Position numbers and translations under genes: made by a program. From Hericium rajendrae (lineage: Eukaryota > Basidiomycota > Agaricomycetes > Russulales > Hericiaceae): a stretch of DNA of 64,000 bases. This document shows, one piece after another, positions 1-64,000 of the stretch. Each line of letters starts with the position of its first letter. Position 1 is the first letter of the stretch. Location: positions 1,364,001 to 1,428,000 of the forward strand of contig CM065889.1 in assembly GCA_033439255.1 (NCBI GenBank), written 5' to 3'. The notes beneath the pieces are model-generated. The model was not told where the DNA came from and did not search any database. It saw only the letters and a list, made by a program, of their open reading frames with translations.

Positions 1-676
1 TGGTCACATGTGGCCCCGCACGAGCTGGCATATCGCGCGTGGTCATATGCACATGTATGGTCATATGGGCGTGCGTGGGGTGATGCAGCCATGTGTGGGG
101 TGGGGTGTCAGCAACCTGTTATGCACAGGATGGGGCAGGGTGCATGCGTCATACATGGCCACGTACAAGTTGGCGTGGTTGTGCGCAGGGCAAGGCAGTC
201 GTGTGGGGGCGGGCCGTGGAACCACGAGCTGGTATGACCGTGCGCCATCACATTTGGCCCCGCATGAGCTGGCACATATGGCCACATATGTGCGCACAAG
301 GGTGACCATGTTTGAGGCAGGGCATCGGTGCATGTATCATGCGAGGGCAGGGTGGGATGTGCAGGTCATGCTTGACCACATGCGAGCAGGTGTGGCCGTG
401 CCTGTGCTCAGAGATCTGCATGGCTGCACCCTAGCATGCAAAAGCTGGTGCGGATGCGTTATTCGGGCATGCGAGGATGTTCCCATGCTGTCGGAGCCTC
501 ATGGCCATGTGCGCACAGCCATGCATCATGGCCGTGAGTGCATTGTCGACAGCGAGAAGGTGGTGGTGCATGGGGCTGGTAAGGTGGTGGACCCGCACGA
601 TCCTGTTGAGGACGTGCAGGATTCGTTGAGGGGGTGCGAGGGCACAGGAGGCTGGGCAAATGATGTGTCACACTCC

Positions 677-690
677 GTTGCCATGGCAAC
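677..690. promoter_or_regulatory. RFX-type X-box palindrome, unit A
   Basis: Perfect GTTGCCATGGCAAC palindrome. It matches the consensus X-box bound by RFX-family winged-helix factors (GTNRCC-N-RGYAAC). Binding is inferred from the motif only. Confidence 0.5.
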
Positions 691-823
691 GAGACACGAT
701 AATGTGGACGTGAACGCGGACGGTGTTGTCGGGGGGACAGGGCTGCTGCAGGCTTGTAGATATGGACGTGTCATGTCGAAGGCGATGAGGGTGTGGTGCA
801 GGGGATGGTGAGAAAGAAAGCAT

Positions 824-899
824 GAGTATCACTTGTTGAATGAGCAATACTCACTTTATTAGTATAACAAGACAATGAAAGATATATTTTCTTACTTAC
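824..899 (-). other. Intron donor, branch point and hairpin module, unit A
   Basis: On the minus strand a GTAAGTAAG donor begins at 899, a TACTAAT branch-point match lies at 864-858, and an imperfect hairpin with arms GAGTAT and ATACTC follows at 852-824. It is one of twelve copies of this arrangement in the window, and one of the more decayed. Confidence 0.65.
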
Positions 900-1140
900 C
901 TTTCGGCCCTCGTAGCATCTGTTTGCCCTCCCACTTTTTGAACGAGACCCGGTGTCGTGTGTTGGAGGGACAGAAGACAGGAAGACGAAGGGAGGAGAGC
1001 TGAAGGGAGTGTTAAGAAAGCACGAAGTCATGTCGAACACTGAAGCCACAGCACTCGACTCACGTGCCTGGCAGTTTGGACTCCAACAAATCAAATAAAT
1101 TCAGTTAATTTGAAAAAAAAAGTTAGAGGTATGAAATGTA

Positions 1141-1678
1141 CTTGGGGGGAGAGGGCCGATGCTTCGTACGGCAAGATGATTCCTTTTTTATTTATTTATT
1201 TAGTCATTAAGGTGCATAAATAAGTAAACTTGCTTCTTGCTCTTTTGTATAATGTAAATTATCAAAACCTGACAGCATACCTTCAAACTCACATTGCTTA
1301 CCAGTAGTTACTCCATCATAGTACCAGATTCTTTTTCCTTTGTCAATAATTCTTGTAGAAAAATGAACATCTCCAAAATACACTATAGCCACCAGTTTGA
1401 ATGATGTCTTTTCATTATTTGTGTGATGCTTCATGGTAAATGAGTGATTTATTTTAATGTTGTGATAGTCAAGTTCTACTGCTATCAATGGTGGACTATT
1501 GTTGGTAAAAACAGTAGTAGTATGAAGTGCACTATTGCACTGAGGGCATTTTTTCATACTAATTCCATTCATAATTTTTCCTAATTCACTAGCAGTATTT
1601 GAGTCTGCAGACAAGCTAGAAATATGCTATACAAGATTATGAACATTTTCAGTCACAGAATACTCACAAGATGTACAA
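1141..1678 (-). mobile_element. CTTGG-ended element K1, terminal part
   Basis: Begins after TA with CTTGGGGGGAGAGGGCCG, which also starts the element at 63,669 and resembles the ends at 3,267 and, reversed, 18,538. Within the end, CCGTGC and GCATCGG-type arms can pair as a small bulged stem. A minus-strand coding fragment ends about 65 bp inside this end. The element is broken at 1,679 by the left end of a Plavaka element, and its far end is not seen. The class is unknown. TA flanks fit a TA-targeting DNA transposon; the stem close to a fixed 3' end also recalls Helitrons, but the CTRR end is missing. Confidence 0.6.
1207..1678 (-). pseudogene. USP-like (ubiquitin peptidase fold) C-terminal coding fragment
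   Basis: Two minus-strand exons are visible: a stub at 1,668-1,678 and a 3' exon from 1,615 to the stop at 1,207. They are separated by a 52-nt intron (1,667-1,616) with a GTGAGT donor and TTCTAG acceptor. The protein end carries YFGDVHF followed by IWYYDG. This is the layout around the catalytic His of ubiquitin-specific peptidases, where a His sits in a Gly-x-x-His-aromatic strand and Tyr-Asp follows. The Cys box would lie upstream and is not present. The gene is interrupted by the Plavaka insertion at 1,679, so this copy is broken. A second copy at 63,735 encodes nearly the same residues. The peptidase assignment is by motif and moderately sure; the role within a transposon is unknown. Confidence 0.5.
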
Positions 1679-3266
1679 CATCAGGAACCTTCAAAACTTT
1701 CTGCAGTGACCTGATGTTGCTGCATATATCTGATGATATCTGTTAGCTTCTGATTTGTCTGCATCAGCTGATCATTTTTTCAATCTGACACATTTTATGC
1801 AGTAACAATCAGATAATGTCAGATATATGCAGAGTATAATCAGATCTGCTCAGATAGAGTCAGAAATAGGTCAATTTATCAGAGATATATTAGATATTAT
1901 CAGACAATATCAGAAGTATACAGTTTCAAAACAAATATATCAGAAATACCTTTAGCAATCAGATTACTATTAGTTTGTCACAGAGATTTATCAGTTAACA
2001 TCAGATAAAAGTTAGTTCAAATAAGTACTCAAAGTTAGATAAGAAATGTCTCAGCAATAGTTCAGAATTTTAGAAAATTTCAGATAGTAATCAGATACAT
2101 CAGAAGCTGATACATTATATAATAAGATTACTGCAGATTTATACATATTTATCAGCAAAGCATCAGTTAATGTCAGAATTGAAAAAGTTTTTGCAGTAAC
2201 TCTCAACATCCTTGCAGATAAAATGAAAGCCAATCAGAAATTTATATTACTTGTAGATGATCTCAATAAGATATTAGCTATCATCAGCATTAAAAAGTTT
2301 CTGCAAAAACTCTCAGTATTCTCTTAGAAAATGTAAAAGCTGATCAGACATTTACATTATTTGCAGATGATCTCAGTAGGATGTCAACAATCACCAGAAT
2401 TGAAAAAGTTTCTACAAAAACTCTCAGTCTTTTATCAACTATCTTACAATCATTAACTAATATATACAGAATCACCAACCAATATATATAGATGGATACA
2501 AAATACAAATACTATTTCTAAAGGTACAATAGAGTTAAAGACAAACAAAAGAACAAAAGAACAAAATATTTAAAAGGCAAAATCATAAGCATGATGATCA
2601 GAATATTTGTTTACATAGAAGCAAGAAAATGCATCTAATGAGTAAGTATGTTTAAAATCTGTAGGAAGAAATTCAGTCCCATATACACCAATAAGATGTG
2701 CTCCTTGATAGATTGTGTTAAGATGAACTACAGCCATTACATCCTGACCCTGTTCATCTATCTCTCGCTCTACAATCCACATTCTTGTGTCTGAATCAGG
2801 AGTATCTCCAATAGGTACAAACCATTTCACCAGTGCACAAGGATAGACTATTTGGTTGTATGTAAAGGTGAAAAACATTCTAACTTGTGCAACATAAATT
2901 CCCTGCATTCCTGATAAATCTGGATCATGTTGAATAAAGACACAATCACGTTGAGCAGGTCCACTACACCAGTGAGGTAATGAATAAATACGATGACGAT
3001 GCATGCCTGTTGTTCCTGATATATCACTGGGAGCATAATATGTTGCCATAGCAGAGTGAAATACATCAATTTTATAAGGTGCTGGTGGACAAGCATTTAG
3101 ATCAACATTCATAGAAGTGAGCTCTGGTGTTCCATAAAGCTGATCAAATAAGAAGCGACGAATAAGTGTAGAAAAATTTGGAAGATTTTGTGTTTGTGCT
3201 AGTTTGTCCAATCTTCGAGGATATCCAATTATGCGACATTTGGAAAACTTTACTTGAGCAACAATA
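1679..3266 (+). mobile_element. Left end of a second Plavaka element (P1)
   Basis: Starts with CATCAGGAACCTTC, the terminus also seen at 7,880. It continues through a CAGAT/TCAGA-rich subterminal region to about 2,560, then the 3' end of a minus-strand transposase gene. The order and spacing match the left end of the complete element at 7,880. It is cut at 3,266 by an element beginning CTTGGTGG. The accessory-gene pieces at 25,406-35,580 and the CATC-type end at 37,081 may be the other end of the same element. However, the flanking dinucleotides (AA on the left, TG on the right) do not match, so this link is unproven. Confidence 0.65.
2570..3266 (-). pseudogene. Plavaka transposase, C-terminal fragment
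   Basis: Minus-strand frame closely matching the last 230 or so residues of the transposase at 8,936-11,929. Shared blocks include DQLYGTPELTSM, YYAPSD, GMHRHRIYSLPHW, RDCVFIQHDPDL and the ending SDHHAY-FAF. The fragment ends upstream where another element has inserted: codons agree with the intact copy up to GAGCAACAATA and then switch to CTTGGTGG. It is a broken remnant and cannot make a full transposase. Confidence 0.85.
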
Positions 3267-3684
3267 CTTGGTGGAAGAGGGCCGATGCTTCGCACGGCAA
3301 TACGATTCCTTTTTCATTGTTAGTTATATTTAGAAACAGTGCATAAATGATGTAAAGTCTCACTTGTCAGATTGATTATAAATCTCTATAAAATCTATAG
3401 CTACCTCAAGGTCAACATCTGAGAAATATGTTACTGGTATATAACACTATATTAGCTACATAGCTTTTCTAGGTCCATAGCTGTCCTCTTTTATACGTAG
3501 CAGTCAAGTAAACAATGCAAAGCTATCATAGCTTGTCATAGCTGTCATAGCATAGGGCATAAGCTATCATAGCTGTCATAGTTATTCTAGTAAAAGATAA
3601 CTATAGAAGCTATATTTACGATTCCTTAGAATCGTTTACTCTATACCGGGTTTTCCTATCGAAAACGACACCAAAACGACCACT

Positions 3685-3775
3685 ACCCCCATTTGGCAGT
3701 CAGCTTATCTAATTGCAAGATCACTGATCTGATGAGTTTGCAGGTTCAACTCCAGGTCTGGCCGAACTTTTAATT
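3685..3775 (+). other. tRNA-like (Pol III promoter-like) sequence in element Z
   Basis: TGGCAGTCAGC resembles a tRNA A box. GGTTCAACTCC, about 45 nt later, matches the B box. The sequence ends in TCTGGCC followed by a T run, as a Pol III terminator would. The acceptor and T stems do not pair well, so this is not a functional tRNA; it looks like a tRNA-derived repeat head. Similar pieces lie at 4,345-4,390, 5,525-5,585 and, reversed, at 22,360-22,412 and 22,978-23,060. Confidence 0.45.
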
Positions 3776-4860
3776 ACATTTGATTTAATGTAACTTGATC
3801 AGTTCTCAACCAATTCACCTGTTCTCAAATGCATCTGGATCTACTCATTTATCGCTTTCTGGTAGTATTTTTTGCATCCTGATCTGTGCAGAACTCACAG
3901 AGTGCAATGAGTTCCTACATTTCCCCCTGCAATATTTGAACTTAAGCTACCTTGGTCAATTCTCAGCCGATTTACTCGTTCTCAAGTGCGTCTAAATCTA
4001 CTTATTTATCGCTTTCTAGCCATACCTCATGCGTCTAGAGTGGTCAAGAACTCGCAGAATGCGAAGCATTTCTTTGTTTTCCCCTCTAAAATGTTTGAAT
4101 CCTAGCTAACTTGGTCAATTCTCCACCGATTTACTCGTTCTCAAGTGCATCTGGATCTATTAGGAAGCCTGTCTTGAAAACAATTTACTATTTACAAAAC
4201 AATAGAGCCAGTAAAAAGATATACAGCAAACAAAGTTAGATAATTATGTGATCTACCTGTTAACAGCCATTAAGAGGTAGGTCACATGGTGTGCGCCTTA
4301 ACGGCCGTTAAGGCGCACACCATGTGACCTATCTCTTAACACTCATTAGAGGTTGCAGGTTCAACTCCAGGTCTGGCCGGACTTTTATTTACACTTAATT
4401 TAATGTAACTTAATCAGTTCTCAATCAATTCACATGTTCTCAAATGTGTCTGAATCTCCTCATTTATCGCTTTCTGATTGTATTTTTTGCATCCTGATCC
4501 ATGCAGAACTCACAGAGTGAAATGAATTCCTACATTTTCCCCCTACAATATTTGAACTTGAGCTAACTTAGTCAATTCTCCTCCAATTTACTCGTTCTCA
4601 AGTGCATATAGATTCACTTATCTATAGCTTTCCAGCCATATTTTATGCATCTGGATTGGTTAAGAACTCGCAGAATGCAAAGCATTTCTTTGTTTCTCTC
4701 CCTAAAATGTTTGAATTCTAGCTAAACTGGTCAGTTCTCTGCCGATTCACTTGTTCTCAAGTTTGTCTGGATCTATCAGAAAACCTGTCTCCAATACAGT
4801 TTACTGCTTATGGAAAGACAAAGCTAGTAAAGAGATATACAGCAAACAAAGTTAGATACT
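3775..4860 (+). repeat. 180-190-bp direct repeats in the left arm of element Z
   Basis: Several diverged copies of a module share CAATTCACNNGTTCTCAA, ACTCATTTATCGCTTTCT, TGCAGAACTCACAGA and CCCCCTAAAATGTTTGA blocks, at about 3,775, 3,955, 4,385 and 4,570, with a partial copy after 4,740. Inverted copies are in the right arm of element Y (22,520-22,975). No coding sense is visible. Confidence 0.7.
4270..4339. repeat. 70-nt near-perfect palindrome
   Basis: Centred on CGGCCG at 4,302-4,307. Counting outward, 34 of 35 base pairs match, the exception being a G opposite T at 4,277/4,332. It ends just upstream of a B-box-like GGTTCAACTCC, at the place an anticodon arm would occupy. It can extrude as a cruciform in DNA or form a very stable hairpin in RNA. 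Confidence 0.9.
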
Positions 4861-5651
4861 GTTTATTACTTAAATGAGCCAAAAATGCAATTTATCAGTA
4901 GCACTGGGTTCTGAGACTCTCAGTGATGTGATCCCACAGGACCTTATGTAGCTGAATGAAGTATTAGCATCTGCTTACATAAGCAAAACATGCATCCAAG
5001 AGTTAGCCTACTGTAAACAATGACTGTCTCATAGCTCTGCAACAAATGAATCAATCAACAAGCAGTAATCTGGGTTGAAACATACTATATAGCAGCTTTG
5101 CAAAACAATTTAGAATGCAAAAATCAGATCACAGGAAGTGAAGATATGATCCAGTATATCTGCCACATCATCAATCAGTCATACCCCTATATCTTGATTA
5201 CTAGTGGTGCTATTATGACTCACAAGATATTATCTAAAAGCAGCTACAAATCTGCTTTCAATGAGCTCTTATCCACCTTCATTGGTGCAGTATTGATAGA
5301 GCTAAAATGAAATTAGTCTGCCACATCAGCAAGTGAGATACATACAGGATGACCACTACAGCCATCGGGTAGACATCCTCTCCACCCACCCACATCGAGG
5401 GGAGGAGAAGTAGTCTGAAAGTGTTACAGCCACTGGTAGAGGGACCACTGGCTTCAACAACTGTCTGAAGAAAAGGCTAGCAGGGAGATGTTGCACTTCA
5501 AAACCGAGTTTTGCTTATGTAAGCAATGCCTTAACGGCTGTTAAGGTGTTTGCTCAAGTTCAATTCCACCTCTGACCATTTTGTTTTTTCTTGTGTTTTA
5601 ATTTATAATAAATGTGTTTAATGCTTGACAAGTAAAACTTATGTGTATTGA
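4861..5651 (+). other. Element Z inner sequence with a short unassigned frame
   Basis: Holds a 70-codon plus-strand frame at 5,098-5,310 that I do not recognise. A block at about 5,309-5,355 recurs in the same orientation at 22,013-22,064 in element Y. A tRNA-like end lies at 5,525-5,585 (B-box-like AAGTTCAATTCC), with a short palindrome at 5,529-5,546 in the anticodon-arm position. The frame is probably a chance opening or a fossil. The rest is AT-rich without features. Confidence 0.4.
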
Positions 5652-5959
5652 CATCTGAGAAATTAAAATTTTATATAGTCTAGTGTTCATTTATATGTCC
5701 TATCATAATGCTATTAGATCTGTCATCATTTATGTAGCTATCTTTCTCAACTATATAAGGCTATGAGGCCTATCATAGCTTATATAGCAGTAGTTAGACA
5801 CTATATAGTGCTATATATTTCTAAGGGGCAGCTATAGCTGCTATATAAATTCACTGGCTTGCTATGGTCCCTATGGTCCTTATGATCCCTACAGTAAGTG
5901 AGATATGAATACTATTATTACTACCTTAGAAGTCAATTAAGTACAAAAAAAATCAATTA

Positions 5960-7084
5960 TATTTAATGTGGCTAGTAGTACAATCAATTACACTACTAAT
6001 ATGAACAACGCATGCAACACAGACAAGCGTGCTCAAGTGCACCAGGCGCGGCGAGTGTGCAGAGCACAGGAGTTGTGTGTGCAGCACAGCAGGCCTATCC
6101 GCAAGGTGCTGGGCCTGTGCATGAGGCACTGGCCTATCCGCAAGGTGCTAGGTCTGTGCGTGAGGCACGAGAAGCGCCGGGGCTGTGCGCACTGGCGTCG
6201 GGCTGTGGCGGGCTCATATGCGAGACACGGGGTATGCGCGAGGCGCAGCGGGGCACGGCGGTGGGTGTGCTCAAGTCGCCGGGGTGTGGTAGGCTTGTGC
6301 GTAAAGTGCGGCAGGCATGGGTGACACGTCGGGGTTCGGTGGCCACGCACAAGGCACGCCGGATGTTGCACAGGGCGTGAGGCTCCTGCTGGCTCATGCA
6401 CGAGATATTGCGGGCACGGTGGCATCGTCCACGAGGTGCAGCGGGTGTCCGCAGGATATGGTAGGTGTCTGTGGGATACGACAGGCATCGCGGGCCCGGG
6501 GGATGCCGTGGGAGGGTGAGCAAGGCGTGGAGGATGTGAGCGAGACGTGGGGGATGTGAGCAAGGCGCGGGGGATGTGAGCGAGGCACGGGGGGCATGAG
6601 TGAGGCGCGAGGGGCATGAGTGGGGCACGGGGGGCATAGGCGAGAGTGTAGAGGATGTGGGCGAGGCGTGGGAGTGTGGACAAGGCATGGAGAGCATGCA
6701 CGGGGTGCTGGACTGCTGCGGGCCCATACGTGAGGTACGGCGGGCATCCTCTGGGTGCTGGCTCGTATGCGGGGTGTGGCAGGTGCAGCAGAGCATGGTG
6801 GGCATGTGCGAGGCATCAGGCTCATGCGTTACGCAGAGGCCTGCGTAGAGGCTCCGGGGCCTGCATGCGAGCACGCCTTGCATGGCCACGCATGACGTGC
6901 ATGCATGCATGTGCTGGCTGATGTGCCCGTGCATGACCATGGCCATCCGCCAGCCATGTGTGTACTGGCACGCCTGGCCCGTGTGCAAAGGGGCGTGCAT
7001 TGTCCGGTGATTTGTGGAGGCGATGTTGGGAGACGAGGAGTCGATGAGGGAGGGGTGGCAGCGAGGAATGGCAGTGAGGGAGGC
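5960..7084 (-). repeat. GC-rich arm of unit B with about 20-nt tandem repeats
   Basis: Low-complexity GC-rich DNA. Between 6,510 and 6,690 a degenerate unit of about 20 nt (GATGTGAGCGAGGCRCGGGG-like) recurs in tandem. Frames are open on both strands because stop codons are rare in such sequence; none shows a domain. Unlike most sister arms it has no X-box, a trait shared with unit E. Confidence 0.6.
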
Positions 7085-7177
7085 CTGCAAGGGCAAAAGG
7101 TGGCGAGAGTATCGCTCAAATGAGCGATACTCTCTGAGTTAGTACAAAAAAAACATATAGAGGTTTTTTTTACTCAC
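7085..7177 (-). other. Predicted 93-nt intron with internal hairpin, unit B
   Basis: Minus strand: exon ending CAG, donor GTGAGT at 7,177, TACTAAC at 7,144-7,138, then a perfect 13-bp stem (GAGAGTATCGCTC and its complement, 7,134-7,105). A pyrimidine-rich stretch follows and ends in TTGCAG at 7,085. The hairpin lies between branch point and acceptor and hides the AG dinucleotides inside its stem. This copy and unit I have the cleanest acceptor just beyond the hairpin. Splicing is inferred from the sites. Confidence 0.65.
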
Positions 7178-7570
7178 CTGCAGGGCCCTTGGCATCCCGC
7201 TACCCTCTTTCGGTGTTCGGTTTGATGGGAGAGGACAGACAGAAGGGAGGAGGAGAGGGAGAGGTAAGTAGTGGTGGTCGAAGCTCGAGTTGAACATTCG
7301 AACTTCGACACGCATTCAGCCACCGAACGCGCGCGAGTTCGAATGTCTTGAGCTTAGCAAATAAAATAAAATAGCCACAAATCCAAGAAAAAGACGTTGT
7401 GTACAATTTACCAATATAATTTGATTGCATGAGCTAACTACCTAGCTACTGTACTACAGGCTACCAGGCAGCAACACGAACTTAATGATGTCTGCCACCT
7501 TAGTCTCTGATGCAGCATTCCGGCAGCACTCGGGCCAAGTCACGTCACTCACATTTGGCACTCACTATGT

Positions 7571-7879
7571 CTATATAAGGCGTGCATGACGCGCTTGCTC
7601 TCTCTCTTCCCTACCACCACCATCTCTCGTCTCTCGTTACTCTCTTCCCTTTTGCTTTAATCTTCTTATGTTTGATATGTTGTATTCTTGTTTTATTGTA
7701 TCTAACCTTATGTTTTTTCTATAGCCTTTGCATTTTTGCATTTTTATTTTCTTTGGTATGTTGTTATTTTGTTTGATTGTTTTTAACCCTAATGTTCTTC
7801 ATAGACTTCATTTTCGCTTTTATTTCCTTAGGTAAGCCTTATGTTTTTATTTTATTTTGTGATACTGATTTGTTGACTT
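7571..7879 (+). ncRNA. TATA-driven short-exon transcript, unit B (5' part)
   Basis: CTATATAAGG at 7,571-7,580 is followed by a CT-rich leader. Then come two short exon-like blocks carrying the core CATTTT-GCTTTT, each framed by a CTATAG or CATAG acceptor and a GTATGT or GTAAGC donor. The pattern continues at 17,144 beyond the Plavaka insertion, where TTCTTTTGTAG precedes ATCATTTTCGCTTTTTC. No reading frame spans the blocks. A spliced noncoding RNA is the inference; the promoter and splice sites are what is seen. Confidence 0.5.
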
Positions 7880-7909
7880 CATCAGGAACCTTGACAACTT
7901 TCTGATAGG

Positions 7910-8520
7910 TCTGACAGTGCTGATAGTGTCTGATTGTATCTGAGAGCTCCTGATCCATCTGCAGCAACTAATTATTTTTGCAATCTGACAATTTTTTCTC
8001 AGCAGTAATCAGATAATATCAGACACGTTCAGTCAATGTCAGATATACTTTGAAAAATTAGATACTTGTCAGTTTCTAAGCAGATGCATCAGATACCTTT
8101 AGACAATATCAGAAATACTTTGAAAAATCAGATGTCTATTAGTTTTTAAGCAGATGTATCAGACATCTTCAGACAATATCAGAGATACTTTTGAAAGTCA
8201 GATGACTATTAGTTTTCAAGCAGATGTATAAGATATCTTTAGACAAGATCAGAGATCTTATTAAAAATCAGATACTTGTCAGTTTTTTAGCAGATGCATT
8301 AGATACCTTCAGTTAAGTGTCAGAAATCTTGTTGAAAATCAGATGTTTATCAGTCTTTGAACAGTTGCATCAGATTTTTTTAGACAAGATAAGAAACATT
8401 ATAAAAAATCAGATGTCTATCAGTTTTCAGACAGATGCATCAGATCTCTTCAGACAATATCAGAAATCTCGTCAAAAATCAGATGTCTATCAGTCTATCT
8501 TACATGTAAATCACTCATTA
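7910..8520. repeat. Left subterminal tandem repeats of the Plavaka element
   Basis: About seven diverged copies of a roughly 70-bp unit containing TCAGACAATATCAGA, TTGAAAAATCAGATG and TAGTTTTTAAGCAGATG. Such subterminal CAGA-type arrays are typical transposase-binding regions in CACTA-like elements; that role here is inferred. Confidence 0.8.
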
Positions 8521-8935
8521 TCAGATGAGACTGAGTTTCAGCAAGTGCCACTAAAAGCTACACAAAGACATGTAAAGTTAGTATCAATACTATTAGTACT
8601 AGTAGTAGTAAGAATTAAATTTAAATTTGAGATAAGATTCTTACAAGTTAGTAGGTTGTTAACTTGAAGTTCAAATTGAAGAGCCAGTGATCATGCAATG
8701 TAAAATATCAGAAACTCTTGAAACTTTCTGATCAGATCTAATCAGATCAATTAAAAAGTTTTAAGAGTTTTTGATAAAGTAGTGCATATGCATTTACCAA
8801 AACTAACTAAAAATATATGTTTCTGCTGAAGTAAGATCATATTGACAATGTTGCTGCTAAACTGATGATATACAGGTAAAGACTAAATAATGTACTATAA
8901 CAACAAAAAAGGAAACAATCATTCAAAGTCAACTT
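8521..8935. other. Spacer between subterminal repeats and transposase stop
   Basis: AT-rich sequence with scattered CAGAT and a degenerate CATCAGGAA-like block near 8,710 (ATATCAGAAACTCTTG). It probably includes the transposase 3' untranslated region. No gene is seen. Confidence 0.5.
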
Positions 8936-11929
8936 TCAAAAAGCAAAACTATAAGCATGATGATCAGAGTACTTATTTACATAGAAAGAAGAAAATGCAT
9001 CCAAAGAATAAGTATGTTTGAAATCTTTAGGAAGAAACTCAGTCCCATACACTCCAATAAGATGTGCTCCTCGGTAGATTGTGTTGAGATGAACTACACC
9101 CATTACATTCTGATCCTGATCATTAACCTCTGGCTCTACAATCCACATTCCTGTATCTGCATCAGGAGCATCTCCAATGGGTACAAACCATTCAACAAGT
9201 GCACAAGGATAGACATTTTGATTATATTTAAAGGAGAAAAACATTCTAACTCGTGCAACATAAATTCCCCTCATTCCTGGTAGATCAGGATCATGTTGAA
9301 TAAAAACACAATCACGTCGTGCAGGTCCATTGCGCCAGTGAGGTAAAGAATAGATACGATGACGATGCATGCCTGTTATTCCTGATACATCACTAGGAGC
9401 ATAATATGTTGCTATAGCAGAGTGAAACACATCAATCTTATGAGGTGCTGGTGGACAAGTATCCAAATCAACATGCATGGAGGTTAATTCAGGGGTTCCA
9501 TACAACTGATCATATAAGAACTGTTGGATAAGTACAAAAAGATTTGGTAGATTTTGTGTCTCTGCAAGCTGTGATAACTTTCGAGGATATCCTCTTTTAC
9601 GTGTAGCTGAAAGAGTTACTTGAGCAACAATATTATGTCCTTCAGCAACTCCATAATTTGGAAGTTCTATGTCCTCATTGTTCAATTCTCCTGCAGTTGG
9701 ATCTGGTAAAATTTCTGACTGTTCTGCTCTAAATTCCAAAGGTCTGTCTAACATGCCACGATCAATAAAGTCCTTTGTACAAGCATTGAGTTTGTCAAGC
9801 CTCTGATTGGTCATGAGCATCTGACCAAGTGCATTAAATCTGCTAGAACATCTCCATGGCTCTTTGACAGCTTTGATATGTTTAGACTCAGTAATTGCAG
9901 AATCAAGTCCACCTGGCACTGCAAATTCTTCAATCAATGGCCTATAATGCTTGATTGAATGCTGCTTAGGAAGTGAAACTCCCTTTGTTCGAACATCACT
10001 GTCTATGAATACTTGTCGCTCCTCCCAGAATATATTGAGTGTATCATCTATAGCATCTAATGTCTCTTCATCAATGATAGGCTTTCGCACCATGTAGGCA
10101 AAATCTATAACTGCATGAACAGCTCGCACTATTTGTGATGGAACATGACCAACAATAGCAGGAAGAAAAACTTTCATCAGAGCTTTAGAATCATCTCCTG
10201 TCCATTGTGAAAATGCACGACCATCAGGAAATTGACGTAGCTCGGGAAATAATGGAACAGCAGCAATTCTTCGATCAATATCATCAATAATTTTATCTGC
10301 AGCAGTTGGTCCATGCACTTTTCTAAGATATTTTTCTGTCCAATCAACCAGATGATCATGAAACAAGCCTTTGATGATTTGATGAAGTAAATCTGGTGCC
10401 AAAAGGTCATGAATATCTGCACGCTCAAAAGAATCTGTAAATGGCTGTATTTACATGAGAGTCAGTTCATAATAAATGATATATAATTTTTAGTCACATA
10501 CCATGATGTCTCCAACAATTCCATACTCAGACCATAATATATGCTCATCAACAGTATTCATAAGTAATGTTGTATATTCATGGCTACGTCTTATACCATC
10601 ACCACTATCAAGATCTTTTGGTGGACACGTGCATTTTGGACACCAATTTTTAACAATACATGTCATAAGAACCTGCTCAGGATAATCTGCAATATATGGA
10701 CCAATGCCATAAATGACTCGACGTAAATGCCCATCAGGACAACGAACAATATCTGGCACAGTCATTCCAGGTTGCAGATGTTCTAAAATTATTTTCAAAG
10801 ACTCATGCATCATATGTCTTCTAAATCTTTGGAACTTAATGTCATCTCGAGATTCTCTGTCTGCTTTTCCAACAGATAAAAATCCAACCACACTGACTGC
10901 ATCACGATGAGCACGGCGAATATTATTGTGCACATTGCCAATAGATGCATACAAGGGATAATATTCATTGTTTCCTGTACCAACAGACACAATTGTCTTA
11001 TCACTGCCCAGAATAATAGGAACAAACATAGCACCATGAGTTTCTGAGTCTTCAGCAATTTTATCAGCCTGATGCCATGCCCAATTTCCAGACATAAAAT
11101 CTGACCACTGTCTTTTGCCATTTGCCTTGAAATCCTGACGTGGAGAATAGTCAAAGTCATTCTTGAAATCAGGATTTGAAAGTTGATTTTCAATGACTAA
11201 TTTTGGATTACGATACCATACTTCAAATTCAGCAAGCATCCATGATGGTGGATTATGCTCTGGGATAGGTCCTTTATATGTGACTATAAAAGATAGCCAA
11301 GGTGCATTTGCCAATGGTATAGCATCAAGAGTTTCCAATAAATCATCATTATTTGCAAAAGGTGGATCAACATTGTGATGTGCAGCCCATGCATGCATCA
11401 AATCATCATTGAAATCTGCAGAAGTCTGTCCACGACGAAAAAGCAGATCTGCAACTGTATATTCAATACGGTCTTGAAATGGAAACCAGTCATTAAACAA
11501 TCATGGCTCGGGTAAATCTGCAGGAGGAGCACCAGGTGGTAGATCATGTCCAAATTTATTACATGGTGTGCCATCAATAATTGGATGAAATAGAGTCTCT
11601 AAACCATCATCTCGATGTACAGCATAATCATCTCTAAGATGTGTATCAGAATTTGCAGAATCATCATCTTGCAGAGGTGCATCAGAACTTGTATGCATAT
11701 GATCATCATCAGATGAAAGCTCCAAGAGATCAGCTGTAAAAGCCAGTGGAGTCATATGTGGAGTTACAGGAACAGAGACACTAGGTTGAACTGCTGGATG
11801 CATAGCAAACATATGCTGTCGCAAGCCACGTGCAGATACAAATCCTCTCCGACAGGTTGCAAATGTTGGACATGGACATGCCACATTGCGAGGTTTATAA
11901 ATCCTCCTCGAGCCTTGTCCTCGAGCCAT
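8936..11929 (-). pseudogene. Plavaka transposase (one in-frame stop)
   Basis: Two exons on the minus strand: 11,929-10,502 and 10,445-8,936, with a 56-nt intron (GTATGT donor, TACAG acceptor). I chose the ATG at 11,929 because MARGQGSRR leads directly into a zinc finger (C20, C26, H39, H44; CX5C-X12-HX4H), the usual N-terminus of Plavaka transposases. Downstream blocks typical of the family are DWFPFQDR, a long nuclease-fold core, LLHQIIKGLFHDHLV, FNALGQML-TNQRLDKL and the C-terminal RHRIYSLPHW...DCVFIQHD. A TGA at 11,503-11,501 stops the frame near residue 143, right before the DWFPF block, so the copy is probably inactive unless the stop is bypassed. It would cut and join element ends in the nucleus. 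Family assignment is confident; activity is doubtful. Confidence 0.85.
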
Positions 11930-12419
11930 AATATTATCCAATATAATGCCAAGGCTCACAGTACACCTAGAGTACGAGCACAAGATCACTCGAAATCAAA
12001 GAGAGTTCAGCCCAAGTTCAAAATCGAGAGATCAACCCAAGTATGCAGCCACACCCAGAGTATAAGCACAAGATCACTCAAAATCAAAGTCAACCAGATA
12101 AATCTCAATCACTAGACTTCGAGACTCCAAATAGCACAATGATCAGATAAAACTTTATTTAGATGCCTGAACAAGCAATACAAGTTCTGCTCGAAATGCG
12201 AGCACCAAGAAACTGTGGGGCAGTGGCTCAGAGGGATGCACGGGACCTGTAGACAGAGTGTGGCACACGCGAAGACCAGCGACGGAGGTCCAAGCCGTGA
12301 CTGAGACCCACGCGGCTGTGCCCGGGCTTCGGACTTGAACTTGCGCGACGCGAGACTTGAACTTGCAACGAGACTCCTTCCACCCTATAACCACCAGCAC
12401 ATACCCTTTCGTCAGCACT
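11930..12419. promoter_or_regulatory. Shared intergenic region between transposase and accessory genes
   Basis: The 490 bp between the divergent start codons should hold both promoters. A direct repeat of roughly 80-bp spacing (GAGTACGAGCACAAGATCAC and GAGTATAAGCACAAGATCAC) lies at about 11,970 and 12,058. No clear TATA box was picked out. Confidence 0.5.
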
Positions 12420-13925
12420 ATGCGTCGCCGTACTCGTTCTAAGGCTAAGGACCCTCACCTAAGTACCGATGAGGATCTCCCCCCTCCACCCAAGAAGAAA
12501 CAGAGAACCTCGAAGACAGCAACTGCCGAAGCTGATGTGTCCACGAGCAGGCCCTCGCAGCGCACGCGCGCGGCTCCCAAGAAGAAGCCTGCTGCCCGGA
12601 AGACAGCCGCGCAACGGCGGGCACAAGAAGAGGCGGAGCTCGCTGCAGAACGGATCGGGCTATTCGAGGACGATGTAGTCACTGCAGATGCAGACGCCGC
12701 TCGTACTGCGGCAAGGCCTGAGCCTTCGGCTCGAAAGAAGGTTCTTCGCATTGTCATCGAGCTCCCGAGGCAGATGCGTGGGATGGCAAAGATGGCTACA
12801 CGCATGCAAGCAGCAGTGGATGCAGACAATGAAACAGCTGATGAAGGTGAGTATCTCCTCATATTATGATGCGATAGATACTGACTTACCTCGAGATATA
12901 ACAGAAGAGACAGCACCCTCAGCCAAGGGCTCGAACAAGCGCGCCCCGAAGCAGACGGGTAGGAAGGGAAACAAGATCACTACGAACGCGAAGATGGCAG
13001 ACGAGCACGAGGATGGGCCTGATGCTATGATAGTTGACGAAGGTAAGTACTTTCGAATGTAAGACGAGATATACAAACTTACCTTGATTAAACACAGCCA
13101 ACACGGCTGCCTCGCAGAAGAAAGTGAAGGGGAAGCAGAAGGAAGTGTTGGAGGTTGAGGATGAGCCTGAGCCCATGATTGTCGACAACGGTGAGTACAT
13201 TCTCGTTTGACAATATGAGGTACTGGCTGACTTACCTTGAGAACTAGAAGACAACACTCTTCTCGCTGATATCTCCACCAAAGCGCCCGGTAGCGAGACC
13301 GAGTCGAGTGGCGATGAAGAGGTCCCTGCTGCTCCGAGGTGGGCCTCCCGCTCGCAATAGGCACTAGCACGACGTGAAGAGGATGAAGAGTCGGGTGTGG
13401 ATGATGAGGAACGGCGTGAAGCCGAGTTCGAGAGAAGGCTGAAGCTCGTGCACGACCAGACGTTGAGGTGGGAGAAGGAGTTGGAGGAGATTGCAGGGGA
13501 TATCGAGGATATCGTACAGGACAATAGAGCCCGCGAGGCTAAATGGGCCAAGAACAGTATTGAAGGTGAGCGATCCTGACGATAAACGATCACAAGACGT
13601 ACCTAATGTGTTCCCCACACCAGAAGACAATGCCACAGACTCGGATTTTGACCCGATCGAAGACGACTCGGACGTTGAGAAAGCTGAGGGCAAGCGAAGA
13701 TACGCGAAGGCCGAATACGAGGGAGATACTGAGATGGATGATGAAGGCGGAGAGTCCAGAGCGAGTAAGAACAAAAAGGTGACGAAGAACAAAGGAAAAA
13801 CAGTTCAAGGGAAGAGAAAGGGCAAGAAGAGCAAGAAGGGCGACTGGAGAGAGCTGGTAAGGAGCACGAAGGGGCGTGGTGAAGGTGAGGACCAGGGCAC
13901 CTTAATCGGGAAATCAGACCTGTAA
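12420..13925 (+). CDS. Accessory protein A of the Plavaka element: charged, low complexity
   Basis: Starts MRRRTRSKAKD. Predicted exons are 12,420-12,846, 12,905-13,042, 13,098-13,190, 13,248-13,565 and from 13,624, the introns all 55-58 nt with GTGAGT, GTAAGT or GTGAGC donors and CAG or TAG acceptors. The product is rich in Lys/Arg and Asp/Glu blocks (PPPPKKKQR, AAPKKKPAARK, DSDFDPIEDDSDVE, GKRKGKKSKKG) and contains a probable coiled coil around 13,400-13,560. Such composition suggests a nuclear, perhaps DNA- or histone-binding protein. A TAG at 13,358-13,360 interrupts exon 4 in frame, and residues downstream continue the same charged style, so either the copy is damaged or the exon borders differ. 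It may continue into the next gene rather than stop at 13,925. No known domain was recognised. Confidence 0.5.
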
Positions 13926-13984
13926 GTGTTTGTTGATCGAGTGTCTACGAAAATTTCCTAACTCGATCACGCACTCATGCACTC

Positions 13985-16191
13985 ATGCTTGACTCTGCGC
14001 GTGAAATCCACCACTCTCGTTTCCTTTCGAATGTGTCTATGCCTCCCAAACACAAATTCTGCCCAATCCTTCCTCTCGATGATCCCGCGACTTCGCAGGC
14101 CTCGGACTACCAATACGAGCAGCGCCAAGCTGGGCCTTTGTTCGAATTGGCTCGAGAAGATCGACAAGTCGAACCACAAATGACACGCCGGCCAAGTTAT
14201 CGAGGACGAGAACATCCAGGAGCTCCCGACGGATATCTTTGAGGATGCCGAGGAGGCTGTAGAGGAGGCTGTAGCCTAGTCGTGACGTGGGCACTTCGGG
14301 TGGAAAAGTGAAGAAGGTACGTCACTATTTCCGTTGTTTACCTACGCTATCTAACAGTATTCTGCTGCAGGTACATTCGATCGTCTCGATTCACTGCTCC
14401 TCCACTGCCAATTCATCGAATTCGACGATACTCGGGCCTATCACCCCTACACCACAACCCCGTGGGCTTATGGCTTCAACTCGGTCTACTGGGCCGAGCG
14501 TTCGCTTTGCGAACCCCGACGGTACGTTTCGTGTTCTGTCCAGATGTTTTTTTTTTGAACTACATATTCCTCGCAGCCGGACCCCGTGTATCCCTGCCAG
14601 CTCCGGTCATCTCAACTCGGCAGAGCACGTCTGCCTCGGCTCGCCGCTCGGCCCCAACCTCAAGTGCCCCGGTCTCCACGTATCGCACGCCAAAACCACA
14701 AGCATGCGCGAGCACCGCGAGCACCACGAGTGCGACTCGTACGGCAACAACGCCTCTTCTGGTATCGCAGAAAGGCCTTTCCACTCGCAATCAGCCCCTG
14801 GCCCAGCAAAACACCATTCGCGCACGTCAGAATGTGCGCCAGCACAAATCTGATGGTGCGCGTTCAATATATTCTCTATTCTATACATTGCTGATGAGTT
14901 GTCGTAGTTCATGATCGCACCACAGGATCTCACGTTGTCTCGGACAACAATAATATGGTATGTACATGTTCTATTTGCCTTGTACGTCATATCACCAATG
15001 GTGAATCCCATTCATTATTGACAAATTACTTACAGAGAGCAAGTTCATCGACAAGGCCAGCAAATACGAGCAATGCGAGTAACGGGAGCTCGCACATAGT
15101 AAGTTTTCTTATTATCGTAATATTTCATCTGACCACTGTATCTATGACAGGTGCGGGAGCCCGAGGGTGATCAGGACAATATTCAAGACTCGGCGCCAAT
15201 GAAATACAACCTCCGACATCTCCCGCCGGGCAGCCAAGAAAGGTTCAGCAAGGTATATGTTCCAAAATGGAAGGAATTCCTAGGCGTGCACGAGGACCCT
15301 TGGGTCAATGTACCTGACCTGCTCCCCGAGGCACAGGCTTTGTGGGATGCAACCTATCCTGATATCCCTCGCATCCTGGATGTCAATGGTGTAGTTTTCT
15401 CTCTGGTGCGTCGCGTGATTTTAATTAAGTCTGACTCTTTGTTGTGGTAGCTACAGCAACGGTCGTACGATTGGCGGAGCAAGTTTGCGTTTCATGCATA
15501 CCATTCTGTTTTGGCACATCTGGAAACTGCCTGGCCAGAGCCGGATGCACTGAGGGAGGATGCTGTGCGCTGGCAGCTCGGTATGAAGAATGAGCCCGAG
15601 GATATTCGAGTCCCCTTCGTCTACAGTGATGCACATATATGCAAAGCTGAAGGCAAAGATGAAGACGAAGATGAATCTGGTTCAGTAAGTCTTTTATTCC
15701 TTATAGTGGATTTGGTTTAACTTTCTGCAGGTGGTGTATAGTGGCTCTTTCCTTTCGGTGCCTATTCTGCGCACGTTTGCACAGTCTCACCTCATGTATG
15801 TCATGCAAGTTCCGGCTGACTCCCATCTGCCAGACCCTGCAGTTGGTGCATTGGCCTTGGCCATCAGTGCGGTATGTTGCTTTTGTATGCATTTGTTCTA
15901 GCTCTAATTATGTCTCAGGTCGAACGGGCCTTTTTGCAGCATGTCAAGTTTACAAACGAAGATTCCCTTGACGACAAGGAGAAGGCCAGAGGCCAATTCA
16001 ATGCTGGACTGTGGCTCACCACTACGCAAGAGTGGGTGGCCAGCACCAAGCAAATCTCTGCAGTAAAGTGGCAGAAGATTATGTCTGGTGCAGTGCCTTA
16101 TCTTAAATCTCGTTATCGTCCATCTGTTCCATCTCATCCTTCTGTTGCTTCTGAGCGCTGTCTTGCGATGCAGGGAAATATGAGTGAGTAG
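13985..16191 (+). CDS. Accessory protein B of the Plavaka element (DUF6532-like C-terminus)
   Basis: Begins at about 13,985 or 14,040 (MPPKHKFCPILPLDDPATS) and ends at 16,191. It is split by small introns near 14,316-14,370, 15,100-15,150, 15,405-15,450, 15,690-15,730 and 15,870-15,918. Readable blocks include FDDTRAYHPYTTTPWAYGF, MKYNLRHLPPGSQERF, LLPEAQALWDATYPDIPR and, near the end, VGALALAISAVERAFLQH with GLWLTTTQEWVAS. This last pattern (a hydrophobic AL-A-AVERA helix followed by a Trp-containing segment) resembles DUF6532 proteins common in Agaricomycete transposable elements. A related gene sits in pieces at 34,182-35,580. Frames between 14,180 and 14,370 do not join cleanly, so exon borders there are uncertain. 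Function is unknown. Confidence 0.5.
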
Positions 16192-17143
16192 ACTACTATA
16201 GGATTGTCTTCATTACTTCTTGCTGCTTTCTGTCTCTTTGCTCTAGACTCCTATGTGTTCTTCTTTGCTATGCCTCTCTCTTTATATGCTTTTTTTTCTG
16301 GATTCTTAGCCACATGGGTGTCAGGTTGATTACTTTACATCTTTTAATCTGCAAAATTTTAGAGTTGCAGTCATTTCTGATTTTGGTCTGATCTGAGTTG
16401 ACTTAACTAAAGAGCCTGATCTGAGTTATCTTAGCTGACAAGTCTGATCTGATTTAGCTTTTCTAACAAGTCTGATCTGAGTTAACTTATCTGATGAGTC
16501 TGATTCAACTATTCTGATAAATCTGATCTGAGTTAACTTATCTGATGAGTCTGATTCAACTATTCTTACAAGTCTGATCTGAATTAACTTATCTGATGAG
16601 CCTGATTCAACTATTCTGATAAACCTGATCTGAGTTAACTTATCTGATGAGTCTGATTCAACTATTCTGATAAATCTGATCTGACTTAACTTATCTTATG
16701 AGTCTGACCTAACTCAACTTTTCTGATAAGTCTAATCTGAGCTAACTTATCTGATCAACCTGATCTAACTTAACCATTCTGAAATTTTGAACCATCTCTG
16801 ATATAACTGATATTTTCATACAAATCTGATAGATTCTGCAATAGTCAAGCAACTCTGATTAACATCTGATATATCTGATTTTTATAGAATATCTGAGATA
16901 TCTGACATTAGATGTCAAATCTGCTGTCAGAGATCATTTCTGACATCAGAAGACAAATCTGAGTAATTTCTGATGTCAACTGCAGTCAGCTTGAGGTCCA
17001 ATAAACTGATGCCCTCTAATGCCTTCTGAGGCCTTCTGATGCCTTCTAATGTCTTCTGATTTGTCTGATTGAACTCGCAGCAGACCTGTCAGATACTATC
17101 AGCTGACCGCAGATCAATCAGAAAGTTGTCAAGGTTCCTGATG
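16192..17143. repeat. Right subterminal repeats of the Plavaka element
   Basis: After the stop codon comes a short spacer. Then 16,430-16,770 is a tandem array of a 51-bp unit made of TCTGATCTGAGTTAACTTAT and CTGATGAGTCTGATTCAAC-type blocks, followed by irregular TCTGA-rich DNA up to the terminal inverted repeat at about 17,105-17,143. Confidence 0.8.
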
Positions 17144-17657
17144 TTCTTTTGTAGATCATTTTCGCTTTTTCTTATCTTGACAGTAAGTTTTATCTTTATC
17201 TTATCTTTTATCTTATCTTGTCTTTATCTTACAGTCTTACCATATCTTATAGTGTATCATATTGAATATCTGAGATGTCTTATAATTAGCATCTTTTGAG
17301 TAACATTGTTGGTAAAGATGATATAGAGTCAATAATAGTCTAACTAGCTGCATATAATATGATACTAAGGATATACCATATAGCTAATATAGCTATAATA
17401 ATCATCATATGTTATGACAGTTATAATAGTTATCATCTTATAACAGATAACTATGATGACTATGATAGTTACTACCTTACCCCATGATAGCTATGATAGC
17501 CCTGTATAGATTGTCTTACTGCTATAGAGTGCTATGATAGCTCTATATAGATTGTCTTGCTGCTATAGAGTGCTATGTAGAAAAGGAGACTGCTATGGCC
17601 CTATCAGAGCTATATAGGCTACATAGTGCTATATACCACTGTTAAATTTCTCAGATG
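17144..17657 (+). other. Remainder of unit B: short exon, AT arm and right end
   Basis: Resumes the interrupted intron (TTCTTTTGTAG) and the exon-like block ATCATTTTCGCTTTTTC, then AT-rich DNA. From 17,400 it is the CTATGATAG/CTATCATAG arm ending in AAATTTCTCAGATG. It matches unit E (25,421-26,000, reversed) almost base for base. Confidence 0.75.
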
Positions 17658-17808
17658 GATATATTACATGTAGAATCAACTTTTACACTCAAAAACATTG
17701 AATTAAATGTTTAAAAAAGTCAATTTTGTATGTCCAAAAAATGAGTTTTCTTTGTACTAAACTTTCAACCAATGATGCTATGACTCTGATAATAGTGTTA
17801 TATACTTA

Positions 17809-18218
17809 CATCAGGAACCTTGACAATTTTCTGATTGATCTGCAGTGTCTAACAGTGTCTGACAGTATCTGATAGAGCTCATAGAGTCTGATCTGTCTGC
17901 AGCCACTTTTCAAATGATCACATCTGATTTAGCTTATACATTTAAGAGTGGACACCTATTGTTCACTATAGGAGTTATCCATCTCTAATTATATATCATA
18001 ATAGAATTTCTAATATTTGCTATTTTCACAAATCTGAGAGCATTCTGAGCAATCTCTACAGTGTCTGCATGTCCATTTAGCTGATAGTGTCTGATAGAGT
18101 CTGATGCTGTCTGATTTAACTAACAGCTATCTGATACTGTCTGATGCATCTGATTTGACTTGCACAAGTACTGTCAGACACTGTCAGACCCATCAGAAAA
18201 TTGTCAAGGTTCCTGATG
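17809..18218. mobile_element. CATCAGG-ended MITE (410 bp), TA duplication
   Basis: Ends CATCAGGAACCTTGACAATT and its inverse, the same termini as the full Plavaka element, with TA on both sides (17,807-17,808 and 18,219-18,220). The interior is TCTGA-rich and noncoding. It is probably moved by Plavaka transposase supplied in trans. Confidence 0.85.
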
Positions 18219-18219
18219 T

Positions 18220-18538
18220 AGTATATATAACTCAACAGTGTAGCAGCATAGATGAGCATAGATGTGCAGCCATCTCAAAAATGTAAAATCTACATAGCTG
18301 CTAGCCAATGCTATGTCTAGTTTTATAGTGCTATAGCTGCTATGTAGTTGAGCCACAATTTATAATCAATCTGACCAGTAAGACTTTACTCATTTATGCA
18401 CTATTTAAAATATAACTAACAATTGAAAAAAATCATCTTGTTATGTGAAGCATCACCCCTCTTCTTCCAAGTTAAATGTAACTAATAAAAAAAAAGGAAT
18501 CGTCTTGCCATGTGAAGCATTGGCCCACTTTTCCCAAG
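18220..18538. other. Unit-end fragment and doubled terminus of element Z
   Basis: 18,266-18,350 is an isolated end of the noncoding unit family (CATCTCAAAAATG..., like the right end of unit G reversed). From about 18,352 the sequence is the reverse of 3,267-3,390, ending CCAAG at 18,481. A second 57-bp copy of the terminus follows, ending CCCAAG at 18,538. Confidence 0.6.
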
Positions 18539-18869
18539 TAACTATATAATATATCTCTATCATTATATTATATCTAGCTAGTAAGATTTTTATCTACTCT
18601 ATATTACTTCTATCAAATATGCTAAAATAGCATATAAAATAAATATATTATAGATTCAATAGTCTGATGTCTTACAGTCACAAACATCAAAAATTGGATA
18701 AATTATATTACTCAAACAATTTCATTACAAAACATTACTATAGCTACAGAGACTACTACAGAACTATAAAAGGTAACAAACTTACAATGACTACAAAAGG
18801 CAAAAGATACAAATAAGAAAAGACATGAGTATTAGAAGATAACAAAGATAATATATGAAGACTTACCAG

Positions 18870-19200
18870 ATTAACAAAAAAGTGAAAATCTACAAGACAA
18901 TTTGAAGACATCAGTATAAGAAACAATCAAGCTTATCTAGTAGGACTACATGGTAGTGTAATAAGTATGAAGACATTAGTATAAGTTATAAGATAATTAA
19001 GAATAACAGCGTACCTTTAACAACGAAGAGAACAATGATTAATAAAATGAGCAAACGACAACGACGAGTGAGCAAATGATGATGATGAGTGAGCAAACGA
19101 TGACAAGTGAGCAAATGATGACAACAAATGTGTTGACGTGGCAAGGGATGGTGGGGGTTAAAGAGCAAGAGGTAAAGCGCATCGTGCCAGCCTTATATAG
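18870..19200 (-). ncRNA. TATA-driven short-exon transcript, unit C
   Basis: CTATATAAGG on the minus strand at 19,200-19,191. Leftward there is a leader with repeated TTGCTCA/CTCGTT words and a GTACGC donor near 19,015. A block framed by TTGTAG and GTAAGTC at about 18,870-18,895 carries ATTTTCACTTTTTT, the short-exon core with C turned to T within CGC. Confidence 0.45.
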
Positions 19201-19609
19201 GAATCCCAGACGGAATCGGAATTTGTGGTTGCTGGGTGCTTGCCGAGTGTTGTGGCAGAGACTGGATGCCAGACTTTACTACGTTGATGCTGCTGCTTAC
19301 AGATTCACAGTTCAGTAGATACACAGTGTTCTCATACATTCTAATTAAATGTATAATCTATCACTGTCCCTTTTTTCGTTGAATTTATACAAGTTTATTT
19401 GATTTGCTGAGGCTTGAGCAACAAAGCTTTGCTCATTCAGTGGCTGAAGCACCGAGTTTAACATGTCGAGACTTCACTCCTTTTTACCAGTCTCCCTTCC
19501 CCTCCTTCGTGTTTCCTCCTCCAGCCTCCTTCCTTCCATTTCTTTCATTCTCTATTGGCTTTCAATACGGCTGGGATGGTTTTTTTAGCAGATACTTAGA
19601 GGGCCTTAG

Positions 19610-19686
19610 GTGAGTAAAAAAAAAGCCTCTTATCATTTTTTCATACTAATCAAGAGAGTGTCAATCATTTTTCGAGCGACACTCTC
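19610..19686 (+). other. Intron donor, branch point and hairpin module, unit C
   Basis: Donor GTGAGTAAAA at 19,610, TACTAAT at 19,644-19,650, hairpin 19,654-19,686 with arms GAGAGTGTC and GACACTCTC. It is followed by about 110 nt of pyrimidine-rich sequence without AG, then CACAG. Confidence 0.7.
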
Positions 19687-20900
19687 AATATCTTTTATTC
19701 TGTTGATCCCACATCCTCGCGCTACCATCCTACGATCCTGCTGCCTTTTTTGCACTCTCATCGCCCCTTCCTTGGCCTGTCTACGCCACATCCACGCCCT
19801 GCACACAGCTCGTACACCCCATGCCTGACTCCAACAGGCTGCGACCCCTGCGCATGCCTCCGACCACCATCTCCTTCCACGTGCACCAGCATGCACAAGG
19901 CTACAGCATGCATGCATGTGTGTACCACGTGACATCATCTGCATGACGTCAACAACATGTGCACACAGGCCACGTCATCGCCCATGCCCCACGTCCATGC
20001 ATGTGCATGCACCATAGTCCCGTTGCCATGGCAATGGGACTCGGACATCATTCATGCCTATCGGCCACGACCCCACATGCTTGCCTCAATCCCTGCAAGG
20101 TCTCATGCTCACGTTCAACACCGTGCATGCTTGCAATGTCCTGTCCATGCACTCAAGCCCCCACACCCACTCACAACACCCTGCACCTGCTCACAACGCC
20201 TCGGACATGCATGCCATGCCCGGTTGCATGTATGCTCCTGCACCTGCTCAACTCAACATGCCCTGCGTGTGTGCACATCGATCTGCACAGGTGCACAACA
20301 ATCACACATGCGTGACGTGCCATACAGTGCCTCTTCGTGCATGCAGAATGTTCTGCAGGCCCGCTTCAGGCCTCCTGCACATGCTCGACATCTGCGCGTG
20401 CCCGACATCCCCCGCACGTGTCCAGCTCCACCTCCACATGTGCACAGATGCCAGTGCATGGCAGCACTGCAAGACCCCATCCCACAACAATGCATGCACG
20501 ACACCCAGCATTCACACTCAATGCCACTTGCCTACAACGTCCTGCATGCGCGTATGCTCCCGCATGCCCGCTCAACACCCTGCACCCTCCAGATGCTCTG
20601 CGTACATGCGCAACATCCTACATGCATGTACACAACCTGCATGCATGCACGGCAGCCCTGACTCCATTTGTGGGCATGGCCACCCGCATGCAGCTACACA
20701 TGGTCCAGCTTGCCGTGCATGGACCATGTATGCTGTGTGCGGCCCACGCCTACCTCTGTGCTCTCTGTGCTGGCATTCGTGCATGCCGCACCACCTTTTG
20801 TATGCACATGCTGTCTTTTGTGTGCCCGCGCTGTCTTTGCACCTGTGCCTGCACCCTCCACAGTGACTTGCATGCCCTCCGCATCCTGTGCCCTATGCAG
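19687..20900 (+). repeat. GC-rich arm of unit C with X-box
   Basis: GCATGC, CATGCA and CACGTG-type words in low-complexity DNA. An X-box variant GTTGCCATGGCAAT lies at 20,022-20,035 inside a longer palindrome (20,017-20,040). Long open frames on both strands lack any domain and are judged chance openings. Confidence 0.55.
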
Positions 20901-21238
20901 TAGCTCGACTAGCTTATATATGTATGGTAGTAGATTTATTACAATTTATTATGATAAATTCTGACTTGTAATATCTGGTGCTTATCTGACTTGTGGTAGT
21001 AATCATAGGCATCATAGTAGCCATAGCACACCTTGTTAATCATGATAGCCCTATGTATATCAGACTACAAGCTATGGAGGCTATGATAACCCTATGAATG
21101 TTACACTGTCTGCTATGTAGGCTATGATAGCTCTCATAGCTCTACATAGCTGGATAAGCAAACTTCATAGCTCTGATAGCTCAATGATAGCACCTATAAT
21201 GTAACCTGCAGCTATGTCAAATTTAAATTTCTCAGATG
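20901..21238. repeat. Right CTATCATAG arm of unit C
   Basis: Repeated GCTATGATAG/CTATCATAGC words ending in AAATTTCTCAGATG. No gene. Confidence 0.7.
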
Positions 21239-21866
21239 AAGATCTTGAAAGGAAGATCTCAGTTTCGAGTTTTGATTTTTGAGTTCTGGGCAGATTGGGG
21301 TCTATGTAGCATGTCTGGAATGTGATTAATCAGTACATTCCAGCACATTTTAGAACAATTAAATCGGTGGGGAACTGCCAGACTTACCTTAAGGTCAAGA
21401 TCTTGGGGGGGAGATCTCAGTTTTGAGTTTTGATTTTTGAGTTCTGGATGGCATGGAGTCTATGTAGCATATCTGGAAAGCGATCAATCAGTACATTTCA
21501 ATGCAATTTAGAACAATTAAATTGGTGAAGAACTGCCAAACTTACCTCAAGGTCAAAATCTTGGGGGGAGATCTCAGTTTCGAGTTTTGATTTTCGAGTT
21601 CTGGATGGTTTGGGGGCTATGTAGCATGGCTGGAAAGAGATTAATCAGTAGAGTTGAACGCATTTTAGAACGAGAGAATTGGTGAAGAATTGAAGGACTT
21701 ACCTCAAGGTCAAGATCTTGAGGGGGTAATCTCAATTTCGAGTCTTGATTTTCGAGTTCTGGATGGTTTGGGGGCTATGTAGCATGGCTGGAAAGCGATT
21801 AATCAGTAGAGTTGAACACATTTTAGAACAAGAGAATTGGCAGAGAATTAATGGACTTACCTCAAG
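21239..21866 (+). repeat. 158-bp tandem array, four copies, in element Y
   Basis: Starts at 21,241, 21,399, 21,557 and 21,714. Each copy contains GATCTTG, GAGATCTCAGTTTCGAG, TATGTAGCATG and ATTTTAGAAC blocks and ends with ACTTACCTCAAGGTCAA. Unit C inserted exactly at the start of copy 1, because its left flank (3,402-3,415) is the missing CTACCTCAAGGTCAA. Confidence 0.85.
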
Positions 21867-23132
21867 ATCATTAGAATAATGATAATTGGTTGATTTTCAA
21901 CTAGGCAGATAGGCTAGCATAGCTCAGAAGGCCTCATCTGGAAGCAGCTATCAATATCATTTTGATAAGCTTCAATATACCTTAGTTGGTATCAGATTTA
22001 GAGACCTATAAGTAAATTAGTCTGCCAGCTCAGCAAGTTAGATACATACAAGACGACCAAGGTGAGCCGCCGAGTCAAGTACCTCCTGGTTCCAAACCAT
22101 CAACCACTCAGCGGATGACTTGGAGATACCCGTCGAGCTTTGCAGCCAACATGACAAGCATGCAGGATGTAAAGCTCATGAGAAAGCAAGACTTTACTGC
22201 TGGTGCTTCAAAACTGAAATTTTGATTATATAATCAGTCTTCAAAATCATAGATTTCTAGGCATTTCTGTACTTATAATATACTATAAGAGTAGACATTG
22301 TACTAATGCTAATTGCTCATTGATTATATTATTCTTAGTATTAAAAAATATTAAAAAAGTCTGGCATGAACTGGAATTGAACTTGCAAACTCAAGAGAAC
22401 TCACACTTCACCACCGAGTTTTGATTATGTAATCATCACATGATCACCACCATGGTACGGCCGTACCATGGTGAAGTGCTCATGTGATCACAACCATGGT
22501 ACAGCTGTACCATGATGAAGTGCTTCACATTCTATGAGTTCTGCATGGATCAAAATGCAAAAAATATGGTTCAAAAGCTATAAATGAGTAGTATTCGATC
22601 CACTTGAGAACGAGTGAATTGGTGGAGAATTGATTGAGATAACTAAGAATCAAGCATACTAGGAGGAAAAATACAGAAGTACTTCGTATTCTACGAGTTC
22701 TGCACAGATCAAAATGCATAAAATATGGCTAGAAAGCAATGAATAAGTAAATTCTGATACATCTAAGAATGAGTGAATCAGTCAAGAACTGACTGAGCTA
22801 GCTGAGGATCAAGCATACTAGGGGAAAAAATACAGGAATGCTTTGCATTCTACAAGATCTGCATGGATCAAGATGCATAATATATGGTTAGAAAGCGATA
22901 AATGAGTAGATTCTGGTGCATTTGAGAATGTGTGAATTGGTCAAGAACTGACCAAGTTACAGTAAACAAAGTGTAAAAGAAAAAGTCTGGCCAGAGCTGG
23001 AATTGAACCTGCAAACTCGTTAGATTGAAGATGTGTGATTATATAAGCCAACTGCCTAATGGGCATAGTCATCGTTTTGGTGTCGTTTTCACTATGAAAA
23101 GGTGGTATAGAGTAAACGATTCTAAGGAATCG
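21867..23132 (-). other. Right half of element Y: palindromes and inverted tRNA-like repeats
   Basis: Contains the block at 22,013-22,064 shared with 5,309-5,355. A 26-nt perfect palindrome at 22,448-22,473 (centre CGGCCG) and a 20-nt one at 22,495-22,514 (centre CAGCTG) follow. Reversed copies of the element Z repeat module occupy 22,520-22,975. Two reversed tRNA-like ends with GGTTCAATTCC or AGTTCAATTCC B boxes lie at 22,360-22,412 and 22,978-23,060. The terminal hairpin ends GGAATCG at 23,132. No coding region is seen. Confidence 0.6.
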
Positions 23133-23373
23133 TAACTAAAGAAAACATTAGTGAAGAACATAGAACATTATAAAGTCAACATACCTTAATAATAACTGAG
23201 CAAAGGAACAACGAGAAAAGAAAGAAAGACGACGAGTAAAGAAAGAATAACGACGAGCAAAGGAGGACCAATGGCGAGCAAGCAACAATGACGATGATGC
23301 CGACGTCGACGTGGCGAGAGATGGTGGGGGTTAGAGAGCAAGAGACAATGCACGTCGCGCGAACCTTATATAC
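23133..23373 (-). ncRNA. TATA-driven short-exon transcript, unit D
   Basis: GTATATAAGG on the minus strand (23,373-23,364), a CT-rich leader with TTGCTCG words, then GTATGTTGAC donor-like sequence near 23,185. It is truncated by the border of element Y. Confidence 0.4.
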
Positions 23374-23774
23374 AAATCTTGGGTGAAGCCGAGAATGGTA
23401 GCTGCTGGGCACTGCTGAGCATCGCATCAGGGACTGGGCCAGTAGATTTTGCTAAGTCGAGCTTGCTGCTCAGGAATGTACCCTACCCTACATACCTAGT
23501 ATTTTCATTCAGTTTGATGTACCATACAGTCTATAGCAGCAGTCTTTTTCTTCAAATTATCACGATTTTATTTGATTTAGGGAGGCTCGGACAACTTTGC
23601 ATCGCGCATTCGGTGGCTAAAGGACCGAAGACGCGTTGACTTATCCTCACACTTCCTCACCCTCCCCTTCATCTCTCCTCGCTCTCCTCGCTCTCCTCGC
23701 TCTCCTCAATTCTCCTCTACTCGAAGGGCTGTGGGAATTGGTGGAGACTCGGCGGGGCTCAAAATTGGCTCAAG

Positions 23775-23851
23775 GTTAGTAAAAAAATGCCTATATTCGT
23801 TTGTATCGTACTAATTCCGAGAGTATCGCTCATTATCCGAGCGATACTCTC
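23775..23851 (+). other. Intron donor, branch point and hairpin module, unit D
   Basis: Donor GTTAGTAAAA at 23,775, TACTAAT at 23,809-23,815, perfect 13-bp stem GAGAGTATCGCTC with its complement at 23,819-23,851. The next AG is about 130 nt downstream after pyrimidine-rich sequence. Exon 1 upstream has the stem-loop TTCGGT/ACCGAA at 23,609-23,629. Confidence 0.75.
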
Positions 23852-24103
23852 GTCCTTTCGTGCCTCTGCCATCCCGTCGCCCTCTCCCTCCCCTTCACCG
23901 TCCTCTCGCGTCCTCGCCGCATCAACATCGCTGCCACGTCGCACATGCGACATCCTCTGCGCGTGGTCCGACACCCCGCATACAGCTTCATCAGCCCGCA
24001 CGTGCTCTCGCGCATGCCTGTGCCTGCCCTCCAGGCCGTTCATGCCCCGCCCACCTCAACTTCCTCATACGGCCACGACCACAATGCAAGCACGACTATC
24101 GGG

Positions 24104-24125
24104 TCTCGTTGCCACGGCAACGAGA
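24104..24125. promoter_or_regulatory. RFX-type X-box within 22-nt palindrome, unit D
   Basis: GTTGCCACGGCAAC at 24,108-24,121 flanked by TCTC and GAGA, extending the palindrome. One central base departs from the perfect dyad. Confidence 0.5.
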
Positions 24126-25020
24126 CTCGATGTCTTATACTGCGCCCCTGTGCCTGCTTCCCACACCTCTGACTGCGTGCACACGACCTCAACAGCAAGT
24201 GCACGAGTGCGTACGCCCGCGATAGCCTGTGCGTGGGCCCGCGTTTGGCCCCGGCTGTGTGCACCTGTGCGCAGCCACCCACTTGCCTGCCCGACTGCAT
24301 TGCCTGCATGCCCCAGACTGCGCACAGTCGACCGTGTGTGGTCGTGACAGCGCAGGCACGAGTGCGACGGCGCGAGCAAGCCTCCACGCCGTTTGTGCCC
24401 TCCGCACGGCCCGCCGCCCTCTGTGCCACGTCCGCCACCTCAATATTGAGTCCAGGCCCTCAGCGCCACGTCGACGCCCTCAGCGGCCTATCTCCACCCT
24501 CCACGGCCTATCTCCGCCCTCCGTGTCGAGCCTGCAGCCTTTGCGCCAAGCCTGCAACCTCCACGCCGAGTCTGCGGCCTCCGCGCCATGTCTGCGCCCT
24601 CTGCGCCATCTCGCCGCCCTCTACGCCATCTCGCCCGCCCTCTGCATCACCTGTGTGCCGTCCGCGTCATCTTCACATCATCCGCGTCACCTCGCCGCCC
24701 TCTGCGTCGCTTTCGCGCCGTCCATGTTGCCTCGCCGCTGTCCACATCGCTTCCGCACCATCTGGGCCATCATCTCGCCCTATGCGCCATCTCTTGTCTG
24801 CGCTGCATTCACGCACTCCGCGCGCCATCTGCCCCATCTGCGCCGCACTCCGCGCCGTAGCTCCGCACTCCGCGCCGCAGCTCCGCACTCCGCGCCCCTC
24901 GCGCGCATCATCAACACCCCCGCGCGACATAATGCCAGGCACACGGACCTCAGCAGTCCCTCGGGCAGCAGCCTGCGTGCGAGTCCGCTGTCACCCGTAG
25001 GGCACTGATGCCATGCGCAT
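24126..25020 (+). repeat. GC-rich arm of unit D with short tandem repeats
   Basis: From 24,420 to 24,910 a degenerate 20-30-nt unit recurs (CTCCGCGCCATCTCGCCGCC-like). Open frames up to about 260 codons on both strands have no recognised domain and their composition mirrors the repeat, so they are not called as genes. Confidence 0.55.
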
Positions 25021-25405
25021 GACATCAGTGGGCTGCACAATGCTGCCCGAGTGATATTTATAATTACAAAGTAGTTTTGTAGCTGTGTTCCTTATATCAA
25101 TGAATTTTTTTTTAAAGTTGGAAGTCTCTCATCTAATAAAATCAAAAATTTTGACTTCTGATTATGGAGTCTACCATATCTGATATAGGGCTGATAGAGT
25201 CCATAGGAAGGCTATGATGGTACATAGCTCTGATAGTAATGGCTTACAGGTACATAGGTCTATATATCTTCTGCCTGCTGCTATGAAGGCTATCATAGTG
25301 TCCATAGCTCTGCATAGATGCAAGGGTGGCTATATAGACCCCATAGCACTATGCTAGGACACATACTTTAGTACTGAGCTATATAAAATTCTAATTTTTC
25401 AGATG

Positions 25406-25420
25406 AAGGCATGCAAGATG
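25406..25420 (+). pseudogene. Sliver of the P1 accessory gene between units D and E
   Basis: These 15 bases read in frame with the coding sequence after unit E (GMQD joined to EQSVENEQDAD), once the duplicated dinucleotide is discounted. They show that units D and E inserted a few codons apart in the same exon. Confidence 0.5.
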
Positions 25421-25939
25421 CATCTGAGAAATTTAACAGTGGTATATAGCACTATGTAGCCTATATAGCTCTGATAGGGCCATAGCAGTCTCCTTTTCTA
25501 CATAGCACTCTATAGCAGCAAGACAATCTATATAGAGCTATCATAGCACTCTATAGCAGTAAGACAATCTATACAGAGCTATCATAGCTATCATAGGGTA
25601 AGGTAGTAACTATCATAGTCATCATAGTCATCTGTTATAAGATGATAACTATCATAACTGTCATAGCATATGATGATTATCATAGCTATATTAGCTATGT
25701 AGTATATCCTTAGTATCATATTATATGTAGCTAGTTAGACTACTATTGACTCTATATCATCTTTATCAACAATGTTACTCAAAAGATGCTATCAACTCAT
25801 ATAAAATAAGATAATTATAACACATCTGAGATATTCAAAACATCGGAAATTTAAAAGCATTATATTCCAAGTAATATTTGATTATAATACATCTACAAAT
25901 ATTACTAACTAATCTATGATACACTATGAGATATGATAA

Positions 25940-26308
25940 AAGATAAGATAAGATAAAACTTACTGTCAAGATAAGAAAAAGCGAAAATGATCTATGAAAG
26001 AAGTCAACAAATTAGTATTACAAGATAAAATAAAAACATGAGGCTTACCTAAGGAAATAAAAGCGAAAATGAAAGTCTGCAAAGAACAATAGGGTTAAAA
26101 GCATTCAAACAATATAACAACATACCAAAGAAAATAAAAAAGCGAAAATGCTAAGGTCACAAATAACATAAGGATAGAGACAATATAACAATATAACAAC
26201 TTACCAAACATATGAAAGTTAAAACAAAAGAGGAAGAGATGACGAAAGACAAGAGATGGTAGTGGTAAGGAAGAGAGAGAGAAAGCAAGTCGTGCATGCC
26301 TTATATAG
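25940..26308 (-). ncRNA. TATA-driven chain of short exons, unit E
   Basis: From CTATATAAGG (minus, 26,308-26,299) the leader ends at a GTAAGT donor near 26,203. Three exon-like blocks of about 25-29 nt follow, each with CATTTTCGCTTTT and each bounded by a CTTAG, TGCAG or CATAG acceptor and a GTATGT, GTAAGC or nearby GTAAGT donor; CTAAT-type branch points are visible in the gaps. No frame runs through them. This intact copy shows the site that the Plavaka element occupies in unit B. Confidence 0.55.
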
Positions 26309-26711
26309 ACGTGGCAAGCAGAGCACCAAATATGGGTGACGCGACTCGGCCCAGGTGCTGCCGGATGCTGCATCAGAGGCTAAGGCAGCAGATTTTCTTA
26401 AGTTCGTATCGCTGCCCGGTAGCCTGTAGTACAGTAGCTAGGTATATGGCTGATTCAATCGAATTATATTAATGAATTGTATACAGTCCCTTTTTCTTAG
26501 ATTTTTTTGCTATTTTATCTGATTTACAAAGTTCGAGACATTCGAACTCGCGCGTGTTTGGTGGCTGAACCTCCGAAACGCATGTCGAAGTTCAAATATT
26601 CGACTCGACTCCTCCCACCACCACTCCCTTTCCTCTCCTCTTCCCCTCCCTCTGCCTCTCCCATCAAACCGAACACCGAAGGAGGGTAGCGGGATGCCGA
26701 GGGCCCTGCAG

Positions 26712-26784
26712 GTGAGTAAAAAAAACTTCTATATGTTTTTTTTGTACTAACACAGAGAGTATCGCTCATTTGAGCAATACTCTT
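26712..26784 (+). other. Intron donor, branch point and hairpin module, unit E
   Basis: Exon 1 ends CCTGCAG; donor GTGAGTAAAA at 26,712, TACTAAC at 26,745-26,751, hairpin 26,755-26,784 with arms GAGTATCGCTC and GAGCAATACTC. ACAG lies just before the hairpin. The next AG after the stem is about 145 nt away. Confidence 0.75.
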
Positions 26785-27950
26785 GACTTCCTCTCGCCCT
26801 CGCGGACCTCTCCCATCCCCTTGCCTCTCCTCTCGCCTCGCCTCTCGCCGCCTCTCGCCGCCATCTTGCCCTCGCCGACCCACCCCCGACTTCACCGCCA
26901 CACACACTGCCGGACGACGCACTCAGCAGCGCCGCCTCGTGCACGGGCCAGGCACACTGCACGCTGGCTCCGCAGTTCATGCACGGGCCCACGCACTGCG
27001 CATGACCCCACCATGCTGCGCACGCCAGCGCACGCATGGCTGGGGATGGCCACAGCCACGGGCGGATACACCAGCGCACGCCAGCACATGCTCGCGGGCC
27101 CTGGTGCCTCGTGCACAGGCCTCTGCATCGTGCATGGGCCCAGTGCCTCGTGCACGCCCACTGCCCCCGCTGTGCCCCGCTGCACCCCACCGCGCCCCAC
27201 CGCATCCCGCTGCACCTTGCAGAGGAGCCAGCGCCTGGCAGATGCCCGCTGTACCTCGTGTACGGGCCCACGGCAGCCCAGCATCCTGCGCACGCTCACC
27301 GCGCCTTCGTCGCGCCTCGTCCACATTTGCCACGCCTCGCCTACGCCTGTCGCGCCTTGCTCATGAGCCCGCGGCAGCCCCAGGCCCTGCGACACCCGAC
27401 ACCTGCCAGACCTCGCGAATGTCTGCCACACCCCATGCACGGCCATCGCGCCACGCCGTATCTCGTGCATGGGCCAGCGGGAGTCCCATGCCCCACGCAC
27501 GGGCCTGCCGCACCCCGGCAACTCAGATATGCCCGCCGCCGCTCACCACCACACCTTGCACATGAGCCAGCGGCAGCCCCATGCCCCAGGCAGACCAGCG
27601 CCTGACGCACAGGCCCCCATGCCTCGCGCTCGCCCGTTGCACCTCGTGCATGGCCCCCAATGCCCCACGCATGGGCTCACCGCCCGCTGCATCTTGCATA
27701 CACCCCCCATGTCTCGCCTATGGACCCACCGCAGCCTGACATCGGTGCGCATGCCGCTACGCTATCCACATGGCCACCACGCCTCCCACGCCACACCTAT
27801 GGCTGCCACGCCTCGTGCATGACCTAGCACCTCGTGCATGGGGCCCATTGCACCCCACGCATGACTGCTGCCATGTGCACGACTATCGCGCCATGCACGC
27901 CTGCCGCACCTCATGTGCATGTGCGCCTTGTCCGTGGGGCATGCTTGTTC
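26785..27950 (+). repeat. GC-rich arm of unit E
   Basis: Highly repetitive CTCGTGCACGGGCC/CCACGCCT-like words, open on both strands. It aligns in reverse with the GC arm of unit B. No domain and no X-box were found. Confidence 0.55.
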
Positions 27951-28289
27951 ATATTAGTAGTGTACTTGATTGTACTAGTAGCCACGTTAAATATAATTGA
28001 TTTTTTTTTTGTACTTATTGACTTCATAGTATTCATATCTCACTTACTGTAGGGATCATAAGGACCATAGGGACCATAGCAAGTCAGTGCATTTATATAG
28101 CAGCTATAGCTGCCCCTTAAAAATATATAGCACTATGTAGTGTCTAACTACTGCTATATAAGCCATCATAGGCCTCATAGCCTTATATAGTTAAGAAAGA
28201 TAGCTACATAGATGATGATAGACCTCATAGCATTATGATAGGACATATAAATGAACACTAGACTATATAAGATTTTGAATCCTCAGATG

Positions 28290-28404
28290 TGAGCAAAGTG
28301 TGGAAAATGAGCAAGATGCAGATCAGATTGGATCTGTTACTGAGCCAGAAGCTGCCCGTGTAACACCCTTGTCACCTGTGCCATCCACCAGCAAAGGTGG
28401 ACCA
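28290..28404 (+). pseudogene. P1 accessory gene fragment between units E and F
   Basis: Plus-strand frame EQSVENEQDADQIGSV then TEPEAARVTPLSPVPSTSK. It is acidic at first and then Pro/Ser-rich. It is open throughout and continues in the same frame after unit F at 34,184 (GGP joined to PVLTPSLVPSASK). This coding exon was split by two unit insertions. Confidence 0.6.
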
Positions 28405-29789
28405 CATCTGAAAAATTAAAAATCTATATAGCTCAGTACTAAAGTATGTGTCCTAGCATAGTGCTATGGGGTCTATATAGCCACTCTTGCATTTATGTAG
28501 TGCTATGCACATTATGATAGCCTTTATAGCAGTAGGCAGAAGGTATATAGATCTATGTACCTGTAAGCCATTGCTATCAGAGCTATGTACCATCATAGCC
28601 TTGCTATGGATTCTATAAGCCCTATGTCAGGTATGGTAGACTCCATAATTACAAGTCAAAATTTTCAATATTATTAGATGAGGGGCTTCTGACTTCAAAA
28701 ATATTTTATTGCTATAAGTAACATAGTTACAAAAACTAATTGTAACTATAGATACTACTCAGGCAGCATCGCGGACAGCCCGCGGTCGTCGTTCGCATGG
28801 CATCAGCACCTTACGTGCGATAGCAGGGTCTCACGCGGGCTGCTGCCTGCTGGGGCTGCCGGAGTCCTTGTGCATGGGATTATGTTGCGCAAGGATATTG
28901 ATGTTGCAAGCGAGGTACACGGAAAGCGAGCAGCAGCACAGACAGCGTGAATGGGGTGCGGAGCGTGTGGATACAGCGCAGAGGGAGAGAGGTGGCGCAT
29001 AGGGCGGGACGACTGCCCGGATGGTGCGAAAGCGACGCGGAGGGCGGGGAGGTGGCGCGAAAGGCGGAAAGGAGGTGCAGAGGGCACGGAGGGTGCGGAG
29101 GTGGCAGGGATGGCATGGAGGCAGTGGGGATGGCATGAAGGCGGCACAGATGGCATTGACACCATCAGATAAATGTGTAAGTGGTACATAGCTCTATAAA
29201 GTCTATATAGATTTCATAGTTCCATAGCACTGCCCTTTTCTACATAGCTTACATAGCTAAAGGGAGATACTATATGGTGCTATGGAGCTCAGGGATCATG
29301 CTATGGAGTGCTATCATAGCTATAAGAGCTGACTATGTAGCTATGATAGTATGGCTAGCTATGAAAGCTATAAGTGTCTATGAAAGCTATAAGGCTTATA
29401 TATCTTACCTATCTTATACTCAATATATATCTCACATATTCTATATTCAATATGTGTCTTACATATCTTATATTCAATATGTAGGCTCAATATATATATT
29501 AAAATCATAAAATTTATTAGAACTATAAATCTTTTCTACAATCATATTAGAATCAATAACAAATAATCACACAAATATAAATTATTTCAATACATCAAGA
29601 TTATATTGATATTACAAACACTACTACTAACTAAAAAGCAAATTTAAATTTAAATAGGATAAGATAAGATATATAAGAAGATAAGATAAAAGATACATAA
29701 GATAAGATAAGATATATATAAGATAAGATATATAAAAGATAAGACAAGTAAGAAAAGATAAGAGAACATTAGTCTTAGAAGATAAAGAT

Positions 29790-30094
29790 AATATGTACAA
29801 ACTTACCAGAGTAACAAAAAGCGAAATCTAAAAAAGACTTGAAGATGTTAGTATTGATATAAGCAATAAGAGACTTACAATTGAAAGTTACCTTAGAGAT
29901 AGCAACAACGAGCAAAAAGAAAAGAAAAAAAACGACAAACGAGCAAGAGATGATGACGAGCGAGCAAGAGATGATGACGAGCGAGTAAGAAACGACAACG
30001 AACGAGCAAAGGACGTCGACGAAAGCGTCGACGTGGCAAGAGATAGTGGGAGTTAAAGAGCAAGAGGCAACGCGCGTCGCGCGAGCCTTATATA
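29790..30094 (-). ncRNA. TATA-driven short-exon transcript, unit G
   Basis: TATATAAGG on the minus strand, a leader with TTGCTCG repeats ending CTAAG before a GTAACT donor, an AATACTAAC branch point, TTTTTTAG acceptor, then the 21-nt block ATTTCGCTTTTTGTTACTCTG followed by GTAAGT. Confidence 0.55.
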
Positions 30095-30472
30095 CGAATC
30101 CCGGGCGGAGCCGGGATTGGTGGTTGCTGGGCGCTTGCCGAGCGTCGCGTCGAGACTGGGCGCCAGACTTTACTGAATGGACTTGGCTCCCTGTGAGCTT
30201 CATGCATAGTAGATACTTACTATGCTCATTAGTTCGAATTGTATATACAATTTCTAGCCATACTGTTTTTTTCTAAATTAATGCGATTTTCTTTGATTTG
30301 TAGTGGCTCGAAGAACGTAGCTTCGCTCGTTCGGTGGCTGAAGCACCGAACGGCGCGTCGTTTGACTTCGTCTCGAACTCCACCCTTCCTCTCAGCTCAT
30401 CTCTGTCGTTGTTCCTCATCACCCGCATCAACACGAAAGCCGGATGGATTGGGCAAAGGTCGAGGGACTTAG

Positions 30473-30550
30473 GTGAGTAAAAAAGCATTTATATTCTCTT
30501 TAAATCGTACTAATCTCGAGAGTCTCACTCGATAATGAGTGAGACTCTCG
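30473..30550 (+). other. Intron donor, branch point and hairpin module, unit G
   Basis: Donor GTGAGTAAAA at 30,473, TACTAAT at 30,508-30,514, then a perfect 14-bp stem (30,517-30,550; arm CGAGAGTCTCACTC, loop GATAAT). Relative to unit B, stem bases differ on both sides in a compensating way. Confidence 0.8.
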
Positions 30551-30889
30551 TTTTTGAGAGTTCTTCGATACTTTACGACCCCCTGCATGCCCTTCGACAC
30601 CTCTCCTCGCATTTTGCACACCGTCCGCGCCTGTCTCCTTCCCCGCGTTTTCGACAACCCCGCGCCGCCGACACGTCATTCCACGGCCCCCCCACGACCC
30701 CTCGCCTGTCTGTCGCAGCCCGTCAGTGCTCGACCATCTCCGCACGTCATCCATGCGCGACGTCAATGGTGCGATAACGCGTGGGGCTTTCACCGGCACA
30801 CGCACGGCCAATACCATACCACGCATGAGCACTTCCAACACCCGGCCTCAAAAGCCTGCCTACGCCCGTGGACGGCCAGCAAAGTGAAC

Positions 30890-30923
30890 GTCGAGTCTCG
30901 TTGCCACAGCAACGAGACTCGAC
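30890..30923. promoter_or_regulatory. X-box inside a 34-nt palindrome, unit G
   Basis: Arms of 15 bp (GTCGAGTCTCGTTGC and its complement) around CACA. The core GTTGCC-AC-AGCAAC keeps both RFX half-sites with one departure at the centre. Confidence 0.5.
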
Positions 30924-31640
30924 AACGCGTTGTGTGGCTCCATACTGCGCCGCCAGCCATACGCCCGTTTGCCCGCGAGCACGGTCCCACACGACAACTC
31001 CAGCGGACGGCCACGCCACCCTGTGCTAGCGGGCGGCGCCGCACGCTGATGTACGGCCCCGTCTGCGCGCCCGTTTCTGCCGCGCACGGACGCACGACAG
31101 CATACGACAACGCCAGCACACGGCCCCGTGCGCCAGCGCCAGCGCCTGGATGCACGCGCATGGATCCCATGAACACTGCGCAAGCCCACACCCGTCCCTG
31201 CACGGCCAGTGCCAGCGCGGACACGACGCGCACGTTGCGCAGAGCCCCATCGCGCCCCTCACGGACTCAATGACCCACGCATGGCCGTGGCCGTATCCGC
31301 GCGTGAGTCAAAGCAACTGCGCGACCCGCACGCGTTGCGCACGTTGCGCAGCCCTTGCGCACATTCCGCACCCCTCGAGCACTGCCTCGCCCTTCGCACA
31401 TGTCTCGCGCCCTTTGTGCACGTCCCGCCCCCGTCCCGCCCCCGTCCTGCCCGACCTGCAGCCTCACGACGGCCTCAGCCTTCCGCATATGCCCTCCACG
31501 CTTTGCTCGTGGCTCAGGTGTCTCGCGCGTGGCTCGTGCGTATTGCATATGTCTCGCAGGCATCGCGCACGGCCCGCGAGCATTGCGCACAACTCCGTGC
31601 ACCTGTTTATGACCCGAACACATCGCGCGTAGCTCCCCGT
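30924..31640 (+). repeat. GC-rich arm of unit G
   Basis: GC-rich, low complexity, CACGCG and GCGCAC words; no gene is supported. The right AT arm follows to 32,039. Confidence 0.5.
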
Positions 31641-32518
31641 CGCACTGCTGCACCACTTTGTATACAATATATTGTAGTGATCCAATTTCATGTAACTACA
31701 TTATTGTTGTAACACATTACAATGCTCGAAATTATAGATCTATAGCAACTGCAGATATTATAGCAGCCTGAAGGTCCATATCAACCTTATGAAGCTCTGT
31801 ATTGAACATAGTATCTATAGCATACATAGAGGGACACTAGGAATACATAAGTTACATAGCAGACATAGTAGTGTCCTATTACTATGTAATGCTATATATC
31901 TATCACCCATGACTATGGTAGCTATCATAGCTATCATAGTCCTGTATAGCTGTGTGGCCCAACTACATAGCAGCCATAGCACTATGAAATCAGACATAGC
32001 ATTGGCTGGTAGCTATGTAGATTTCACATTTTTGAGATGACGGCGTGGAGGGCTGGGAGATGAAGAAGAGGGCATGAAGGCAGGCAGATGGCAGGGAGGT
32101 GTGCGGAGGGCACGGAGGTGGGGCTGAGGGCATCGACGCGGTGCTGAGGGTGTCGATGTGGTGTTGAGGGTGTCGACGTGGTGCTGAGGTGACGGACTCG
32201 GTGCTGAGGTGGCGGACGTGGCACAGAGTGCGGCAGGCCGTGCAGAGGGCACAAGCGGCATGGAGGCCTGCTCGCACCGTTGCACTCGTGCTTGTGCTGC
32301 CATGACCACACACGGTCGACCACACGCAGTCTGAGGCATGCAGGCACACGGTTGGGGAACAATTGGGCAGTTGGGCACAGGCGCGCATAGCTGGGGCCAA
32401 ATGCGGGCCCACGCACACGCTGTCGCGGGCATACATGCTCGTGCACGTGCTGTTGAGGTCGTGTGCGCGCAGTCAGAAGTGCAGAAAGCAGGCACAGGGG
32501 TGCAGTATGAGATATCGA

Positions 32519-32542
32519 GTCTCGTTGCCATGGCAACGAGAC
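32519..32542. promoter_or_regulatory. X-box inside a perfect 24-nt palindrome, unit F
   Basis: GTTGCCATGGCAAC flanked by GTCTC and GAGAC; every base pairs across the dyad. Confidence 0.55.
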
Positions 32543-32839
32543 CCGACTGTTGTTGTGTCATTGTCGTTGTCATTTGGGGATGTTGAGATGGGGTGGCAGG
32601 TGTTGAGACAGGGTAGGGGCTGTCACGGCAACGTGGAGGGCGTGCACGGGCAGGCGCAGACAGGTGCGGGCTGTTGAAGCTCATTGAGGTGGCGCCCAGG
32701 ACATCGGAGAGGATGTCGCGTGTTGTGACACGACGGTGATGCAAGAGATGCGGCGAGGGTGTGAGGAGGGCCGCGAGGACGCGAGGAGGGCAACAAAGTC
32801 GAGGAAGAGGGCGATGGGGAGCCAGAGGCATGAAAGAAT

Positions 32840-32914
32840 GAGAGTATCACTCGTTATTCGAGCGATACTCTCGGAATTAGTACGATAACACAGATATATA
32901 TGGTTTTTACTTAC
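32840..32914 (-). other. Intron donor, branch point and hairpin module, unit F
   Basis: Minus strand donor GTAAGTAAAA at 32,914, TACTAAT at 32,882-32,876, hairpin 32,872-32,840 (arms GAGAGTATCGCTCG and CGAGTGATACTCTC). Over 150 nt without AG follows. Confidence 0.75.
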
Positions 32915-33285
32915 CTTGAGCCCCTCTAAGCCTCCGACTGATCCTGCCGACCTTCGAAGTGATGAGAAACGAAGAGAGCGACAAGGAGGATGGGATGCAA
33001 AGTGAGCTGAGTGAGGATAAAGACAAGTCGAACGATGCGCCTTAGTGCTTGAGCGATCGAAAGCGCAAGTTCAGCATTTCGAACTTCATTAATCAAATCA
33101 AATCGGTTTAATTCAGAAAAAAAGACAGTATGTATAATTTGCTCATACCATTCGATCATATGAGCTACTTGTCTAACTAACATATTGTACGCTACTGAGC
33201 AGCAAACACAAGTTAATAAAATCTATCACTTAGCCTCTGGTGGCAGTGCCTGGCAGCCACGATTCTCGGCTTCACCCGAGAATCG

Positions 33286-33670
33286 TATATAAGGCTCACG
33301 CGATGCGCATTGCCTCTTGCTCTCTAACCCCACCATCTCTCCCATGTCGGCATCGTCGTCATCATCGTCATCATCGTCGTCATCGTCGTTGTCATTTCTT
33401 GCTCGTCGTTGCTTGCTCGTCATTGCTTGCTCGTCGTTGTTCTTTCTTTGCTTGTTGTTACTTCTTTGCTCATTGTTCTTTCTTTGCTTATTGTTCCTTT
33501 GCTCATTATCTTTTAGGTGTGTTGACTTTAATTTAATGTTCTATGTTCTTTACTAATGTTCTCTCTAGTTATGTCTCTATTATCTTCTCAAGTTAAGGTG
33601 AGCTAATCTTTTATTGTCTCTGTCTTTGTTATCTAATATCTTTAATTAATAGATTTTCACTTTTTAGATT
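33286..33670 (+). ncRNA. TATA-driven short-exon transcript, unit F
   Basis: TATATAAGG at 33,286-33,294, a leader with CATCGTCGT and TTGCTCGTCG repeats, donor-like GTGTGTTGAC after TTTTAG near 33,518. A block at about 33,650-33,670 carries ATTTTCACTTTTT after AATAG. Confidence 0.4.
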
Positions 33671-34181
33671 AAAGTAGGTTTTATTAATTTGTTATCTTTT
33701 TGAGTTGTAAGTATATATTGTTGTAGTAAATTATAAACTTTATTATTAGATTATAAAGTTATAATATGAGATTTTTTTCAAAAATATAAAATTGAATAAT
33801 TTATTTTGGAATAATGTTTTGATATGATCTTTCAGTAAGAGTAATGAATATAAGATTTGTTCTATAGCTAGATAAATTTTGATAGTTCTGATAGATTTTA
33901 TTACTTTGATAGATGTGTTAAGTTTACATATTGAGTATAACATAAGTAGGTAACATAGCTCTGATACATTTAATAGCTAGGCACCCTATAGTAGCTTCAT
34001 AGTTAGCTATGATAGCTATAATAGCAGTTCATAGTACCCCCTTCAGCTCTATAGCATCTCATAGCACTCCATAGCTCTCCTTTTGGGCTATGAGAGCTAT
34101 GTAGTAAAGGGAGGTGCTATGAGCCTATGACTTCTATATAAGATATGTAGAACTATGTAGGACCTGCATATTTTTCTGATG

Positions 34182-35580
34182 CACCGGTGCTTACACCCTC
34201 ACTTGTGCCATCTGCTAGCAAGACCAAGGTCCCCCCCTGCACACTGTCAAGCTCAAAGGCCCCATCCAAGTCCCAGACTCCATCAAGCTCAAAGGCTACA
34301 TCCACTGCTCATACATCAGACACGCACAAAGTGATATAGTATTTCTGTCTTTCGTAATTTACTGTTACTGACTTATATCCTTGTCTCGTAGAGTCGTACT
34401 TCGTCTATTATAATGGTGCGTACTAATTAATTCTACACCTGTACACTACTAATTCCTCTTAGGATGACTCCGATGGTGGGCTCAACATCAACAGTCAGTC
34501 GACATCTGGTCGCTATCGTAGTAACAATGATGATGCATCTGTTGAGATATCAAAATGAACCACCTGGTTCATTCCACTGTGGCGCGACAAGTGCGGCACC
34601 TTTCCTGATCCTTTTCACTTCTCGGGTGTAGTGGATCATGTACAAGATCTCTTTGATGAGTGTTTTCCTGATGAACCTCATACCTTTGCAAAAGGGGATC
34701 GTGCCTTCCATTTGGTAAGTGCTTATACTTTTGTCATTGTTGTTGTTGACAATTTTTGTGCAGGTTAGGCAATGTACCTACGAGTGGAGGAGGTCCTTTG
34801 CTCCTATGGCTGAGAAGATTGTTGCTAAGTACTTGCCACAGCATGAGATAGCTCTGAAGGAGTTCAAGAACGGTGAGAAGCATGAGCAGGATTGCAATCT
34901 TGCTTGTGTTCACTTTCTACTTGGACGGGAACCTGAGCATCCTACACGGCCTTGAGATGATGAGGCTGACATTGATAGTGGAACATATCTCTTTGTGTTT
35001 CAGACCTTCAAAAAGGTCTCAGGTCAAGATCCAGTATGTTTCTTATTTTTTCTGTTTCTCTTGTTAACAAGTCTCTGGTAGGAGCATTCTGGGATGTTCA
35101 AGAATCCTATGATTATCAACACCCTTGCTTTTGCTCATCTGTCCCCTCTTGCATTTCTTCCTGTTAACTCTAGGACAAATCTATTGCCTAAGGCTGCTCT
35201 CTGCTTAGCTGTAGTGGCTGTGAGTTTTTTTTATTTTTTCTTTTGTTGTTGCTGACTTTGTGTAGGTGGAGCATGCCTTATTTTTACTCTTGCCTGTAGG
35301 GGAGGCTCCCAAAGGTGTCCTTGAGAATACCAGGTTTAGCTCTAGCAATTGGGGAGCTGCCTCTCATCACTACATGAAGGCCATTGATACCCTTTCAGAT
35401 CAGAAGTGGGAGGGCATCATGGAGCTTGCTAAGGAGGCTAGCTTATCCAGGGCTAAGACTCATCCTGAGACTGAAGGTGATAATCTGGATGCTGGTGGAT
35501 GTCATAGGACAGGACTTTTAGATTACATGAGTGAAGATGAAAAGTTTGTGTTTCTTTTTTCCTTTTACATTGTGATCTGA
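34182..35580 (+). pseudogene. P1 accessory gene, 3' part (DUF6532-like), with stops
   Basis: Continues the frame broken by unit F: Pro/Ser/Lys-rich stretch, then exons separated by short introns (for example 34,713-34,763). Readable blocks include TTWFIPLWRDKCGTFPDPF, VRQCTYEWRRSFAPMAEK, ALALCL-type helices (AALCLAVVAVEHALFLLL) and NWGAASHHYMKAIDTLSDQ. The layout parallels accessory protein B at 13,985-16,191, so this is probably the same gene in a second Plavaka element. In-frame TGA codons after EISK (34,555) and after HPTRP (34,954) sit where CGA is plausible, so the gene is decayed in addition to being split. Confidence 0.6.
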
Positions 35581-37081
35581 CTTGATTTTTGTTTAGGGCT
35601 TAGAACTGATACCCTGCATAGTTTGTGCTTTTGTTTTTATTTTTGAGTCTTTGCTGATATGCTTCTGAACAGAATCTTGCCTGAGTTTGTATTTCCTATC
35701 TGATTTTGATCTGAGCTAACTTCTGACTTTGATTCTTCTTTTCTGAACAGGATCTAATGCATCTGAATTTTATCTGGGTATATCTGATCTTGTCTGATCT
35801 TTTTGTCTGAGCTAAATTTTGAGTTAGTTTTTCTCTTCTGATACATCATGCTGACCTTTAATGACTTTAATGCTTTACTTTTACTGTTAATTCTCTTTCA
35901 TCATATGGCCTACTTTTTAGGGTTTGTGCTGCATCAGGAACCCTTACAACTTTCTGATGCATCTGATTCTGTCTAATTCAATCTGATTTCAATCTGATTG
36001 ATCTGATTTTTTAAGAAATAGATATTTGAGAGTTGAAATATAAACAGTTACAATATTTCATTCTTTATATATATAATACATAGCTCAGAAGTCCTTTAAA
36101 ACATTTTTCAGATCAATCAAATTGAAATCAGATTGAATCAGACAGAATCAGATGCATCAGAAAGTTGTAAGGGTTCTTGATGTGCATTGGGCATTTTAGT
36201 TGTTTTACCTGTATAATTTTAGAATGCAATGGTTCTGATGATTTGATGTGATTCTGAGTATCTGAATATTGTCTTAAAGGTCTAATTTTTGATTGAAATT
36301 TTTCTGAATATTCTGAATAAAAAACTGAGTCCTTCTGATTAAAGTCTGACTGACTGATTTGTGTTTGATATGAGATGCAATATGTCTGAATGGACTCTGA
36401 TGAGTCTGATATACTCTTGAAATTATCTAATATTGTCTGGTTTTTACTTGATAAACTTTTAAGATGTCTGATTGATGTGATGCACTTCAGCCAAGTTGAA
36501 TGTCAATACATAATCTGATTCTAACATCTTTCAAATATTAAAACAAAGTCTGATCACTCTAAATATTTGCTGATAATGATCTGACAATCTCTGACAGTGT
36601 CAGAAAATATCTGAGATGCTTAGATATTGTCTGAGGTGCTCAGATATTATCTAAAGTGCTCAGACATTTTCTGATATTATCAGACTTTATCTGACAGCAT
36701 CAGATATCTATCAGATATTGTCTGAGATGCTCAGACAATCTCTGATAGTATCAAAAAATGTTTGGAGTTCTAAGACATTTTTTAATGCTATCAGACAATG
36801 TCTAATCAATTCAGATATTTTCTAATACTATCAGACAATATCTGATAGACTTCTGATGCTATCAGATAAAGTCTGATAATATCAGAAAATGTCTGTAGTT
36901 ATCAGACTTTTTTCTGATATCAGACAATTTTTTTCTGAAGTTATCTGAAGTTGTCTGAAAATTTAGGACCTACATGATTTGTCTGATTGTCTGATAGTAA
37001 CAATTAAACAAAATTAAATAAGATTGAACCATTTACAGATAATTTTCAGAGACAAATCAGAAAATTTGAGGGTTACTGATG
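35581..37081. repeat. TCTGA-rich subterminal region and right end, probably of P1
   Basis: Dense TCTGAT/ATCAGA words; 36,590-36,900 has short repeats of TGCTCAGATATT-like sequence. It ends in a CATC-type terminus (AGAAAATTTGAGGGTTACTGATG) at 37,081 that matches the left end at 1,679. A small element is nested at 35,932-36,182. Confidence 0.65.
35932..36182. mobile_element. CATCAGG-ended MITE (251 bp), TG duplication
   Basis: Ends CATCAGGAACCCTTACAAC and its near inverse; TG at 35,930-35,931 and 36,183-36,184. Noncoding. Confidence 0.8.
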
Positions 37082-37737
37082 TGCTGGGTCAAATATACAC
37101 AGGTTCAGATTAGGGTTCGACACGAGTGCACCCGCGGGTGATCCGGATCCGAACCCGCAGGTATTTGACCCAGCATGAGGTCTGACCTGGATCCATGCGG
37201 GTTTCAGCCACCGGGTGATCCGGAGCCGCGGGTCAGGTACCTGTGCAATAGCGAGTTACTCGCGGGTCAATAGACAATATGTAACTTCATGGTATTGCAG
37301 TTCTATGATTTATAACTTTTTAGTATTTGTAGTATAGTACATACTGTAATAAAGGTGCTACATTGTACAATAATGATCCTGCAGTCTTTATCTCAAGACT
37401 CGTCATGCCCGCGCTCACGCTCCTGGCTCGGCAGTGGTTCCATGTTCTCCTTACCGTGTAATGGCACGGGCATGGGCACAATACATGGGGCGCACTGCAT
37501 GTGGGGACAGGCAGCATATGTCGATGGAGACGAGACAGACATCAATGTGTGAAGTACGTGTGTGGTGTCGACGCGCAACGCCGGGTGGAGCGCGAGGCAC
37601 ATACGTGGCGGGGCCACGCCGGCATCGATGCATGGGGCGCGAGCGTGGCGGTGAAAGCGAGGGGCGTGGACGCAAAGCGCAGACGGGGATGCGAGGGCAG
37701 AGCGTACTGGCGGTGGAGATGACAAGCGCAGGAACAT

Positions 37738-37812
37738 GGAGTGTCATTCGTTGTACGAGCGACACTCTCCGGATTAGTACAAAAAAAGCAATATATATGA
37801 GTCAAAGCTCAC
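37738..37812 (-). other. Intron and hairpin module, left copy in the hAT-like element
   Basis: Minus strand donor GTGAGCTTTG at 37,812, TACTAAT at 37,779-37,773, hairpin 37,770-37,738 with GGAGTGTC and GACACTC arms. A GC-rich arm follows leftward to about 37,430. Confidence 0.65.
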
Positions 37813-38598
37813 CAATAGAGCCTGACGATGGACCGGGCGGGGCGCGGGGAGAATTCTGGCACGCGCGTGCCAGGATGCGTTGAAGGCGCACGCAAGGCCA
37901 TGAGTGAGGTGCAGAGGGTTCGTACGATGGTGAAGGGCAGTGGGCTGAGCAAGGCCATGCATGATGTGGCTAAGTGCAGGGAGGGGCGGGCGACGTGGCT
38001 GGCACGCATGGAGATGTGCAGGTTGGGCACGGGGTTTTGAAGCTGTGCGCAGGCACGAGCGTGAGCGGCGGGGAGCGAGACGTTGAGCATACGTGCAAGG
38101 TCGCACGGTACTACGGGAGATGTAAGTGAGCAGCGGCTGAATAGCCTGCAGCCGTGAAGCACGCACCTGTAACGCGCTGAGGGCGAAGGCTGGCGAAGGT
38201 CGCGGAGGTGCAGAGGCGGTTTAGCCCGGGTAGTGACATGGTGACACGTGTCATAAGAGGGCTGGGTAGGTATTAGACTTCACTAGCTTAACTTGACTGT
38301 TCGCAAACGCACCGTGAAGTAATTGCTCGTATTAGCTCATCCATTGTATTGCAAACAACTAGATATGCACGCTGCGTTTTTTCTGGATTTACCGTGATTT
38401 GATTCGATTTGTGGAGTCTCGAAAATCGTAGACTCGCACGGTGGCTGAAGCTCTGAAGCCGAACGACGAACGTGCCTTGTTCGAGTTGCTCACTTCCAGT
38501 CTCTCACTCGCTCCCTCTCTATCCTTCACTCGCATCTCCCTTCCTTGCGTCATTTTTTCTGTTCAGCTCGAAGGTCAGAAGAAGTCAGAGGGGCTAGG

Positions 38599-38683
38599 GT
38601 GAGTAAAAAAAAGTCTTCATTCTGGTATAATGCACTAATATACAGTTTCGCTCGGTAACGTCTCGCTCGTTATCGAGCGAGAC
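38599..38683 (+). other. Intron and hairpin module, right copy in the hAT-like element
   Basis: Donor GTGAGTAAAA at 38,599, CACTAAT at 38,633-38,639, hairpin 38,660-38,683 (perfect 10-bp stem, arm GTCTCGCTCG, loop TTAT). Exon 1 upstream (38,400-38,598) resembles that of the CATCTGAG units, including CACGGTGGCTGAAGC. Confidence 0.7.
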
Positions 38684-39633
38684 TCCGCTCTGCTCTACAT
38701 TCCACTCAACTCCAGCGAGACTAGGTCTCAACTCTCATCGGAAGTCCATTGTTCCCTACACTCTCCCTCGACACTTCGTTCGCGCGCCCTGCGTGCTTTT
38801 CCTCATCATCCGCATGCTCGACAACATATACAGTGCCCATCAACTGCACTCCGGCCCTCACTCATTTCCTATGACCTGCGCTCACACGCGTAAGGTGTCT
38901 ATCTCTCAATCACAGCCCCATAAGCATGCAGATGCTGGCGTATCATCAGCAGTGATGCATTGTCGAGCCTCACTGCTACACCGTGCAATTTTGCATGCTC
39001 GAGTCCCGCGGAACCTCGCTGAGCAGGATGAGCACTATGAAGTTGCGTCTTATGTGTCTCTGCATACGCAGCAGTCTGACGCCCCATGCCATCTCCACAG
39101 ATACTCAAGAACATGGCACACACTGCCCCGCCTGACCAGGAGCTCACCGTTGAGTCATCGGCACCTGCTGCGTGTCATGGAGGATCGTGTCTTCGATCGA
39201 GCGGAAGGAGCAGTCAAAGGCCTACCAGAAGAAGATTGAGAGCGAGCTCACCAAGACCAGCGAGGACTCGACGTCCTTGACAAGGGCATCATCTCCTTGG
39301 CCGCCTCTGTGCAGCGGCGTGGGCGATAACATGGTATACAAGTAGATAACATTAAGTAAATATCACATGTGTACATTAGACTTGAAAAACAATGTGGGTG
39401 GCAGGTAACTCGCAGGTAACTCACGGGTCAGTGGAATTTCGAAAGGCCTTGACCTGGATCCGGACGGGTATCAGCCACCGGGTGATCCGGATCTGCGGGT
39501 CAGATACCTGCGGGTCAATTTCGCGGGTATACCCGTGTTGACCCACAGGTGACTCTGACTCGTGTCGGTCCCTAGTTCAGATCCAGATCACTTGCAAGTG
39601 CACTCGTATCGATCTCTAAAGAGAGCCAATGCT

Positions 39634-39969
39634 CATCAGGAAGGTTGACAATTTTCTGACTGATCTGACAATTTCTAACCCTACTGATCACTTCTGATTG
39701 GCACTGTAGAGTTTGACCTATTTGCAACCACTTTTAAAATGATCATATCTGATTGAGCTTAAAGATTTGAAATTTTTATATATCTGATAGTATCTGATCT
39801 GAAGCTTTAGATCAAATTCTGACAAATAGCTGAGAAAAATCTGATACTATCTAATTTTTTCTAATACATATCTTATGCTCTCTGATTTGCCTGATTGAAC
39901 TTGCACGAGGTCTATCAGATATCATCATATACTATTAGGTCAAACAGAAAGTTGTCAAGATTTCTGATG
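39634..39969. mobile_element. CATCAGG-ended MITE (336 bp), CT duplication
   Basis: Ends CATCAGGAAGGTTGACAAT and GTTGTCAAGATTTCTGATG; CT at 39,632-39,633 and 39,970-39,971. TCTGA-rich interior. Confidence 0.8.
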
Positions 39970-39978
39970 CTCTGCATG

Positions 39979-40177
39979 CATCAGAAATTCTACAAACTAT
40001 CTTATTGTGTCTTATAAAATCTGATTGAAATCTGGAGAAACTGGTAGTCAGACATCTAAGATGGGTGTCATCTGTCAGAAATAATCAGAAATAACTTATA
40101 AGATTTCAGATTTATAAGAACAATCAGATGCAATCAGATACATCAGACACAGCAGAAAGTTTGTAGGATTTCTGATG
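39979..40177. mobile_element. CATCAGA-ended MITE (199 bp), TG duplication
   Basis: Ends CATCAGAAATTCTACAAAC and GTTTGTAGGATTTCTGATG; TG on both sides. The interior matches the element at 41,502-41,723 in reverse. Confidence 0.8.
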
Positions 40178-40179
40178 TG

Positions 40180-41499
40180 GCAATATGATTCTTTTTAAAT
40201 TGTTATAACTTTGTAGTGTTATTCTTATAGAATTAATAAGATAACAGAGAATTGAATATACTAGTATTGTAATGTTGCAAAGATCTCCATCTTCAAAGTA
40301 TATTGTTTTACACTTATCTCTTATTTTTAGACTTTGTTACCAGCAAGAGTTGAACTAATGACAAAATAAAGGTCACATGCAACAGCAAGCTCGGTCAGGC
40401 TCACTGTTGCACATGACTTCTCAAAAATTGTGTTTGTATTTATGAAATATATGAGTGTGATCTTTAAAAGTCTGTCAACTGTTGTATATTGCTTAGATTG
40501 ATTTTATTTTTGCCTTTCAGGGGTCTGAATCAGTAATTTGGCCGTATCTCTATCAATTCTCTAGATATGAACATAAACTTAAGTGTTTCAAAATAATACT
40601 ATGAATGACCATATTATCACGATTTTTACTGATTTTTTATGCTGCTCAATATGTGCCTATTCTCAGATGATTTGATGATTTGCCCTTAGACTTGAATGAT
40701 TTTTTCGATTTTTTTTGTGCTTATAAATTTCTTATATAATCCACAGCACAGGTGAATATGATGTCTTCTCATCCCATGACATCATCAGAGGGATGGGAAG
40801 ATGTCATTTTTGCCCATGCTGTGGATTATGTAAAACCTTGAAAATAGTCAAATAGGAGATTTTGTAATAATTCAAGTGGACCTCCTTAAGTACTAGAGAT
40901 ACCATCGGTCCCTTGATTGCATCAGAAAGACTCTATTATACCTTTCCAAAACTTGAGGTACATTACAATTGGATGAGTCGATAAAAAGATATGGCCTCAA
41001 CAAGTTTGCCCCTGCCTCTAATACCAACCCTTCAGTAATCACTACCGTGTTTTCTAAATACTTATCTGACCATCTTGTAAAATATAATGTTTGAAAGATA
41101 TGAATCAGACCTTTCCAATGGTAGTTTTATCATGTAAATAGCACCACTCATTGCCCTGCTATGATGCAATCACTATGATCTCCTCAAGGGTATCTTTTGA
41201 AGTGATTTGCTCATATCTCAGTCATTTCTGGACCTATTGTTATAGAAACAAATGTTCTGAGGAGGTAAAATTTGCTCTCATTATATTACCATACATCACA
41301 CTCACTTACATCAATAAAAAGATACAGATTTTACTATGAAGTATATTTATCCACTATCTTGTAACAAGTTTGCACTTTTTCATACTGAGAACTTCTGGTC
41401 CTAATATGACTAGTATTGACTTACATATGCATATAGTCTAACAATGATTCAGTTAGATTTAAAAGACTGAGTATCTCTAAGAAATATCCAAAATTATAA
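40180..41499. other. AT-rich stretch with a foldback and a tRNA-like remnant
   Basis: Near 40,320-40,440, in reverse, a GTTCAACTC B-box-like motif lies beside a palindrome-like arm (CTGTTGCA/TGCAACAG), recalling the element Z/Y tRNA-like repeats. A foldback occupies 40,736-40,829. The remainder is AT-rich with no frame worth calling. Confidence 0.4.
40736..40829. repeat. Imperfect foldback of about 94 nt
   Basis: Outer arms ATAATCCACAGCA and TGCTGTGGATTAT pair perfectly. After asymmetric internal loops, inner arms around TCTTCTCATCCC and GGGATGGGAAGA pair with mismatches. It could be a remnant of a small inverted-repeat element or a hairpin RNA precursor; nothing decides. Confidence 0.6.
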
Positions 41500-41501
41500 G
41501 A

Positions 41502-41723
41502 CATCAGGAACCCTACAAACTTTCTGCTGTGTCTGATGTATCTGATTGTATCTGATTGTTCTTATAAATCTGAAATCTTATAAGTTATTTCTGATTATTT
41601 CTGACAGATGACACTCGTCTTAGGTGTCTGACTACCTGATGAATCTGAATGTTGCTACCAGTTTCTCCAGATTTCAATCAGATTTTATAAGATTTTATAA
41701 GACAGTTTGTAGGGTTCCTGATG
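41502..41723. mobile_element. CATCAGG-ended MITE (222 bp), GA duplication
   Basis: Ends CATCAGGAACCCTACAAAC and its inverse; GA at 41,500-41,501 and 41,724-41,725. Inverted sister of 39,979-40,177. Confidence 0.85.
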
Positions 41724-41824
41724 GAATGACAATTGGCAGAATCAAACTTATAACCTCACTATGCTAAGGACCGACATCCTGTAGTGACCGAGTAGGAGCT
41801 CAGGCTACACACAAACAACAAAGG

Positions 41825-42430
41825 CTGACCTGCTCAAGAGGCAATTAACGATGAAGAGAAAAAGTCCTGGATGAAATGCCAATAGAAATTGCCAAAGCTG
41901 ACAAAGGACTGGACGTCCTTGACGTTATGGGGGGCAGGCCACTCAGCGATACCTGCAACCTTGACGGGGTCCATGGTGAGTGTGTTATGGGAGACAATGA
42001 GACCAAGGAACTCAACTGAGGGCTGCTCAAATGAGCACTTCTCTGGCTTGAGGAAGAGATCATTGTTCTGGAGGCATTAGAGGACCTTGTGCACAAGGTT
42101 GTGATGTTCCTCTAGGGTTTCAGTGAAAATGAGGATATCATCCATGTAAATGACGACTTTGCCCATGTCGATGAGATCCTTGAAAAGTTCATTCATCATT
42201 CCTTGAAACGTGGCAGGGGAGTTCATAAGGCCAAAAAACATCACCAGGGGTTCAAAGAGACCACAGTTAGTCTTGAAGGCGGCTTTTCATTCATCACCCT
42301 CTTTGATGCGAACATTGTTGTAACCCAGCAAACATCCATCTTGGAGAAGACCTTGGCACCCTTGAGCTTGTCGATGAGTTCAGAGATGCCAGGTCATGGG
42401 TCATCGTCCTCGGTGAACAGATGTGCAGGA
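41825..42430 (-). pseudogene. gypsy reverse transcriptase fragment
   Basis: Readable motifs are KVFSKMDV, then in a shifted frame GYNNVRI, FEPLVMFFGLMNSPATFQ, the catalytic VVIYMDDILIF box, HNLVHKVL, EKCSFEQPSVEFLGL and GNFYWHFIQDF. There is a frameshift after KMDVC. A TGA stands where GDEWKAAF is expected (Trp lost), and a TAA follows HKVL. The fragment ends before RNase H. Inactive. Confidence 0.85.
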
Positions 42431-42650
42431 ACTTTGGACAGGTGGATGCAGCGAAGGCAGACACCTTGGACTCAGCAAGCAGGGATCACGTATTTGAGAA
42501 GTGGAGCAGCAACAAATGGCAGGGGCAGTGGGAGCAATGGAGGGGGGCAAGGTGAGGGGAGCAGTACCGCAGTAGCACTGAGGACTGGTGGGCGAGGGGC
42601 TGACTGGCAGCATTCAGTGCGAGTGGACAGGTTCTTGACTGGGGGCTGAT

Positions 42651-43181
42651 TCAGAGTGCAAGAGGGAGGGCAGGAGTCATGTCGACACGATGAGAGACCC
42701 AATCAATTTTAGAGTTGTGCTTCTGTAACCAATCGGTTCCAAGGATAATGTCATAGTCACCAATGTCAACGAGATAGAACTCAGCTGTCTCCTCATGGAA
42801 GGACATCGAGTCCTTGGCATAAATGCAGATGTTCTGGTTGACTGAATAGCGGACCCAGCCCATGATGTTTTCGGAATTGTCCACATTGCGAACGGGGAAG
42901 GGTTTAGGGAGTTTCTTGAGGGGGAACTGGTGTTTCTTGGCAAACTCGGGGTGCATAATGATGCCTTCTGCACCACTATCAAGAAGTGCCTCAGTATCAA
43001 GTTGTTTCTTGATCGGGGAAGTGATAATCTTGGCCTGGAGCATAATGGATGGTGTCTGACAGTTGGGCGTGATAGCAGACATGCACAAAGATGATGGATA
43101 TGATTGCTCACAGGGGTCAGATAGTACAGAGAAGTGATTCAATGGATCAAAAAAATGTTTCTTGCTACCCACGGATGACAT
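42651..43181 (-). CDS. gypsy retropepsin-like aspartic protease domain (remnant)
   Basis: ALLDSGAEGIIMHP contains the D-S/T-G active-site triad (DSG). DYDIILGTDWLQKHNSKIDW matches the conserved flap-distal ILG-DWL block of gypsy proteases. The frame is open for about 176 codons, but upstream and downstream parts of the polyprotein are out of frame or stopped, so it is a remnant within a dead element. Confidence 0.75.
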   Translation of the reverse strand: MSSVGSKKHFFDPLNHFSVLSDPCEQSYPSSLCMSAITPNCQTPSIMLQAKIITSPIKKQLDTEALLDSGAEGIIMHPEFAKKHQFPLKKLPKPFPVRNVDNSENIMGWVRYSVNQNICIYAKDSMSFHEETAEFYLVDIGDYDIILGTDWLQKHNSKIDWVSHRVDMTPALPLAL

Positions 43182-43277
43182 GACCAGGAGGCGCTTTAAA
43201 AACCCTCAACCATGTCCTTCACTGCAGCCTCGGACATGAGGGATCAGGGCCCAGGAGTTGGAGTCAGCATTGAGGGG

Positions 43278-44730
43278 GCAGTCGCAGAAGCCATGGCCCT
43301 TCTGGCAGCAGTAGAAGCAACCACCCTCATGCCTGAGGTGTCATGGTCAGACTCTGAGAGTTTGGGCAGTTGGACACCTGTAGCAGCAACTGTATGAGAT
43401 CGGCCAGTAGATGTGGACTGACCCAGTCACAGGGTGAGGACTCTGGAACCAGGTATGCATGAGGTAAGCAGCATTCCTGTTACGGGCACTCTCCTTCCAC
43501 TTGACCAGCGTGGTGAGCGTGGGGTAGCTGCACTGGCAATCATCCTGCAGGGCACTGTTTAGGCCATGCAGGAACCAGTTGATCAGGGCCATGTCATTGT
43601 AGCCGGTGCAAGGAGCAAGGGACTCAAACTCAGTGATGTAGTCGACCACTGGGTGTGTGCCCATCTGGAGGGTCTGGATGGCATGGAAGGCATCCTTGGA
43701 GTCATCGAGGGGGGAGAAGTCCAAATTGAAGTGAGTTTGAAGGGCAGTGAGGTCGGCGTAGCAAGGGACATGGGCTGGAGATGAATTTGCAGCCACGAGG
43801 TTGTCATCCTCAAGGATCTCCTCGACACGCTGGGTGGCCCACTGGCCAGCAATAGGGCCCTGGCAGAGGTCGAGGAAGAGGGAGATCTGGGCAGTAGCAT
43901 CTTTATACTGGACAGAGTTGGCATGAAGGAATAAGCAAATATGCAGCTGGAATTCCTTGGACTTGGAACGATCTCTCTAAAGGGAGCAGGTTTGACACCA
44001 ATCTCAGGGTTGGACATGTTGTCAGTTGGCTGGACAGAGGGAGCTGGGATGATGATTGACTTGACATTGACAGTGGATGTGGATGTAACAGCGGTGATGG
44101 GTGGAGCAGGTGAGGGGACTGGTATCAGGGTTGGGATATGAGGGGGTAGCGGTGAATGGAGGACTGCGAGCCAGGTAACTCGTTCTTGCTCACGTGCTTC
44201 TAGGACTTGGTGAGAGAGAGCAAGTTCAGGTTCAGTGATGAAAACACTACTGGCCTGCCAAAACCACTGATCTCTTCCTTCTACTAGGTTTGGTCTCTAG
44301 CCAATGACTAGGCATCGAGAGTTGGAACGGTATGCATAGTACTTCCTGGTAACGGTGTTGAAGATGATACCTGTTGGTACAAAGAGGGGTTCAGTGCATG
44401 TGGGAGGGGAGTCAACACTAGGAGGAGCAATGGTGGGGAGCGGTGGAATGACTGGGTGTAGGCGGTGGTGTTTCTCTCTGGCAACGTCGAAGTCAACAAG
44501 TTCGAGGTAGGGGAAGTCTTCATGCTCAGTGAAGTACCACTGGCAGGTGGCAACATCTTGGTGAGAAAAGTAAATCCAGGTGATGCCAGCAAGGGTGTAA
44601 ACGTGGTAGTCCTCAAGGGACTCGAAGATCTCAAGTGAGAAGAGTGCAGTGGTCTGAAAGTGAGGGTCAGTGGAATCAATGGTGACAACCTACAGGAAGT
44701 CTGCTGCAACTGGACAACATCCAAGGGCAC
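43278..44730 (-). pseudogene. gypsy Gag with CCHC zinc knuckle
   Basis: Gag-like helical region (LTALQTHFNLDF, AFHAIQTLQMGTHPVVDYITEF, LINWFLHGLNSALQDD), then, in another frame, the knuckle CFYCCQKGHGFCDC (CX2CX4HX4C). The N-terminal part includes DPHFQTTALFSLEIFE and WYFTEHEDFPYLELVDF. Frameshifts separate the parts. Confidence 0.7.
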
Positions 44731-45689
44731 GAGGGTACAAGGTGGTGGAGTACAGGGTTCTGAAGAATCAGTGGCTGAGGCATTCTCTGGCCCACACAGG
44801 CTCAGGCGAGGGTTCTGGGGTGAAAAAACCTAGTGTGCAAAAGGGGAATGAGGTCGATGGCAGGATGCTTGCAGGGGATCCTCAGTTGGGTTGATGACAG
44901 TGGTAGGTGATGTTCGAGGCACTGAACCTAAATTCTTACAAGTCGACATCAAAGGCGACTCAAATTTGAACATATAAAGCAATGGAGATAGCACCTACAT
45001 GTGGTTTCCATGACCTCAATTGAAACCAAACTCCTTCAGCTTCCCAATGCTTCACAGCACAATAGCGGAGAAGGAGAATGAGTGCACTGCCCTCGATGGT
45101 GTTGGCGATGGGGAAGGGGAGATGAGGTTGATGGAATGGATGTCAAGATTCAGTGAAGATCATCTGAGAAAAACACCAGAGATATATTGCACTATGTAGT
45201 CTACATAGTTCTAATAGGGCCATAGCAATCCCCTTTTCTTCATAGCCATTCTATAGCAGCAAGTTATTCTACATAGGGCTACATAGCTACCATAGTATAA
45301 GGCAGTAGCTATCATAGCTATCATAGCATAGAGTGTAAGTTATCATAGCTACTATAGCTATCATAGTATAAGATAGTTAAAAGAGCTATGTTAGCTATGT
45401 GATATATTCTCATTATCATATCATATCCAGTTATTCAAACTTCTATCTATCCTATATCATCTCTGTCAAATATGTCACTTAGAAATACTATAAATATATC
45501 AAAAAGTATAGATATATTATAGTTCTGTCTTATTATATTTGAAACACTCAAAACATCAAAAATATGAAAGCATTATATTATAAACAATCTTTTATTGCAA
45601 CACATTACTACAAAACTAAAATATACTACAATAAATACCAACTTATACTAGATAAGATAAAACATTAGATAAGATAAGATAAAACATAA

Positions 45690-45984
45690 GATAAGATAAG
45701 ACTTACCTCAAAGATAAGAAAAAGCGAAAATATGATCTATACATAAATAACAGATTAGTACAAGACAAAAGAGAGAGACATATATAAGAGAACATAAGAT
45801 ATACCTAAGAAAAGAAAAAGCGAAAATATAAAGTCTACAAAGAACACTAGGGTTAGTAGATAAGAAAACAACATAGCAACTTACCAAACATAAGAAGATG
45901 AAAGTAAAGAGAGAAGGTCGAAAGACGGGAGATGGTAGTGGTAGGGAAGAGAGAGAGAAAGCGAGTCGCACATACCTTATATAG
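45690..45984 (-). ncRNA. TATA-driven chain of short exons, unit H
   Basis: CTATATAAGG (minus), CT-rich leader, GTAAGT donor near 45,883, then blocks with ATATTTTCGCTTTTTC framed by GTAG/ATAG acceptors and GTATATC or GTAAGTC donors near 45,805 and 45,705. Confidence 0.5.
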
Positions 45985-46377
45985 ACGTGACGAGCAGAGC
46001 GTCAAATGTGGCTGACGAGACTAGGCCACGTGGTGCCGAGCACTAGCATCAGAGGCTAAGTGCCAGATTTCTCTAAGTTCTGTTTGTTGCCCAGTAGCTT
46101 ATAGTAGCTTATTTAGATACTCACCTCATATGATTCGATGTAAAAGATGATTTATGGCTGTCATCTTTTTTTCAGAATTTAAAGCGTTTTATTTGATTTA
46201 CTAGGCTCGAACTCGCATGTGTTCGGTAGCTGCAGCACCAAAGGCGCGTCGAAGTTCGACTTCTCATACTATCCTTACCACCACTCTCCCCTCTCCTCAT
46301 TCCTCCGTCGCTTCTCTTCTCTTCAACCCATTGGATCACATGCAGGAGGGTCTCGAAGGGGTGTAGAGGGATACAAG

Positions 46378-46452
46378 GTAAGTAAAACCAGTCTGTATCC
46401 TTCTTGTTCGTACTAATAAAGAGAGTATCGCTTGAGAATGAGCAATACTCTT
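46378..46452 (+). other. Intron donor, branch point and hairpin module, unit H
   Basis: Donor GTAAGTAAAA at 46,378, TACTAAT at 46,411-46,417, hairpin 46,421-46,452 with arms GAGAGTATCGCTT and GAGCAATACTCTT. Confidence 0.7.
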
Positions 46453-46708
46453 GTTCTTCTATGCCCGCGACACACCCGACCTCCCCTCCGGCATCACCAT
46501 CTCTCCGCCATGTCGCCAGTGCCCTGCGCTCTTCTCGAACACACTGCCCCCAGCCCTCACTCTGCGTGTCACGAACAGCTGCACGGGCCCAGCCACGTGC
46601 CTGTAACCTCGACCACTCGCCCTTCGACCCCCCATGCTCTCGCTCATGCCTGCGAGCCTCTGGTCATGTCATCTGCTGCTGACAGCATCTGCATCCGCAT
46701 TGTCATGT

Positions 46709-46728
46709 CTCATTGCCATGGCAATGAG
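46709..46728. promoter_or_regulatory. X-box-like perfect 20-nt palindrome, unit H
   Basis: CTCATTGCCATGGCAATGAG; the half-site GTTGCC has become ATTGCC on both sides, a matched change. Confidence 0.45.
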
Positions 46729-47449
46729 CCACGACACGTCGTTCGCCTGGCCTCTTGCACTCTCGCATCCCCTCAACGACCTCTGCACGACCTCAACAGG
46801 TCCGTGTGGGTCCACCACGTCACCAGCCCCGCTCACCATCATCTCCTCGCCGTCGACAACTCGCTCGCGAACATGATGCATGGCTGTGCGCACACAGCCA
46901 CGCATACCTGTGGATGGCCTCGCCAGCGCACGCATGGCCATGCACGGTCGCAAGCCTGTGCGAGGTGTCAGCTGCACGTGCACATCGCAGACGGTCCCTT
47001 CGGCCTGTGCATGCACCTGCATGCATGACCACACCCAACTCCGCGAGCGCGCGCCTGCCCTGCAACGACGTGCAGGAGGGCCGAGGCTCCGACTGCACAA
47101 GCACACCCTCACATGCCCAAATGGCAGGGGCATGCCCGCACCAGCTCTCGCATGCTAGTGCACGACCACTCGGGTCTGTGAGCACGGCACGGCCACGCCA
47201 GCTTGCGCACAGCCAAGCACGATCTGTGCACCCCGCCCTGTGCGGGGCCAAGCGCGACAGTGTACGGTCAGGCCAGCTCGCAGTTCCACAGCCCACTCCC
47301 ACATGACTGCCTCACCCCGCGCACAACCCCGCCAGCTTACACGCGGCCACACATGACTCGTGTACCCTGCCCCATCCCGCACAAGATTGCCTCGCCCCGT
47401 GCACATGTGACCGCATCAGCTCACGCACAGTGCCATGCACAGGCCCATA

Positions 47450-47861
47450 CATCAGGAAGGTTGACAACTTTCTGCTTGACCTGACAATTTCTAACCCTAC
47501 TGATAGCTTCTGATTGACCTGATCCACCTGAAAGCAATCTTAACAGGCAAATATCTGATCAAACTTTTACATTCAAGTAAAGACATTTATTGTCAGATAT
47601 ATAAGTTTTTGATCTCTAACTAATAGATATAACAAAATCTCTGATATCTGAAATTTTCTAAATCTGAGAGTGTCTGATCTGAGATTTTTTTCAAATCTGG
47701 AGGTCAAATATCTGAAAATTATCTGTAACTATCTGATAGCATCTGATAATGTCTGACACTGTCTGATCCATCTGATCTATCTGACAGCAGGTCAATCAGA
47801 TGTTGTCAGATGCTATCAGATTGCTCTCAGGTCTAGCAGAAAGTTGTCAACCTTCCTGATG
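47450..47861. mobile_element. CATCAGG-ended MITE (412 bp) in unit H, TA duplication
   Basis: Ends CATCAGGAAGGTTGACAAC and its inverse; TA at 47,448-47,449 and 47,862-47,863. GC-arm sequence resumes on both sides. Confidence 0.85.
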
Positions 47862-48490
47862 TACCTCCATTTCACCCAGCGTACGACCATGCACGATCTG
47901 CATGCCTGCCTTGCCTTGCGGATGTCCCAAATGCTATGCTCCGTCCTGCATATGGCTCGGTGTGATTGCATCATGTCGCGCACGGTGCCACGGCCCTCAA
48001 TAACCACCTCGCGCCGCGCATGGCCACATGATCCCGTGCACGGCTGTGCAGCTACGCATGCTGCCATGCCATGTTGCCCATGTACAACATGATCGGGCCT
48101 GTCCATGTGCACAAGCAGAGGTCTCCCTGGACCTATATGTACTAGTTAGATAGTGTTATGTTTCGTAGTTTCCTTGTCTATTGTAGTCTAGCCTTAGACA
48201 TAATAAAAATTTGACTTAAATGTCTTAATTATCTAGGTGGCTTATCATGAGGACTATAGTAGCCATAGTAGTCATAGTTTCTCTTGGTAAGTATCATAGT
48301 CCTATGTATATGACACCCCTAGCTATAGAGGTTATGACATCCTATGTATTCAACACTTCATGCTATGAAGGCTATCACAGGCTCCATAGCTCCATATAGC
48401 TGAATAGTTCAACTTCATAGCCTCCATAGCTCACTAATAGGGCTCATAAAAGGACTTGCTGCTATATAAAAATCTCTTTTCTCAGATGAT

Positions 48491-49060
48491 GTCAGCAGTG
48501 AAGGGTTCAAAGAAGAGAGGTATGATGGGCGATAGTAGGGAGGTGAGGCAGATGTATGAGAGATTGTCCAGGTGTCAAGACACAGTCGTAGACAGCAGAG
48601 AACCACCCAAGTCACCAGCGATGATGGGAGCGAGAGAGCAGAGAGCGACTTGCAGTGCAGTAACCTGTATTGGAGGTACAGTATGGTACAGACAAAATGG
48701 ACAATCTAGGAAAATAGGCAAGTGACAGGGAGCCTATAAGTACTGGAGTGACAATGGGAAAAGAACAATGAACACCATAATGGATCGAACAATAGAGTGA
48801 GAGCAATGGTGGCCAAATGAAGAACAATGGAAGGGAGAACAATAAGATGTCCCAAAGGGGAACAAGGGCATGGGTGAAGGATAGCCCTAGGTCATGTGAG
48901 GAAGTGAACATGTGATGGGGCTGCTGGAGCACATGACCGACACAATGCCTTGATGGCAGAGAAGAAGGCAGAGAGAAATGGAGCAATTTGTGATATAATA
49001 CTGTCTAATATTAACTGATGGTTGTTTGACACTGTCTGATATGCACCTGATTTAAGTTGC
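48491..49060 (-). other. gypsy 5' flank or LTR-like sequence beyond unit H
   Basis: Minus strand is C/T-rich with TTGTTCTCCCTTCCATTGTTC and TGTGTCGGTCATGTGC, in the style of basidiomycete gypsy LTRs. No second copy was found in the window to define an LTR. Confidence 0.35.
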
Positions 49061-49114
49061 ATGAGTTCTATCAGACACTGCAGATGAATCAGAAAATTAT
49101 CAAGGTTCTTGATG
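49061..49114. mobile_element. Solo right end of a CATCAGG MITE
   Basis: CAGACACTGCAGATGAATCAG, then AAAATTATCAAGGTTCTTGATG ending at 49,114, like the right end at 18,218. No matching left end is present. Confidence 0.6.
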
Positions 49115-49228
49115 TCAGTCCTCTCAAATTTGGTGATTCTTACACCACATTATGTAATGATCAGGAGGGTGGTGGATTTGCATGTTGTTTATCTTACTTG
49201 ATTTGCTTTGCCAACTTTCTACAAGATC

Positions 49229-49597
49229 TTACACAACTGTATTTGGATTTATCTTGCTAGAGTTAAGTTCAGCTACAATTGCTGCTACAGTCTGCTGGTG
49301 ATCTTCTAACAAATTCTGAACTAATTGTTGAGTTTTTGCATTGTGAACAACATTTATTTTCAATTGATCTTGATCTTGATTGTCAAATGCAGCATTATCA
49401 GATTGCTTTTCTGCTTGTCCTAAAAACATGTCAGTCAAAATCAGTTTACAAGTGATGTTTAAAATTTCTACCATATTCAGGCTTTTGGAGCCAGCTACTC
49501 TCATCAGCCACCTCTGCCTTTTAAGAAAAATGGATTTTTCAAAATAAAAGAAGTTGAGATATATACATGCTAGCAGGTGCACTCTGTGCAATAGCAA
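49229..49597 (-). CDS. Unassigned short frame
   Basis: Frame of about 120 codons ending DHQQTVAAIVAELNSSKINPNTVV. The C-terminal half is polar and helical (QLVQNLLEDHQQTVAAIV) and could be part of a Gag or coiled-coil protein. It lies between retrotransposon debris and is probably a fragment. No family was recognised. Confidence 0.25.
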   Translation of the reverse strand: MLLHRVHLLACIYLNFFYFEKSIFLKRQRWLMRVAGSKSLNMVEILNITCKLILTDMFLGQAEKQSDNAAFDNQDQDQLKINVVHNAKTQQLVQNLLEDHQQTVAAIVAELNSSKINPNTVV

Positions 49598-49879
49598 AGA
49601 GAGTAATTTATGTCATCCATTCAAACTTGATCAGATTTGATGATTGCTGAACATTGCCTAAGACCTAGAACATATACATATAACATTGTTAACAGATAAA
49701 ATGATATAAATATATCAAATATACTTGTAGATATACAGCACAACTCAAAGCACCTGTATACAATGATCATTTCAAGAATAGCACAATTGGAGAGAGTGAT
49801 AGACAAAGAAGAATAGGCAATAGAGATTTAGGATGTCTAAGAGTTTTTACTTTTGCAATATCTTCATTTGATAAGTTTG

Positions 49880-50260
49880 TATCTTTATAGCAAGATTATA
49901 CATGGAGCTGCCCATAAAGATTTAGATTTGCAGATATATCTCTTGCAAAGATCTTTTTCAAGAAATTTATCAAGTTTTTTGAGCTTGTGTGGGGTCATTG
50001 AATAGGCCTTGGTAGAGTGTAGCTCTACATCTGGTTTGAGGTCAATGACATAGTCTCATGGTCTTTTGGTAGGTAGTCATTCTGATGTCTTTTCCTTGAA
50101 GATATTACAAAATTCTCAGTATTTTTGCAAGATCATTTGGTCTAAAGTTCAAGTCTTTTGCTTGCTAGCAAAGGCAGCAACAAGTTCTTGGGCATTGGTC
50201 ATAGTGCAGTTGATGCAAAATACCATGTCATCAGGTAATGCTAAATCAAAAATTACTTTT
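49880..50260 (-). pseudogene. Second gypsy fragment: start of reverse transcriptase with four stops
   Basis: Minus strand reads FCNIFKEKTSE-LPTKRP-DYVIDLKP, then KAYSMTPHKLKKLDKFLEKDL and SKSLWAAPC. This is the linker and RT entry of gypsy polyproteins (LP-KRPWDHAIDLKP, LYPLTP-E--L-KFL). Four in-frame TGA codons occur (after SKQKT, LQKY, TSE and KRP). At least the last replaces the Trp of RPWD, as G-to-A change would produce. Confidence 0.75.
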
Positions 50261-50341
50261 AGATGAATCAGATAAATCAGATAGAGTTAGATAGTATTAA
50301 ATATTCTTAGATAAAGAAAAAAATTGTTAGGATTTTTGATG
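50261..50341. mobile_element. Degenerate right end of a CATCAGG-type element
   Basis: GATGAATCAGATAAATCAG and, at the end, AAATTGTTAGGATTTTTGATG. Single end only. Confidence 0.45.
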
Positions 50342-50719
50342 TACTAATGAGACATTATCTCTATATATGTCTATCTCTCACTTTATAATTTACATATTAT
50401 ATATTATGATAGCACTACTATAAGACATACATCTCGTCATAGCTCTAAGTTTTGTAAAGAGGACATTCACACTCACTAATTTCTATCATACAAAAAAGAG
50501 CTAAGGGTGCTGGAAAATGTGACACAATGATAATGCATTGTACAATGAAGCAACATATAATTCATCACAGGGCTTGTGTAGAAAAAATTTCAAGATATAT
50601 AGATGAGGTAAGAATCACAAAATAGCAGGCTAAGATCTCAGCACATAGCGGAAAAACACTCTAGATTAGTGACATTGCATGACAAAAGCTCATTGCATAT
50701 GCACAGAAGACCAAACAAG
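50342..50719. other. AT-rich spacer downstream of the kinase gene
   Basis: Marks the border between mobile DNA and the host gene island. It probably contains the kinase 3' untranslated region. No other feature is seen. Confidence 0.4.
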
Positions 50720-53700
50720 TCACTTGGATGAGTTCACCTTATAATACAGCAATTCAGTGCTTGCACCAGTGAAGAGTAAAGCATATCCTACTGTGAAACT
50801 CGACAGAGTACGAGCAGAATATGATGTTGCTTGGGAGTGTGGAGGCTGGTTGGAATGCCCCTGTAATAATGAATGCCTAGTATTGCTTGGAGTCGAGGAT
50901 GATAGGGCGTTATGAACTCGATTCAAGCGAGCTGTAAGTGGCGTAGGGGCACTGATTTGTGACTTCCTTGGAGCCTCATTAGGTTTGTTACGGCCAAACG
51001 AGCTAGAAGCCGAAGGCGACGGGACTTTCATCGTTCCAGGCGCCGGTGGTGCGGTAACCTTTCCACGTCTACCGGCAGTGATGAAGGGATGGCGTAATGC
51101 ATTTTGGGGCTTGATACGACGTTCTGGATCCCACATTAAACACTTGGCAATAAAGTCGACGAAGAGTTCGTCATCGCATCGCAGAACTTGGGCCAACGTT
51201 TTAGTGCCGGGCCTTCTCCTGCGACCCTTCGAGTTGACGACTGGACGAGGTGCACCGGTGGAATCTATATTCTTTTCAGAACCTGTGTCAAAACGCAAAA
51301 GGGGCGAAACTCACCAAAGAACAATCGCTTTCGAGAACTTCGATTTATGAAGTCCTTATCTGGAACACCTAATACTTCCATGATGCATGACAGTTGTTCT
51401 TGCTCATTCTCACCGGGAAAGATTGGAAAGCCTGTATATAGTTCAGCCAATATGCATCCCAAGCTCCACATGTCAATAGCCATGTGATAGTTCATGCCCA
51501 AAATCACTTCCGGCGATCGGTAGAACCGGCTTTGGATGTACGTGTAAACTGTCGATACAGGCCGGTGTGAGTTGAAAACAAGGTACGTAATTCGTAAACG
51601 TACTTTTCTCATGTTCCAAGCAACTGCTGCCAAAATCGATCACCTTGATTGCACTCTTCGCAGGATGGCGGAGCAGGACATTCTAACAGAAATGTCAATT
51701 TATCGTACAGAAGCCCGAAGAATGAATCATACTTCAGGCTTCAAATCACAGTGCACAATGCGATGGTGACGCATGAGAGACAGAGACAACAGCATTTGAC
51801 TAGTGAAGCGCCGGATGAGTGCAGTTGTGAAGCCGACAAAACCATTGGCCTTGATGAGCTCGTAGAGATTGATACTTAAAAGTTCCATCGCAATGCAAAG
51901 GTGGTTGCGAAAGTAAAAATGTTCAGTCATCTTGATCACATGATGCTTTTCGTCCGCATCCTATTGTCAGTCGTTAGCAGGGTATATCAGATACAAAGGA
52001 GTACATGCCCATTTGCGTAGATTGTCCAAGATCTTGATTTCGACGAGAGCCTGGTGATGAAACCGTTTTTTGTTTCGGATGATCTTGATCGCAACCGATT
52101 CCCCTGTACAGTGATCCCTGCAGTTGAGCACCTGACCGAAAGATCCTTTTCCTAACGTGTCCATCACTTCATAACGATATGCTAGATGATCATGGTTCAC
52201 AATCAAGTAATCACCGCGTTCATCATCGTATCCAAAATTGTTCATCGGCCGGTCAGAAACGGCGGGTTTTTTTTCACTACCTGCGCCAAGACAGTAGACA
52301 GCGGGATAATCGATGATTTCCTTGCATTCGTACTCAGATAAGTACTGCCGCTGGTCACTATTCAAGACAGCTGAAAAAAGGGTAAATAGCGAGTGGAGTA
52401 AAAATTTAACAGTAATGACATACCTGTCGGACTCAATGGCCGCACGGGGGGTAAGGCTTCAGGAAATCTCAGAAGATTTTCAAGCTCCTCTTGAGTAGCC
52501 CCACGGGCCAACTTCTTCTGTTGTTGCCGCTTGATGTAATGAAGCATTTCCTCATCGCCAAGCAACTCTTCTTCATCCACAGGCACGGGAGATGGTGTTG
52601 ACAAAGACTGTCGACTGGTGGATGGTGAAGTGGCTTGGTGAATTGATGGGCTGGTCGAATTGAGTGCATGAGGAAGCGATACTTTGGGGCTTAGAAGTTT
52701 CAGACTTTTGGAGGGCGAAAGAGCAGAGAAGCGGTGGTGTGCCATCTCACTTGGGCCAGCCGAGGATACTGATGCTACAGAGCCTGTTGAGGACTTGCGG
52801 ACACCTCCGAATGTTGCTGAATCACGGTTGCCTTTTCTAGGGATAGCGGAATTGGGAACGGATGCACGGGAAATCCGAGAAGAACTGGAGGGTGACACTC
52901 GAACAGACTGCCGCTGTGACGTCGAACCAAGAAATGTCTTTGAGGGACCGCTATTCTTCATTACTCCAAATTCATTAGTGGACGATCCGTCCAGGGTCGG
53001 GGATGTATGAGTTCCGGAACCGCTCGCAATAACACTGGTTCGATGATTAGCGATCTCAAATGACGAGAGTCCTTTGAGCGCCGGAGAGCTAAGAGTAGAA
53101 GTACGACTGTGGATACGGGGGATTCTGGTGGGCGTTTCCTTCACACCGATCCCCGTGGCATTGGATATGGGAGGTATCATGGTGGAATTGTTACCAGTGA
53201 TGCCGACCGATGGGGACCCGGCGATCGTTGGCAGCTGGTGTCGATTTCTCAATGACGCATCAGATTGTCTTTGCAGAGAGCTTATCGTCTGCGAGGTAGC
53301 GCGGCTTGGAACAGGATTCCGCGAGGCAGTAAGTGTAGTTGTAGACACCTTGAGATTAGCTACTCGTTGAGCGGTGGCAGGCGGCAATGCGGTCATTTGC
53401 ATAGGCGGCATACTCACGAGTTGTGCCTTCTTCTGATCCGCGGAAGAAAGGGTCTAAGCAAAAATACTGAGGTGCAGCTGCGCAAAGTCAAGGAAACATA
53501 CATACCTTACCGCGTCTCCGACCCATCAACACGGAAATCCTACTCTCGCTACGTTCCTTTTCGTTTTTCGTCTTCGATTGACTTTGCTCTTGTTTTTGAC
53601 TGTCCGAATCGCGTGTCCGAGCCGAGCCCTTGCCTCTCGGCAATTCGTCAGCCTGTAAATTCTTCCTAGAGCTTGAACCCTTTAAGAGAGAGCCCAGGCT

Positions 53701-56595
53701 GAGCATAGATCCTTTTTTCTGTGCAGAATGGGTGGCTGCGGGTGTCGATAAGCTGACGTCGACAGGTGATGTGCTCGGGATAGAGCTGGGGAAAGACGAC
53801 TGTGTGGCCGAACTCGGAGAAGTGGATGACACTCCAGTCTGCGACACGTTTTGATGGACAGACTGAGAAGAAGAGCGACGGAAAAAGGGAATAGAGGAAG
53901 GTGTCAGACGCTTGGCGGACGAACCTCTGCGCACCGAATTGGACGGACTAAGAGGCATTTGTGGGACTGGTGCGCAGAGATTTGAACCACTGAAAGCCGT
54001 TCCGGGCCTACTTGGAAATGTATGATCAGGCGTGTGAGGCAGTCCGGTGGATGGTAAGGAAGATGTAGGCGACAGAGCTTGAACAGATGAAAGAGAGGAC
54101 AAAGATGTCAAAGACGCTGCAGAGTCCATACCCTCAGGATGATGGGGAGACCAGCCATTATTATGATTGAAGTACTCACTGCTTTCAGGCAACTGGCGTC
54201 GAGAGGTACCTTGTGCACCACCATCAGATGAAGATGCCTGAGGAGAGGACTCTCGAACGGTCGGAGATGCAGGTAAACCAGATCCCGATAGCTTCATGCT
54301 CAACGCATTTGTGAAACTCCATTTCTTGACAGGAGTTTTTAGGATCGTGGGAGCAGATGGAGGAGGAATGCATCCTTGGGAATTGTCGGATGTCGTGGAA
54401 GCCTGCCGCAAAGTAGGACGACGAGACGACGTAACTTGTAGTGCTGCGCGACCTGAATCATTGCTAAATTGGTATTTTTCCCTGCCCTCTATCAAGGAAG
54501 AGCCCGTGGCTGTAGCGGCACCTGTTAAAGATATGTAGCTAGACAGATCCTTTGGCAATGGTGGGACAGGTGGTACCGAGTGCGTGCTCTCCGACAATTC
54601 ACTGGGAACGAAAATCGTCGCACGATCCTTCATTAAGATTGCGTCCCCGGAGTGAGAAACAGACGTATCGCTGCTGCCACTACTTCGCCTCGATTTGCCG
54701 CCTATATTACTTCCGCTTTGCCCTGCGGATCCTGTAGATGCGGACAGGGATGTAATGCCAGTAGACGCCGATAAAGACGCCGAATCCATTGAAGATATAA
54801 TCGGCGTACTTGGATTCGTTGCTGAAGAAGTGGAGCCACTCTTGGGAACGTGACTAGCTCGAGTATTAGCTGTAAGTGACTTCCTCGAAGATGAGCCGTC
54901 TTGAGCCGCAACTGTCGTCTGCCTGTCCTCATGTTTTCCAGCAACTTGGAAATGCGTTGAGTCAGTTTTGATGGAAACTTGGCCAATGACCGGACTGTGG
55001 GGAGGGGCTAGTCTTTCCTCCTCGGGGTTAACTTCATCTTGACTATAAGGATCATTCCTGAAGGTCTTGATCTCACTCTCAGACGTAAACCCCTCCCAAT
55101 GGACCGCATTTCCATTTCGTGCGGGTGTCTCCGGCCTACTTGAGCTACTCGGACGCAAGCTACCCGCACTTGATCGGATGCGGGCACCTGATCTGCTTGA
55201 CAGCCCGTCTAATTTACGCAGCGCTTCGGCTGTCACTTGATCATCCATACCTGACCACCCTTCTTGAGTCCCACGAAGCAAAGAATGGGCAACATTGGAT
55301 GACTGATGTTCTCTCGGTGATGACTGGGGGCTGCTATTGGAACATCGCTCGGGCTTTCACTATGACGTAAAAGCTGACGGATAGATGAGGTGGAAGGTGA
55401 CGAAGGAAGATGAGAGAAACCGGCGTGAAGAGCGTGATGAGACGAGTGTTTCTCACCACGACTCGCCGATGTCATATACATAGGATGGGTATCTTGATCC
55501 AGCTGAAACGACGTGAGGCCGGCGGAACCACGGCCTTCACGGTGCTCCGGTGAGCGATGAGAAGGTGTAGACGTGGGTAGGCCAACTCCAAGACTACGAT
55601 GCTTTCGAGCAGACCTTTGCTCCTCCTTGACTTTCTCAAAAGGCCTAGGTTGTTGCCTCGATTGAAACCCACGACTTTGATCAAATGTGAGTTCATCAGA
55701 GGTATGCCTTTTCACCCTATGCGTATTGGCGACAAAAGCAATCGGCGATGACTCGACTCCTGCTTGCCTGGGATAGACAATTTCCTCGCCCCCACTCTCC
55801 TCGGGTCCAGACTGATTGGAGCTTAGTGATCTCTCAATCGGCTTGATATGTTGGTGCTACAGGACACTCGAATAAGCAAGTTTCCTTCATGTAACAAGGC
55901 GGGGACTATACCTCATGCTGCTCGTCCGAATCGCCATCAATAGCTTCGATGGTCCATGGACTATCGGGTTCATTTATGTCTCTCTGATAAACCGTCTCAA
56001 TCTCATTCTCTGGCCCATAGAAGGTGTCATGAATTGTGGAATCCGCGCCGATGTTTCGTTCGAGACGTGTCCACCGCGGCGTGGCAAGCTCGCCGAGACC
56101 ATAGAGACCCGTTCGATCAATAGATGCGGCATCTCGAACTGGAGTTGTCGATGCATCCGTAGAGCGTGCGCCAGATGTAGGCAGCTGGGTCGCGACCTCT
56201 GGAAGGGGAAGATGGTGAGAGTGATATGGAGGAGAGTGGGTGCCGAAATAATAGGGATCTAGTGACGACGTGGCGGAAGCAGAGCGGGACGGTGAAAGCC
56301 CACATTCGATCGTGCTAGATTCCCGGGACGGAGAGACAGCCGCCAGCTAAAATAAACTGGAATTAGATTACATGGGCACGAATCGAGGATGCGCTCGAAC
56401 CGCTGGCTGCTGTACAGATTGGGGAGGCAGATTGATGGCAAGAGGGTCGTCGACATATGCAATAGTGTCTGGGGAATCAACAGCAAGGTTGGTGGGTCGT
56501 TCCTTTGCTTCGGGAAGTACTTGGCTTTGAGGCGAACGTGAGGGAGAAAGGGAAAGGGACATAGCCAGTAGCCGTCGCGACGAGACACGAGACAC
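50720..56595 (-). CDS. DYRK-family protein kinase (DYRK2/Pom1 type)
   Basis: Minus-strand gene of about nine or ten exons, roughly 1,800 codons. Exons supported by splice sites and family match are 56,346-55,912, 55,856 to 53,506 (with one short intron near 55,300), 53,453-52,434, 52,370-52,019, 51,960-51,733, 51,682-51,604, 51,548-51,315 and 51,264-50,720. The first ATG is taken at 56,595 ([15 protein letters not shown]); its junction to exon 2 would need an intron of only about 25 nt, so it is uncertain. The long N-terminus is Ser/Thr/Pro-rich. The C-terminal kinase has the DYRK-homology box [11 protein letters not shown], the Gly loop [16 protein letters not shown], catalytic HCDLKPEN, DFGSSC, and the activation loop [14 protein letters not shown], whose second Tyr is autophosphorylated in DYRKs. 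One intron (52,018-51,961) is GC-AG. DYRK2/Pom1-type kinases act in cell polarity and cell-size control. It looks intact, and shares its promoter region with the regulator gene at 57,270. Confidence 0.9.
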
Positions 56596-57269
56596 GAGTC
56601 CTAAGGATACGGAGATAAAGTAACGGAGGCGGTTGGAGGGTAGAAGTTAAGGAAATGCACGGAGTGCACTCGGCAAGGTATGCCAAAGGCGAGGATGAAC
56701 GACGACGGTGGGGAGGCTCCTGGATCCAATGAATCCAGTTCTCCCTTGTTGAGGTTTATTGCGATTGCCTAGTTTGCCATGCTCGTTTCCTTGTTTGGTT
56801 GCGTTTTGCCGTAGGCTCTGACGCTGCCAGCCTGCTTGTTGACTCAGCTCCGCCAAACACCGCGTGCTCACTGGCTTCCCGAATCCCTTAGCCCCGCCGT
56901 CTGTGGCACCGATATCCAATATTCATCCCCGCATTGATTGTAACAGTAGGATTAGTTACAGTTCCTTGCACGATCTTTACGCTCCCTTCCCTGCTTCTTC
57001 GTTTCTTCACGTGCGACATTTTGGGATTAATCGGTAAGTCAATCCCGACTACTTTCTAGTCACCCTCTCACCTGTTCGTGCGCTCTCGGATCCCTTCTTA
57101 AATGGCTTCGCCAATCATTCTACTGTGTACCATCCGACTCACTTGCCCTGGCGGTGCTTGCCACGTTCAACGTTTATCAGTATAACACGTGTCCCTTATA
57201 CCCGCCTACCCTCATCTCGGTCTCCTCTCGGTTCCTCTCGTGCCACTTCTCCACTCACCCTGGGCCGAG
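56596..57269. promoter_or_regulatory. Divergent promoter region of the kinase and Zn cluster genes
   Basis: 674 bp between the two start codons, pyrimidine-rich toward each gene. CTTCACGTGCGACATTTTGG near 57,008 contains a CACGTG E-box-like core. A minus-strand open frame at 56,647-56,919 shows no family features and was not called. Confidence 0.5.
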
Positions 57270-58256
57270 ATGGCCTCCGACCACGACCAACCGGGCGAGG
57301 CCGAGGACGAACCTCAACGAGACGACTCGCCAGCCGACTCTGCCCAACCACAGATGCCTATTCACTCCGTGTCATATTCTAACATGCCCATGCACATGTA
57401 CCCTTTCGCCCCGGGTCTAATGTCCACTGCCCCTCAGATCCGTTCTAAGCGAAGGCAAGTCAAGAACGCTTGCACCAATTGCCAGAAGGCATGCAAGAAG
57501 TGCGATGATGCCCGTCCGTGCCTACGCTGTGTTAAATACGGCATAGGGGAGGAGTGTATTGATTCCCAGCGTAAAGAAAGAAAGAAGGGGATCAAAAGAG
57601 GGCCTTACAAGAAGCGCGATGGAAAAAGTAAGTCACCTCCTTTCTTATGAGAATTATCATGTCTTCTACCTTTTTGTGACCCTCCCACACGTACATTGAC
57701 AGCCTTTTCCTTTCTGCTGATCGTGCAGACAGTAATGTTGAGCAGTCGCTTGACAATACAGTGCCCACAGGCATTGGTGTCCCCCCGAGTATACCACCAG
57801 TTGGTGTACCCCCTATCCCATTCATGGGGCAGATGGCCTATCCAACTGCATACTACAGCCAGTATGCTGCTTCAATCTCCAAGCCTGGCGAGGCACCTGC
57901 CTATTATCCACAGTTTTATTTGGCCCCTGTTCCACCTTCACATCATCAAACCCCTACACATGAGGGTGATTCTGTATCCTATGGCCAACCACAGCCTCAT
58001 TATTATCCTCCAACATTCCTTGCACCCTATGCTCAGCCTTATCATACCACATATGATGCCACCAGCTCATCGATCAGATCCTCAGCTATCTGTACAAAAC
58101 TCATCATATGGATCATATCCTCCAATCTATTCGAAGGCATCTGGAGCACACTATAGTTCAGATACAGTGGATAGTATGGCACAAGTTGAGGGCAGGAAAA
58201 ATGGTCAACTAGTTCAGGAAGAAAATGAGCCTTCTTTTATAGATAAAAGCATTTGA
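57270..58256 (+). CDS. Zn(II)2Cys6 transcription regulator, with an apparent fr​ameshift near the C-terminus
   Basis: Exon 1 57,270-57,627 and exon 2 from 57,729, joined over a 101-nt intron (GTAAGT donor, GTGCAG acceptor). The acidic N-terminus (MASDHDQPGEAEDEP) precedes the binuclear cluster CTNCQKACKKCDDARPCLRC followed by C after eight residues (CX2CX6CX5CX2CX8C, all six Cys present), then a basic linker ending KRGPYKKRDGK. This signature is typical of a conserved fungal regulator group that binds DNA in the nucleus. The rest is Pro/Tyr/Gln-rich (PPSIPPVGVPP, PAYYPQF, HYYPPTFLAPYAQPYH), an activation-type region. The frame that starts exon 2 stops at 58,156, but the neighbouring frame carries the more plausible tail (SVQNSSYGSYPPIYSKASG to 58,256). 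An indel near 58,060-58,090, real or in the assembly, is likely. Target genes unknown. Confidence 0.8.
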
Positions 58257-58979
58257 TATTAGTATCCTTTGATTGTTGATTTTTTTTACACAACTGCATC
58301 AAGTGTATTAGTTTTTTCTTTTGTATTCAGTACTATTATGGTATATTCACTGAATATATCTGTCAATTAATTAAGAATTGATATCTACAATTAAAACAAG
58401 GGTTGTGATGTGACAAATAGTATCACAAACAGAAAGACAAACCGGAATATAAGCAGAAGCCTCGCAAATTGTGATGTAAACATGTAATTGTTACAGTATA
58501 GCCAGCTGTATCCCATCCTGTATGCCTGTATGTTGTATATTCAATCAGTCATGGAAAGTAAGTGATTCTGCAATAGTAAATAGCTGAAAGCAAGGGAGGA
58601 ACTTTGTGCTGTCACACTTATGTCACAACGGCAGCAAGGGCAGGTACTGAGGCAGGACGGCATTCAACTTCGAGCATCACATCATTAATTATGTGCTCTA
58701 TGATAACTTATAGAGTTGATAGAATTGGCATGGAATTTTTATTCTCTGACAACGAGATGCAACTCTATGGGCAGAAACAGTATGCTGTGACACCTATGGG
58801 TAGTAGACTTGATTTAATATTTGACCCTATGGGAAATAACTGGGCTGCTGCAAAAGCTGAAAACTGCATCTAGGAAATGAACTTGAAGTGAAGGCCATGC
58901 GATAGCATGGGTCATTGCTAGTTACAAATAAAAATAATATATTGAAGTTTATAAATTGTTTATAAAACTAAAAAAGAAG
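58257..58979. other. AT-rich 3' region with an unassigned 90-codon frame
   Basis: Probably the 3' flank of the regulator gene. A plus-strand frame at 58,604-58,873 (ending RLDLIFDPMGNNWAAAKAENCI) resembles nothing I know and has no splice context, so it is not called as a gene. A small CCATGC-GATA-GCATGG hairpin lies near 58,897. Confidence 0.35.
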
Positions 58980-58981
58980 TA

Positions 58982-59731
58982 CAGGAGTGACCCACTCCTC
59001 GAAAAATACCCACTTCTCGAATCAAACTTGATATCTTGGGCACATTGCACTCCTTTCTTCCGAATTTTTGTCAATAGTTGATGATAGGCATTTTGAATGT
59101 TCTGATAAAGTTTCATAAAAAACAGTTGAGTTTTCGATCTAGGGTGCTCAAGTAGCAGATGTCCTTAGGTGTAAACAGGAGATAGCTAAGCAAATATTAC
59201 ATATTTCACAGTTCTGGGGACATAAAGTGGTGTTATCATCCTATAAGAAAGCATATGTCGAGTTTGGGACATATCCATCAAGAAACGGCAGAAAGAGATG
59301 AGCATACAGAGGCGAGAGAGCCATATTTGAGTGACAGTGCTCTGAGTGTGTAATCACGTGATCCTTTTGGGGAGACGACGAACGACGTGGTTTGAAGGCC
59401 ATAGCGACAGATTTTCGGTTTAAGCCAACCATCCTGTGTGACTTTTGTAATTTCTAACACTCTGTGAAGTATATGCGAAATATATGGGACAAGAAAGATA
59501 CAGGAAGCCCCTCTTTTTGACTTGGTTCGAGGAGTGAGAATGCCACTGCTTGGGCGGCAGAATCATGCTCTCCATACCTCCTCACCATTGTCAAGTTTCA
59601 TGACAAAAATTTGCATACAAGTACATTTGTATGAGAACTCTTGGTATACGAAGTATTGGAGGCAACGGACATTTCTGCGCAGCTGAGGAGTGCTATCACT
59701 ACTAAGTGCTCCGAGGAGTGGGTCACGCCTG
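58982..59731. mobile_element. TA-flanked Tc1/mariner-like MITE (750 bp)
   Basis: Inverted ends CAGGAGTGACCCACTCCTCG and its near inverse (one mismatch), with TA duplicated (58,980-58,981 and 59,732-59,733). TA target and this length fit pogo/Fot1-type Tc1/mariner MITEs. It has no transposase frame. Confidence 0.8.
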
Positions 59732-59733
59732 TA

Positions 59734-60243
59734 GTGATAATGATTATATTAGAAGGATTTAAAACATAATTTATAAGTTAAATAATTGCTACAAAAACTT
59801 AAGTCAAGTGTAGCAAGATGAGAAGTTTTGTGATGACTAGTTAAGGCAAAATAGAGTAAGACAATAGTATAGTCCAGCTTTACACTGAGGAAAGTTTAAA
59901 TTTATATAGCTATCAATTATAATTATATAAGATTTATGAGCTATATACAAGCCTTATATAGATATATAACTATAGTATAGCTCTGACCTATACTTTGCAC
60001 AATTGCATAATTTATTAACTGTCTATTAGCTTTCTTTTATTGCTCATTGATTGCAATTCTCAGTATATATACTTATTATGATTGCAATTGACTATTCTAA
60101 TAGCATTTTGCTCTGTGCATATGCAAATGTAGGTAGGCATATACATTACATATTTCTCCAAATATCTCATACCTATCCAACTTACTGTTAAGAACTGTAC
60201 ATTTCATTTCTTAACTTGATATTCCTTTCTTCAACATTTACAC
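59734..60243. other. AT-rich sequence left of unit I
   Basis: CTATATAG-type words around 59,900-60,000 suggest a decayed AT arm of another unit, possibly unit J, which resumes right of unit I. No clear end motif and no gene. Confidence 0.35.
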
Positions 60244-61230
60244 TACATCTGAAAAATCTAAAATCTACATAGCTGCCAGCCAATGCTATGCCTACTTTTA
60301 TAGTGCTATGGCTGCTATGTAGTTGGGCTGCATACCTATATAGGACTATGAGAGCTATCATAGCTATTATAGCCATGAGTGATAGCTATGTAATACTACA
60401 TAGTAATAGCTTACTACTATGTCTGCTATGTAACCTATATGCTTTTGGTCTCTCTCTATATGTACTATAGATACTATGTCCAATATCAAGCCCCATAGGC
60501 TGCTATGAAATTTCAGGCTGTTAAACAGTCTATAGTTGCTATAAGAATCTATATTTCGAGCATTATGACACATTATAAGTACAAAGTATAATATCAGACT
60601 CAACTACTATAATATGTAGCATACAAAATAATCTAGCATGAGCACACATGAGATCAGCAGATTCACGCATGTCATCGCTGATGCGCGCAAACTGTGCACT
60701 GGACTGAAAGCCTCACATGCACAAGCCAAAATGGCGACGGACACATTACATGTATCTGCCTTGTATGCGCTGGCGTGGGGCATGAGCTGTAGGAGATGGT
60801 GAGAGTGCATAGTGCAGGACAGGCATGGCAACGATATGTGTCACTGTACACATGCAGTCTGTGGGGGTCGCAACCATGCACTGGCCGTGTGTTGCTGAGG
60901 CCGTGCGCGAGGCGTGGGGGTTGCATGCGGGCTGCTTGCCTCGTACAAGGGCTATGACCATGTGCAGGTCGTTGGGTCCGCACGAGGCCAACTGGGACAC
61001 TGCACAACACGCGCATGTGTGCACGGTCTCGTGGCCATGCATTGGCGGTGTTCTACGGGACCGTGTGCACACAGGTAGGGTCATATGCTCACACTACTTG
61101 CTGCTGCATGCGCATGGCCGTATGTGAGGGTGCATGTGCACATGCATTCAGAAAAGCAGGGGCTAGTGGCACCATACGCGGGCATATGCGAACGGGGTGG
61201 TGTTGAGGGCTGGCATGCAAAGTCGTGCCC

Positions 61231-61244
61231 ATTGCCATGGCAAC
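61231..61244. promoter_or_regulatory. X-box-like palindrome, unit I
   Basis: ATTGCCATGGCAAC; one half-site is perfect and the other has A for G. Confidence 0.4.
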
Positions 61245-61825
61245 GAGCATGACAATGGGTCGCAGACATGTCAGCACATGCCACCGAAGTGGACAGCACA
61301 TACTGGTGCCTGTGCGGTGAGCTGGCATTGGATGGTGGGGGCACGTACCATACTGTGTTCGAGCCGTGCGTGGGTTGCAGGCGATGCAGCGGTGCGTGGA
61401 GGGCAGGAACAGACGGCGGGGTGCACGATGCGGAGAGGGAACGCGGGATGTGTGACAGGCATAGAAGAAGGCACCGGCATGCGCACGCCATGGTTGGTCT
61501 GCGTGGGCTGATGCGAACACGTGGCACCATCTGCTGGTGCTGTCATTAGGGGACGTGAGCGTGCATTGGCGGGGCCACGTACGTGCCGGTGGAGTTGATG
61601 GGGCCATCGTGAGCTGGTGGGGCCCTGCGCGTGTGTGCGTGCGCTGGCCTGCCTGTGGTGTCTGTGGACATGGGCAGGCAAGGGCATCAGGCGGTGGGTG
61701 GTCAGCACCCAGGGGGTGATGCATGGGCATCATAGGCAATGGAGGCAGCAGTGAGAAGAGGTGCAGAGGTGCGTGGGGGAGCGACGGGATGTTGAAGATA
61801 GTGGGGTGTCGTGAGGAGTAGAGAA

Positions 61826-61912
61826 CTGAAAAGAAATGAGAGTACCACTCGATAATGAGCGGTACTCTCAAGATTAGCACAGATACAAAGACAAGAGACT
61901 CTATTTACTTAC
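61826..61912 (-). other. Predicted 87-nt intron with internal hairpin, unit I
   Basis: Minus strand: exon ending CAG, donor GTAAGTAAAT at 61,912, TGCTAAT at 61,879-61,873, hairpin 61,869-61,838 (arms GAGAGTACC and GGTACTCTC), then CATTTCTTTTCAG, a canonical acceptor ending at 61,826. Confidence 0.7.
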
Positions 61913-62312
61913 CTGATGGCCTTTCCAGTTCCCGCCAAGCCCTTCCGACCTTCGACTTGAGGAGCGATGAGGGGAGAGAGGAGTAAGCTGAAGAGCAAAC
62001 AAAGGGATTGTACTGAGTGCTAGTGGAGTCCGAGTCGAACGACGTGACTTCAGTGCATCAGCAACTGAACGCGCGAGTTTAAACTGTCCCATGCGTAGTA
62101 AATCAAATAAAATGCTATTAAATTCGAATAAAAATGATAGAGGAGAAATTATTTAGTACAGTGAATCGAATGAGCTTAGTAGGTATGTATCGTATCGTAT
62201 ACTACTGGACAGCAACAGCCACTTATTGAAGTCTACCACTTAGCCCCAGCCACGACTCCCGGCAGCACCCAGCAGCCACATTTGGGGCTCCGCCGGGCAA
62301 ACTCGCACTCAC

Positions 62313-62600
62313 CTATATAAGCCTCGCACGATGTGCATTCTCTCTCTCTCTTCAACCACTACATTCCCCTTTTACTCTGACTTTCGGGCCTTTCTTCTCT
62401 ACCTTTGGTAAGTCTTTCTTTGTTAGGTTTGCTGTCCTATGCTGATGTCATTCATATCTTAGGATTATTCATTTTCGCTTTTTATCACTTCTGGTATGTC
62501 TTAAATCTTTTGTCACTGTTGGTTTGTTACTAACCAACCTTTTATTTTGTAGACTATTTTCGCTTTTTGTAAATTTTGTAAGTCTAGTATACTTATCTTG
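62313..62600 (+). ncRNA. TATA-driven chain of short exons, unit I
   Basis: CTATATAAGC at 62,313-62,322, CT-rich leader ending CTTTG before a GTAAGTC donor near 62,409. TCTTAG, then a block with ATTCATTTTCGCTTTTTATC, GTATGTC, a TACTAACC branch point, TTTGTAG, then ACTATTTTCGCTTTTTG and GTAAGTC. This is the clearest example of the short-exon chain. Confidence 0.6.
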
Positions 62601-63082
62601 TGTTTATCTTTTAGTAGTAAGTGTAATGTTTATATCTTTTTATGATCAGTAGTAGTGTCTTTGTTTATAATAGCATAATAATATAAATATAATCTTGATG
62701 CATTAAACAAAGCCTATATTGGTGTGATCATTTTATTTGGAGTCTTGCTATGTGAATTCAATCAGAATTTATAGTTTCAATAGGCTTTATTGCTTTAATA
62801 GATATGTCAGATCTATATATTAAATATAGAATATATAAGTGACATAAGTCTCATAGCTTTAATAGACACTTATAGCTCTTATAGCTCTACATACTATAGT
62901 AGCTGCATAGTCAGCTATCATAACTATGATAGCACTCCATAGCATCACCCTTGAGCTTCATAGCACTACATAGCATCTCCCTTTGGCTATGTGGGCTATA
63001 CAATAAAGGATGATACTATGAAGCTAGGAGATCTATGTAGACTTTATAGAGCTATGTACCACTGGCAAATTTTTCAAATGTA

Positions 63083-63668
63083 TAGTTGATGCTTCACTGT
63101 CTCATTCTTTTTATTTAATCATATCTACATGCATGTATGGACTCTGCTACACTATCTCAATTTACTATTCATGTCAGAGACTAGGGATCAGATTTCATTA
63201 TTCTAATGCTGCTGCCTAGCAATATACTGTACACTTATTACAGAGTTGGCTCATGCATTCTATGTAGATACACAATCCATAGCTTGTAGTCCTTTTTTGT
63301 ATTTTTAGCTATTTTATTCAATTTGTTATGTCTCTTTATACATTTGGTGACTGAAGCTCTAAGTAAACACATTGAGCCTTGCTCCTTCTTACCCACTTTC
63401 TCTCACTCTCCCTTCTCCTTCTTCCTATTTCCTCCTTCTCTTGCTTTCTTTTGTTCTCTATCAACTATTAACATAGCCAAGGTAGAGTTATAACAGGTAG
63501 AAAGGGCTGTAGGTGAGTAAAAAAAAAAGGCCTAATCATTATCTTCTCATGCTAATCAAGAGTGTCACTTGATTTCAAGTGACACTCATTTGTTTGACAC
63601 CTTCACTCATTCATTCGACACCTTCACACCTTCCATTGACACCTGCACAATTCTCACCACTCACTGTA
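63083..63668 (+). mobile_element. Unit J, decayed unit fragment
   Basis: Holds a promoter/exon-1 region, exon-1 stem remnant (TTTGGTGACTGAAGCTCT, 63,341-63,358) and the hairpin module, all shifted toward A/T compared with its sisters. It is bounded on the left by unit I and cut at 63,668 by a CTTGG-type element. Confidence 0.6.
63513..63586 (+). other. Intron donor, branch point and hairpin module, unit J
   Basis: Donor GTGAGTAAAA at 63,513, TGCTAAT at 63,549-63,555, hairpin 63,559-63,586 with a perfect 12-bp stem (GAGTGTCACTTG and its complement). The stem survives although the surrounding sequence is AT-shifted. Confidence 0.75.
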
Positions 63669-64000
63669 CTTGGGGGGAGAGGGCCGATGCTTCGCACGGC
63701 AAGACGATTCCTTTTTTATTTAATTATTTAGTCATTAAGGTGCATAAATAAGTAAACTTGCTTCTCGCTCTTTTGCATAATGCAAATTATCAAAACCTGA
63801 CAGCATACCTTCAAACTCACATTGTCTACCAGTAGTTACTCCATCATAGTACCAGATCCTTTTTCCTTTGTCAATAATTCTTGCAGTAAAATGAACATCT
63901 CCAAAATACACTATAGCCACCAGTTTGAATGATGTCTTTTCATTATTTGTGTGATGCTTCATGGTAAATGAGTGATTTATTTTTATATTATGATAGTCCA
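63669..64000 (-). mobile_element. CTTGG-ended element K2, terminal part
   Basis: Same terminus as at 1,141, after TA, followed by the same 3' untranslated stretch and coding end. It runs out of the window. Confidence 0.7.
63735..64000 (-). CDS. USP-like C-terminal coding fragment, second copy (partial)
   Basis: Minus-strand frame nearly identical to that at 1,207-1,614, with the YFGDVHF and IWYYDG motifs and a LLIYAP ending. It is open to the window edge. The same motif reasoning applies: a ubiquitin-specific-peptidase-like fold is likely, with the catalytic Cys region outside the window. Confidence 0.5.
   Translation of the reverse strand, partial: DYHNIKINHSFTMKHHTNNEKTSFKLVAIVYFGDVHFTARIIDKGKRIWYYDGVTTGRQCEFEGMLSGFDNLHYAKEREASLLIYAP

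Follow-up and report, generated by a model that had tools for sequence, protein, structure and literature searches.

A hairpin-bearing candidate intron module repeated in transposons of Hericium rajendrae

We describe, in a 64,000-nt stretch of the Hericium rajendrae genome (the window, which belongs to a genome of 46.8 Mb in 19 contigs), a repeated module in which a conserved, covarying and stable stem stands behind a branch-site motif; in RNA this stem would form a hairpin, followed by a putative acceptor. We put the chances at about even that the module is a spliceosomal intron, carried in presumably noncoding transcripts of non-autonomous PlavakaB-type transposons, whose second splicing step would go to a distal acceptor and, in a minority of copies, to a near one. 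The sequences suggest that in these elements the final splicing step is delayed or directed elsewhere; from the sequences we infer that the module is transcribed, that its donor and branch site are used and that the hairpin acts in this delay or redirection of step two.

The copy on which the original prediction centred lies on the minus strand (7177-7085) and consists of GTGAGT, TACTAAC 33 nt on, a hairpin 3 nt further on and a final CAG, 93 nt in total, so that the predicted coordinates (7085..7177) and intron length were correct. It folds with a z of -7.5 relative to shuffles, and the CAG of its tail is retained in the near copies L003-L009. A second predicted intron, of 87 nt, corresponds to 61834-61916 (minus strand), and the stems that had been quoted were located as well, namely TGTCACTTG/CAAGTGACA at 63509-63593 and TCTCACTC/GAGTGAGA at 30469-30553.

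A covariance model of 85 positions, built from 18 divergent copies and here called R1, finds twelve full-length modules in the window, each with E ≤7.7e-6, which is also the number of copies with donor, branch motif and hairpin that had been predicted. The next three matches in the window (E <0.001) are the antisense hairpins of three of the twelve, and none of the R1 matches there is a lone hairpin without donor and branch site. Over the 59 sequences searched, R1 gives 85 full modules, whose donors read GTGAGT (54), GTAAGT (27), GTGAGC (3) or GTTAGT (1); removal of those at least 70% alike behind the hairpin, or with less than 120 nt behind it, leaves 41 divergent copies with <70% identity over the 150 nt behind the hairpin. 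Among these 41, 38 have donor and branch motif 32-36 nt apart, 35 carry the motif as YNCTAAY and 25 start the stem 3 nt past it; the hairpin is mostly of 12-17 bp and its loop of 3-10 nt. The interior between donor and branch site differs in large part between copies, all of which are related and come from one genome, whereas the donor, the branch site, the spacing and the hairpin persist. In its donor and branch site, which match the consensus and stand at a workable distance, the module resembles U2-type spliceosomal introns. Genome-wide, exact patterns were matched 211 times with TACTAAY and 162 times with TGCTAAY, each then followed by GRGAGT, and 42 times with TACTAAY plus GCGAGTAT; these three disjoint patterns total 415 matches in 46.8 Mb against none for reversed controls, a number of pattern matches in which a site with two donors may count double and looser stems and donors are left out. 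Coding as the cause of the conservation was rejected by inspection, as the donor-to-branch length spans all three frames, and as the long ORFs listed around the modules are largely GC-rich, show lowered residue entropy and in many cases stay open in two frames of the same strand.

Table 1. Module copies and host transposons in the window. Lengths given for the further copies run from the donor to the first YAG behind the hairpin.
Feature	Coordinates	Strand	Basis or remark
Splice donor GTGAGT; preceding exon end ...CTGCAG	7172..7177	-	sequence
Branch-site motif TACTAAC	7138..7144	-	sequence
Perfect 13-bp hairpin	7105..7134 (arms 7134-7122 and 7117-7105, loop ATTT)	-	folding, covariation
20-nt tail with acceptor TTGCAG at its end; subfamily feature	7085..7104	-	sequence
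Covariance-model match of the same module	7101..7181	-	R1, 84.7 bits
Module copy; 154 nt	818..903	-	R1
Module copy, mismatched (degenerate) stem; 199 nt	19606..19690	+	R1, folding
Module copy; 211 nt	23771..23855	+	R1
Module copy; 215 nt	26708..26788	+	R1
Module copy, stem TCTCACTC/GAGTGAGA; 246 nt	30469..30553	+	R1
Module copy; 244 nt	32836..32918	-	R1
Module copy, donor GTGAGC, left-pointing in 35932-40177; 106 nt	37733..37816	-	R1
Module copy, longer stem, right-pointing in 35932-40177; 117 nt	38595..38691	+	R1, folding
Module copy; 142 nt	46374..46456	+	R1
Module copy, near acceptor TTTTCAG; 87 nt	61834..61916	-	R1
Module copy, stem TGTCACTTG/CAAGTGACA; 219 nt	63509..63593	+	R1, folding
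Host transposon of the 7177-7085 module, CATCTGAGAAAT ends, duplication GA	5652..17657	-	paired by eye; ends agree 16/20
Host transposon, 2869 bp, duplication TG	25421..28289	+	best of three pairings
Host transposon, 2877 bp, duplication AC; left end as in the L043 group	29163..32039	+	best of two pairings
Host transposon, two divergent modules, 4246 bp, duplication TG	35932..40177	.	best pairing
Host transposon, 3328 bp including short insertion 47450-47861, duplication AT	45161..48488	+	

Behind the hairpin, possible acceptors are scarce. Over the 41 divergent copies, YAG occurs 11 times in the first 60 nt against 32.6 expected (z -4.2), i.e. three-fold more rarely, and is about two-fold rarer than in shuffles at 60-120 nt, whereas the controls over the first 60 nt are not depleted (RAG 13 against 14 expected; GA 72 against 47) and the antisense counterpart CTR shows 69 against 79 (z -1.4). 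In successive 60-nt bins the ratio of observed to expected CAG climbs from 0.36 through 0.57, 0.96 and 1.2 to 1.4, so that CAG is back at expectation by 120-180 nt and above it by 240-300 nt. Copies entirely without YAG number 32 of 41 for the first 60 nt (18.8 in shuffles, maximum 28) and 22 of 41 for the first 100 nt (9.1, maximum 20; 1000 shuffles), and on 18 copies 15 AGs were counted in the 100 nt behind the hairpin where 35.1 were expected. Within the window, a YAG lies within 20 nt of the hairpin in two of the twelve copies, an acceptor at the usual distance thus not being general to the module, and for eight the stretch from the donor to the first YAG measures 142-246 nt. At single loci, the 26708..26788 copy has CGCGG at the position of CGCAG in its relative L009, and a GAG stands 6 nt behind the hairpin of the 30469..30553 copy. 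As had been predicted for AGs near the branch point, a YAG stands at the stem foot in 45 of the 64 copies with a hairpin, a set that includes many close relatives; a YAG about 5 nt from the branch A should be too close for use.

As an internal control, 79 donor-plus-branch sites were divided according to whether a strong hairpin follows (64 sites) or is lacking (15 sites), at a cut-off strength that 166 of 2000 random window stretches also reach. Six of the 15, sorted by eye, are module copies with weaker stems, and nine sites (eight introns) remain, in which a YAG follows the branch motif at 11-20 nt in six, at 5-6 nt in two and at 77 nt in one. The intron of the Plavaka gene is likewise ordinary-looking (GTATGT, CTGAC, TACAG). 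Together, the YAG depletion, the hairpin-less sites and the ordinary Plavaka intron suggest selection on the module as a sense-strand splicing signal, with near acceptors being avoided in most copies. However, YAG is likewise low well ahead of the donor, between 240 and 120 nt upstream (78 counted, 137 expected; z -5.7), where RAG is normal, and since local composition can therefore give a like signal, the case for acceptor depletion is weakened; composition does not account for the way in which CAG rises with distance. RAG itself falls behind the hairpin (z about -2 at 60-120 nt and -3.2 at 120-200 nt), GA is reduced as well beyond 60 nt, and TAG stays scarce as far as 400 nt. The first AG behind the hairpin is a YAG in 26 of 41 copies, no more often than composition would give, so that the zone has no clear acceptor at its end and the distal acceptor is only putative.

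The hairpin sits where comparable introns of the same genome carry their acceptor, and we propose that the stem might keep the zone beside the branch point unusable. Given the YAG-poor tract behind the hairpin, step two would then have to use a distal YAG or, in the minority, a near CAG. In this minority, which would include the 7177-7085 copy, the CAG 20 nt past the hairpin could be used with the hairpin merely looping out, and the looped-out stem would leave, in this subfamily, an effective distance of ~23 nt from the branch motif, near that of most hairpin-less sites. The original prediction that the hairpin steers 3' splice-site choice is thus supported in part: because a clean acceptor right behind the hairpin is the exception (two of twelve), steering to a nearby site fits a minority, and delay of step two or distal choice fits the rest. 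The alternative offered with it, that the module is by nature an exon-borne structured RNA, may also apply. A hairpin that merely shortened a distance could be deleted, and the conserved stem sequence therefore asks for another role and hints at a factor bound to the stem.

Among the rival explanations, spliceosomal 3'-end formation survives best, although we consider it improbable: the donor would be cut, step two would be too slow, and the 5' exon would be released as a functional RNA. Such a process would directly explain the YAG depletion behind the hairpin, and the presumed 5' exon has a palindrome of its own in 11 of the 41 copies. A branch site fully complementary to U2 together with a far acceptor are also the conditions given for the telomerase RNA of fission yeast, S. 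pombe TER1, in the text available of that report (PMC4299874), and a strong branch site with a long acceptor-poor stretch of this kind is found in most of the 41 copies, though not in the 7177-7085 copy itself. However, good near acceptors are present in the subfamily of that copy and in 61834-61916, and modules occur in series, which would be needless for a terminal processing signal. Just as doubtful to us is the broader idea that a transposon family has evolved a module for first-step-only splicing, composed of a strong donor, a U2-perfect branch site, a hairpin that blocks and a zone poor in acceptors. The RNA released, either a structured one from the 5' exon or a stable branched one, might then be of service to the element; if true, this would amount to spliceosome-made RNA 3' ends outside telomerase RNA, in hundreds of copies.

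Inspected by eye, the modules in series share their presumed transcripts with ordinary-looking small introns upstream. Up to five modules fan both ways from one central region in L013 (7048-8047) and L066 (741-1578); in L013 there is no YAG between modules 2 and 3, and the first AG past module 2 is the AAG abutting donor 3, which resembles an exon of length zero. In the module-bearing transposons (25940-26306, minus strand; 7570-7880 and 62470-62560, plus strand), inspection by eye shows a divergent TATA-like promoter, TATATAAGG, which leads to an apparent string of 25-29-nt micro-exons, most with ATTTTCGCTTTT, that are separated by short ordinary-looking introns. Upstream of the modules of L049, L052 and L026 the central region is a different one, in which CATATATGG lies at the middle of a long inverted repeat. 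The module of L052 comes after a short intron of ordinary appearance and a micro-exon of 13 nt, GCTGGGAATAAAG; in L026, GCTGGGAATAAAG recurs behind a lost acceptor AG. Two further palindromes accompany the modules. One, like GTCTCGTTGCCATGGCAACGAGAC and similar to an RFX/Crt1 X-box, lies ~150-400 nt behind the branch motif in six of nine units inspected (818, 19606, 23771, 30469, 32836 and 46374). The other, TTCGGTG-GCTGAAG-CACCGAA, is the one counted above in the presumed 5' exon of divergent copies; it lies ~145-176 nt upstream of the donor, for example in the 30469 copy, and has the compensated variants TTTGATGG/CCATCAAA and TTCAGT/ACTGAA.

For six of the twelve window modules a host could be assigned, each time a DNA transposon of ~2.7-4.2 kb with CATCA or CATCTGA ends and a 2-bp duplication; no end pairing was found for the modules at 818, 23771, 32836, 61834 and 63509, and that for 19606 is doubtful. 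The host of the 7177-7085 module is split by a Plavaka insertion at 7880-17143. The element at 35932-40177, which we take to be the "hAT-like element" of the original prediction, ends in CATCAGGA/CATCAGAA (15 of 20 end bases alike) with a TG duplication and is PlavakaB-like rather than hAT, since target duplications of hAT elements are usually of 8 bp, with 5-7 bp in some, and PlavakaB termini are CATCA..TGATG with duplications of 2 or 3 bp, according to the accessible part of the source (PMC12730594). The L043 group comprises nine copies, 86-97% identical, with a common right end and, in eight of them, a common left end; these ends, CATCAGATAAATG...CTGATTTTTCTGATG, stand ~2.68 kb apart, and an exact 2-bp duplication is present in seven of the eight. 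In its ends (CATCAGATAAATG..TTTTTCTGATG) and duplication the group fits PlavakaB, several window units having CATCTGA instead. The intron as the mobile unit itself, an introner, was rejected because the ends of the L043 element are ~1.2 and 1.5 kb from the module.

The genome is rich in transposases (132 matches to Plavaka PF18759 and at least 172 to KDZ PF18758), and a Plavaka transposase is the presumed mobiliser of the module-bearing elements. A regular neighbourhood of modules and transposase genes was considered and rejected by eye in C1 and C2; in C1, one Plavaka match and, among the KDZ matches listed, one KDZ match lie <2 kb from a module. A Pfam scan of 20 of the 58 window ORFs of at least 150 aa recognised no transposase in the module-bearing units, but only in the nested Plavaka, as might be expected if the module were a fossil by descent, that is, a leader intron from autonomous ancestors kept in old copies without present function. 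Some degenerate stems (19606-19690) would fit this reading as well; we hold it, however, to be less probable still than 3'-end formation, as much of the interior is unlike from one subfamily to another whereas the module persists and shows compensatory changes, and as YAG is depleted behind the hairpin. The nested Plavaka itself has CATCAGGAACCTTGACAA ends, a TT duplication and PF18759 in two ORFs parted by a short intron. At 17809-18218, 41502-41723 and 47450-47861 lie short elements whose ends resemble those of the Plavaka element and which are probably miniature derivatives, and 42651-43973 (minus strand) holds retrotransposon fragments with gag and aspartyl protease matches.

The stem was further analysed for covariation and folding. 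In the 18 divergent copies, seven of the 14 stem pairs are changed on both sides, a number reached by 2 of 500 shuffles, and the covariation score was reached by none of 500; the count of further pair types was reached by nine of 500. Under an R-scape-like null that keeps the tree, for which 53 of the 85 modules were left once near-duplicates had been removed, the top three of 3003 column pairs are stem pairs. Their E values are 0.12, 1.65 and 2.8 over all 3003 pairs, none <0.05, and 0.0005, 0.008 and 0.013 over the 14 stem pairs only, covariation in the other 11 stem pairs not being significant under this null. The predicted compensation beyond shared ancestry is thus borne out, at modest strength, for three of 14 pairs when only stem pairs are tested. 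Fold z values of the twelve window copies range from -7.5 to -1.1, with two weak at -1.1, and an Rfam scan of the window at gathering thresholds gave no matches. Wobble counts over 81 distinct rows are 63 G-U and 51 A-C cells and do not tell RNA from DNA, CpG decay being a confounder. Least probable, and in our judgement quite unlikely, is a palindrome that acts in DNA as the binding site of a protein, such as a transposase or a regulator, and is accompanied by splice-like signals. Such a palindrome would covary alike, so that covariation alone leaves RNA and DNA undivided, and it would suit the identity of GAGTATCGC in 12 of 18 divergent copies, but it sits poorly with a loop variable from 3 to 10 nt, with a donor and branch site that stand at a fixed distance and in a fixed orientation, and with a depletion of YAG on the sense strand that hardly touches the antisense CTR.

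Several known systems resemble the module in part, as far as the text available of the respective reports describes them. Introns of S. pombe and S. cerevisiae with a stem between branch point and acceptor, where the stem was proposed to shorten the effective distance and was found to cover cryptic acceptors (PMC12350175, PMC9508853), share the position of the stem behind the branch point; unlike the module, they are individual host introns with a used acceptor, whereas here a near-constant covarying stem recurs in hundreds of copies, mostly without a near acceptor. In SpTER1, a strong branch site and a far acceptor uncouple step one from step two (PMC4299874), and most module copies have a strong branch site and a putative far acceptor, but the module is repeated, has its hairpin behind the branch site and no known product, and its cleavage is putative. 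Human AG exclusion zones, long AG-poor tracts between a distant branch point and the acceptor (PMC1431707), differ in that depletion in the module is strongest for YAG, starts behind the hairpin and has no clear acceptor at its end. PlavakaB elements, on the same partial basis, have in common with the module units the CATCA..TGATG ends and short duplications, with Plavaka transposases abundant in the genome; in the ORFs scanned, however, no transposase was recognised in these units, and several have CATCTGA ends. Fungal introner-like elements and stwintrons, in the accounts available, also comprise many similar introns, some with stable structure, but the module does not move by itself: where ends were found, it is enclosed in an element that has ends and target duplications of its own. 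In the literature searched, within the terms used, no published report of such a module was found. What seems new is that one stem device recurs hundreds of times, within transposons as far as hosts were assigned, and that it is seldom followed by a near acceptor.

If the module is used, the genome would hold several hundred natural variants of one arrangement of branch site, hairpin and acceptor, and would thus offer a ready-made test of how a stem controls step two and of the ways in which transposons make use of the spliceosome or escape it. In Cryptococcus, transposon RNA is known to be marked for silencing when its splicing stalls; if used, the module could therefore be either bait or shield.
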